A stretch of DNA of 64,000 bases from positions 16,678,395 through 16,742,394 of the forward strand of contig OX439049.1 in assembly GCA_949317995.1 (NCBI GenBank). The letters are read 5' to 3'. The translations under genes and the position numbers were made by a program. The DNA comes from Acholoe squamosa (Eukaryota; Annelida; Polychaeta; Phyllodocida; Polynoidae). Shown here in pieces: positions 1-64,000 of the stretch (its first letter is position 1; the number at the start of each line of letters is the position of its first letter). Below the pieces are notes generated by a model. It saw only the letters and a list, made by a program, of their open reading frames with translations, made no database searches and was not told the origin of the DNA.

Positions 1-3000
1 GGGGAGGGGTGGGGCCTTAGGGCGGCATGATGGGCAGTCTTATGGCCCTTCGCCTGTTTTTCTCTGATCCTGGGATCAGAGGGAAAAGCTCGCTAGCTCT
101 GTTTGCTCAGGGCGGTGGCCGTTGATCGCGCTTGGATGCACACACGGTGTGTGGAGGCGTTTTATGGCCTCTAGGCACTTTGAAGCCAGTCCCCTTGGTT
201 GTAGGGTTGTATAGGGCTAGTCCCCATAGTCCCCCCGACCCCGGGGCCCGTCCCCTACCAGCCTAAGGCCATGTAGGTTCCATTGAGGCTTCCTGCAAGC
301 TTTGTGCCATGGAGGGGAAAGAAACCTAGCTCCTACCTCCATAGCGGTCGCTGTAAGAATGACAACCTGCAAGCGAGGTCCTGCTATATACCACAGCTAC
401 CCCTGGCTTAAATGCCACTCTGTGAAATGATAGAATAGTATAGCCTACAATATTAATGCCAAAGTACTTACATTTCAAGTTAAAGAAGGATAACACCCCT
501 CTCCAATGGGTACTTCGAAAAAACTTGCTAAACATTTCAGTGTGTGAGCCAAATGTATATTCATGTGTTCATCATAATGGAATGAGTAATGTTACATATA
601 TGTGTGTGCAAACGGGCATACTAAACAAACCTTGCGGAACCTTTTATTGGATTAGATAAATTTAAACCAACTGAGAAACCTCAGGTAGATCTCTAGTATT
701 CACGAAAAGGTTTTTTGAACGACAGCCAATTGGTTAATGGGTGTATAATTGTTTGAATACACTAAATCCTTTTGCAATTCAAGCACATTAAATCTTCGAA
801 AATAGCTTAGCATTTTTATGTCACTACATATATTAAGATCCACTGTGGTAGATTTTTACAAGTTGACCCATTTACTTGTTGAATATACACCTACTGATAT
901 CACAGAGACAATATATAGACCTAAATCAAGTCAAGCTTCATCGTCTTTATTATGGCTATCACTATGGATTCCGGAAGTAGAGTGAGATATTCCTATGGAC
1001 ACATGGCGTGCCTCTATCCATGGAAGAGGCAGGTTGCATGTTTTGGCTGAACAGACTTTGAGACTGAATAATTTAAACCCTCTGTGGTCTAGGGACTCCA
1101 TAGCCAGGAAGTCAGTGCAACTCTAAAGGGCGAAACTAATCAAATGAGTTACATTATACATGGGTTGCAGATGCACTGAGGAAGTATTTCCATTGAGGAA
1201 CTCTCACCTCTAAAGTGTATCTAAAGGTCGGTATAAACTTTTTCATGAACAAATTGGATATGTATGTATCGCACCGTCAGATTATCTCTATCCTGCACCA
1301 AATAAGTGTGGATTGTAAACATGGGAAAACACAATCACATTAGGTGTTTTATTTAGCTTCTTTCTTTCACTATAACTATATGCAATTCAGAAAACAAACC
1401 CCGAAATGAATTAATGATTTCAGCACATTTTCTTTTATTAATCAATAAAGTAGTTTATCTTATAGTAATTGCCGTTTATTAGATCCTATATGTACTCATT
1501 ATCTTTAACTTGTCACTTTCACCTTCATAAAATTATATTTGTGTGCAGCAGGGTTGTGATTTAGAGATGGTCAGCACACTACATAATAACAGGGGTTATG
1601 CAACAGGCTGCTGGGGGATGGTTATAACGGTGAATGCATCGGGCATTAGGGTTGGGGGAATCTTAACACTTTGAGGGGCACATAATGCCTGCATGTCCAA
1701 GCTCCATTGTCGCCATGATGCAACAATACCGTGCTGATGGCCAATTACTCTTGTTCATGGGTGCCAATGAAAGACTTAGGCTACATATGTAAGGATTGAA
1801 TAAACATTTTAAACTTCAACTCTCCAGATCTGCATTGATGCAACATGCTGTCCCCTCAAAACTGAGGGCGGGCTTCCCTAGCCCACTTAAAAGGGTCTAT
1901 ATCTCCTCTTTCCTATCCCCTCGGGATGTGTGTGGTGCACATATGCGCAGGCACTGACACATTCCCCTGTGAAATTGTGTAATGAAGTTCTTGCCATGAA
2001 TATGACCTTAGCTGTCGAAATGGCGTTAAACATCTATTACTCACTCACTCAAAACTGAGGGTATCATTTCTGTGGGGTCAGCATGAGTGCATGAATTAAG
2101 TACTGACAAAGTCCATGCACTTTTCAATGCTACAATCATGCATAATGGTGAACAGGTGGTTTCTACAAGGCCCTGTACAGATAGGTAAGCTCACACATGG
2201 AGTACGTAGGTATACAGCTGTGGAGTGTTTATAACTGGGTGTTATAGTCCTGCTCAGATATGGACAGGTTCTGGTAATTGGTCCGTGTTAGTGTATCGAT
2301 CTGTTCTACTCAATCAGCATCGATTACAACACCCATGGGGTATCATTAATAATTACTCACCACACTTAGCCATTTACAGGCTGCATGGTGCTCAAATGTA
2401 TCATGCTCATTATGTATGTACATTTGTATACAGTCTGTCTGTAGGAGTGCCCCAAGAGGGCTGACTTAGATACGATTAATCCAGGGACACTATCAAACAG
2501 TTGAAATGATGATCCATTGCAGTGTGAGTGAGCAGGATTCCCAACGCTACAGTGGTGCATCATAACGATATAGGGAAATAAACCTGGAGGCATTATGCAT
2601 CCTAAAAGGTGAACACTCCTGTAGTCGATAACTGGAGAACTAAAAAACTATATGCCTAACTTAAACTGGGTTATATTCTATTGCAAATTGGTTGCTCTCG
2701 ATCCAGCTTAGTTCCAACTTTTGTTTGAAATGAGAATTTTACAGCCTATCATTATTGAATTTGTGTGACTTAACTCGCATTGCTACATCATTAATTGTAG
2801 CATGTTTTGATTAAGATTGTTTAGCTGCAAAACTATTATAATAGTCTACGTTATTTTGACGACGATAGGGCCTATTATGGTTTCAAGGTTTGGGAACGTT
2901 TGTTATAAAACGTCAAATTGGCGTATATACAAGTATATGAAAAAGCACACATTAAAATACAAGCATTTGTCCATTTCTTAAAAGGAGACAGTTTTCACAA

Positions 3001-3712
3001 GGTTGAATATGTTGAATATACATAAAATTTGCATAATGGATATCTTGATATCAAATGCATAATGCCTCTCTTGATATTAAAATAGCGTTTAGCAAATCTG
3101 TTTTCCAAAGGAATAATATAGAACGTTTCAGGATAATCCAGTTATGTGCTGTTCACTGATTTCATTACACCAAAAGTTAATCTTGTGTCCATAGGCTAAG
3201 GTCACACTAGGACAGATTAAAAGCTACACCCACTGCCAGTGGATTAACAGGATAATCACCATCTAGCTTTCCAGATTATTGCATTAAAGGCGTCAACACC
3301 CGATAGTCTGTGCTTGCCTTGTTTTGTATACATGTAGCAAAGCCCACCTAGTAAACATATCTACAATATGATCAGATATGCTCCTAAAGTTAGAACTATG
3401 AATACCATACATATGAAACTGCTCAACTCATAACGATTAAACTATGAAATGGGTAACAGCTCTTTGGCTTTCTATTAAGAAGAAGTGAAAGAGGAGGATA
3501 TATTGATATATATTATTATCTTCTCAGATCCTAAGGTAGTTATCACTGACGTGTTTATACAGTATGCACTCTGGGATGTCTGTGTTGTCACTAATACTGA
3601 TAAAGGAGATTAAACCTTTGATGACAATGATACAATACCAGAGAAGTGCGGGTAAGCAGACTCCCCAGCACGTTGTTGGTTCATCATGATGCATTAATTA
3701 ATGCATTAGCAG
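1..3712. other. Gene-poor intergenic stretch
   Basis: I see no convincing coding exon. Open frames are short (under 80 codons), have no recognisable domain and are not bounded by good splice sites. The DNA is mostly AT-rich, with a GC-richer start (1-300). The only structured item is a repeat tail at about 1866-2052 that recurs at 29.8 kb and is listed separately. Confidence 0.5.
1866..2052 (+). repeat. Interspersed repeat copy 1 (SINE- or LINE-tail-like)
   Basis: This block is nearly identical to 29837-30022. It runs from a CCTAGCCCACTTAAAAGGG segment through a CTTAGCTGTCGAAATGGCG segment and ends in a TTACTCACTCACTC run. Two dispersed copies in the same orientation, each ending in a short simple repeat, are what retroposed SINEs or 5'-truncated LINE 3' ends look like. 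I see no A/B-box promoter that would settle SINE against LINE tail. Confidence 0.6.
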
Positions 3713-4301
3713 CACTTAAAGGGTTAACCAGTCAGTCGTCAGTCATGTAAGTAAACCTATTTCACTTAAAGGGTTAGCCAGTCAGTCGTCAGTCATGTAA
3801 GTAAACCTATTTCACTTAAAGGGTTAGCCAGTCATGTAAGTAAACCTATTTCACTTAAAGGGTTAGCCAGTCAGTCGCCAGTCATGTAAGTAAACCTATT
3901 TCACTTAAAGGGTTAGCCAGTCAGTCGCCAGTCATGTAAGTAAACCTATTTCACTTAAAGGGTTAGCCAGTCAGTCGTCAGTCATGTAAGTAAACCTATT
4001 TCACTTAAAGGGTTAACCAGTCAGTCGCCAGTCATGTAAGTAAACCTATTTCACTTAAAGGGTTAACCAGTCAGTCGCCAGTCATGTAAGTAAACCTATT
4101 TCAATTAAAGGGTTAACCAGTCAGTCGTCAGTCATGTAAGTAAACCTATTTCACTTAAAGGGTTAACCAGTCAGTTGTCAGTCATGTAAGTAAACCTATT
4201 TCACTTAAAGGGTTAACCAGTCAGTCATCAGTCATGTAAGTAAGCCTATTTCACTTAAAGGGTTAACCAGTCAGTCGTCAGTCATGTAAGTAAACCTATT
4301 T
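3713..4301 (+). repeat. 50-bp minisatellite, about 12 copies
   Basis: Tandem array with a 50-bp unit that begins CACTTAAAGGGTTARCCAG and ends GTAAGTAAACCTATTT. Most copies are 95 percent or more alike. One copy near 3815 lacks an internal 10-bp CAGTCGTCAG segment, itself a sub-repeat of the unit. Variants (TTAGCC against TTAACC, CGTCAG against CGCCAG) are grouped along the array, consistent with unequal exchange. There is no coding potential. Confidence 0.95.
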
Positions 4302-7300
4302 GAGTCAGGCTTGGCAGCTTTAGAGAATATGGTTTAGCTTAAATATGCCAATCTAGGCCTGCACTTCCTGTAGGTGTGGGATTCAGAGACTAATGTCCCC
4401 ATAGGGTGATATATTTTAGCTAAACCACACACGTTATCTTCTCGATAAAGCTAACTATCCTTACACAATTGGTTCACTTCAATGGCCCAAGTCTTCTAGA
4501 TGTTGGGTTATAATAAAGTGTGAGAATGATCAAGGATATTGAGAACACCTCTATGAACCCCATTGATGATCAATTACCTGCACGTACAAAGTATCATTCT
4601 ATAGTATACCAGGATACCACCTGCTGTAAATCAACGAAACCTCACTATCAGTAGGTGCATGGGTGTCCTATATTACACATCTACACATGCATTGGTTGGC
4701 ACACTGTACTTACTTTACACGAAATTCTATGTGGGAAAACCTCTTCCTTTTTTTTTGAAGGGGGGGGGGGTATTATTCTGTCTGTCTGTCTCTCTTTTTC
4801 TGTCTCTCCCTCTCTCAGTGGGATGGGGCTTATAATGTTGAGTCTTAATCACACAGGTAGTTCATAACAGGGGATATACCTTACAGAGCTGAGGACTGTA
4901 GAAATAGTTCCCTCTATAACCGTACACTACATAGCCATATACATTTATTGGCCTGTAATACTCCATTAATTTACTCAGAGCAGTAGTTTATACAAGTACT
5001 GAGTCATGTATGAATGAACCTGTGTGTATCATGTAAGCTGGTTGGGCCATTTAATCCTTTATTCCAAGCGCATGGGTGCCAAGTTTGGGAATGATTATTC
5101 TTGACAATAGCCCTAATAAACTGGGGTATACACCTTTTAGAGTGGGTCTGTAAATTAGATCACAACCATAGGTCATCTAGGCCTAAGGCGTTGTGAAATG
5201 TTCATAGTAGTTGATAAAATGGTTGCCCTTTAGGGGTTAAAATGACAAGAAGGCAATACATAAGAATATTACTAATCAAAAGAATGAGAAAAATGCAGGT
5301 GCCTTACATTCTCCTGATGCATAATCTCTTATGATTTTAGAACAATGTGATACCCAATTTAAAATGTTATCATTTCCTATAGGTCACTCCCTGACTTGGA
5401 TCATAAATCATAAAAAGAGTTCAGAGAAATCTTGGTGTGAGATATAACTAAATGGCATATAAGTATAAAGAGACACTATATAGTACATGTATATACGTAC
5501 CTAGTTATATTGTGTTATTCCTCCTCTTCCTCCAGGTGTTCTCCAAGGGTGGCCAGTCAGTATGTGCTGGTATGTCAGTACTCCGGGGGTCTACCCCCAA
5601 TGTTCACCTCCCCAGTAGACCAATGTGGTCACTCTGTGTGCTGCTCACTGAGACTGAGAGTGGTCAGTGTGTGCTGCCCATCTAGATGCACCTTCTCTCC
5701 ACTGTCCCTCTATCTGTGGCTATCTGATTTGGTGTCTATGTATCCCCTATACGTACAGGACAGAGTAGGGCTATGAATGTAGGCTATAGGAGGTCAGATC
5801 GTGTGTTACACTTCTTTGTCCAAGTGTGTCTAAGCCCCACAGACTGCTTAAGACAGCCGTGGAGTATGGAGCTAAGCCTCAGCTTTCACCCTGCACAGTG
5901 TAGTATTATGGTCCACCATACATACACATGGCGGGCTACCTGCTTACCCACTCCCACCACTGGTTGCTAAGGACGCCTGGGTGCGGAACATGAATATTCA
6001 TGAGGTATGGTCCTGGGTGGCACTGTATGGATTACTGAACGTGTGGGCTCAGCCACGAACCTCAGTACGCAATGTGTGAAGAGGGGGGTATATTTGTCAG
6101 GAGTAGGCGATTAGTAATTTATTTGAAATCACACTGCTGTGATCAAAACGCCGATCAGTTGAGCAGAAATGGAGTGATCATTATTTGAAGGCAGGGCGTT
6201 AGAGTTCAATTTGCATGGGGCATACAGATTTTATGCCCCCCCCCCATCTATCCTCTCCCAGATTAGAAATATGATATTTCATTGGCTATTAATTAATTCA
6301 AGTGTACAAGTTTCCCAACACTCTAACTCACCCCGAATTTCCCTTTAAATATATAGACAAAGGTGCACGAGAATTGGTCAGCACTGAGGGTTATCACACG
6401 AGGCGAAGCCGAGTGTGATAACCCTCAGTGCTGACCAATTCAAGTGCTCCTTTGTATTTATCTCAAGCTAATTTAGTCAGATATGTTCAAAATTCGATTT
6501 ATTTGGCATTAGAAATGATTTTATCATCAGTTATTTGACCGTTTTGGATGTTTTCCCAGGGAGTGTGATACGGGGAAGGGTTATCACACTGTGGGGTGTG
6601 ATACAGAGTTTCTTGGTTAAGCCTATGGGGCTTTCGTATTCAACTTGAGATAAACAGTAGTGCCTCTGACAACACAGCATTGGAATTTGAAAGCATAGCT
6701 ATGGTCGGGGCGCCCCTATCCTAGATCGATACCCAGAGAATATCTCTCAAACACTCGTATCTTTTATACATGACCGTAAATTGATTCTACCACCAGCTGA
6801 ATGGATTTGGTCTTTTAAATACATTATCTTATTTCGAAAATGCCTAGAGCATTTATGCATCAGCTCATGCATAGAAAAGATCCATATAAAAGCGGCATTA
6901 CCTATGCTCTAATTCATTTTATTGATTTTCTATAATGCGTCTTATACAATCTTTGGTTACTATGGTGAATGTGGAACTGTTAATCTGTTTGGTGTTGTAG
7001 AGACATAAACACGGTATAATATTACACTTGTGTACCACTTTGTACTTATTATGGAATATATACGTATTGACAGAATGAATTATACATGGGGGGGGGGGGC
7101 TTTAAGGTGGGGATAATCTGTTCTTAGCAGAGACCCGCTCCCTGCCCCCCCCCAAAAAAAAAGATCTTTTAGTGCAAACTTCATAGCTTATTTAAAAAAA
7201 ATTTACGACCCCCCTCACTCTTATAGTACGTGAAAAAAAAGAGATCTTATTGTTTATGGATGAATCCTAAGATTAACCCGGGTAGATGAATCTTTGAAAT

Positions 7301-8518
7301 ACTTTGAGAAAACTGTGGCGTATACACGTATGTCAAATAGATCTGCAGGCATCTGTAAGGTATTATGTGTGCCAAAGATGTAATAAAGATAATCAGAAAA
7401 TCAATATAAATCACTCGTAAATAATGTCAATAACACGCAAGGATTCAATAAAAACTCTTTATTTAATGTGGCAATTATGGTTAACAACACAGCCGAGTTG
7501 TTATCCCGTCATCAAACATTAACCATTGTTAATAAATCCAAACTCAAACCAATGGGCAAAAGTACACAGATTACCTGTGTTGTCATGGAAGTAAAATACG
7601 CACACAGAAAATGCGTAATAGTTCTGCATACAAATATATCTACATGATTCTGCAGGTTAATTTTAAAATATATTTGCTGTGCTAATTCATACCAGAACAT
7701 CTCAACATGTGAAAAATCTTGTATAACTTGATATAAATTCATCATTCCAAATCAGAATGATCCTGCGGGGTTCAGCTTTAACACGATTTATTACGACATA
7801 TATACTCCAACTCGACAGGCCCTTTGGAACTTGTAATTAATTTGCATTTGTAGTAAATGTAATGCATTAAATGTCCAACAAAAAAGCATGGATGTCAAAC
7901 GCTATTTCCGAATACATAATTTGTTCACAATTTGTACCAAATGGCAATACATCAACATTTCTTTTGGAATTCACTTTCTATATTTGATATAGAGACCATG
8001 AATTGAAACAGTATTCCTGAATTAATGGGGAAATGTAGCAGGGTCTTTCATAAAATGACTACACGACTCTGAATCTATTAACAATTGTTCTAAAAAGAAT
8101 AATCCATATCCTTCAATGTCACACAACGATCTTCCCTCACCAGACAATCTACGTAATTTTGGCTGAACAATTCACTGCAAGACTCAAAAAGAAAACTCCC
8201 GCGTATAAGCCACAGCTCAGATACAGAGCCGATGGAGGCCAAGATGGCCTACATCGGGAATTTAACCCAACAGTATCTAACCAGTGATTTTCAAGCTTCA
8301 GCTGAAGTTTATGACCTTCTCTTGAGGTCAGGGCGTGGCTTATATGCGGGTGTGGCTGATATGCGGAAGTTAACAGTATTTCTTTTCTGATACAATCTTA
8401 TCGGTACCGTAAATGTGGAATAACTCACGTCAATAATTCATCTTATTGCGAGCAAAGAGAATAGACCACGAATAAATTGAACATTATTAAGACCATTGCA
8501 TTTTTAATCCATCGGACA
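4302..8518. other. Intergenic stretch with one doubtful exon
   Basis: Nothing here is a confident gene. The best exon-like piece is about 5537-5685 (+): a CCTCCAG acceptor followed by an open frame of some 50 codons to a TAG, GC-richer than its surroundings. It has no domain and no partner exon, so I do not call it a gene. A large palindrome at 6350-6465 is listed separately. Homopolymer runs of C, G and A occur near 6235 and 7090-7230. Confidence 0.45.
6350..6465. repeat. Long near-perfect palindrome
   Basis: Arms 6371-6399 and 6413-6441 are perfectly complementary over 29 bp, with a 13-base spacer containing GGCGAAGCC, itself a small hairpin. Complementarity continues outward with few mismatches (ACAAAGGTGCAC on the left, GTGCTCCTTTGT on the right), giving a stem of about 50 bp. 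Related GGTTATCACAC words recur at 6578-6605. The structure fits a palindromic MITE or foldback element. No gene overlaps it. Confidence 0.85.
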
Positions 8519-9038
8519 TACCGTAAAGTCCCTCGTATAAGGCGCCCCCCTCATATAAGCCACACCCTGACTTTAGGAGAATGTTATAAGCTGCATCTGA
8601 GGCCTGAAATTTGGTGGTTTGGTACTGTTCCATATTAATAGATACCGTAATCTCCCGCGTATAAGGCGCGTCTTATACGCAAGGTTTTAGTACTTCCTGG
8701 ATCCACAAGGGGGACACCAAGAGCTTTCTTTTGATATGTTACACTCCCCTTAACTCAAAAAATGACAGAGGGGGTTTCAAGGGGGTGCGGGGGGCCCTAG
8801 CTACACATAGTTTTTTGAATTTTGAAAATCCATTCAGTAGAACCAAAGTTATGATTTTTTGATTTTTTTGACAATATTCTTCAACTCTAGGTGCGTCTTA
8901 TACGCGAGGTGCGCCTTATACGCGGGAGATTACGGTACCCTCATATAAGCCGTACCCAGACTTTGGGCTAATCCCATAAGCCTAATTTGGATTTGGATTC
9001 TGGCATAAGCCGTGGCTTATACGAGAGAATATACGGTA
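8519..9038. mobile_element. TA-flanked MITE (outer, host of a nested MITE)
   Basis: The ends are TA-CCGTAAAGTCCCTCGTATAA on the left and, as reverse complement, a related CCGTATATTCTCTCGTATAAG on the right, with TA at both outer borders. A second element of the same kind (8643-8937) lies inside it. Terminal inverted repeats beginning CCGTA next to TA suggest a mariner/Tc1-like non-autonomous element. There is no open reading frame. Confidence 0.65.
8643..8937. mobile_element. TA-flanked CCGTAATCTCCCGCG MITE, copy 1 (nested)
   Basis: Terminal inverted repeats read CCGTAATCTCCCGCGTATAA at both ends, near-perfect for over 20 bp, each flanked by TA. The inside carries GCGTCTTATACGC words that repeat the ends. 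A second copy of this family sits in an intron of the P450 gene at 54754-55048. The element is inserted into another MITE (8519-9038), so it is the younger of the two. Confidence 0.8.
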
Positions 9039-10593
9039 ATTTATTTTCTTGTGAACAAAGAGACTAGACCATGAATAAACTGAACAGAATTAGGAGAATT
9101 AATTTTTAATCTATCTGACATCTCTCAGGTTGTAATTCTACTGTAATTTGAATATGGCTCTGCCTCTTTATATACTCTTCCACTGTCATAGAAAGTGTCA
9201 ATGCGATACTGAAATATGCCGTTTCTGATAATTTCTTACATTAAAATATTGCCTACTCCTGAGTTTATAGAGATGTCACTACATTGTCCATAAATACTAA
9301 GCCATGAATGTAGATTTGGTCAATTTTCTGCTGGAAAGAAAGACAATTCATTGCATCAATTCCTGGAAGAAAAGCAAGAATAGGCCGCAAAGTCGTCCTT
9401 TTGCAATGCTAATGCCGAAAATATGGTGGTGTGCTATGCTTTGAATATGGTACCTTAAATATAGATTGTTTCCACGCCACGGCGTAGAATGAACGCGGCG
9501 GCAGAGCGCTCGAGCTGGGGGCTCCCCTCACATATCCCGTTAACATTTCGTCGCCATGCCGCTCTTCCTCCCCGGGGACTGATCGTTTCTCTGTACACTT
9601 GGCATATTGGAATTTTTCTCGCCATTGCTGGTGAAAATGCAGGTGTTGTAGGGGCGCCTATACTATCACTGTATGGAGTGGGACAGCTCAAACTACTTTT
9701 ACTAACCTCTTATTAACCCATTTCTGTGCTACACATGTACTCCTCTCTCCCTAGCTGTCCGCCATAATTCTACTGTCTGGCTTCCTGTTCACAGTGTCAA
9801 TCTCTAAAGCACAGACCTAGGGCTATGGGAGGTTGGTGCCAGCTTGCACCACCTCTCGTCATTTCTCATCTTGCACATGTTATAATGCGAGACTTCAAAG
9901 GGGCTGAATCTAAGCGTCTTATCAGCAACATAACTCGCCTTCTCATGTTTTCTCATATTAGGAATTATTATTTCAACAAAATAACACCCACAAAGTGTCT
10001 GCCAGAATCTTCCCCCCATATTCCACATAATAAAATTAAAGGAAGGCTTATAGTTTCAACAACAGCCAGATTACTTTTGTGTCTTCAAGTACCTCCCATT
10101 AGAGGTGTCATGGGCTTTTGGGCGATACTGGAAACGCGGCAGAGCCACGTTAAAAATGGACAGAACATTAAGCTTTCTTATAGTACAGGCCTGTCAGCAA
10201 TAGTAAATTGGCCGCTGTGCAAAAGCACCCACACTCAAAGCATAGAGCTCCCTGTCCAAATTTGAGGCTATTTTGCATGCAATTTTGTTATTATACTGGT
10301 TGACTTTTGCAACCTATTCCACCAAAGGCAGAAAAAAATATCATCTCTGAGATTTGCCATAACATTACGGTTAACCTATTATGAAAAAACTGAATAAAAG
10401 AACTGAAAAAACAACAAAAACTGCACATATTACTTTTCAAGTAACCATGTGGCAAAGGTGCAAGAGAAAAATAATGTCCCTAGAATGTATGTCGATTTTA
10501 GGGCTAAAGTTTGAACCCATGACAGCAGCAGTAGCGAATAGAGTGACTCAGACATGGCTGGAAAAGGAACAGGAGCCATCAAACCAGCACCAT
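9039..10593. other. 3' flank of the zinc-finger gene, no gene seen
   Basis: An open frame of 146 codons (9825-10265, +) and an overlapping pair at 9455-9716 have no domain and no good splice sites. I regard them as chance. The right part probably contains the 3' UTR of the minus-strand zinc-finger gene, but I did not find a clear AATAAA on the minus strand close to its stop. Confidence 0.4.
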
Positions 10594-13407
10594 TCAGGCT
10601 AGCTCTATCTGTACCAGAGCCGTGCTGTGTGACTTGATGTGTTTCCTGAGCTGGGGTTGTGTGATGAACCCTGCATTACACAACTGACACTTGTACGGTT
10701 TCTCCCCTGTATGTGAGTAGGTGTGTGTCTTTAAACCTGCCGGGTTCTTGAACATAAGTCCGCACAGCTCACACGAGTAGGGTCTCTCTGTAGTATGGGT
10801 GAACATGTGCTTTTTTAGATTGCCAGGCTCAGCGAAAGTCCGGCTGCATACGTCACATTTGTGTGGCTTTTCGCCTGTGTGTGTATAGTGGTGTCGTCGC
10901 AGGTCTGATGACTGGATGAATGCCTTAGAGCACATGGAGCACTGGTAAGGTCTGGCCCGGGCCTGCAGCTCTGAGCTCATCTCTAGTCCTTGACCTAAGT
11001 GGGTGAAGCTGTGGCGCTTTAGGTGGGAAGGGGTGATAAACCCTCGCCCACATATATTACACACACACGGCCTCTCCCCCGTGTGACTGTACGAGTGTTT
11101 ACGTAGGTCTGACCGTGTCGTGTACCCCTTGTTACATACAGAACAACTAAAGGGTTTCTCTCCTGTGTGCGAGTATGTGTGTATCCGCAGATCAGATGGC
11201 TGAGTGAAACCCTTATTACAAATAGTACACATATAGGGTTTCTCAAAACTGTGCGTGTATCCATGTTTCCGCAGGTCTGACGGCTTGGGGAACGTCTTCC
11301 CACATTGGGTACATAAGTAAGGCCTTTTACGTGCAGGTACATAAGGTCTACGTTTGCCATTTGATGACACTGTCCGTGACACTGTCCGTATATTACATCT
11401 TACTTTGGGTGCCTTCTTGACCTCAGTTTTTATGGATTCTAATGGTTTCTTGATGGTATGGATGTAGCTGTGCGCCCTGAGCTGTGATGACTTAATAAAT
11501 CCTTTACCACAAACAGTACAGGGATGCGGACTGGCATTCTTATGCTTTGAGAGCACATGGCGCTTACGAGCTGACGGTGTTCGGAACCCGAGGTTGCATA
11601 CAACACATTTATGTGGTTTTTCACCTGTGTGAATATAATTGTGCTTTCTTAAATCAGATGACCTGATGAAACCTCTTTTGCAGACGATACATGTGAATGG
11701 ACGTTCACTAGTGTGTGTATAACTGTGGTCTTTTAAAGTCGAAGGTTTGCTAAAACCTTCTCCGCAGACATTACAGCGTAGAGGCCAGTCCTTTGTGTGC
11801 GTATAGGAATGGTCCTTCAGATGGGTCTTTGTGCTGAACCGCTTGTCACAAACTTCACATTTGTGAGGATGAAGGTCGTTGTGAGCATAGCTATGGATGC
11901 GGAGTCCCGCTAATGTTGCAAATGGTTTACCACATTCCATGCAGGTGTGCGGCCGCTCTCTGCCATTGATGTGAAACAGTGTGTGCTTCTTCAGATTGGC
12001 TGGATCTGCGTATGCCTTACCACAGATTCCACAGACATGGGGCCGGTGAGTTGAGTGAGTGAAGCTATGTTTCTTTAAGTAAGATGCAGTGCGGAATTTC
12101 TTTGCACAGACTTCACATTCAAACAAACTGTCCCCAGTATGTGACTCCAAGTGCCGCTTGAGGCCTTGCACTGTGGCAAAACCCTTGTCACAAACAGAGC
12201 AAACATGAGGTCTCTCTTCAGAGTGCACAAATGAGTGTCGCTTGAGACTTGTTGGATCAGCAAAAGCCCGCCCACAGTCGGGACACTTGTGTGGCTTCTC
12301 CTTGCTGTGTGTGTAGGTGTGTCGTCGCAGGTCCGACATGTGCATGAAAACTCGCTTACACACAGGACACTGAAAACTTTGCCCACTTTCTGCATGGCCA
12401 TTGTGATGTTTTCGCAGTGAGGTTATCTTTCTGAATGACTTATTACACATATTACATTTATGGGGGCGCTCACCAGTGTGAAGGCACATGTGTGCCTGGA
12501 GCGATATCGCTTTGAGGAAAGCTTTCCCACATTCAGAACAGACATGTGGTTTTTCTGCCTCTTCTTCTACTAAAGTCGTTCCTTCTGGTGCATTGTTCAG
12601 TTCACTCTGTGGCACAGCACTGAGAACAGCAAGCTCTTCCTGTGTTGCTGGCACAGCCATATATTCCACTCCAGGCTGCATTTCAGTCAATGGTGCCAGA
12701 GTAACAACAGAACCATCCCCCGCTTCATTTCCCTGCTCGCCCATAGCGCTTAGAGTCACAATCATGTTGCTGCTCCCGGGGATATTACTGACATTCACCA
12801 CCACATTTGATGGGAGTGGAGAACCATCTGCTGTCGTTAGCAAACTTGTGTCACTGATAGTCATTCTTTGTGGTGCCGCTGTGTAGTTTGGTGCCGCAGG
12901 CTCTGTGTAAGTTGGTGCGGCTTGAGAGTAATTTGGCGCAGGTTCTGAGTACGATGGTGCCACCTGTATATAGGTTGGTTCTGCTGTTGTGTAGGACGGC
13001 GCCGTCTCTGAGTAGGTCGGTGCTCTCTCTGAGTAGGACGGTGCAGCGTCAGCATAGGTTGGCACTGCGTCTGTGTACGTGGATACTTCTCCTCCTACTG
13101 TGTATGTGGTGACAGTCTCTACCTCCGTGTAGATAGGGGGCGGCTCCGTGTAGGTTGGGGGAGGCTCTGTGTGCATCGGGTTCATCACTGTGTATGTCGA
13201 CAGTCCACGTGAGTAGTTTGGGTCTGCTGGTGTCGTACTGATGACAACCTCTTGTTGCGTAGAACTAACAGGAGCGCTAGGTACAACAGCTTCCGTGGTG
13301 GCGCTGACTGGAGTACTTGATATCACAATCTCATGAGCCGCAGTGCTCGGCAGTAGAATCTCATGCCCAATGGCTGCTGCCGTCTCGGCCATCATTTGGA
13401 GGTCCAT
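10594..13407 (-). CDS. C2H2 zinc-finger protein with 21 fingers
   Basis: A single coding exon for 937 aa. I chose the ATG at 13405-13407 (protein begins MDLQMMAETAAAIG) because it has A at -3 and G at +4; the open frame extends 11 codons further but has no ATG. A splice acceptor (TATTTCAG) lies just upstream at about 13453, so the 5' UTR is probably split. About the first 285 residues are a low-complexity, Pro/Tyr/Ser/Thr-rich region with repeated P-x-Y-[ST] words. Then come 21 C2H2 fingers, 13 in a row, a basic linker, and 8 more, mostly C-x2-C-x12-H-x3-H, many joined by TGEKP-like linkers. Finger 12 has an H-x4-H spacing. There is no KRAB, BTB or SCAN domain. It is presumably a nuclear DNA-binding protein. 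Target and orthology cannot be read from the sequence. Confidence 0.93.
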   Translation of the reverse strand: MDLQMMAETAAAIGHEILLPSTAAHEIVISSTPVSATTEAVVPSAPVSSTQQEVVISTTPADPNYSRGLSTYTVMNPMHTEPPPTYTEPPPIYTEVETVTTYTVGGEVSTYTDAVPTYADAAPSYSERAPTYSETAPSYTTAEPTYIQVAPSYSEPAPNYSQAAPTYTEPAAPNYTAAPQRMTISDTSLLTTADGSPLPSNVVVNVSNIPGSSNMIVTLSAMGEQGNEAGDGSVVTLAPLTEMQPGVEYMAVPATQEELAVLSAVPQSELNNAPEGTTLVEEEAEKPHVCSECGKAFLKAISLQAHMCLHTGERPHKCNMCNKSFRKITSLRKHHNGHAESGQSFQCPVCKRVFMHMSDLRRHTYTHSKEKPHKCPDCGRAFADPTSLKRHSFVHSEERPHVCSVCDKGFATVQGLKRHLESHTGDSLFECEVCAKKFRTASYLKKHSFTHSTHRPHVCGICGKAYADPANLKKHTLFHINGRERPHTCMECGKPFATLAGLRIHSYAHNDLHPHKCEVCDKRFSTKTHLKDHSYTHTKDWPLRCNVCGEGFSKPSTLKDHSYTHTSERPFTCIVCKRGFIRSSDLRKHNYIHTGEKPHKCVVCNLGFRTPSARKRHVLSKHKNASPHPCTVCGKGFIKSSQLRAHSYIHTIKKPLESIKTEVKKAPKVRCNIRTVSRTVSSNGKRRPYVPARKRPYLCTQCGKTFPKPSDLRKHGYTHSFEKPYMCTICNKGFTQPSDLRIHTYSHTGEKPFSCSVCNKGYTTRSDLRKHSYSHTGERPCVCNICGRGFITPSHLKRHSFTHLGQGLEMSSELQARARPYQCSMCSKAFIQSSDLRRHHYTHTGEKPHKCDVCSRTFAEPGNLKKHMFTHTTERPYSCELCGLMFKNPAGLKTHTYSHTGEKPYKCQLCNAGFITQPQLRKHIKSHSTALVQIELA

Positions 13408-15040
13408 ATTGCTGTGTGCTCCTACATCCAAGGTCCACAATCACACACTACCTGAAATACGCAATATTAGAATATAGCATTTAATACAAGTGTTTAATCA
13501 TACATTCAAACCATTTCGATTTTAGAAATCTTTAGAAATTATTTGATTCTTATGAGGTATATCATTACTAATAGGTATATCAGAAGGGTTTAAGGTGAGG
13601 CATCACCTAATTACAACTTCTGACTGTGGCAGACAGTGGTATCAATAATCAGCATTATGATTATTTCATGATGGATATTTACACCAATCTGCCCATGGGA
13701 CAGGGTTGCCATAGCACTGGCATAGAATCTTGATGACCAGTGTAGGGTTTTTGGCAACACATCTAATATGGGAAATTTATGTGAGATGAGCCTGTCAGGA
13801 AATGGGCACTTTACGTTTCAAATTCAATCAAAGTGGAGGGGTCAGCTGAGAAGTTTAATGGAGTCGAGGCAAGAGACCAGACCAGGGTCCATCCCACCAC
13901 TATCACCTATCTTTATTGACCAAACTGTACATGAACATGACCTTAATATCACTTTACATGTTACACTTGACTTCAAATTATTCGAAAAAATGTTAATCAT
14001 GAAGAAAAAGATGTTTAATCCAAACATAAACACCCGTTTATCACATGTTTTACATATGTCTTAACCATATACCAGTATACTATAAATTATTTGCCATTTT
14101 AATTAAATAGAAGAATTTGGTACTGTATTTCGTGTTGTTTTTTTTTTCACTGTGTATTTTATATATATATATTTTTCCATCTGTTTTCGTGTTTTTTTTT
14201 AAGAAGTGAGGACGAAAAACAATAAAAGAATAAATTTCATTTTTATACATTCTGACTTAGAAATATTCACTATTTCTATGATTCTGATAAAAAAAATAAT
14301 CTGACAAAATTTAATGAGTAGGATTTTTTTTTCTTATCTACTGACTACAGTGTGCCCAGCCTCGACAAGTGTCTATTGATACCAGTTCAATAGCCTGGGG
14401 TCAGGTCTATATCCCACTGGAAGTGTATTCTATTTTATTGTTTTATTGCCCCCTTTGATCAAGATAATAATCTCATTGAAGATGGATGTGTATTCACTTT
14501 CTAACTGATGTTTGGTAAGTACTAAATAGTATAGCCTCTGCTGGGAGAACTAGCTCGCCGCCTGGGCGACGATCTAGTCAGATGAAGGTCTGAAGCCAGC
14601 CCGTATTCTGTCAGGCTGTAGGGGGGCAATTAATTTTCTACTGACACGGGTGTGCGGCTGGACCTGTGACTACCCTTACCCTTGGTGAGAGGGATTTTCA
14701 CCAAAAATTACCCTTGGTGAGAGGGATTTTCACCAAAAATTACCCTTGCTGAGAGGAATTTTTGCCAAAAGTGACCCTTGCTGAGAGGGATTTTTGCCAA
14801 AAGTACCCGTTGATGGCAGTTTTTTTTTTTTGTGTGCAATTTCAATACAAATTTTGTCGCATGAGATTGAAATTTGTCAAAAAGTGACCCTTGGTAAGAG
14901 GAATTTTGTCAAAAAGTGACCCTTGGTGAGAGGGATTTCGGCTAAAATCAGACCCTTGGTGAGAGGGATTTCAGCCGAAAAGTGGCCTTGCCAGCAGCAC
15001 ACCTGTGTCCCCAACACAGTGTGCCCAGTAAGTGCTCTAA
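13408..15040. other. Zinc-finger gene intron or flank with local tandem repeats
   Basis: No coding exon is seen. 14670-14990 carries degenerate tandem copies of a segment reading CCCTTGGTGAGAGGGATTTT, spaced roughly 30-60 bp. If the 5' UTR exon suggested at 20813-20880 is right, this whole stretch is intron of the zinc-finger gene. Confidence 0.4.
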
Positions 15041-15213
15041 GGGAGTGGTCATTTTTTAACAACAGGGGGTGGTGGTGAAATTCCGCGCGTGCACGACAAA
15101 AAAATTTCCGTCCACCTCTTCTGCGGGGTCTGAATTTTTTCCGTCCCCCCCTTTTATTCTATAGTCACGCACGGGCTTTTTCGCTCCCCCGTTGTTAAAA
15201 AATGACCAATCCC
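15041..15213. mobile_element. Harbinger-type MITE with TAA duplication, copy 1
   Basis: Terminal inverted repeats GGGAGTGGTCATTTTTTAAC (left) and the matching complement at the right, with TAA immediately outside both ends. A 3-bp TAA/TTA target duplication is the hallmark of PIF/Harbinger elements. The 173-bp body has no gene. Related copies are at 15318-15600 and 23210-23471. Confidence 0.8.
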
Positions 15214-15317
15214 TAAGGCTAAGCTGAAAAGTGTCATAGCTAATCCCCAGGCACCCACCCCCTGGTCTACCCACACTGCAGGCAGTAGCCTGAGTATGTG
15301 TGTTATTGTCGCTCTAA

Positions 15318-15600
15318 GGGAGTGATCATTTTTTAACAAGGGGGGGGGGAGGCTGGCGGGTTTGAGGGAGGGGTTCAGAATTTTTTCCTCTGATGGGGGG
15401 GTCAAAATAATTTCACCTGTTTTCAGTGGAAAACCCTGCTTGTTACTATAGGGTAAAAGGGCACATTCGTGCGCGATTTTCGGCCCTTATGGGGGGGGGG
15501 GGGTCAATTTTTTTTTTACCCCATCAAGAGGGGGGTTGGAATTTTTTTTTGCGTGGATGCGCGCAAACCCACCAGCCCCCCTGTTGTAATTTGAAAGTGG
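15318..15600. mobile_element. Harbinger-type MITE, copy 2, right end decayed
   Basis: The left end, TAA then GGGAGTGATCATTTTTTAAC, matches copy 1. The right end shows only the inner part of the inverted repeat (CCCCCCTGTTG) before diverging at about 15590. The body is rich in G and T homopolymers. Confidence 0.6.
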
Positions 15601-17805
15601 AGCCATCAGTCTCACTTTCTGGGGCCATCAGTCGGGTGCCAACTGTCTCTGAGTAGGTATGTGACTAAAAATTTTAAATATGTGAGATCTCTTGGTTTTT
15701 TAGCACAGTCCTTTCCTCAAATATGGAGATCTTGTCTACTTTACATATAAAATATCAGGCACCCTATGCCTTGACTATTTCTCAATTTTTAAGGCTAATC
15801 ACTGAGACCTATCCCTGCACACACCTTCCAAACCAGTCACAGTTTTCTAGGACATGGTCCGCGCTCATAGCAGCCCCTTCATTCACGTACCTACTCTGAG
15901 GTAGCGAAGTCAGCCAAAGCTGGTTGTCCATTCCCCCTATCTCTCTATCTGTCACAGTACTGAACAGGTGTTGGTAAAACATTGATTCTGAGGGTTCTAC
16001 TGGTCAGAATTACTTCAAATTAGTATCAAATTGAAAAGGAAACCTATGTCTATCTCACTGGCATAGTATTTTACTTCTGTCACATAATTTTTTGCTGATC
16101 ATGATGGCAAACGTTCTAGGCTCGCGCTAGCCATTCGCCAGATCCCCAGTGGCGAATCAAACTACAATTTGGCTAGCCATTTTCCCATTGGATTCGCCAG
16201 ACTGGCTAATCCTTCTCCCAATTCACAACTGGGAATATGATATATGGAGTGTAGCATACCATTGGAAAGCTTATAACATGACAAAACCAGTCATATGCAT
16301 TCCCTCTTCATACAAATGAATATGACATTTCTGTGATTTTTCTCTTTAAAAATCTTGATAAAACATTTTCTGATTTATGATTAAATTGCTTAATATCTGT
16401 TTAGGGCTATACACAAATCTAGCCTATAGTTCAGCTCCTACTCAATGTTTCTGGGAGTAGCTGGCCATGTCCCCTTTCAAACACAGTTTTCTGAAGAAAC
16501 ACTGTTGCACTTTCTTCCATCATGAAAAAAAATACCAAAAAATTTCAGAAACGTGGATGAACCCTTTAATGCCTAGCCTTATATTAAATTCATATCTATG
16601 TGGAGCTCTATCACCGAACTGAGCTGCATGTAAACCCCCATTCAAAAGTGGAGTGGGATATTTAAAAGGTCTGATCATATTGAAATATCACTACCTTTGT
16701 AAATACTCTGTGGTACATGTACCTAGAAATAATATGTTCTAATATTATATGAAGGTTGATCAGCTCAATCTGGCTAATTGATTACATATCTGGCTAATCA
16801 AAAATGAGGCAAATTCGCCAGATTGGCTAACAGAAAATATGTACTAGCGCTAGCCTAGACATTTGGTTGATTTTGCAAATTCTGTCAGACCACAGTGTAA
16901 GAGTGACTAGAACAGCCATGCACTTATTGCAGAAATACATAGTTATTGTCCTTTCTAGTCATAGCTAGACATGATACAATGTAATGACCGTGTGACCAAC
17001 ATTTAGACCTACATTTTGAGAGGATTTTGGATGATATCAACTGATTATTAAGAGCAGGGCGGTCTTGGGAACTTCTACAACTTTGGACCAATTTTCCTAA
17101 ATAAATATTTGGTACAGAAGCTAACAGAAGCAACAGGGTTATTCTTCAACATCTTTTTAGTCAGAATAAGGTCAGTTTATACAGCAATAGGGCTGCGATT
17201 TTCTGTGATTTGAATCTAATGAATACATAATATCAAAAAGAAATAATGACTTTTTTTTTTAAGTTTAAATCTGATTTCAGCTTGATATTTAAAAAATGTT
17301 CACCTTCAGTAATAAATTGTCACTTGAGATATGTTAATCTCCTATTTCTTAGCTTTAAAGTAGGCACTGAAATACCTCCACTGTGTGAGTCTGCTGCAGG
17401 AGAGGTGTGAAACTGTGATAAAGCTGAAACTGGGTAGTGTTAAACTCTCCTTTCTTTGCAAGCTTATTCTGAAGCTATTTACTGGAGGATCTTTACAAAC
17501 AAGGGCTCATTTTAACAGGCTTGGCTAGACCTTTAAGATGATTATTTTTTGTACAAGGTTGAATGCAGGGAATTTTGCCTTTGACCCCATCAAAGTTCAA
17601 CTAAAAGTTTAGAACCATTTTATTATGAGAAGATCATTGAGCACCTAAAAATAAATGGTTCCCACCTGTTCTATGGTTAAAAATGATGTAGTAAATGTTT
17701 TCATTTTCTTTTTCTAAGGGGCTGCAGTATGTTTGACAGACCCTGCAAACTTTTTGAGCAAGATTATCTCTGGACACTTATCCCAACCTCCCCAATGTTG
17801 GGCAC

Positions 17806-18905
17806 TTACCTATCAATTAAGACCTTATTGTATGTATTTTGTATGGTGGGAAATTGATAGCTATGATAAAAATAAGTAGTTTTGCTTTTTAGATGAAATT
17901 ATTATGTCAATTTAAATGAAAGTTATGATCATTCAAACGTCCTGAGTCAAAGACGATATTCTGCCGTGGTTCTGTCAGAGCGCACAGTTCAAGGGAAAAG
18001 ATGACATCAAAAATTTGCTTTTACATTGTTTGATTATGATAAAATGTATCATTATTTACATTCTTGAGGGTATATCTTGCTTATCTGGAAAGAAAATTGC
18101 CCAAAATAATCATTTTAGTGATCTAGTATACCTTGGATTCATCTTGCTTGATCACAAAGTTAGATCCAAATTAAACTCTTAACTATGGCAGAATTCTGGG
18201 TCTGATTTGGTACCTTTGACCGGTCATAATTCCACTTTAAATTGACATAGAGACTTCATTTAAAAAGCAAATCCACTTCTTTTCTCAAGATCCATCCATT
18301 GATCATTAGATAGGTTTAATGGGATAAAGTCTTGAAATATTAGCCTAATTAGGTAAGTGCCTATTTAAAGGGGCCCTGGCACTGCACATTAACAACATGG
18401 GTACCGATTCAAACAGCGATCATAAAATCGCGGGAACCAGCAGAAAAATCGCTGCACCCTGATTGGTCAAGGAGTGGTCACGTGATATTTTAATGCGGGC
18501 GTGTATTACGGTGCCAGGGCCCCTTTAAGGTGGTGTTTTTGGTTAGTAGATAGACCTTTCCAATCAGAATCTATAAGTTATTAATTACAGTGATGTCCAA
18601 TTAGTTACCTCATGCGCAGTGTATGTTTAATGTTCGCTCTTATCTTGATATTTTGATGAAAATGTGATGTTGAGAAATGACAGAAAGATTTTCATATCTC
18701 CAATATTAGGCACTTACCTAGTTTTTCAAAACTTTATATTATCTATTCTATCTGCATACTATTGGATAGATCTCAAGAAAAGAAGTGGATTTGCTTTTTG
18801 AATGAAGTCTCTATCTTAATTCAAAGTGATATTATGACCATCCAAAGACCACAAAATGACCCCAATATTCTGCCACAAAACCCATACTTAAGCGTTTAAT
18901 CAGGG
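17806..18905. repeat. Three alternating-orientation copies of a 190-bp repeat
   Basis: Copies at about 17806-17990 (+), 18165-18363 (-) and 18706-18905 (+) share the GGCACTTACCTA start, a GTGGATTTGCTTTTT-like middle and an ATTCTGCC end. Copy pairs 1/2 and 2/3 therefore form large inverted repeats with loops of about 170 and 340 bp. The second loop contains the TTAA MITE. I see no coding capacity. Confidence 0.7.
18369..18524. mobile_element. TTAA-flanked MITE, copy 1
   Basis: 156-bp element with terminal inverted repeats AGGGGCCCTGGCAC, flanked by TTAA on both sides (18365-18368 and 18525-18528). A TTAA duplication is typical of piggyBac and Kolobok elements. The body contains a TGATTGGTCAA segment. 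A second copy in the opposite orientation is at 22616-22771. Confidence 0.85.
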
Positions 18906-19560
18906 TTCAAATTTTGTGATCATGCTAGTTGTGGTCAGAAATGCCTGGAACACTTAAATCACTGTTTCCCAAAAGATATTAACACTAGGAATTTGAAATA
19001 AAAACTTGAGAAAAGGTCATTAAGGGGTGGTTCCAATGACCTATGGCCTGACCTTGATCTAGGTCAGGTCAAGGTCATTTTAAGGTCAAAGGTCAAATTT
19101 ATTGATTTTTTTTTTTGTAAATGAGTAAACATTTGTTAATATTTAGCTAGATGAATGATAGAATCAATGATCAGCTGACTCTTTTTCAATATTTGACCAA
19201 GAAGGTCAAGTTGACCTAAAGGTCAAGGTGAAGGGACATTTTGCGATCCTGCTTGTTGTGGTCAGAAATGCTTGGAACACTTAAATCGCTGTTTCTCAGA
19301 AGATATTGACACTAGGAACTTGAAATTAAAAAGGAGAGGAAAGTTTATTAAGGAGGTATTCCAATGACATATGGCCTGACCTTGATCCAGGTCAAGGTCA
19401 TTTTAAGGTCAAAGGTCAAATTTATTGATTTTTTTTTTAATGAGTTAACATTAGTTGAGATTTAGCAAGATGAATGACAGAATCAATGAATTGTTTCACT
19501 ATTTCATCAAGAAGGTCAAGTTGACCTATATAAGGTCAAGGTCAAAGGAACACGACATAA
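18893..19560 (+). repeat. Duplicated block of AGGTCA half-sites (period about 320 bp)
   Basis: Two imperfect tandem copies (about 18900-19217 and 19230-19535). Each contains the direct repeat AGGTCAAAGGTCA (19083-19095 and 19406-19418) and the palindrome AGGTCAAGTTGACCT (19203-19217 and 19513-19527), plus several single AAGGTCA words. By spacing these are a DR1 and an IR3 nuclear-receptor element. Whether any receptor binds here is inference; the motif may be just the content of a repeat family. Confidence 0.75.
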
Positions 19561-20812
19561 CCAACATTTTGACATTCCACATAAAACCATAACAATCAAC
19601 CATAATTTCTTGCAAAAATATTGAGATAGGAAACTCAAAGTAAGAATACAGATCATTTGATATGTGGTCTAGCATTTGACCTTGATATGACCTTAACCAG
19701 GGTCAAGGTCATAATAAATAAGAGAGGTCAAAGTTCTCAACAATTTTCGATGTTTTAATGTAATGTTAGTGTGAACCCAAAAGTTAAAAGTAAAGATCAC
19801 ATGACATGTCAAAATGTGTGGGTTGCCATTTCACCTGAAAATGACACTGTGACTGATGTTCATACTTCAAAGTATAGCCCTACTAGTCAGAGAAGTCCTG
19901 GTAGTTAGCCCTCTAGTAGGGGCCACCATCAGTGGTGGCTATAGGTGTGCTGCAGTGGGGGAGGTGTTAAAGCTAATCTCTCACTCCCCTCACAGAGTTA
20001 ATAGGTCATGATTTTGTAGTTGCTTAAAAAACATACTGCTGCCTATTAGAAAGAAGAAAACTAGACATTTTCTAGACCTTATTTAATCAGGGAATATGTG
20101 AGTGCCATTTTTAACTATGTGAGATGTATACTTCATACCATAAAATGCTCCTGAACTTAAGTTTTGAGTTCACCTGGGAGAAACATGATTTTTTTTCTCT
20201 TCAATTTATTAAACAAATACATGTATATTGAAGCCCTCTTCAAGCCTGTTAAAATGATACCCTAATTGTCCAAATCCACCTGTAAACAGCTTCAGAATCA
20301 ATAAGTAAAAACATGTCAGCTGCTCCATTTTTGCTAAATCACACCTTTAGCCTCTGCGCAAGGCAGACCCGCGCACGGCAGTTATGTCAGTGCCTACCAA
20401 TATATAAAGTAGCATAGAAATACTTCTAATAGGGGTATCAACTCTATTTAAAAACCTATAGATTGCAAATTTTATGCCCTTTCATTTGTTGTACATTTTC
20501 CGTAATTCTGTTGAGGTCCGGATTTTTGGCTGACTTCGCTATCTGAGGCCATCGGTCCCACAATCCACTGACTCAGTCCCAGACACAGTTACTGAACTTA
20601 CTCACACTCAGTTCAAACTTCAGTTGCGTTGCACCCCGAGACAAGCCCGCTTTCCACGCGTCCAAAGTTGCCGTGGAACTCCCTCTGGATCAAGGGCGTC
20701 TGTACAATATCTATATGGTTTTCGTATTTCATGGATCAAATCACACAATCATGTTATGATATCCAACTAAAAATAAGTTCAAATATCTTTAGAATAATAT
20801 AAAATGACTTAC

Positions 20813-20880
20813 TCTCGTGTTGACGAACACAGCAAAAAGCGTTTACCGGATGTGACTGATGCACGTGACCTCGATAACCG
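20813..20880 (-). other. Possible 5' UTR exon and promoter of the zinc-finger gene
   Basis: On the minus strand a GC-richer segment with a CACGTG-type word (CACGTGCATCAG) and CATCCGGTAAACG runs into a strong donor, AGA-gtaagt, at 20811-20812. No coding frame is needed. The nearest minus-strand acceptor that leads into a gene is at about 13453, in front of the zinc-finger exon, so this could be its first exon across a 7.4-kb intron. The right edge is a guess. Confidence 0.25.
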
Positions 20881-21166
20881 AAAGTCGTAGCTCATGCTAC
20901 CAGATATAACACCCCTTAAAGTTACAGTAGGTGGCGCCACACATTAACCTGGCAACCAGGTCCCACACAGGATACAACTTGCTACGTTGGTCTATGCCCT
21001 GAGGACATACTGGGGGCCTAGGCATACATAGGAACCTACTTTTGCCTATGAGAACAGGTTTAAGTTCTGTGTGTGGTAGGCCCTCAGGGCATATTTTCTG
21101 TACCCTTAGGGTACCGGTACGGTATATATCATTTGTAGTTAATGTAGTCTATGGTAAGAAAGAACA

Positions 21167-22584
21167 TACCGTAAAATGGGGATACTTTGGCCCACTTTTT
21201 GGATATTTCCGAAAAATTAGCATGATAGGAGTGCAAGTATTGCAGAAATAACTATTGTTAGTTTGAGTTTTAGTCAGTATCTTTCAGATGTATGTGTAAT
21301 TCTAAAATTTTGTGTCCAGCAAGCACTAGATTTACATCGAAATAGGTTGGGGCAAAGTTACCCTAGGCCAGACGATGACAGCCTATCGCTCCCGCTAACG
21401 GCTGACAGCAAAGTTGGATGGGCTCATAGACAACAAAAAACTCATGTGAAAATAAACTTTCCCCTCACTCTCCTACTTGAAACTTCTCACATACTTAATT
21501 AAACATGTGATTTTGCCAATGCAGTAATTAATCTTTAGTTTTATAGTCTTTGTTATTCATATTTTAGTAAAATTTAGAAATTTCAGGCAGCAACCTTGAT
21601 CTTGGCACAGTGCCAGAGCAGGGCCTTTGCTCCAGCCAGGAGATATAAAAAGATGATTTAAAACTGAATGCATGGCTTCCAAATCACATCTTTCCATCCA
21701 AGCAGAAGTAGCAAGTAAAGTGTGCCATAGTTGTATGGGTGAAATTTGGAAGCCATGCATAAAGGGGAAGTGTGTTAAAAATCATTCGGTACCATTGGTA
21801 CCGAATTTTAGACTACAACAAAGGCATTTGCGCTCTGCCGCTCCCGTAGGAAGTAGAGTCGGCAGGGGGCTCGGCCTAAGTTACCCTTACTTGGGGACAA
21901 CATTGGCCCACAAGGGATTCCCTATGGTAGTATTTTTCTTATTTTTTCACAACCAAATATTGGGTCAAAGTTACCCCTAAAAACTTTGTCAATATAAAGA
22001 GCATTCTTAGAAAGTATCTTACCCAGGTATTTTTCATCAAAGGTGAACAAAACTCATGGATACAGTCTAAAATATGGCATGTAACAAAAATTGTGAACAA
22101 TATGACTATTTTGACTAAAATGACAGGTATTTAGTAGTGGCGGGCCAAAGTTACCCCCAAGGGCCAAAGTAACCCCAATTTTTTTAGAGAAATTATAATT
22201 TTACAGAAAATGTGAAATAATAAAATCCTTCTTGGGCTGAATGAATATAGTACAATTGATTTGAGATGTCTTTGGGTTGATTAATTGTTGGTTAAAACCA
22301 AAAGACTCATTCTTGAATATTATTGGTTGATCCAGACGCAATTTCCGGACACACCAAAAATCAGTGAAAATTTTAGCCTCTACTCATTGCCTTATATCTA
22401 ATAATAATTATCACTTTCAAAATTCTATTTAGGCTAAAATTGTAGCTTAGATGATAGGCTTTTTGATAAAAGTGACCTAGATATGAAAAATATCCTTAAT
22501 TGTAATATCGAGATCAAAACAACATTTTTCTGTGACTGGGCTAATGTTACCCCTTAAGGGACAAAGTATCCCCGTTTTACGGTA
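21167..22584. mobile_element. 1.4-kb non-autonomous element with CCGTAAAA ends
   Basis: The ends are inverted copies of CCGTAAAAYGGGGATACTTT, each next to TA. The inside repeats CAAAGTTACCC words (for example near 21355, 21880, 21965, 22145), as subterminal repeats of DNA transposons do. No transposase frame is present. Like the 8643-8937 family, it starts with CCGTAA beside TA, suggesting a common mobilising enzyme. Confidence 0.75.
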
Positions 22585-22615
22585 CGCTTAGCCTTAGGGC
22601 ATAGGTCATGCTTAA

Positions 22616-22771
22616 AGGGGCCCTGGCACCGTAATGCACGCCCGCATTAAAATGTCATGTGACCACTTTTTGACCAATCAGGGCACCATGATTTTTCCGC
22701 ATGTCCCCGCGATTTTATGATCGCTATCTGAATCGGTACACATGTTGTTAATTTGCTGTGCCAGGGCCCCT
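22616..22771. mobile_element. TTAA-flanked MITE, copy 2
   Basis: Same family as 18369-18524 but inverted: AGGGGCCCTGGCAC ends, TTAA on both sides (22612-22615 and 22772-22775), same length of 156 bp and the same inner words (CGATTTTATGATCGC, CCAATCAGGG). Confidence 0.85.
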
Positions 22772-22809
22772 TTAAGTTGCCCTAAGAACATGTATCAGAT
22801 AATTCACTA

Positions 22810-22870
22810 TATTTTTTGGAGTTGCAAGCCGCATTAGCGGCGGGGAGCGTAGCGACCGTGCAACTCCATA
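22810..22870. repeat. Short hairpin
   Basis: GGAGTTGCAAG and its complement CGTGCAACTCC enclose a GC-rich loop with a second small stem (GCCGCATTAGCGGC). Probably a small foldback element. Confidence 0.55.
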
Positions 22871-23209
22871 ATGTTTTCGGTTTGCCTGTGACGTCACTAA
22901 GTGACATCATGCAGCCGCTGTGACGTCATCCGTGGCAACTCCTATCGGTTGTCCTTGCAACATTTTTCCTGTTATAGAAGAAATCTAATGCCCTGAGGTT
23001 GCTGACACTATTGGTAATGCCCCAAGGTCAATTGTCTCTAGAGGGAAGGGATGTCCTGGGGCATGTGTCACAATAACGATGTCCTGAGGGCATAGTTTAA
23101 TTGTTTATAAGTTTAATTTTATGTAAGCAAGTGCAAATGTTGGCTTATCAAACATTTCCCAGGGGCATATTTCATTGGCCAACCAGTGTAGGTTAGGAAT
23201 ATGTCCTTA

Positions 23210-23471
23210 GGGAGTGGTCATTATTTATCAACAGGGGGGATGGTGGGTTTGGGGGGGGGGCGTAAAAATTTCAGACCCCACCCAAGGGAGGGCTAGCAAA
23301 ATTTTGACCCCTTTTGAGGGGGGCGGCTAAAAAAATTTACCCTCTTTTGAGCAAAAAAGCCAGCGCACTACTATAGCTCAAAGAGGGGCTCAAAAAATTT
23401 TGACTGTTGTCGCGAGGCGTGCCCGCGGAAACCCACCACCCGCCCCCTGTTGATAAATAATGACCACTCCC
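23210..23471. mobile_element. Harbinger-type MITE with TTA duplication, copy 3
   Basis: The best-preserved copy of the GGGAGTGGTCATT family. The left end GGGAGTGGTCATTATTTATC is matched perfectly in inverted form at the right, over about 30 bp, with TTA outside both ends (23207-23209 and 23472-23474). The 262-bp body is non-coding. Compared with 15041-15213 the loop is longer, so the body varies while the ends are kept. Confidence 0.88.
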
Positions 23472-24157
23472 TTAGGGCCAGCATGCCCCAAGGGCATGAT
23501 TTGGTCATAGTTTGAAGAAGCAAGCAAACAATCACACATGCCCATTGGGCATCACCAGTATTATGCGTGCCCTCAGGTCATCACCCAATGTCATAGGCCT
23601 ATCACTGATGCCCCAAGGGCATATTAGGCATTTATGATATTACTATTTTTTTTTGTTCCAGCTTCACCACATCATTTTCATGATTTTACGTGGCTGCTGA
23701 ACCTTTATTTCCTCAATTAAATCTTGGCACAGTATATTCCTGGAGTTTACATTCAATACATAATTTTGTCATGCAGATAGAATTCAAATAATATAGAATA
23801 GTAGGAGAAGGAGGTTGGTAGGATAAAGATAAAAGTGTGCACTGCTGATGCCATCCAGACAGTGAGATAGGAGATATTTGGGTGAGTTAAGGTGAAGTGG
23901 AGGTGTGATGATAATGGTAGTTATTTTCCCAGCGGTGTGGGCATTTTATACATCTATGGGGCATTTGTAGCTCTCTTTAGGAAGGTCAGGTCAGCTCAAA
24001 GCAGAGTGAAATATGAAATATGTTTGCGTTACTTCAATGTAGTTGTATCCTTCCCGGTGCATAGTGTATCACCAGAGTTGATGGGTGGCTATAAAGCAAT
24101 GATTTCCCAGCAAAACAAAGACAGGAGCCCATTGACTCATGGTGTAATTCTTAGCTG

Positions 24158-25455
24158 TTAGGCAATTAATACTGGGGCAAGGTTATACTTGCTGTATAAG
24201 GTTTTAAATTCCACGATAGTCTTTGCTTTCTGGGCTCTGGAATCAATTCTGTTCCACAGTTGGACACCCCTGTAATAAGGACTTTTCTTGAACTTTTCAA
24301 GGTTTGGTTTCTTCTGGGGGAATTTTATTTTCGTGTCACCTCTGGTACTTTGGGTCTCAGTGGCCCTTAGGCCCAGTTTTGTGGCTTGCTTGTACATAAA
24401 GATTGCCAGTTGTTTTTGGCGTCTGATGTCTAGCCTATCAACAACACACCAGGTGTGAAGGACCTCTGTACTGGTTTTAATGTTGAAGGACGTTGTAACA
24501 ATTCTATCCCTGTTTTGCAACCTCTGGAGCTTCGTGGTTTGATCAGCATTTGCGCCATCAATCACAAAGCTGCAGTAATAAAAAAATGGTAAAATGGTGT
24601 GTATATAAACTATACCTGCAACCTTCTCTGTCATGAGGTAACGCAGTTTACCAAACATGAACAATTTCTGCCCAATGACTGATCTAGTATTGGCCATTTG
24701 GGCATATACGGACAAAGTAGAGTCAATTTTGACACCTAGGTATTTATACATGGTTGGGCACTCTAGAATGGTTTGACCAATAGTAATGTTTTGTAACCCT
24801 GCAACACGGGCTTTCTCTTTTCCACCATACCAAACTACTTGCGTTTTTTCTGGCATTAATGGTGAGGCCACTGGTGGTACACCAACCAACTATCTTATCA
24901 AGGTCAGATTGTACATTCTCTTTAATCTGTTTGGGGTCGCGGTCTTTGGACAATATAACTATGTCATCTGCATATAACATGATTCTACAGTGATCCACAA
25001 TCAAGACTACTTGGTTTACATATAATATAAACAACAGGGGGCCTAGAATGGACCCTTGGGGGACTCCAAACGAGACATCCTTTTCACTTGACCTTGAGCC
25101 ATTCAGCAAGGTGGTTTGCTTTCTGTGTCCCAGGTAACTCGCTAACCAGGCTAGTAGGGCCCCACCTATCCCCATGTCTTTTAATCGTTTCAGTAGGAGA
25201 GTGTGATGTATACTGTCAAAGGCCTTGCTGAAATCTATATAGACAGCACAGGTTAGCTTGCCTTCATCTCTGGCCTCATATAGATAATTTAGTAGATCAT
25301 TAACTGCGTCTGGTGTCCCTTTGTTTTTGACAAAACCATACTGTTGGGCCGATATCCAGCCTTTGTCTTCTGCTAACTTTGTAATATGGGCATGGACTAC
25401 TCTCTCCATTATCTTACCAGGGAGGGGGAGTAGACTTACTGGTCGCCAGGGAGAG
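24158..25455 (-). mobile_element. 5'-truncated LINE reverse transcriptase with a frameshift
   Basis: The minus strand encodes a non-LTR reverse transcriptase, from the PWRPVSLLPLPGKIMERV segment through YIDFSKAFDSIHH, the GVPQGSILGPLLFILYVN block and the catalytic YADD, to the thumb and the C-terminal region ending at 24158. Endonuclease and early reverse-transcriptase sequences are missing: the frame is closed by a stop just upstream of 25455, so insertion was 5'-truncated. At about 24860, after GLTINA, one surplus base shifts the frame; the second frame continues with PEKTQVVWYGG. The family resembles jockey/CR1-type LINEs, but I cannot assign the clade firmly. It is dead as it stands. Confidence 0.9.
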
Positions 25456-25684
25456 ATTTTTCAATGGCCTAGGCCTACAGTAGAATGCCCTATGTCCTAA
25501 GGGCATGATTCCTATAGTAGATGTCCTCAGGGCATATATCAATTCCCTGGGGCCATTAGCTGATGTTGGTACCGTATTGCCCTGAGGGCATGAATTTAGA
25601 TTTTAGTCATCTGTAGTTTCATTGAGAAAAGGAAATGAAAATGCCCCAAGGGCATTGATATTACTGCTGATGCCCTCAGAACAT

Positions 25685-26480
25685 CGCGCATCCTCAAGAT
25701 GCGCGATGCTACCCAATTTTCCCCTAGCTAACTACAGGATGCAACCAATCAGAGGCCTTCATTTGGTCACATGACCTGTGGGTGCATGCCCATATATGGT
25801 CATGTGACCTTGAGCTCGACCTAATTAGTGGTGTGCATGTCCATATATGGTCATGTGCTCCATTTGGTCAAGTGACCTGGTGGTGAGTTCCTTATTTGGA
25901 AAATAGGTAACGTCCACTTTGGTTATGTGACCTACACCCTGTGCATGGTGAGCTCCTTATTTGGAAAATAGTCCACACCCCCTTAGCCAATTAGAGGCCT
26001 TCATTTGTGACCCGATTATGTAAATGGGGGTTGGTTAACCACATAACCTTTTTTGTATGTAAACAACACATGATTTAACTACCTATTTTTTTGGGGGGTT
26101 AAAAAAAAAAAAGAGGAAAAACCCTTGGGGTGGGGAGAGGAGGGGGGCCCTTGGGATGGGGGGCCCTTGGGCTGGGGTGGGGAGGGGCCCCTTTAAAATA
26201 GGGGGGAAAATAGTTTATTTTTTTAAGGCAAGCTAGAAGCTTGCCCCCCCAAAAAAGTGAGTAAACCCGCCCCTTAAAAAAAGGGGGGGATTCACTAATA
26301 TTAAATTTTTTTTTTGAAGGGTTTTAATTTGTGGTAAAATTGTAAAGTATAAAGGATATATATGACTGATACTTTTTTTTGGTAATACCTAATTAGGGGA
26401 TTACCCCGGTTATGTAACCCCTTACTTGTATAAGAGACCACGTTCCCTTGACCTAATTAGGGGATTGTTGACCCTACCTT
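25685..26480. repeat. Left copy of a complex inverted repeat
   Basis: The block carries GGTCACATGACC, CATATATGGTCATGTGACC and GGATGCAACCAATCAGAGGCC words and, further in, a poly-purine G-rich stretch (26100-26220) and a GCAAGCTAGAAGCTTGCC palindrome. All of these recur in reverse complement at 33585-33965. At 25682-25710 there is a separate small hairpin (CATCGCGCATC / GATGCGCGATG). No gene is seen. The G-run area could form quadruplexes. Confidence 0.7.
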
Positions 26481-28198
26481 AAGGCCAGAGGTGGGTTTAC
26501 TAATACTGAAAAAGGATGAGTGTGGTGATGATGTTGGATGAAAGAGGGTGAAGCAAGCAAGTAGTTAAAGTAGATGAGAATTTTTCCCCCCAGTATTTGC
26601 TGAGTGCCACCACTGCACATGCCAGATTGAAGGATATGGGGATGGTTTAATATTAGGTTTGGAAGAAAAGGATGAGGCAGGTGTCTTGCTTGCATCTCAG
26701 CTCATGGACATGTAGGGGTAAAGTCGCCTGGGGGTCGACTCCCCTTAGCATACCAGCTGCCATAATAGTCGGTTGCCAGCTGACCTTTGTGCAGCAGGGT
26801 ACTCACTGTTGCTGATTTATGCTGCGGCCTGCCTCTGTTTATAACATTACCCGGCGTGATCTTATATACTCACCCTCATCCACTACTCTACAGAAAAAGG
26901 TGTTTAAATCATACATGTACGTTCAGTGTGCGTTGTCGTTGCAACGCCACCTAGCATCCTGTGGCGGAATTACGTCTTATTTTTTTAAATAAAAAAAATA
27001 TAGTGTCTTTAGACGCTTCACAACCAAAAATTATTACCCGTATTTAAAGATAAAGTTATTTTAAAAGGAGGTTGCAGGAATAATCCATGATAAAACCTTA
27101 ATACTGACTAAGGCAAGCTAAAAGTTTGCAAAAAAAAAAATACTAACCGTCTTTTGATGAGAGGTCAGGTTTTCTGATTGTGAAATTGATATACTCCTAT
27201 CAATCTGTCTGCGAAGCATTTGGGTCTCTTCTTGGGTTTTTAACCTGACTGGAAGTAGAATGATGTCACACTGGAGACAAACATTCATGCTGCCTCAGTT
27301 CCTCAGGGACGTGGTGGGACCATGCTGTCACACACTTCTGACTGTTTTCAGATGAGATCTCTTCTGAATAATAATCTTCCATTTAAGTTTCCATAAGTTT
27401 CAGATGGTCTCATCTGAATGTAATTCGAATTTAGATGAGTTCTGGCATATATTCTTGATTGGGAACTCTGCCCCCAAACCGACGTTTGGCAGGGCACTCC
27501 GGGAACCGCGGCGCCGTCAACATTCCTCTCCACGTAAGGCCAGATTAATTCTGTAAGAAGTGATCCTTTTGCGTCTGCGAAGACATTGGTTTCTCTCCAG
27601 AAAACATAATCTGTAGAGTGCTCGGTGTTTCCATGATGAAGGTGGCAAAGGAAGTGTGAGGGAACAAAATTTTACTCTTCTTTATGTACCCGTCCGAGAT
27701 AAACCTCTTAACTGTGGTTTTAAATTGATCAAAAGTGGTCTTTGCTCGGTAGGGTATCTGTCTGTTTTGATTTTCACCTGCCGTTTGATGTAGGCATGGA
27801 GCCTTAAGTTCATTAAGTGTGATTGGTCCCAGAGGGAAAAGATAAAAGGCTTAAAAGGATTTGATCCCATAGTCACCCACCGTGCACTGCATGAGGATTT
27901 AAAAGAAAAGATCTGAGTTCACTTTTTCCCAATCACAACAGACATAGAAGGTAACCCACACCCCAGGTTGGCGACAAGAGGTGGAGTAGAAAGGGGGATT
28001 AACTTATTAACTGATTTGTTAGACTTAATCTGCTTACCACACATGTACGTTTGTAGTTACAAAGGTAGACATGTACAAAGGCAGGTATGTACAAAGGTAG
28101 ACATGCACCCTGAGGTATTTTTTCCTGGAAGTGAAAACTATAGATATTTTCCACTTTATACCATTTTCCTCAAATTGGGTGTGTTACTTATACGTGAG

Positions 28199-28235
28199 GT
28201 ACTACGGTAGGTAGGTAGGTAGGTAGGTAGGCAGG
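28199..28235. repeat. (GTAG)n microsatellite
   Basis: Tetranucleotide run of seven or more GTAG units followed by GCAG/GGCGGGG decay. Next to it at about 28184-28205 is ATACGTGAGGTACTACGGTA, which resembles the ends of the CCGTAATCTCCC MITE family. Confidence 0.8.
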
Positions 28236-28639
28236 CGGGGAGGTGGGTACGTGTCCACCATTTCTGCTGTGTACCCCACACCTTTGGTAGTGAGTAATCC
28301 AATTAAAGCACTTTGACTTTTCTCTTACAAGATTATATTTTCCTTTGTTGTTAAGCACCCCCTGTAGTTTTTGTATACAGTCTTTGAACACCTTAATCTC
28401 CTAACGTTCCATAATCCTCTTATACATGTAAGTCGCATTAAGGTAATTATCACAGTTGTTACACCTGTTATCCGCTTTGATACACTTATTCCAAAATGCA
28501 TTTTTCCCTTTTTCATGTTGATTAATCAAGGGGTGAAAAGATCCAGGTGAAAACGGGATTACATCTTTCTTTCAACTATTTAAAGAGCACTGATTTTTCT
28601 TGGAAGAGTAGATTACGTCCACTGCCTCCTTTGACAGCA

Positions 28640-28900
28640 TCAGCAGCAGCAGGGGTAGCAGAAGCAGGAGCATGTGTAGTGGTAGGAGCAAGTGCAGCAG
28701 CAGCACCAGCATGTGCATGTACAGCAGGGGCATGTGTATGTGCAGCAGCAGCAGCAGCAGCAGCAGTAAGTACAACAGCAGAGACAGTAGTATCTAGTAG
28801 TAAGAGCAGCAGCAGCACCAGTAACAATAACAGTAGTAGAAGTAGCGTAGAATTAGACTGCAGTAGTAGTAGTAGCAGTAGTATTACTAGTAGGCATAAC
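28640..28900. repeat. GCA/GTA trinucleotide repeat tract
   Basis: About 260 bp of interrupted AGC, GCA and GTA triplets. It keeps several frames open at once (Ala/Ser-rich on plus, Leu- or Ala-rich on minus), which is a property of triplet repeats and no evidence of coding. Confidence 0.85.
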
Positions 28901-29836
28901 AGAGAAAATATCAGTACAGTATTGTCCCCTGGAGGGTACTTGGAGAACTACTAGCACCCGGGTGACACAGGTTTGGTAATCACAGAGCAGGAGTAAGTTG
29001 TGGGCGAATGGTCTGAGGTAGGTGGGTTGTGCACTCTTTTGTATGTCACAGTAGGAACTCCAGCAGGTAGTTAGCAAGTTGCAGTCATTTACCTTCCTGT
29101 CATTCATATGTGTGATGGACAATGTCTATCACAATAAGCCCCTCATTTCCAAAGGTAAATGTGTTCTTGCTCCCATTCATTTATATGTAGCAAAACTGCA
29201 AATTATGCTTGGAAGAAATGGCGGTTGAGAAAGTAGGTCATCATTGCTCAAAATTAGTATGTCAGTTACACTTTTTGTCATTAACAAAAAAGTTTTACCA
29301 TAAATAGATATTGATGTCTTGATTATTGGATTACAGCTTCCAATGTGTTGATAGACACAGTTCCGTTTATGCATCATTTTATTAGCAACGAGAATGGAAA
29401 ATTCTGTTATGATATTTCATTGGAATATGGCGACCCATTAAAAGAGCTAGACATGGGAAATATGCAATTTTTTTTTTTGAATTTTCAGCTCTTTTGGTGA
29501 TTTTATCCACTATAGAAATTTGCCAAAATTAAGTAGGATGTCTATGGAGCTATAACATAGGGAGCTGACTGGCAGATGGGCTATAAAAATATACCTCTCC
29601 TCCAGTGGGGTCCTCCAGGGTTGAAAAAAGATTACAGCATGGTGACATTTTCACAGTTTCAGTCAAAACTCCTTGGGTAAGGTCCTTCCTCTTCAATTTT
29701 AGTTTAGATTTACTGACTTTTCACTTTCACCCATATTGAGACCTAGTTGTTTAATCCCCATGAGGCAATACAACTAGACCTCAATAATTTATTAGATGTC
29801 CTACATAATGCCCACAAAAGGAGCTATGAGGCTACC

Positions 29837-30022
29837 CTATGAGGCTTCCCTAGCCCACTTAAAAGGGTCTATTTCTCATCTTTCCTATCCCCTCAGGATG
29901 TGTGTGGTGCACATATGCGCGGGCACTGACACATTCCTCTGTGAATTGTGTAATGTAGTTCTCACCATGAATATGACCTTAGCTGTCGAAATGGCGTTAA
30001 ACATCTGTTACTCACTCACTCT
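29837..30022 (+). repeat. Interspersed repeat copy 2 (SINE- or LINE-tail-like)
   Basis: Second copy of the repeat at 1866-2052, same strand, roughly 93 percent alike by eye, ending in the same TTACTCACTCACTC tail. It is not in a tandem context, so the pair supports dispersal by retroposition. Confidence 0.6.
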
Positions 30023-33000
30023 ACCCTTAAAATATGTTTGTTTCCTGTCCAGAGGGTGGGATTTTTCAGACCCATGAGGAAGGAAAATATTTTTTTAATT
30101 GTTCATGACCATTGTAAGCGAGGACGGGCTGAATTTGCCATCACATTCTAAGATTCTTATGCTGATGGACATAAAATGATTTTTTTTCAGAACTCAGGAA
30201 AATCTTTTCTCATTCTCACAAAAAAAAATCCACCAGCCTCTGAACAGGAAACAAAAATATTTCTAAGGGTGGGCTGATACTAAATGTACCCATAGGTTAC
30301 TACTACAAGAGGAGAGTGCATGTGCACTGGCAGAATCAAAACAAGCTACACATCACTGTACCCATACCAATCAAACTGGGAAAAGTATTTACTCTATTTA
30401 TAGAACAGAGGTATTCCCGATTTGCTTTTGATACAAGCAATGTCTACTCCACAGGGTATACACTGGTATAGTCGCTACCAACTTACATAACCATGCCCAG
30501 TTCCTACTCACATTACATTGAGATGAATCACACAAACATGGATATGAGTGAAGCTGGTAATTTTATAAGTTGTAGTCTACCCCTCCTATGTTATTTCCTT
30601 GACATTTTTAAACCTTCCCACTTATTCTGACTACTGTATTACCGATAGATATGTGGATACCTTATTGTCCATATGGGGCCAAGTATACTATTTATAGCAT
30701 AGTTTTGACTCAAGTACACATTTGATTTATTATCAGTGTGATTTTTTGAAATAAAGGTATTTGGATTAAAATCCTACTTTCTTGTTCTCTGTCAGTCAAA
30801 CTTGCCTTGCCATCTTACCTGTTTTCCTCTAAACTATGAGAATACCCCTATACTGACCAACTTTATCTGCTTTTGAATCTCCCCACCTGTGTACATGTTC
30901 CCCTTGGTTATGTGCTACAGAAATATCAAATATCTGTATAAGTACAAATAAAAAAAAAATATAACCTACTCTATAGCATCAGTACGTGTACACCAAAGGG
31001 ATCGCAACATGACAATAAAAAATTCAACATGGTTACACTTGTTGTCACCAATCATAGGTGTCCTTTGCTGTGTGCTCACGTGTCATGTGCGTGTACATAC
31101 ATCATGTGACCATACACCTGACATAGTTCATCACTTTTCACCGTACACCGATCATGGTAGAACCACAATCTTTTTTTTTGACTAAGCTGAAGGAGATGAT
31201 TACGAACGTCAACCATGCATTATTGACCACACCTTTTGTCCACCATTTTGACGCTCAATAATGGAGAAAATGATCCCAAGGAAACGGGTCTTTCTTCTCA
31301 AACCACCAAAGGATAAATCCCTCCTGTTTGATCCTACACTGGCTGAGAGGGGCACTGACACTTTTGATTTGAGTTTTCCTTCTGTTTTTTTACATAAATC
31401 CCAAGATCTAATTAGTTTAGATTTATGTCATGATCGTCCTCGGCCCTGTGTCGGACACAGCACAGGATAGGTCGGTGATGACGCTGATGAGGGGATTTCC
31501 CTTTTCCCATCCCACAACACCATCCTCCTACAGAACCTCTTATCCCCCTTCTTGGGGCCCCCCCCACTTATACCCCAAGTCTCAATAACATATCAGTTCA
31601 CCCCGTGACCACTTATCCACCAACAAGTTGAGCTAACACATTATACGACGTTACTTATCCAAAAAGAACGCCAGCCACAGCGCCTGGTTGGACTTTTCCC
31701 CCCAGTCGCATCAGTCTGGCGCCATCTTGAATATGTATCGAAACTGACGACTGTCACAGCCATCATCATGGTAACCAGCCATTTGGTGACACCCTAAACT
31801 GTTACACGCCTCATAACAACAACATTGGCACGTGGTAACACAACTTTTTACTCAGTAAACTTTTACCTACCTTAGAACCCATTTTGTTGTCCGGGGTAAA
31901 CTACGCTGAAGTAGATTTGTGTAATGCTGGAAATAAAACGAATCTTTCTCTTTAAAACGGCAAACCAAACACAAAATTAATTCAAAATTCTGAATTTGAG
32001 ACCTGAACTTAATAAATTACCCACCTTCCGTCCGTCATGGTGATGGTAAGGTGAAGTACCACCCAGTGGGCAAAACAAGCTCTATCTCGAACACTTCCAT
32101 ACTTCCTATTACATAACGTCTAAAAAAAATTACCTTTTATAGTGTGCTGACCCGCACGTCACGCTTCAAACTTTCGGCACATTTTTCGACCTTTTCAAAG
32201 AATTCAATTTTTTCGACCCGTGGTTTCAAACAACAATAACCATTCATTACCCAAAAATCCAGTTATGCACCCATATACTCCCAAACAAAGGTGGGAGCAA
32301 TTCTAAGCAATTAGTTGAGCTTATAAAGCATAAATTGATACACGATCTTGCCATGACGGCACAGCGACAGCGCAGTGGTGCCACCTGGTGTGCTACCCAT
32401 GAACTAACCAAAGTGTCCCTGGTAACCAAACCCGTGCCTTGTCTAGATCTATAGAGCTCTATGTATTGTGTTTGTCGAGTTGATCAGATACGAATTTAAC
32501 CTTGCTGTCTTTTCTGTATTGACCAAGACCAAACTTGTTAACCATATGAGCTGTTTTACGCTAACAAAGGGACTCTGTTCTGTTGTCTTTTATCAAAGGT
32601 CTACTTTAGAAGAGACACCACTTGCTCGCTTCACCCTCTTTTATTTAACACCATCACCACTCTCATCCTTTTAATTTTTATTTAAAAAAAAAATAAGGGC
32701 AAAATAAAATAGGATGTAATTTTTTATTTATGAAAATTCTCATTTACATAATAAACCATTCCTAGGCGATCATGCACCCCTTGATATCTTTATCCACTCC
32801 AACACATTTATTCGAATGTAATTTCACAGGAAGACAAATAGTTCAATATACACTACTCCCTCATCAGCTAGGATGAATGTTATTATGAGTACAAATAACA
32901 AATTTCAACATTTTTTTACTTTGTTCACAGTTATTTTATAGAATTTCTACTGGAAAGGTCTTGCTTTTGTCAGCCAATACAAGTCTGTAATCCATATTGA

Positions 33001-33584
33001 GAAGATATGTTATCAGTTCTTTCACACTCAGGGTATTGACAATGTCAAATATGGCACACACCCTTGTAAATTCATTCCAAATATCACCGACAAGCATCCT
33101 GGAAAATACCCACTTTCCATACATAGAAATAGGTTCTTCCTTGTTGGAGTAGCATCCATGATATTTAACCTCCGACTTATGGTTTTTGCATCCGTAACAT
33201 TAATTCTTTACTGTCCTATTAAACTCCCTGTGTATTAAATAATGACAAGTGTCGGTCATTAATAACCTGGCTGTTGGTCGTTCCACAATTGTAGTAACCA
33301 TTGATGCTTTAGCTCTCTCCCTCAGGGCTATTATTATGGTCTCCAAACCACGGGCGTGGACTGGTTACCAGATTTAGTCTTGTGTAGGTGTTATCCATAT
33401 GCTATAATAAGGGTGAGAAAGTAAAGGGAACAGTGCTGCCCTCTGGTGCCTTTATTTGCTATGCACAGACCTTGATTACGGAGGTGAGTGGTGACTTTGC
33501 CAAATAAGTACAAATAAAAAGTTAAAGAAAAAAATGACAGGTGGCGCCACCCACTCATTACGTTACTTTAACGTTTTACTTGCG

Positions 33585-34330
33585 TCAAGTAAAAACCCAC
33601 CCCTACCCCAAAAGGGTAGGGTGGGTTTACTCACTTTTTTAATTTTTTTTTTGGGCAAGCTTTTAGCGGGGTGTAGGTCACGTGACCAAAGGGGACGTGA
33701 CCTATTTTCCAAATAAGGAACTCACCACCAGGTCACGTGACCAAATGGAGCACATGACCATATATGGACATGCACACCACTAATTATGTCAAGCTCAAGG
33801 GCACATGACCATAATTGTGGATCAACACTGTAAAAGGTATGCCCATGCACCCCTTTGCGGGCGTACCTTTTACTGTGTTGATCCACATATATGGACATGC
33901 ACCCACAGGTCACGTGACCAAATGGAGGCCTCTGATTGGTTGCATCCTGTAGTTAGCTATAGTCCTGTTCCCCTAAATAGGTCAAGGAGTGTGGTCTATT
34001 ATGCAAAATGAGGGGTCACGTGACCGGGGTAATCCCCTAATTAGGTCGAGCTCAAGGTCACATGACCATATATGGGTATGCACACCCCTAATTAGGTCAA
34101 GGTCGAGGTCACATGACCATATATGGGTATGCACCATGGGGGGTCCAGTGACGTCACAGGTCACATGACCAAATGGAGGCGTGGCCTATTATGCAAATGA
34201 GGTCAAGTCAAGGTCACATATATGGGCATGCACCATGTGGGGTCCAGTGACGTCACAGGTCACGTGACCAAATGGAGGCCTCTGATTGGCTGCATGCCCA
34301 GTGAGTAATATCCTTAGATTAGCTATAGTT
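33585..34330. repeat. Right copy of the complex inverted repeat, with extra units
   Basis: 33585-33965 is the reverse complement of parts of 25685-26290, including the GGGCAAGCTTTTAGC word, TTTTCCAAATAAGGAACTC, GGTCACGTGACC and the outer GGTTGCATCCTGTAGTTAGC. Beyond it, 34015-34330 adds two more units of the GGTCACATGACCATATATGG type, each with a CAGTGACGTCACAGGTCAC segment. Every unit is a chain of short palindromes. Confidence 0.7.
33817..33886. repeat. 70-bp near-perfect palindrome inside a repeat unit
   Basis: Arms GTGGATCAACACTGTAAAAG... and ...CTTTTACTGTGTTGATCCAC pair over 23 bp with one mismatch. The loop (TGCCCATGC..GCGGGCG) can pair further. It interrupts the word CCATATATGG, which is intact in neighbouring units, so it looks like an insertion of a very small foldback element. 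Confidence 0.75.
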
Positions 34331-36109
<1,779 letters not shown>

Positions 36110-36186
36110 TATATAAAGGACCTTATTCTCAGAAGGAAGCATATAACATTACTTATAAGCTAAGAGATAACCCAACTTACAAAGAG
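36110..36186 (+). promoter_or_regulatory. Candidate TATA promoter and first non-coding exon of the CARD-NACHT gene
   Basis: TATATAAA at 36110-36117 is followed some 30 bases later by a plausible start region, and a donor, AAAGAG-gtacgt, lies at 36187. The first coding exon of the CARD-NACHT gene has an acceptor at 36877, so an intron of 690 bp would join them. No other first exon is visible between 34 and 36.9 kb. Confidence 0.4.
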
Positions 36187-36917
36187 GTACGTTCAACTCT
36201 TTAATCATTTTAATCATGCAAAAGTACATGGTTGATAGAGATTTAAGTATAGAGAATTCTCAAAAAAAGCAGGTCCATTTTATTTCAAAACATTTTACTG
36301 ATCAATTAACAGGGCGACTGCACATGTATTATCTATTTCATTCTGAATACGACAGTCTCATTGGTTTAGAAACCCTGTGTCTTTAACCATGTTAATTAGG
36401 CCGTGCGATTGCATGCTATACTTAGCAATCGAATAGAATACAATTATTTTCCCCTCACTTTCTATAATTATGGATATCATTTCTGAAGGTATTCAGAATT
36501 GGAGACGTCACAGTATTGTAACAGACATAGTAGATAGTGGCATGAAGTAGATCACATGTACACCCAGATCGCCGTGTGACCAGTTCTATACGGACTTAGT
36601 AGGTTTAATTATTAGCCAATGAGAGAACCCCAATCTATTCACTGCGGTCCTTCAGGGGCCAACTGGTACCCATCTGATAGGTATTATCAGTAGAATTCGC
36701 TGGTAACAAGTTCCAGCAATGGCGGCGCCCATGTGACAACCTGCTACCTCGGAATAATGCACTCCAACTTCGTAAATCAACAAATATAATTGTACGTGTC
36801 CATTTCATTTACAAGTATACATACTCTAACAGTTATGTTAATTCAAAATGTATCAAACAAGAACTTTATCATTACAGATTCCTAGAGTACAACCAGAGAG
36901 TGAATAACGTGTACAAG

Positions 36918-39900
36918 ATGAGTACTACTCTAGGTGTCCCAGTGTGGGACAGACGTCACAGTGAGGGTGGTGAGGTGGTGCACCTCACTGTGTTCAAGGA
37001 GCTACTCACCAACTCACTGGTACGACTCAAGGACCTGCTCCAAGTGGATGACCTCTGGGCACACCTCAGGGTGCTCAGGGTACTCAGGGAAAACGACGAG
37101 GAACGCATTAGGGTAAGTGTAATAGGACACGTTTCTTATACATCATGCCTACCCTTCAGGGGCAGGGATAAGGCTTAAATAAAACTCAAAGATAAAGGCA
37201 TTGTGATCTTAAATGCACCGTGTCTGATGCACGAATGCAGCTCTAAGAGAGCTGTTTTCCTGAAAACAGAAAATCACAAATGCTTGTCAAATTCAGAGTC
37301 CAAAAAATAATGATAAAACCAATCTGCTTCACTCTTATGAAGTACAGCATTTTATGCGTTCTGCCCATTACATGGATTATTCGTCAGTTTATCAAACACC
37401 CCACTGACGTATCAGTTTAAAGTATTGCACACCTTTCATAACAATAAATCTATGTTCTTACAGTATAATGCTGCGAGATGTGACGCCGTGGAGAGACTGC
37501 TGAACCATATCAGGACCTGTGCCGTCTGGCAGTACCATGCCCTTATGAGGGCCATGGCCCTTACAGGGCAAGGACACCTCATCCCTAAGGGGGGCTTGAA
37601 CCCCCGGGTGTACATGCAAGGTATTCCAGAAAGTCCCGTCAATGGACAGCCGGATAGTCACCAAGCATCACTATCCTCAAATCTACTCAGAGGTGGGTAC
37701 AACATTTGTATCAGTCCTCATCACTGCCTTAACAACCACATTCATGAAGCTGCTCTATTACTTTACACTCTCATTACTGGCAGCCAGGAACAGCATCTGT
37801 CCCACTTCGAACTGGGTTTGGAAATACAGAATGAAAAATCAAAGCAAAATGACAGAAGTAATGAGAAAGAAAGTATGTTAAGCTCACGTTCCTACACTGA
37901 AATTGAGTCTAAACCATTCGGCAGCCTAGAATATTATCATAACAGCTATGTCTATATATGCATATGTGACCAGTCTTATCCACTACATATTGTATAATGT
38001 CTAATATTGGCAATTACAAACTTATCATCAATTTTCATATCCTGTTTTCCTTCAGCAATCCGTGCCCAGTGCCAGGCGTGCAGCAAACACCTGATGAGGG
38101 GACACATGTTCAGTTTGGACCATGATCCTAGTGCTGAACCCATAGACATATCACAGTGTCATATGAATGTCAAGGCCAAACTCAATGGAGGCTCCCAGTA
38201 AGTGTTATGGGTTTTTCAATCTCATGCTTGAGAAAACACCATAAGATACAGTTCATATTACTCATTAGAATCAATGATAGGCCTCAAAAGATATTGATCA
38301 GCATGGGATGGAGAATTTATGGATCTCTTGAAGCTATTTAGTATTGACCAATGGAGTTCTGAATTTCTCATATGAATTTGTGTCTGCTTCCCCAAAATAT
38401 CCTGCCACACATGTCTTGATAATGTAGTTGATTTTTTAAAAAATCAAAATCAGTGTCCAAAGTTACTGAGAGAATAGGTTGATTGCCATATTATAAAGTT
38501 CAATTAAGTACTCAGTGCCACCCTTTTCTCTCACCAGAGCGTTATTGGAGATATCTACAGATGGCATTATGAGCAGTCTACATGACTCAGAGGCTGCTCA
38601 CACTGTCAGGATCTGCGGCCAGCCTGGGGACGGAAAGACCATCTTCATGATGCATATAGCACACTCAGCTAGTGAGGCCTTCCTCAACTCGCAGACACAC
38701 AACCACACATCACCAAGCAGCAGCCATCCCTGGAACACTGTGGTCTTCATCCCAGCCAAGGACATCAGGGGCAGTATAGAGGACACCATCAGGGACCACC
38801 TTTGGTGTAAGGAGGAGGACCTGGACGTCCTGATGGAGCATGTTAGAAGAGGACAGGGTGTGCTTATACTGTTTGATGGAGTGGATGAGCTCAGGGATGA
38901 GAACACCCTGAAGCAGCTACAGGAATATGTGCATCAAAGGCACAAGAGAGGAGGACCTGCAGTGGCAGTGTCAGCAAGAACTGACCTGTGTCCTATTGAT
39001 GTAGGGGACTTTGACAGGTTGCTGGTACTTGGAGGTTTCACAGCTGACCAAGGGGTGGAGTATGTGAAGAAGTATGTCAGCTTGTATGAGCCCTCTAAGG
39101 ATGAGCTGTATTCTCACGTACTAGGCTTTGTTGAAAGGCACAAGACCAAGTTGCACCCTGTGCTCACCAACCCACTCAGACTGAACATATTTTGTACTTT
39201 AGCTGTCAAAGCTGAGCTGGACCTTCAGGATGACGGGGAGTTCAATGTACCAAAGCTTTTTGGACCCCTTGAGAAGTATGTCCTTGCAAGAAAAGGGGTC
39301 AATGAGGTGACAAAAGAACAGTCCCAGAATTTCTACAGATTCTGCATGTTTGGGCTCATGAATAAAATGAGTGAGTTTCCTGAGAAGATGTTGAGCTCTT
39401 TTGGCATTGTGGAAAACTACTATGCATTCCTTGAAAAGTCAGTACGAAGAGACAGTAATGGGTCACTCACATCGTATTTTTCATTCAGTCACACAATGAT
39501 CTACGAGTACTTTGCAAGTCGTTACATTCAAAATCATGAGAACAAAACAGCTCTGATTGTGTCACTGAGTTCTGATAGACAATTCAGAAACATCCAAGAG
39601 ATCGTATTCCAACTGCTTCTGCAGAATGGCCAAATGAAGCTCATTGAAACCATGATTCGCAGCATCTTGATCCTACAGCACAGCGAAACAAAACTAACCA
39701 GGAGCAAAACCCTCTATGATCTGATGCATCTCTCAAAGAGGTTAAAAGAAGCTAACCCTCTTGGAAACATGAAAGATGTGACAGACATATGCCAGAAGAT
39801 TAATGATGCTTTTGACAATAAGGTTGAGAAATTGAGAGATGCAGGCTGGTTTGTAGACTTGGAAACTGACCGTTTTGGGACAGTGGGTCATGTGCTGAAA

Positions 39901-41019
39901 TGCCTCCACACCTGTTCACCCCAACAGCAGAGAGAACTTACCTCCAGAACCATTGGGCGCCTGCTGCCATGTCAATTCAAAGGGTGTGACAGGTATGTAG
40001 AAATAAACCATCTTAAGCATAATCCACATAGGCATAACTACTAAATTTAAAAGTATATTTCCAACAAGCAATTTTATCTTACAGGGTGCATAGTTGCAAG
40101 CATGTGATCTTTTGCCATATAGGACATCTTGATTTATAAATTGAAGGTCATAAGTATTCCTGAATTATTGTATCATTTAAAAGCAATTACACGTATCTTT
40201 ATAAAAATGAGTAGGGTAATAGCAAAGGAGCAAGCAAGAAGCCCATACTCTGTATGCATTGCCTTTAGGCCTACATTTTTATATGTATATGTTATTTGCA
40301 AGAGATAAGTTACAAATGGCTCCTTCCTTAATTTCAGTGGTTCTGGTATGGCCTACACTGTTGGCGACCTAGGATGGGCCAAGGTGAGGAGAGATGGACC
40401 TAACATGGGGATCTCAGCATGGAGCCCTGCTGAGTGCCTGGAGGCATTGAGACAGGACCAGGACAGACACAGCTGGGTCTCAAACAGGAAGCTGCACAGG
40501 GTGGTCATGTCTCTCAACACCTCAACCCTACCCTGGAGGCAGTGCATTGATGATGCCTGGACAGAGGGGGAATGGAACACACTGCTGAGGGAACTCTCTA
40601 AGCAGTGGCCATCAGTTCAAGAACTCAGTATACACCTAGACGAAACCACTCCTCTTTCAGGCCTCCTCTCCTGTCTACTGGACCTGAAGAAAGACACATT
40701 TAACAAGGTTGCCATTGTGCATGGTATGGAGGAGCTACCAGAGCTGCTGTACAAGATGCAGATATTGGCAGCAGGAGAACTGACCTTAAGACTACAGTCC
40801 CCCTACATTGTAGTGCCTGGTGGTCAGAAGGCTGAGGGGGCCAGGCAGCTCAGGGAACAGCTGGAGGAGGTGAGGGGTGCTAACAGGGACAAGGTCATCA
40901 TGTCCCCTTGGTGGTTGACAGAGTCTAGGGTTAGATACAAGTGGCCTGATGATGTGAACCCATTAGTCATGGTACAATCAGCATTACAAAACTGTGTCCT
41001 GGATATGTTACAACACTGA
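36918..41019 (+). CDS. CARD-NACHT immune receptor-like ATPase (NLR-like, no LRR)
   Basis: Five coding exons: 36918-37112, 37464-37692, 38056-38197, 38538-39992 and 40338-41019. They sum to 2703 bp, an exact frame of 900 aa, and all introns are GT/AG. Residues about 15-110 are a helical CARD-like domain split over exons 1 and 2. Residues 142-188 (exon 3) carry a C-x2-C pair followed by His residues and a distant Cys, which I do not recognise. The NACHT follows: Walker A GQPGDGKT at about 216-223, Walker B LILFDGVDEL at about 298-307, a sensor-like AVSARTD, and the NPLRL motif. The last 230-300 residues show no leucine-rich, WD or TPR repeats. By family it should be a cytosolic ATP-dependent oligomerising sensor or adaptor that recruits a CARD partner. 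The ligand is unknown. Start ATG: the first in the frame after the acceptor at 36877. Confidence 0.88.
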
Positions 41020-42028
41020 CAATATCGGATTGTGCTACAGACAATTTTCCCTTGAAAGGGGGTATATAGAAAATCAAATGCTCAGGTCAATAGCTCCGGG
41101 AAATCTATGACAATGGTACATCTATATGATTGTATGTCACTATTAAGAACTGCATCCCTACTTAATCTCATACAAACAAGAGTCAATGCTATGTGTGTGT
41201 ATCATTATTGTAACCGTAGAATGGAGGGAAAAACACAAGGTGTGTTAAGTACTTTGTACACTATATATGCACATGTAAAATCGATGATGGAATTCACTAG
41301 ACACGTGTCAGTTAAATACATATATCTAATGGGCTTGTACAAGTAGGTTTACAGAGGGAATCACATGATCTTACTGGGTTTCTTAAATCTAGACATCACA
41401 AAATGACCCGCAAGTTCACTCCATTAATTTACATACATGTAATTCATGTTATCAAAACCCTGTAGAGCTATACACATGCTCCTCAGCCCTTAAACAGCTG
41501 ATTATTGTGTATAGATTATTGCATTAATGCAATATCAACACAACCATATTAAGCCTATTCATTCAATAGAATTGAATGAAGGAACATATTGATATCTTTA
41601 CAGAACTATTATTGGTTTTATGTTGACTTAAAATTTGTATTTGAATATGTAGTGTAATGATAATCAATGGCTAATTATTAGGAGTAGAATTACGAAGTAT
41701 AATATATTGCCTACTATTTGCATTGTTTTTATAGCCTGTCTCTTGTGGACGGTGATATACAAAATCATATGATATAGTTGGAGGTACAATACTAAGGTTA
41801 CTTATTAGAAAAGCAATTAACACTAAATAGGGCTACTGTGTGGTCCTTATGTCTATTTTCAAAGATTTATTACTCACATGTATGTCCTATTTCTGTGTTC
41901 TTTTAGAACTTAATTTACAATGTTTTATGTTGATACTTCATTCTTTATCTTCTTTCTTCTCAATTGCATATTGTGTATGATACAACACAATTCTATCAAA
42001 CCTTTTTTCATCAAGCATATCATGCTTT

Positions 42029-42034
42029 AATAAA
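42029..42034 (+). terminator. Possible poly(A) signal of the CARD-NACHT gene
   Basis: AATAAA about 1 kb downstream of the stop at 41019, followed by AT-rich sequence. It is the clearest AATAAA I noticed on this strand in the region. The distance is long, so support is weak. Confidence 0.3.
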
Positions 42035-43009
42035 GGTATAAATAATCTATCACACATGATTTTTCATTAACCATATTATAATTAGTTAAAAATAATAATA
42101 AAAAAAAACCTTTCCAAATGGTAAAAAAAAAAAGAAGAAAAAAGTAATGGCGGGTAGGGGTGATTTAGAATTATATGCACTCTATTTCAGGTCTCATAGT
42201 TCTCAGTACTGGGTCGGGTGTACTTGGAATCGTGCATGACCTATTACATATGAACCTGTATCAGTAAATATTGGGCCTTTGTGTTACATACCTATATAAT
42301 AACTAACAGGGAAGGATTAACACTATCAGTCTCAGACAGTATTATATGTGAAAAGACAATAGAGAAAAAGACTTGGAAAAGGAAATGATATTTTAGGAAA
42401 ATAATGTTATGCATTAAACAGTAAGTAAGTAGCTTCAGGACACGAGCAAAGAGGATTTTATATTATTCTTGACCAAGAACAAATGATTGTTCTCCCCTTG
42501 TTGTGTTATTCTAGTCTATTTGAATAACTCTCCTCAATCATATCATGTAAGCCTCTGAACTCTATTCTGGGATCAGATTATGAGGAAGCTGGAATGAACT
42601 GGTCAAGCCATTACTATACATGTATGAAGATAGCGTCCTGGTCGTTGACCTGTGGTTACACCTGTCTGTAGATTGCTGGTCACCCCGTGACCTGGTACTA
42701 CCAGCCTCCAACAGCTGACGGAGTACAGGTGTAACAATAACAGGCATCGTTGTCGGTCATGCGGTGACCAGATCAAAAATCAACCGTTTCCCCTTTAAGC
42801 CCTCCCCCTCCCCCGCTGCATCACTTTTCATTTCTATTGAGCACTTGTTCGTACTTTATTATTTATTGTACACGAGAGGCTCCATTAATAAAATCTGTTT
42901 CCAGCCAGCACATTAAAAAGTTGATAATCCAATTTATGTGCAGAAATTGTAATAGTTCTCGTGTCTATTCATGGTTTTCTAATCTGATGTGAGTTGAGAT
43001 AGATAGATA

Positions 43010-43021
43010 GATAGAGAGATG

Positions 43022-43070
<49 letters not shown>

Positions 43071-43234
43071 AGATAGGACAAATGAATTAATCATTGCAAA
43101 TACTTGTCAGTGTAACCATTTAAAGGTCAATAGCGCATTAATGCATCATGCTGACCCTGTGGGGTTGATGCACCACTGTAGTGCATCGTGCCGGGCCTAT
43201 GGGGTTGATATATCTATGTAATATGGTCAGCACT

Positions 43235-43298
<64 letters not shown>

Positions 43299-43316
43299 TA
43301 GAATGAAAAGTACCTT

Positions 43317-43366
<50 letters not shown>
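43010..43366. repeat. (GATA), (GA)n and (AT)n microsatellites
   Basis: GATA units then (GA)n at about 42998-43070 ending in a G run, and two (AT)n tracts of 40-60 bp at 43238-43292 and 43321-43366 separated by a 30-bp unique spacer. Confidence 0.9.
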
Positions 43367-43369
<3 letters not shown>

Positions 43370-43594
43370 TCAAGCATATATGTGGTCTGAGTGCTTCATA
43401 CATGTATTATTAGCCTGGCACAACACATAAAGTGTCATCCATATATAAGCTACCAACAGACCATGACACTGATGCTTTTATCGTAACAGTCCTCCTAACA
43501 ATGAGTCTTTGGATTATACCACACATGTATTTATAAACCTTCTATGTTATGTGTTATACAGGTTTTATCATACAGGGTAATTTACTGGGGCCAA

Positions 43595-44485
43595 CTTTTC
43601 TTTTTTGCTGCATGACTTTCTTTGATTATCAGGATCGGATCCAGGATTTAAAAAGGGGGGGGGTGCGCCCCTCATTTATCCCCTAATTTTGGCTAAATCC
43701 TAGGGTAAAACGATTAAGGTAAACTCTTAAGTAATTCTGAACATGAGATTAACCGATGTATGACAGAGATCCATGTACGATACCGACGCAGAGATAGGGA
43801 AAATACATGTTAAGAGAGGGAAATAAGTTTCCTTTTCAGTGTAACAGTATTTACGACATCCCAACTGTATCAGGATAACTTTGCGGGTAAAAACGCTATG
43901 TAGTTGTTTATGTAGGGTACAAACTAGTCCATAGGTCTAGGGTCTATACTAGGAACATTATCTAGGACTCAGACTGGCCTCGAACTTCATCTGCTCTCCT
44001 GCTGTACAGTCCTATCTATGTGTAAGGTCTAAGTTAATTTTATGTTTCAGGTCACTAAAGCCAAAACTCCACCATTGTCCAGCGACCTGCAACACTTTTT
44101 ATCCGTTTTTGAGTTTTGGTTAACATTATACGCCAGTTTTGTGTCAACATCATGTCAATGTCGTGCCAGTTTTGCCCAGAAAATGTAAACGAAAACAAGG
44201 ACAAGTTTTAAGAGGGTTGAGTGTAGCAAGTACATGTATGTAATGCAAACCTGTGACTCTATCTAGCCTGGCAACACTGCATGGGGCAAACTTTTCTTTT
44301 TTGCTTCATGACTTTCTTTGATTATCAGGATCGGTTCCAGGATTTTAAAAAGGGGGGGGGGCGCCGTTCATTTAGCCCCTAATTTTGGCTAAATTCTAGG
44401 GTAAAAAGATTTAGGTAAACTCTTAGGTACAGGGAAAAGTGGGGGGGGGGGGCGCCCCCGCGCCCCCTCTAAATCCGCCACTGAC
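43595..44485. repeat. Direct repeat with G-run, possible non-autonomous transposon
   Basis: Segments at 43595-43735 and 44285-44415 are about 90 percent alike, including TGACTTTCTTTGATTATCAGG, a run of 8-10 G and CCTAATTTTGGCTAAAT. After the second copy another G run leads into GCGCCCCCTCTAAATCCGCC, which is partly the inverse of the start (GGATCCAGGATTTAAAAAGG). This looks like one or two solo ends of a DNA transposon with GC-rich termini. Confidence 0.5.
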
Positions 44486-44750
44486 ATTATCACATTCCCC
44501 ATGTATATATTGATCTAGCAAAAGAAACTAAGGTACCTATGATAGAGAAGATCCTACCTACGGTCGAAGTTACCCAAAACACTCATCTTTTAGGCCAAAA
44601 CTGTGAGCTTCCTGCTGTAGGATAATTTCAGTCCCCAGTCATGCAGCGGTGATCTATCCAGACAGCACTAGTTCAGCCCTTATAACTAGTCATATTACTG
44701 GCAGTGGTGCTCTTGTATTGGACTCTTTAAGTTATAAAGAAGCACTCAAG

Positions 44751-47700
44751 ATGTATGTGACTGTGGTCCTTGTAATATTAGCTACAACACTGCTATATGG
44801 GTGGTACAGGTACGTACATAGTTTGCTTTAATCTTAAAGGGTATAGTTGTTGTTGATTAGAGAAAAGCGCAGTGATACAGTGAATGTGATTTGTATTTAG
44901 TAAAAACAAGACAAAAAAAAAACAACAACAAAAAACAAACAAACAAACTTCCCAAAGCAGCTTTTTCTAATTATGCAAATACATGTATATCTGAGTGTAG
45001 AGTTATGTACTATAATACCACTTTATACTTGTATGTCTTTGCTAGACCTAACCATGACACATGTTCCCTACTGTCATAAATTGTCTACAACTGTGGTCTT
45101 GGCTGTTTCAGATTTAGAAAAGAGAGATTCACAGTTTTCAAGTCCCTGGGAATTAGTGGTCCGGAACCAAATATATTATTTGGGAACCTCGTAGAGATGA
45201 AAGATGTTGTAAGTTAAGAAAAGCCGATAAAGTTCACCATTTAAGAACATTATCAATCCTGAACATTTGTGAGGTTATTCGCAAAGATCATAAATATCTA
45301 ATTTGGTATACATTTACACACTGTTCTTCCTACCCCCCCCCCTTCCCACCCCCATATGATATCGTTAAAATGTACTAAATTCAAGTGGAACTTCCATAGT
45401 CCTTCATTAGTATATATATACTAAGTTTAATCTAGCCATATCATTACATATCGATTACTGAAAATAAGAACTTATTCCCCCGAAAAGGTTACATCAGAAT
45501 AGATAATTGCAGCAATTTCTTTTGTAATAAAACATTATTCTGGATGCAGTCTATTCACCATACAGTTTACATAACGTCTCTCCCACCTGGAGGATGTTTC
45601 ACCTCATAACATACGGGGGCCGTATATGACATGCGGGGGCCGTATCTAAAAAAAACGTTTCTGTTCTATTTTCCGCATTCATTTTTTTCACATACGGAGG
45701 GCCGCATTCATATACGGCTTATTGGGCGTTTCACCTCAAGATGCGGACAACCTGTTTTCCACATGTCTTCCGTATTTTCAGGTTAGAATGTGGAGGGGTC
45801 AGGTACCCCTCCATATGTCACATACGGGGGAAATAAGTAACATGCGGCCTTTTTTAAGCCCGCATCCAATGAATATCTCCTAAGTAGGTCGTGACCTTCG
45901 TTTTCACTCCAAGTCATGTGACCTATGTTTGGCCGTACTACACCAGGGAAAGAAATGCCTGGGTACATCCTGAACACTACTAGGCAGTATTACGAGAGAA
46001 AGGATCCTTTGTCTTTCTACACTGAGAAAAAATTTCTTCAGCGCTACCGTCTTAGTAAAGAGGTAGCCCGAATTCTCATCAAAAACTATGTCGCTACGAA
46101 AAAAAAGAAGGTCCTGAGGGGCAAGCATGCCGTTCCACATAGGCTTAAGGTAAGGGAGTCCATCCTTCATTTATCCTTTTATTTTCATATTTTTTCCTTA
46201 CTGTACCTCTTTTGACTTTATTATGGCATGTTAAAACAATATTCTTTTCTTTGCTTTCTTCAGTTCCTGATTGCCCTAAGGTATTTCGCCACTGGAGCCA
46301 GCTACAACTCCATAGGAGACATTCACGGCGTCTCCAAATCCACTGTGTGTAGGTCTGTAGAGAAGGTGACTGACTTTTTCCATGAACACCTACAAGAGTA
46401 TGTCCATTGGCCACACTCCCGGGAGGAAAAGAACAGCAAGGCGATGCTCTTCTATCGGAAACACAGAATGCCCAAGCTGTTCGGACTCATAGATGGGACA
46501 CATGTACCTATACAGTGTCCGCGAGGGGTAGTGGCAGACGAAAATCAATTCTTTTGTTACAAAGGATACTACAGCATAAATACCATGGTAAATTACTTTT
46601 CCTAATATATTTCTAAGAACCAGGATATCTTATGTACATTTTTTTTCATTGAATTTCTTTCATTGAATTTCTTTCTTGATATGTCTATCAGTTTATACAT
46701 ATATATATATTAACATTTTTGTCCCTTTTTTACTCCTCCCAGATTGTCTGCGACTTTGAGTACCTCATCACACACGTAGATGCCAGTAATCCTGGGTCTC
46801 AGAACGACATCTACTGCCTCAACGGGTCTGACATCAAAATCTTGGGAGAGAGAAAACAGTTCGGGGATATTACCTCTTGGGAGATTCCGGGTAAGTCATT
46901 TATATATTTTTTGGCCAAACTTAGCTGAACATAACTCCTTTCGGAATACATCCTTATGGAAAAAATATATATGAAATCCATATACAATAACCAAATATTT
47001 TCCCTTCAGATATCCTCTCACTGACTACCTCCTCACCCCTGTCCGTGTGGAGACAACGAACGCTGATGTGGCATACAACAAGTGGCACCGAAAGACTAGG
47101 AGTCGGGTAGAGAGGACTATAGGCCAGTTGAAGCAGCGTTGGCGGTAAGTCATTTATTTATTTATTTTCCTACATTTATCCTTTATATCTTTTTTCCTGT
47201 CAAAACTATCATCCTCTTTAAGCAGTCACTTGGTACAATTTTTAATTTTTCCCATTTTGTCTCTCTCTTTGTTTTCAGTTGTCTGGACAGCAGCGGGGGA
47301 TATCTGGCCCATCCTCCTACCACAGCAGGAAAAGTCATCGAGTCCTGTGTGGCACTACATAACTGCGCCAAGGTAGCACGCAATCCCCTATTGAAGGACA
47401 GTATGGAAAAGGACTCGTTCAAGCAAAGATTCCCACGCATCACCCAGCCAGAGAATGTCTCCTGTAAGCCCCCGGCTAATTTTGAGAACCTGCGGAAGGG
47501 TTTCATCCAAGATAACTTCAATCCCCGCTGAATAAGTTAAATGAAATCAATTTGACTAAATAGTGTAATTCTGTTATGTGATATTAAGACAATTAGAAGG
47601 ACAAGAAAAAAATTCTGATGGCAAACTTTTATTCTAATGACTTGAAGAAAACAAACATGGGTTACATAACCATGTCATGTAATGAATAAAGCTAACATGC

Positions 47701-50700
47701 AAAATTTAATGAATAAAATTTAAAATAACCTCTTTTTTTTATTTCCACATCCTGTGCTGAAATGTTTTTCTTTGCCTAGCATGTATAGAGAATAATCTGT
47801 TACTTAGAATGCACCATGTATTATATTAATTCTGAGAACTTCCATAACAAGAAACAGACTTTTTTAAAACATGTCATGAAGCTGAAACAAAAATGCCTAT
47901 TTGGCATCAATATATCTTGATACATACATGTATTCATCCTGAACTTAAGTCTTTGTTCCCTAGTTTGCAACGAGTACTATAATGTATATGGGACATCAAA
48001 AATCAGTTTATCTTTTGTATTCCAGTATCTTTGCTCATGTACCATTTCACTCAACTTAACATAAAAAATGTCTGTCTTTGCTAAATGGTATACATGACGA
48101 GCGTACATAGGAAATTTTCAAAAGAGGCATCCATTTACCTTAAAGTGAAAATAACTCGAACCATGCATATAGATGTATCATGTCTGCACAACGAATACAA
48201 GTTTTCATTTAGTCCTGAAGGAAGACTCCAAAGTTAAAGTCATGAACTTAAATATGCCTTGCTTTAAACTTTTCTTTTTATCTTCGACCATATACGATTC
48301 TATTATAGATTTCTGTCTTTCATTTTCTACCTTTACTGTACAATTCTATGAAATGATGTTGTCTAGGTGGAAACTTCGAACGTGATATCTTCAAATTGTA
48401 TATTACATTCTCCTAACTAAGGTAACATACTTGAAGCTAAGGCATTCAAAATAGCCTAACAATAAAATATGATATAACTTTGAACTACAGCACCGTTTTT
48501 AATTTCTTATATATCACACAAATGAAATTAGTCCTTTTTGATAGGTTTCTTGTCACGACGGGACCTCCTTAAAACCAGCTCAGGATTGTCGTCGCATAAG
48601 TTCTCCTCCCGGACAAATACCACTTCTTCATTTGACATGACATTGTAGGCTGGCAATGAATTAGAATCTGGGTCTATTGCTTCAATAGCTGGAAAAAAGG
48701 AGAAGGTGAAAACATCTGTAACCGCTATAAATCGGCCACACAGGAAATATAATCACATGTTTCTTTATCATGTCATTTTTTTATAAGGATATAACATCAT
48801 GCATTAAGGGGGGTACCTTTGGGCGTCTTAAACTTCAGGCTTCAAGAACAACTGCTAAAACCTGTAGCATGTTTGATAAATATCATATATCCTGGTTTGT
48901 TACTTATCAGAAGAAGTTCATTAGAAAAGATAATGCACATATTAGGCCTATACCTGATGCAGGGACGATTAACGGGCCTTCACCTCCCTGTACATTTTGA
49001 CATGGAACAAAGACAGCTGAACCGTGTACAACCTCCGTGTCGGGTGGAATGGCAATCGTTGCACCCTGCATGGCTTGGACGTCTGTGTGTATCTCCCCTT
49101 CACCAGTGTTCAGCTCCTCTGTTTTAAAGAGGAATACATATTAATACACATAGTTCTTATTTATTTCAAGTAAATACAAAGATTAACTAAACATTATGGA
49201 AACAGAAAACCCATGGAGAACCAAATTTGATACACAACGAATGAAATTCTATAGTTCAAAAGATGAATGACATATCAATGGTACAGAAAAGAATACAGGT
49301 GGAATTAATTTCAGTTGAAATATATTTAGGAACACAACATTTTTACCTTGGCTGTCGGACACTTCCATGGCCGCTATGTCCTTTGCGTCCAAAAAAAATA
49401 GGGACCACGTGCTGAACCTTCTGATGGGTCGTTGTGAGTTAATTTAACTGTCATCTTATCAGGCAAACATTCTTCCTTGTCAGATTTAACGGATATATTG
49501 TCTTCCTGGACATTGGGGGAAACAGGTTTGTCTCCTACTGTCTCACCCTCATCTGCACATGGAGGTAGGTCAGCTTTTGGATTTTTCTCCGGGACGGGTG
49601 GTAGGCCAGGTTGGGGTATTTGATCCCCATGTGGAGGTTCATCCTCTTGTGAAATTATCTGATTGTCCGTCGGGGTACATGTTGAAATATCTTTAGTTGA
49701 TTTTGCGTTTAACTGAGCAGCAAAGAACACAGACATCTTAGTCATTTCTTTCCAAACTTTCTCCGCCTCTTTTTGGGCTGACAGTTGAAGGTTCCGGTTT
49801 TCCTGAATCTCCTGATTTAACTTCAAGTTTTGCAAATGTAACTGTTTCTGTGCATCTAAAAAACCTTTTTGATTTTCCAGGATGACCGATAGACTACTTG
49901 ATAGCTTTGTGGCACTTTCAGTCATACCTAACAATCCAGTGGCCAAACAGTCTTGTCCTTTCTGCATTCTTTTGAATGTGGCATGTATTGCAGTACCTAC
50001 CAGATTTATTCCTTCCACAAATTCTGACTGGTTATTTGACATTGTCTCATTTGTAGCCTTTATGCGGGCTATGTGCTGACGTTCGAACGCTACTGCAGTA
50101 TTTCTAGTCTCCTCCAGTTTCTCATGCAGGTCGTTGGTCATTGCCTGAATGGCTTCCAGGCACTGACGCCTACATTTCTCGGCTTGTTCACAAGTTCTCG
50201 CCATGTGGGAAGACATTTTCTCAGCCATTTCCCGTATGCCCTCTGCGTAGCTGGTCTGGGTATCTTTGATTTTAGTGGACGTGGTGTCCATATGCTCATT
50301 TATCCTCTGACTGATGTCTTTTAAACCATTAACATAATCGCTCTGGAACTTAGCTATTTCTTTCATTATCTTATCCTCTTCCCTTGGTTTAGAAAATAGT
50401 TCTTTCTTCTTGGAGGCAGAAGCCCGTTGGATACGGGATAAACCTGAGATGTTAACAACGTTCATAGCGGAAGGAGAACTGAGAGGTGTACTGTTAGAAG
50501 GCTGATATGATTCAGTCTCCATTTCTTCTGACCCCATTATTTCTGCATAGCATTCCTCTTCCTCCTCGAGCAACTTGGAGAAGGAGGGGGCATGTCGGGG
50601 CTTTTTATGGGTTTGCTCTTGTATACCTTCGTCATCTGCAGTCCTTTTTTTATTTTGGGGAATGTGGGAGGTCATTCTGCGAAAAGGCGATATATTTGTG

Positions 50701-51485
50701 AAAGATTTTTTAGGTATATCGTTGACCCGACTTCTGCTAGAAGTAGCCTGCACCCGACTGGCAGAGGCTTGGGGTTGGGACGTATGTGGCTGACTAGCTT
50801 GGGGTTTAGACGTATGTCCCTGACTTGAACCGGTTTGGGGTTGAGACTTACATTGCATTTGAGAGGTATATGCTTTGGTCCTGCATTCAGCAGGTTGAGC
50901 TGTTCCTACTTCGGATGTTGCTTCAGAAGCATTTTCCTCTGAAGTCAAAGTTTTCAAAGCCCTCCTTAGCATGGAAATCTTTTCTGTGCGTTGAGGGTCT
51001 GAGGCAAAAATAAGTGACGCAGCAGCCCTCTTTTGTGGATCAGCATCATTAATAAGGTTGTTAAATCCTTTGCAGATGTTTAACATGTCAGTCCGTGATA
51101 TGCGGGGTTCAAGAGGAACCTTTTCCTGTATGTCTTCGACTGTCACAGGATCGTTGTCATCCTCAGGTATATCCTGCTCTGGTAGGGTTTTGTGGTAATC
51201 GTCCTCAGGTACCTCATCTGGATCTTCCTCGTACAGTTCTCTTTCGTCCTGGGAGCCTGGTGGGGGGTGTGAAGAGCTCTCGTCATCCCCTGAAAAATTT
51301 GAATAGATCACAACATACGAGAACAGTCGCTGAAAAGATTTGTATTAACTTCATGTAAGGACACATAGATATATCTACTTTATAGTAGGTATATGTTCAC
51401 CATATATATATATGTTAAGGTATACATTTCTATTTCTGTATCAAATTTCTTGAAAAATAAAGTGATAGTGGTCCACATATGTATG

Positions 51486-51538
<53 letters not shown>

Positions 51539-54500
51539 TTTTATACATATATATGTACATATATATATATATATATATATATGTACATACACCGTCTATA
51601 TATATATATATATTTATATGTATATGGAAAAATGGAAAAGTATATACCTTCCTCGAGTAGATCCCCCTCCCTTACTGCAGCCATAGCTGAACTCGGCATT
51701 GGGATGTCAGCATAATTTGGTTTTTCTGAACGGTTTGGGTCATAGCAGGACTTCAGGTCCGACCGAGGACCACCATCTAATCCAGGGGGCTTCAGTCCGG
51801 GTATTCCTGGAACCAAAATAAGATTTATATATATCTGTTCCATACAATATATCGTCATATGTAGGTGAAGGGTATTGTTGGCAATGCCTGAACATGAGCA
51901 GGGTGTCGCACTACTGCATACATAAGTACAGCATAGTGATGGATAACAGATGTCGCATATATGGTATTATGTGGAATATAGATGAAATAAAGACAGATGT
52001 ATAGACGGAAATTCAGTTCTCACCTAGCACAACATCTTGGCCTGCATAGTCACATGCCTGCTGCTCCAAAGAGGTCAGATAATCCTCCTCGTCACGCTGA
52101 CCACTCCCGCTTTTATACTTAGAGTCTATCACCTGTCTCTAAAAAAAAGGTGGAAAGGTACACATAACAGACAATACATCTCTCTGAAGATTTTTCCGAA
52201 ACATTATTCTTTAAATAACATAATTCATTATTTTCAGAGATACTAACAAATCACAGATATATAGAGCATAATGATACAGTAGAATCTAAAAGGGACAGGG
52301 TATTCCTACCTTTTTCTTAGCCTTTTGAACAAAATACCCAAGCTTGTCCTGACACTGCTCACGTGTCCTATGCCTTCCTCCATTAGAATTAACATAGTCT
52401 GAAATATAAGAAGGTGAACTTACATGTTAAAGATATCACCTTTACGTCAACAGATTTGTTATATTTCTACCAAAAAAGGAAAGGCAAATTATGTATTCTA
52501 CCAATGTCAGACGACATGCATATCAGACTGAACATAAGAGGAATATATAAAAAGAAACAAATTTTAAAGGAATATAACCTCACCTCTTAGTTCCTCCCAC
52601 GCCATTTTCTTTAGTTCCTTTCCGTCAGAGCTATGTTTGAAGCGCCCTTTAAGTACTGGCTTAAGATTGTTAGCACCCTTCAACAAAGAATCAAGCTCGT
52701 CTTCCCTCCAGTGTTCTCCTTTCTTAGGGGTAGGGACCCCCCCTTTTGTGGCACTTTTAGGCATGGAACCACTAACAGAAGCTGCAGGAAGACTTACTCC
52801 AGGAGACCTACCACGTCCCCTTCGATTACTTTGGTTCAGAGATGATCTACCGCGTCCTGATATGTCAGGAGAAGGTGACCCACGTCCCCTCCCCCGGCCA
52901 GAAGTAGTGGATCCTCTAGCCCTGCCTCGTGATCTTTTGTTACCTCTACCTCTAGGAACAGAGGATTCAGGGACCGGAAAATATGTGGGGTCTAGGTTTT
53001 CAGAGTCTTTTTTTCGTTGACTGTAGGAGCTGGGTTTGGAAGAAGAAAAGGATGGATGGGATGAGCTTGGAGGCTTTCCCTTTTGCCTCTTCATGCTGAG
53101 ATTCTGCCGCTTAAGCAAGCCGCACATGTATGCAATTGCTTGCTCTCCAGCATCGCCCGGGTAGTTCTCAGGTCGCTCTTCGTCGTCGTTCAACTCGTCG
53201 TCCTCGTACATAGTTTCTACTCCCTCATCTTCATCCTCGTCTTTGTCAGATTCCTGGAAAAGAAAAAAGAAATAAAGTTTTATAGACATATTGTAATATA
53301 GTATAAGGGAAAATAAAATATAGTCTGAGAGCTGAAGAACTATTTGTTATTCTACTTTAAATATATACTTCAAAAAGAGAAGAGGAATATGTTTACAAAA
53401 ATAAATTTAGTTTTTTTCAATGCCATAAGAGAAAAGAGAGAAAAAATGTATTCAGGGAGTAATTTTAGACTCATACCTCTAAGTCAGGGTCACTTTCTTG
53501 ACCCGTAAGCCTTCTGTTCTCTCGGAGGAGGGCTTTAAGATTCGTCACATTCTCCATTAACTCATTGAAATTCTGAAAATTAGAATAAAAAGAAGGGATA
53601 AACAAAAAAAAAAGCTCTATATGAAGCCAATGGAACTTACTTTGTATTTTAACGTACACCGGCCATATGCCTTTGAAGGGACAGCATTAGAAAATTTCTT
53701 TATTCTTAATAAAAATTTGAAGAAGTTATCTTTATCAATTTGGACATCGCAGGAAAAACAAAAGGGGGGCATATTTGGAATAAGATTAAAGCTTACGGTG
53801 CAAGAAAAGGTAAAAACATGGCAACATGTACAACCTAGAAAATTACCTGATGGACATTGCTTAACATCATGCAAAATTTAATATTTTGTTACTTAGATGA
53901 CAGTAAGAGTCAAATTAGGCTGGGTAGTGGAAAGGGGGGTATATTTCTAAGAACAGGGAGATCCCTTCTTCCTTTTATTGAAAGGATTAAGTCACGACGT
54001 GAACAACAGAAAGGGGGGAAGGCGTCTGCTTGAACCAAAAAACACTTTCAGAAGGAGGGAGCGTCGAGAGGGGACCGAAGTTTTGAATGAAAAACGTGAA
54101 GACATGCCTTGTTTTTGACCTCATAAAGACCACAAAGAAAAGAGGTATCATATTTAAGACAAGAAAAAGAGAGAACTTTAAGTATCTCACCTTAGTGGGT
54201 TTTTTCTTCCCCATCTTAGTATTGTTTGTCGGCGGTTTGATGAGCGATAAAGGAGAAAGCGGAAGTTGCGTTATGACGTCATACGGGGAAACCGGAAAGG
54301 GGTTCCCCCGTTCTCATAAGTTGAACGTGGCTTTTACGAAAAAAAAAGCTTCGCGGAGCCAACATACGGAGGGTCCGCATGTGTATACGGACTGTCCGTA
54401 TGTGGGGAGCCGTATGTTAAAATAAAAGGCCACATTTAGAGATAAAAGTCCGTATCCTGTGTCTCACATACGGACAGGACACGGCCACCTTTGAGAAACA

Positions 54501-57500
54501 CTTTTTGAGATAAATATTTTTTCTCCCACATGACATCCGCATGTGGAGGCCGTATATGTATAATTCAATACCTATGAGGTGAAACATCCTCCAAGAACAT
54601 AATTGAGGCAGTGTTAATCTCTCCTTTTTAGGGCCAACATAAAAAATGGCAGGACTGGACAGAGGCTTATGGCACAACGTTTGGGTAAGATGAATGCGAT
54701 GCTGGATATTATACAAGCTAATAATTATCACTCATTATGTATTCCTAACCAATTACTGTAATATCCCGCGTATAAGGTGCAGCCCGCGTATAAGGCGCAC
54801 CTAGAGTTTTGGAAAATTGTCAAAAAAATGAAAAATTCATAACTTTGGTTCTACTGAATGAATTTTCAAAATTCAAAGACCTATGTGTAACTTGAGCCCC
54901 ATGGACCCCCCTGGGCCCCCATATATCCTATTATGGCTAAGGGGGCATGTGACATATCACTATAAAGGTATTGGAGCCCTCCTTGTGGATGCAATTAGCA
55001 CTAAAACCCCCCATATAAGACGCACCTTATACGCAGGAGATTACGGTACATGTACCATAATTTGTCAATTTTCATCGGTGTCTTTGTTGTCAATGTCACA
55101 TAACTTCTACATTTTTGATGGTTGTATTTTGCCACACTGAAAAGATGTTGTGGCAGTGATCTAGTACTCAGGTGAAAGATAGACTTTGTTTGCGCATATA
55201 TATGTGACACGTTTGTACCTACTGAATGGCCATCTTCAGCAGGTATTGTTTCTATTATGAATGTACATAGCTGATCTTTCCATTCCAGGTATTATGAGGG
55301 TCCTAAACCCATCTTGGTCACCAGTGATGTCGACATGATCAAACAGATAATGATCAAACAGTTCAACAAGTTTCACTCCAGGAAGGTGCAACTGAGGCAT
55401 TCATAGCCATAGTTATAGACAATCCTAGAATTCACAGTAGAAAAAAAGAACAAGAACATACTTGCCAAAGTTTATTTAATTCTGGTCCAGAAAATCAGGG
55501 TACAGTCCCATGAGCTTATTGATGTTGGTCAAAGTAATTTCAGTCATCTTGCATACACCTAATGCATTTAGGTATAATGCGTATAGTTCATGGATCCTTT
55601 CCAAAAGGTTTTTGAAAAAAAACCCACATTAAATGGATATATAGGTTGTTAAGTTAGCAAACAAAAGAATTCGAATTGAATTATCTCTCCTTTGCAGCCT
55701 TTCCCCCTAGCTGACCCCCATGACAAGTTCGTTGACATGTTTACTGCAAGAGGGCAGCACTGGAAGCGGATCCGATCTATCAGCAGTCCCAGCTTTAGCA
55801 CCAAGCGTATGAAGGAGGTGCGTTTGTTGAAAGAAGATAGTGTATTTTAAAAGCTATTACAGTAAAAGAATTCTCACATAGTTGGTGGAACATGTGATAT
55901 AGAGGAAAGTAGCACTTTTGTTAGATACATAGGATCCTTGATGTGCTTTTAATAAGAATGAATAAGTACACATCCTGGAGAAGCTCCTGAATTGCTGTTA
56001 AAATAAGTTGATACCATGGCAATAACCTCTGAATACATAATTCATTTACTGAAAGATGTCACCACTGATCCACACGTCCTTGACTGAGCTCCTGGGTCTT
56101 TTTAAGCAACACGCTGATAAAGGGGAGGCATTTGATATTTATGAGTAAGAAATATTCATTTTATTCCCTCTCATATTGTACAATACAGCATTTACAGATG
56201 CTTAAAGGAAAATTAGATGAATGGCAATAAGAAAAAGATTGGTGGATGGCCAACAGTCCAAGCTTGGCAATGCACAGGGAAACTTTACATGGGACATCAG
56301 CCTATATAGTTATGGAAAGAAAAAATGTTGGTAGAGTATGTGCAATGAAAAAGAGGTATTTTTGCATCGTACCGATACCATCAAATATATCAATATATCA
56401 ATTTAAAAGACAAGGAGATGAGCAAAAAAAAAGAAAAAAAGGAAATATGTAATTCAATATTTCACCTATAAACTAAGGAAACATTCACTAATCAGTTTTC
56501 ATCTTAAATCTCCCTTCATATTTCAGTGAATTTCAGAGACTGACGTTAACAGTTATTGCCAATGTGGCATTTGGTATTGAGATAAACGCCCTCACCAACC
56601 CAGACCACATCTTCCTCAGACAGACCCGTAAGATCTTTGAGGTCACTGAGGAGAAGAACCGTAGCTGGACTATGACATTCTTTATCCCCATAGCAGGTAT
56701 GGTATTCACGGGGATAAATTACATTATTGTCTAAATGGCATAGATCAATTTTAAGGTCACTGAAAAAAAGAAACAAACAACGTTGTTTCTCATCAGCCCA
56801 GGTAGCAAACACGGTGTGGCCTGAGTCTGGGCCAGAGCGGGCTCCTGATGTGGGCCACACTGGGTTAACACAGTGGGCACCCGAAGGGGTTTGTCCTGAG
56901 CAAAAATAGTAAAGGTGAACGATGATCAGTTTGAGCTGACCGTTTCTTCACGAGCGTGTCCGGCCCGTTCGGGCTGGACACGCGAGTGAAGAAACAGGAA
57001 GCTCAAACTGGTCAGAGTTCATCTTTACATTTATGTCAAGGTGTTTGGGTTGATAATTAATCGATATTTCATCAATATAATCCATAATTAACTCTTATTT
57101 ACCCATCGTCTTCGCGAAATCCTGACCGCCGCCATTTTGAATGTTTACGTTTCAAAAATGCTGCGCATGCGCGATAGACCTATGACATCATCGTGTGGAT
57201 TTGGCGCCGGTTATTCAACGCAGGGGTGCAATACGCGGTCTCAGTGCTTTCTCTATGGAACTACGATATTCACCTTGACATAAGGGTCTCAGCCACACTG
57301 GGCTAACGATTCGGGCACAGATCTGTTTGAAAGTGGGCTCACCGATTTGGGCTCAAAGTGAGTTCAACATGGGTTTTGGTGTGGCCCAAAGTGGACTGCC
57401 TGATTTGCCAAAAAATTAGTGGTGACATGTTAAAAATTCTTTTTGAGAAATTCATCCAATATTTATTCTTTTATTCCCCCCCCCCAAAAGTCAATGAAAA

Positions 57501-60500
57501 CAAATCCTTGAGCTAATCCACCCCCCATCACCAAAGCAGTAAATACTAAATGTAATATCTACCTGAGTGGCAGAGCAGAACCATCCATTTGAATCAAACT
57601 CATTCAGCCAACACAAGGCACTTTGATTCCTTAAGGTGACACTCTGGCCTCAATCTTCCCCCACTACTTCCCTATGTAGGAGTAGAGAAGAGAGCCTTCA
57701 AGTTCATAATGACTGTACCTTTGCATATCTGCTCTTGTTCCAGGTTCAGTGCAATTGAAATCGTGTTGCCATTCCACTACTACTCAGACGACCTTGATTT
57801 GCACTTTTGACTAGAAACAGTTCAGTTGTCCTATGTCTAAAGGAAATAAGTTTTGTATGGGTAGTAGAATTCTGCCTGGAGTGCTGTGAAACCACTTTGT
57901 AGTGAGTCTTCCATTGACTGTCCTACAGGGACAGGGGGTATTTTTGGTTTCTCAATTGCCTCTATATATAGTCCTCTTATGCCCGGCCAGGTGTGGGGCC
58001 TGTTTGCCCCCACACCACAAATACACCTTGCAAGCTAGTATTAAGAAAGACATGAAGCTGTTATTTCCAGGACTAGTCAGTGTTGCATTTTACATGAAAT
58101 ATCTGGATCTCTACTATGAACCTACCTGTGCATTAATGGTATAGGGAAAGTGAGACTACCTATCTCCTACAGCAGTGGTGGAGGGAGGGGAGGGGGAGGG
58201 CAGGGCAGGGTGAGAGGAGGGCAGGGTAGGTGAGGACAGGTGAGGGCAGGGGATGGCAGGGCAGGGTAGGATGAAAGGAGGGCAGGGTGAGAGGAGGGCA
58301 GGGCAGGGTAGGACAGGTGAGGGCAGGGGATGGCAGGGCAGGGTAGGATGAAAGGAGGGCAGGGTGAGAGGAGGGCAGGGCAGGGTAGGGCAGGGCAGGG
58401 TGAGAGCAGGGCAGGGCAGGGCAGGGCAGGTGAGCAAAGGGGGTAGCAGGGCAGGGCAGGGTGAGAGCAGGGCAGATCAGGGCAGGGTGAGAGAAGGGTA
58501 GGGCAGGGTGAGCATAGGGTGAGAGCAGGACAGGTGAGGGCAGGGGATGACAGGGCAGGGTGGGGGAGGGCAAGGGAAGACAGGAAAGGGGAGGACAGGA
58601 TTAGAGAAGGGCAGGGCAGGGCAGGGTGAGAGGGGGAAAGGGCAGGGCAGGTTGAGGGGAATGAGAAGGAGATGGAAAGGGTAGGGGATGGATAGGGGAG
58701 GGACGAACAAAAAAGGGAGAGGGAAGGGAAACACTCATCACAGAGTTCAGAACACTTCAGAAGATGAGGCTGCCGTGTCCAAACCCACTCTCACCCCAGA
58801 CTGAGAAGACTTTATGCAGCTAAGCACCCATCTTGGGATGCCCATTTTGAAACCATCCTGGGCCCACTGTGGTTGCCTATTTTAAAGTTGACCAGTGCCC
58901 AAATCGGTCAGCCCAATGTGGCCCAGACCGTATGCTGAGGACAAAACCCGTTGGGAGCCCAACGGTTTCAAGTCGGTTTGCCCGATTTGGGCTGCCCTGT
59001 GTGGCCCTGACTGGAAACCCAGCATCTGCCGAACTTAAAACCCATGTACTCAATACTGCGTGCTTTGAACCACCTTATCCTGGGTTAAACCAATTTGGCC
59101 CCGAGTGGGCATGCTACATGGGAGCCGAAAATAAACATTATTTGAGCTTATTCTTATCTAGGAAGTTCTGAGAATCAAACTTAGTATGAAATCAAAAGGT
59201 ATTTCTTTACATATGGTATCATATTAAAGTTTATAGTACCAGGAGTGCAGCTGTCAATTATAACCATTTTTCACATTTCGAAAATGTCACTAATAAGTTT
59301 TTCCTACCTGGCTCTTCATTGTTTTTATGGCTTGGTTATGAAAAACAGTTTCTTGAGTGTCCTTGCTACTAAAACCATTATCTTAACATACTATGGGACA
59401 AAACCTAGATGCCTTTGAATACTGTACATGTATATACTGGAAGTCAATCTTTCCATATGACGAATAAAAACTTTGTGATTGTGATATCAATTAGATATTT
59501 CTGTTACTTTGAATCACATAGTGTGTTTCCCTGAGGTCTTCCACGAAGTCTGGCACTATATGCAACCCTTCTTCACTCTACCCAAGAACTGGTTTTTTGA
59601 CTCGGCAAAAATGATTTTACTCTCAAGGATGGAAACAAAGGTAAGAAAAAGCTGAATTCATTTAAAATAATCAGATCTACTCCATGTATTACGTTGTACA
59701 TTTATTTTGGGTTAAACAGGCTACCAATAAAGGCTAGATGGATCATCTGCATCATTCTCCCTAGGGTAATTTCTTGATTTCAGACTTTAGTTCTCATTAT
59801 ACAATACAGTTTTGACCATTTTGCAGTCTGACCGTGTAGACTTTGTCCAGTTAATGTTGGATGCTAGATTGGGTGACACTCCGATTGACCTCACCATGAC
59901 AGTAGAAGACAAGGAAACTGAAGAGGACATGTCAAATAATACTAACATATCAAAAGAGAATGGCACACAGGAGAATGGGACCTCAAAGGTAAATGGAGCA
60001 AAGGTCCAGAGGCAGCAGAGTATGGACGAAAGCAAAACAGAGACCAAGAACAACGCAAAGCGGCTTTCAATGGAGGTATGAATGCACCCTTTTCAATTAT
60101 GAAATGTTTGACAAATGCTGCTTTCATATTGGTCTAAAAAAAAGCTCGGTTACCAATTTAGACATCACTATACGATCAGCTCTTACATGAGACCGGCACT
60201 TATGCACGATATAGGTAATATTCTTTTTAATACTTCTGTTCCCAACCGCTGATTTGAAACTGTCTGTTATTTGAGACCCGGGTGAATATAATATGGTTAG
60301 GATATACATGTACAGTAAAGACAGCCCTGATCCAAAGGTCCTGGCTTTCTGTGGAGGTGTAAACTGCACTGTGTTATTTAAATGTCTATAATACAACAGG
60401 ATATTCCGTCTCACTCTCAGTCTCAGTCAGCACTGTTCCTGCTGGCCGGGTAGGAGACTACCATGTGTAATACAAATGTCTATAACACTACAGGAGATGC

Positions 60501-63500
60501 AGTCTCAGTCAGCACTGTTCCTGCTGGCTGGGTATGAGACTACCATGTGTAATACAAATGTCTATAACACTACAGGAGTTGCAGTCTCAGTCAGCACTGT
60601 TCCTGCTGGCTGGGTATGAGACTACCATGTGTAATACAAATGTCTATAACACTACAGGAGATGCAGTCTCAGTCAGCACTGTTCCTGCTGGCTGGGTATG
60701 AGACTACCATGTGTAATACAAATGTCTATAACACTACAGGAGATGCAGTCTCAGTCAGCACTGTTCCTGCTGGCTGGGTAGGAGACTACCATGTGTAATA
60801 CAAATGTCTATAGCACTACAGGAGATGCAGTCTCAGTCAGCACTGTTCCTGCTGGCTGGGTATGAGACTACCATGTGTAATACAAATGTCTATAACACTA
60901 CAGGAGATGCAGTCTCAGTCAGCACTGTTCCTGCTGGCTGGGTATGAGACTACCATGTGTAATACAAATGTATATAACACTACAGGAGTTGCAGTCTCAG
61001 TCAGCACTGTTCCTGCTGGCTGGGTATGAGACTACCATGTGTAATACAAATGTCTATAATACTACAGGAGAAGCAGTCTCAGTCAGCACTGTTCCTGCTG
61101 GCTGGGTATGAGACTACCATGTGTAATACAAATGTCTATAATACTACAGGAGATGCAGTCTCAGTCAGCACTGTTCCTGCTGGCTGGGTATGAGACTACG
61201 AGTACAGCCATGGCCTTCTTGTCATACCAACTGGCCATGCACCCTGACATACAGGAGAAGCTCATAGCTGAGGTCGATGAACACTTCCCAGACAAGGTAG
61301 GTCATGCCCTGTCACTATTGAGCCATGACTAAAAGTCATATCACTGCATCCTGTGTCCAAGGCTACCTATAACAATCTGACTTTGTTGATTCTGAATCAG
61401 AACTCTGACAGGATATATCAATTTATTCTAGGAACATAACTTTATAGTATACTGATGTGAAACCTAAACTGCAAGATGCTCCAGTTAATTCCATCGGTTG
61501 AGGCATATAGCAATTGTGCTACACAGGCCAAAGAGGTGAATCCCGGTCCTATCCCTCTTAACGAAACCCGTGTCTTTAAAACTACCAGAAGCAATACAAA
61601 CAAACAAAGAAGTACTTTGGGTTTTCAGACATGTGAACCTGACTACTCCTCAGTGCAGAAGTTAGCCTACATGGACATGGTTCTGAGTGAGGTACTCCGT
61701 ATGTACCCTATTGCTGCCATGTAAGTATGGACACACCGACATAAAATGTTTTAAATCTGTATACCTTTTATTATTATGGGGCTTAGTGTAAATGCCATTT
61801 TTATGTATTTTTGAATGATTTTTCTTTTCAATGCAAAATCTTACACTGAATGTTGAAAGATCATCTTATAATACACATTCTGCACATTTGTGAACTTAAA
61901 TCTCCCCATGATGTTACCATGTGCTTTATGTTGATTCATTGCTGATATGATATTCTTTCAATGCTGAAATATCTCAGTTATTCAATGTTTACACATCAAT
62001 CCTTAATCAACAATATAATTGCAGTTTTGATTCAGTAGTAAGAATGTCAGTGTTGAGAGGAATGTAATATGTCTATACTTAGGATTAGATGTTGAAATAG
62101 GTGATGGTTGACAAGAGTGAAACTGTATCATCAAAGCAGTATTGACAGTATATTACAGTTAAGGACCTTTACGTGCCCAGAATTATTTGATGATTTTCCC
62201 TATATTTCACATATACATTACCCCAGTGATAAAGACCATGTATAATTCTGAACAGGTCTTTGATGTGGAATTCACAATACATACCTGATTCTGTTTTACT
62301 TCAACTTTCCGTTAAGTGAGAAATTTCTGACTGAGTGTGGTTACCATAGCAACAAAAATGTTCCTTTAGTTGTTATTCACTAGTATGATTATGATCTCCT
62401 CAGTGCTGTGCTGCTCAAATCTCATTAAGTGTGAGATTTACAAAACTACAATGTATATTCAACTAGTTCTGCCAGTGTGCACTACCAGGGTCCAAATGTC
62501 TTGGTCACGGTTCATGAAATCATGAAATTTTGATATGACCAATTCCTATGAATAGAATAGTTGTAAGGTTGGCAAGTCTATCAAAGGTGTGGTAAAAGGG
62601 GACATATGATCCAGCATCACCTTCCTATCATACTATATCTTGTCTCCTTGAGGGATTCTGTTCCAAAGAGTCACATGTATGACAACTAATTTTCAGGTTT
62701 TGACTCACTGTGTCTGAGGTAATGGAGATACAGTCAAATGGATGGTCTCATTGGAATAAGGGGGTTATGGCCGTTCTAAAGAGGGTATAACTTTGCATAT
62801 TGGAGCAATAGAAGTTCCTGGATGACAATTTGCTTCAATATGCATGTATTTAAGCCCAAAACCGCGCATTTAAGCGTGCTTGGGCACCTAAGGGTTAAAT
62901 TTGGTATATTTATTTTGTAGTGCCACAACCCGGATAGCTACAGAGGATATTACAGTGTCTGGTGTAGAGATAAAGAAGGACATGATTATTCAGGCCAACA
63001 TGGAGGCTGTGCACTTCAACCCAGAATACTGGGGACCAGAGGACCCAAAGGAATTTGTACCAGAAAGGTGCGTTATTGGGTGGGGTGACCTTCACCCCTT
63101 TGTGCCATTTTTTTTACATTCGTATTTACATTAACTATTGCACTAGATTACATGTAGGCCTGTAGTTATGTTACTGAATTGATCCGATGGGCTCATATCA
63201 CACACAGGATACTGACTATAGCAATACGACGTTAGACTTCAATACTCAAAGGTTTACTCAATATCACTAAGGGTGGTGGGTATAGGTCTAATTACTATCA
63301 CATACGTGTTTAGTATTGCAGATAACTTCAATATTCTAACAACATGTATTATGAATAAGCGTACTATATTTTAATCTACCATTACTGTTTTGATACTTTA
63401 CTTAGTTTGAGAGCCTTTTCTAAAACTACAAATAACCCTTTTCGACAGATTTCTCCCAGAGAGGAAGGCCAACCGACACCCTTGTGCATTTCTCGCATTT

Positions 63501-63686
63501 GGAGTAGGGCCCAGAAATTGTGTTGGACTGAGGTTTGCATTCCTGGAGGCCAAGCTAACTGCAGTGCGCTTGCTCAAGAACTTTACCATCGAACGTTGTG
63601 AACAAACACCTGAAAAACTCCCTGTTAATACAGTGGCTATTGTGGCACCCTCTAATGGCGTCTGGATAAAGCTTGTCAGCCGCTGA
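44751..63686 (+). CDS. Cytochrome P450, CYP3-clan-like, with a 9-kb transposon in intron 2
   Basis: Thirteen exons: 44751-44809, 45112-45208, 54632-54684, 55289-55385, 55698-55817, 56056-56144, 56527-56696, 59522-59640, 59827-60075, 61150-61296, 61629-61720, 62921-63067 and 63449-63686. They sum to 1677 bp, an exact 558-aa frame, and every junction is GT/AG. It is a haem mono-oxygenase anchored in the ER. The N-terminal helix ([17 protein letters not shown]) is followed by LGISGPEP. The I-helix AGYETT is at about 363-368, K-helix ExxR (EVLR) at 421-424, the PERF motif in FVPERF, and the haem loop [10 protein letters not shown] with Cys504. The layout resembles CYP3A/thromboxane-synthase-like enzymes. 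It is longer than the usual 500 aa because exon 9 carries a charged, Asn/Lys-rich insert of some 55 residues before the I-helix. The substrate cannot be inferred. Intron 2 holds a Harbinger element and intron 9 a splice-site array. Confidence 0.92.
45925..47531 (+). pseudogene. Harbinger DDE nuclease (HARBI1-like), one-base frameshift
   Basis: Five exons: 45925-46149, 46264-46587, 46743-46890, 47010-47144 and 47279-47531, all GT/AG. The protein would be about 361 aa, normal for the family. The start could be the ATG at 45925 or, with better context, the one at 45955. Exon 2 encodes a helix-turn-helix ([16 protein letters not shown]) and the first catalytic Asp in [10 protein letters not shown]. 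Exon 3 has the second Asp in [12 protein letters not shown]. Exon 4 has the catalytic Glu in [10 protein letters not shown]. The exon lengths total 1085 bp, one short of a multiple of three. The frame breaks in exon 3 near 46863-46866 (GGGG), between QF and the conserved LLGDSG. Both sides are otherwise open, so the gene is either very recently inactivated or carries a sequence error. Role: cuts the element's ends together with the Myb-like partner. Confidence 0.88.
47532..48527. other. Gap between the convergent transposon genes
   Basis: AT-rich DNA with several AATAAA words on plus near 47680-47720, which suit a poly(A) site for the nuclease gene. No coding exon is seen. Confidence 0.5.
48528..54214 (-). 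pseudogene. Harbinger Myb/SANT-like DNA-binding partner, very long, one-base frameshift
   Basis: Nine exons on the minus strand: 54191-54214 (MGKKKPTK), 53477-53572, 52584-53253, 52310-52398, 52024-52138, 51648-51806, 49347-51289, 48954-49118 and 48528-48688. All introns are GT/AG. The total is 3422 bp, one short of a full frame of about 1140 aa. Exon 3 has an acidic start, an RG/SR-rich stretch ([11 protein letters not shown]) and the beginning of the trihelix domain ([11 protein letters not shown]), which continues in exon 4 ([12 protein letters not shown]). Exon 7 adds some 640 residues: acidic, Ser/Gln-rich, then a long coiled coil. The frame breaks at a T8 run (plus 49391-49398); with one more T it runs on into exons 8 and 9 to TAA. 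By family it binds the element's ends and brings the nuclease into the nucleus. At 1140 aa it is far longer than the few-hundred-residue partners known for this family. Confidence 0.82.
51497..51612. repeat. (AT)n microsatellite in an intron of the Myb-like gene
   Basis: Two AT tracts of about 40 and 20 bp plus a third at 51598-51612, with ATGTACAT interruptions. They lie between exons 6 and 7 of the transposon's Myb-like gene. Tyr/Ile-rich frames across them are artefacts. Confidence 0.9.
54754..55048. mobile_element. CCGTAATCTCCCGCG MITE, copy 2, in P450 intron 3
   Basis: The left end (TA-CTGTAATATCCCGCGTATA) and right end (inverse of CCGTAATCTCCTGCGTATAA) match the family at 8643-8937, with TA at both borders. 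The length is similar (295 against 295 bp), and inner words such as GCGCACCTAGAGTTTTGG are shared. It begins 70 bp after exon 3. Confidence 0.82.
56800..59120. repeat. P450 intron 7 repeat content: GTGGCCC words and a hairpin
   Basis: 56800-56890, 57290-57410 and 58855-59110 carry degenerate copies of words such as GGGCCACACTGGG, CCGATTTGGGCT and GTGGCCC in both orientations. 56909-57027 is a 119-bp imperfect palindrome with arms containing AGTTTGAGCTGACCGTTTCTT and AAGAAACAGGAAGCTCAAACT and a GC-rich centre. None of it is coding. The three GTGGCCC blocks may be the ends and middle of one decayed element that brackets the minisatellite at 58165-58735. Confidence 0.55.
58165..58735. repeat. 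G-rich minisatellite in P450 intron 7
   Basis: About 570 bp of GGGCAGGGCAGGGTGAGAGGA-type units. Higher-order copies of roughly 85-90 bp are visible (58215-58300 and 58305-58390 are nearly identical). The plus strand is a purine-rich run with many GGG triplets. Proline-rich frames on the minus strand are artefacts of the repeat. Confidence 0.93.
60380..61203 (+). repeat. Ten-copy 82-bp tandem repeat of the P450 exon-10 splice acceptor
   Basis: GCACTGTTCCTGCTGGC recurs at 60430, 60512, 60594 and so on every 82 bp to 61168, ten times without drift. Each unit contains about 30 bp of intron end (AATGTCTATAACACTACAG) and the first 53 or so bases of exon 10 coding for the AGYETT helix. Only the tenth unit continues into the remaining exon (TCGAGT.. 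replaced here by ACGAGTACAGCC). Since 82 is not a multiple of three, reading from an earlier acceptor into the next unit hits TGA or TAA, so only the last acceptor yields the enzyme. Unit differences are few (GAGATGCAG, GAGTTGCAG, GAGAAGCAG; GTATGAG, GTAGGAG). Confidence 0.95.
61721..62920. other. P450 intron 11
   Basis: A 1.2-kb intron between the ExxR exon and the exon before the haem loop. AT-rich, no internal exon or repeat family recognised. Confidence 0.6.
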
Positions 63687-63979
63687 TATTACTTACTATG
63701 ATAGTTATGAAAACATAATGTAAATATCATTGAACAACTTTCCTCAGTTGGTTGATTCAGTCGAGCCTAACGTCAAACCTTCTGCACACGCCTGACTCAG
63801 TTTCAGCAATTTGAAGGAATGAAGTTAGTGCAATATCTTGATGTAGTGACGATAGTAAAAAAAAAAAAAAGAAGCTACCTCTATTACCTTAACTAGAGTT
63901 GTGGTGAAACTGTAGTCTGCGGTACAGCAGATACCATGCATGGTCGTGGTAGTGTTCATCTACCACAGTAGGTTGTGGT

Positions 63980-63985
63980 AATAAA
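63980..63985 (+). terminator. Possible poly(A) signal of the P450 gene
   Basis: AATAAA 294 bases after the stop codon. It lies at the edge of the window, so the cleavage site and downstream GT-rich element cannot be judged. Confidence 0.4.
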
Positions 63986-64000
63986 TAGATAGAACTAAAT

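Follow-up and report, generated by a model that had tools for sequence, protein, structure and literature searches.

A probable mirage-type minisatellite across the intron-exon border of a CYP3-like cytochrome P450 gene

Minisatellite-like tandem repeats that extend over intron-exon borders have been described from the globin genes of amphioxus, where they were termed mirages (Ebner and others, PMC3087553). According to the accessible text of that report, the mirage of BflGb6 combines the 3' end of an intron with the 5' part of exon 2, and amphioxus globin haplotypes with six and three units occur in which the inside of the array is homogenised while its boundary is not. By RT-PCR, regular splicing was found not to be interfered with by the globin arrays, and the same paper cites arrays with somatic instability in Adh3. 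Two further amphioxus cases, PGBD5 and TnC, are given in a second study (PMC3902484). What these mirages (Adh3, BflGb6, BflGb9, PGBD5 and TnC) share with the array described here is a tandem repeat lying over an exon-intron border, by which a splice signal is copied. A looser likeness is offered by human internal tandem repeats at exon-intron boundaries, which also meet a splice border and can alter gene structure (PMC2812944), and by intron gain through tandem duplication of proto-splice sites, in which duplication likewise copies splice signals (PMC2891723). From annelids, the available part of one paper describes metallothionein genes in which an intron contains minisatellites (PMC12783039), and no description of a mirage array in an annelid was recognised among the papers listed in the literature searched, a collection with most subscription papers outside its coverage.

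The array reported here is probably of the known mirage type, in a host that probably lies outside the cephalochordates, the group from which such arrays have been reported. It was analysed in a window of 64,000 nucleotides, the whole stretch of DNA under study (G000:C15:16678395-16742394), taken from a genome of 1,481,437,319 bases in 63 contigs. The host gene was recognised by its Pfam match (PF00067, E 8.2e-65), by P450 3A4 as the closest PDB match of its protein, and by a tblastn exon map obtained with P0002, the best homologue (55%, among the best 120 of 910 matches). This map uses plus-strand matches only, which run from 44751 to 63683 with a weak first exon match (E 3.4), and exon borders were placed by homology together with AG/GT. 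The features on which the following rests are these:

44751..63686, plus strand: CYP3-like cytochrome P450 gene with the array
59827..60075, plus strand: exon 9, preceding the array intron (249 bp, phase 0, ending RLSME/GTATGA), placed by reading frame, AG/GT borders and tblastn with P0002
60076..61149, plus strand: intron 9, with the array as its 3' part, delimited by the exon borders and ending at the same codon as in three of six paralogues
60260..60369, plus strand: probable decayed in-register unit copies at the older end of the array, based on alignment scores against shuffles and random pieces
60370..60461, plus strand: diverged edge copy with AG at 60398-60399 and an exon-like part that has 12 extra bases and an in-frame TAG
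60462..61149, plus strand: array core, alternating 32-bp intron-like and 50-bp exon-like parts, with eight decoy acceptors directly before the eight unit starts
61118..61149, plus strand: intron-like section of the final unit; its closing AG (61148-61149) is the genuine acceptor, at the codon position of the acceptors in three paralogues
61150..61296, plus strand: genuine exon 10 (147 bp, 49 codons) with the I-helix AGYETT and donor GTAGGT at 61297

In the window, TRF reports an array of period 82 at 60418-61199 with 9.5 copies and 97% matches. Each unit consists of about 32 bp of intron end with the AG, followed by the first 50 bp of exon 10; hence, the original prediction that the repeat straddles the 3' splice site and the start of the I-helix exon of a P450 gene holds. 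A 25-bp probe from the intron end finds nine places at 0-1 mismatch, compared with none in 100 shuffles. Read in the register that begins after the AG, the core comprises eight 82-bp units (60494-61149) starting at 60494, 60576, 60658, 60740, 60822, 60904, 60986 and 61068, with the genuine exon following from 61150. Ten copies had been counted and called exact, which they are not: core units differ pairwise at 0-4 of 82 positions, and three of the 28 pairs, formed by three units, are identical. Private variants tag units 60740, 60904 and 61068, and two other variants are each common to just two units, one to 60576 and 60986, the other to 60986 and 61068.

The layout, an intron's 3' end joined to the start of the next exon, is that of BflGb6, which also shares the alike inner units and the diverged edge. 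At the 5' side, agreement falls from 78-82 of 82 positions among the core units to 74-76 of 82 when the edge copy is held in the 82-bp register against the other eight, and 12 extra bases appear when it is aligned from its own AG. Unlike this 5' edge, the 3' edge is not diverged. The unit consensus matches the first 50 bp of the genuine exon, the last and partial piece of the array, perfectly, and this piece does not look left out of the homogenisation. The splice signal is copied throughout, with the acceptor AG kept in all nine upstream copies. These nine had been predicted as equivalent acceptors, of which the number stands, whereas the likeness does not: eight are clean decoys and one is diverged. 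Differences from the described mirages concern the unit length, which is 82 bp here versus 150-160 bp in BflGb6, 157 bp in BflGb9, 10-72 bp in Adh3 and 60 and 108 bp in PGBD5 (PMC3087553, PMC3902484, as far as their accessible text goes), and the host, since mirages are known from lancelets, while the present array of about nine copies, known from the sequence of one assembly, probably belongs to an annelid.

To the left of the edge copy, in-register resemblance to the unit continues back to about 60260, from which the array is probably older than its core suggests, with a decayed intron side. In an anchored alignment, this segment scores 29, a value not approached by 300 dinucleotide shuffles (highest score 20) or 200 random window pieces (highest 21.5). 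In an unanchored alignment it scores 38, and the best of 1000 shuffles reached 35. With other gap costs the unanchored result is weaker, the score being reached by 1 of 300 shuffles (60250-60367) or 3 of 300 (60076-60367). A wrong-register control ranks the anchored register seventh of 82 phases; three of the six phases ahead or level lie within 2 bases of the anchor, and three are 10-12 bases off, possibly as a result of the 12-bp indel of the edge copy. Because of this ranking, it is the comparison with shuffles and random pieces that carries the case for decayed copies. Further left, at 60076-60259, no unit copies above chance were found (304 of 500 shuffles scored at least as high).

The origin of the border itself can be followed in paralogues. 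A DNA search of the whole genome with 60400-61300 (901 bp), which scored the best candidates only and hence gives lower bounds for repeat counts, recovered the complete region only at its own place, along with three further hits essentially confined to the exon. Using the exon-10 peptide, 55 places were found, 54 of them besides the window's own; the border was inspected in six of these 54, each ranking in the top 12. In three of these paralogues (L025, L026 and L028), an intron with a pyrimidine-rich acceptor ends exactly before the same codon, at a border without array. The remaining three (L011, L029 and L030) have no intron there, and the reading frame runs through. The stretches for L028 to L030 measure 621-741 bases, so that more distant arrays would escape notice in them. 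Since three paralogues share the intron position and have no border array, 61149/61150 is, judged by this comparison, the genuine and ancestral acceptor, as had been proposed, and the array arose in this gene. By the same comparison the intron predates the array, which sets the locus apart from intron gain at duplicated proto-splice sites, a model that presupposes absence of the intron before duplication (PMC2891723, available in part). The array as creator of its own intron was likewise rejected on the shared intron position.

As to the splice signals, the array acceptors appear weak on a scoring scheme that uses assumed, not fitted, consensus frequencies: the genuine acceptor scores 5.55, the nearest decoy also 5.55 and the other upstream copies 3.46-5.10, compared with 5.53-11.43 for eight other homology-placed acceptors of the gene. 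Given the equal scores of genuine site and nearest decoy, the choice of acceptor is not readable from such values. Reading on from each of the nine upstream acceptors leads to a stop 13-46 codons further on, premature and within the coding sequence, in agreement with the original prediction (for the edge copy, the stop was counted from 60412, which is in frame with the exon-like start at 60400 and four codons inside). An AGYETT-coding start had also been claimed for every decoy; it is present in seven of nine, while the copies at 60412 and 60740 read GGG-TAG. Nonsense codons in two of the nine upstream copies argue that these copies are not maintained as coding sequence.

From the array, its frames and the paralogue position, which are read directly from the DNA, we infer how the locus grew, how it is spliced and that the array is neutral. 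Probably, it is a mirage-type minisatellite that stems from a border-straddling duplication and is most likely spliced out, with exon 9 joined to 61150. A tandem duplication would by chance have straddled the 3' splice site and would then have grown to about nine copies through unequal exchange or gene conversion, leaving the older part of the array towards the intron and the younger or homogenised part towards the exon. In the pre-mRNA, exon 9 would most likely be spliced to the last acceptor at 61149/61150, which is favoured as the sole border that keeps the frame open and gives a short exon followed by a good donor at 61297, and the remaining copies would leave as intron. Any misspliced products would hit a stop codon and would probably be degraded. 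Most likely, then, the array is a splicing-neutral, length-unstable minisatellite, for which recent homogenisation and a likely variation in length are reasonable to assume. Several considerations speak against this reading. The AG is kept in all nine upstream copies, and the acceptor sequence itself does not favour the last copy. Furthermore, the perfect match of the genuine exon's 50 bp to the consensus raises the possibility of sequence exchange between the array and a functional exon, which would not be free of consequences. Finally, if human exon-intron boundary repeats are taken as a guide, alternative transcripts could be expected, as these are often seen there (PMC2812944, in its accessible part).

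The strongest competitor makes the array a splicing rheostat, in which decoys divert pre-mRNA into stop-containing, degraded frames and the number of copies determines how much functional P450 is made. No feature of the sequence demonstrates such control of the gene. The retained AG in every upstream acceptor, each followed by a stop before the coding end, speaks for such a device, as does a nearest decoy that scores like the genuine site, and the available parts of two papers lend it analogies: human boundary tandem repeats can yield alternative splicing and novel introns (PMC2812944), and a minisatellite of C. elegans is enriched near regions of alternative splicing (PMC4039745). In the human cases, however, copies can be kept in transcripts or form novel introns, whereas here each read-through decoy ends in a stop. 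The additional nonsense changes in two of nine upstream copies and a left end that looks decayed fit sequence without constraint, amphioxus arrays are reported as not disturbing splicing (PMC3087553, PMC3902484, both as accessible), and the three paralogues with the same intron do without a border array. The rheostat is thus rated unlikely, and slightly more doubtful still is its extension to a detoxification-type enzyme whose output would differ from one individual to another and perhaps from cell to cell.

That the copy number in the real genome differs from the one seen here through an assembly error is very improbable. Near-identical 82-bp arrays are difficult for assemblers, one amphioxus array was apparently assembled aberrantly in a draft, and the PGBD5 copy numbers differed between two genome displays (PMC3087553, PMC3902484, from the text available). 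In contrast, the private and pairwise-shared variants, together with the edge and decayed copies, record a history unlike simple stutter, although the three identical core units may have been collapsed or expanded.

Splicing within the units has also been considered. The original prediction named GTGTAA as a possible donor for micro-exons, a candidate that was dropped at 0.9 bits compared with 7.2-11.1 for five homology-placed real donors of the gene. A better one is the following:

60532..60537, plus strand: donor-like GTATGA of the first core unit (score 4.4), present in seven of eight core units (GTAGGA in unit 60740) and delimiting a 38-nt pseudo-exon with the unit's acceptor

Ranked among all GT sites of the window, TGG/GTATGA stands at the 88.5th percentile, a value calculated for GGGTATGA. 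A pseudo-exon cassette built of acceptor, 38 nt and GTATGA, of which triplets (114 nt) would insert 38 residues in frame before the I-helix, is nevertheless hardly credible: the nearest three or six units give an open frame from exon 9 to exon 10 (one, two, four, five, seven or eight do not) and the donor has the same intronic letters as the one of exon 9, but this donor falls short of the real ones, the insert would sit directly ahead of the catalytic I-helix, and four homologues (P0002-P0005) lack it.

How often such arrays are to be expected was estimated from 17 loci of 10 kb taken in 5-Mb steps, 16 on contig C4 and one on C7. In these 170,000 bases, 15 arrays (period 20-500, at least three copies) cover 2.6%, and two arrays under stricter settings (period 40-200, at least 90% matches) cover 0.4%. 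Extrapolated from this small sample, many arrays should touch splice borders accidentally, minus those selected away. No function is needed to explain the array. If the host is an annelid, border minisatellites with redundant acceptors are no lancelet peculiarity and may appear in any genome with a high density of minisatellites. The locus also offers a natural setting for testing how the spliceosome chooses among nearly identical 3' splice sites, for which the array-free paralogues serve as controls from the same genome.

Regarding the host, the P450 tree (46 sequences, quick method, drawn with midpoint root) groups the gene with ten unnamed sequences in a clade of 11; this clade adjoins nemertean, brachiopod and annelid sequences and is apart from the named deuterostome ones. 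No lancelet protein is among the named ones in the best 120 of 910 matches, many of these 120 being unnamed. On the mitochondrial contig (15,641 bp), 12 protein genes were recognised, all on one strand and with tRNAs between them, in the order COX1, COX2, COX3, ND6, COB, ATP6, ND5, ND4L, ND4, rRNAs, ND1, ND3, ND2; the genes were named by eye from translations, ATP8 not being identified, and the rRNA places were set by gaps. This order is that of the annelid ground pattern. An amphioxus origin of the window, considered because mirages are known there, was rejected, since the protein matches, the tree and the mitochondrial order speak against it. Mitochondrial order and P450 tree together suggest that the host is an annelid.

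In further searches, exact unit patterns gave no match in viral_contigs and genome_contigs. Over the window, neither Rfam at gathering threshold nor a tRNA scan with the bacterial code returned anything. A 656-aa ORF at 49374-51344 found no homologue among 7992 candidates scored, while for a NACHT ORF ten unnamed proteins matched among 7993 scored.

In three close paralogues of the CYP3-like P450 gene located elsewhere in the genome (L011, L029 and L030), the exon 9/10 border, which holds the 82-bp splice-acceptor array in the gene itself, is uninterrupted by any intron. Open frames of 540, 233 and 389 aa are found at these loci, and a further one of 542 aa lies at another place on contig C13. 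These open frames suggest that the sequences are retrocopies or have undergone intron loss.

Apart from the acceptor array, the following features were recorded in the window:

3713-4301, tandem array of a 50-bp unit (12 copies, 93% matches, TRF)
38497-40044, 515-aa open frame encoding a NACHT domain (Pfam, E 2.5e-9)
46216-46605, DDE-type transposase piece (HTH_Tnp_4 and DDE_Tnp_4, both under curated cut-offs)
58193-58626, purine-rich array of GGGCA type, within the P450 gene (44751..63686)

The transposase piece is located in an intron of about 9.4 kb of the P450 gene, and the GGGCA-type array lies in the intron preceding the exon at 59.5 kb. The consensus of the 50-bp unit contains GTAAGT, a perfect-looking donor motif, though no neighbouring exon was recognised. 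For the NACHT frame, the sole homologues found among 7993 scored candidates were ten unnamed proteins with 33-42% identity.

On the mitochondrial contig (L006), an ATGTAT-type repeat at 4440-4860 gives a long run translating as alternating M-Y; it lies where this contig is apparently non-coding.
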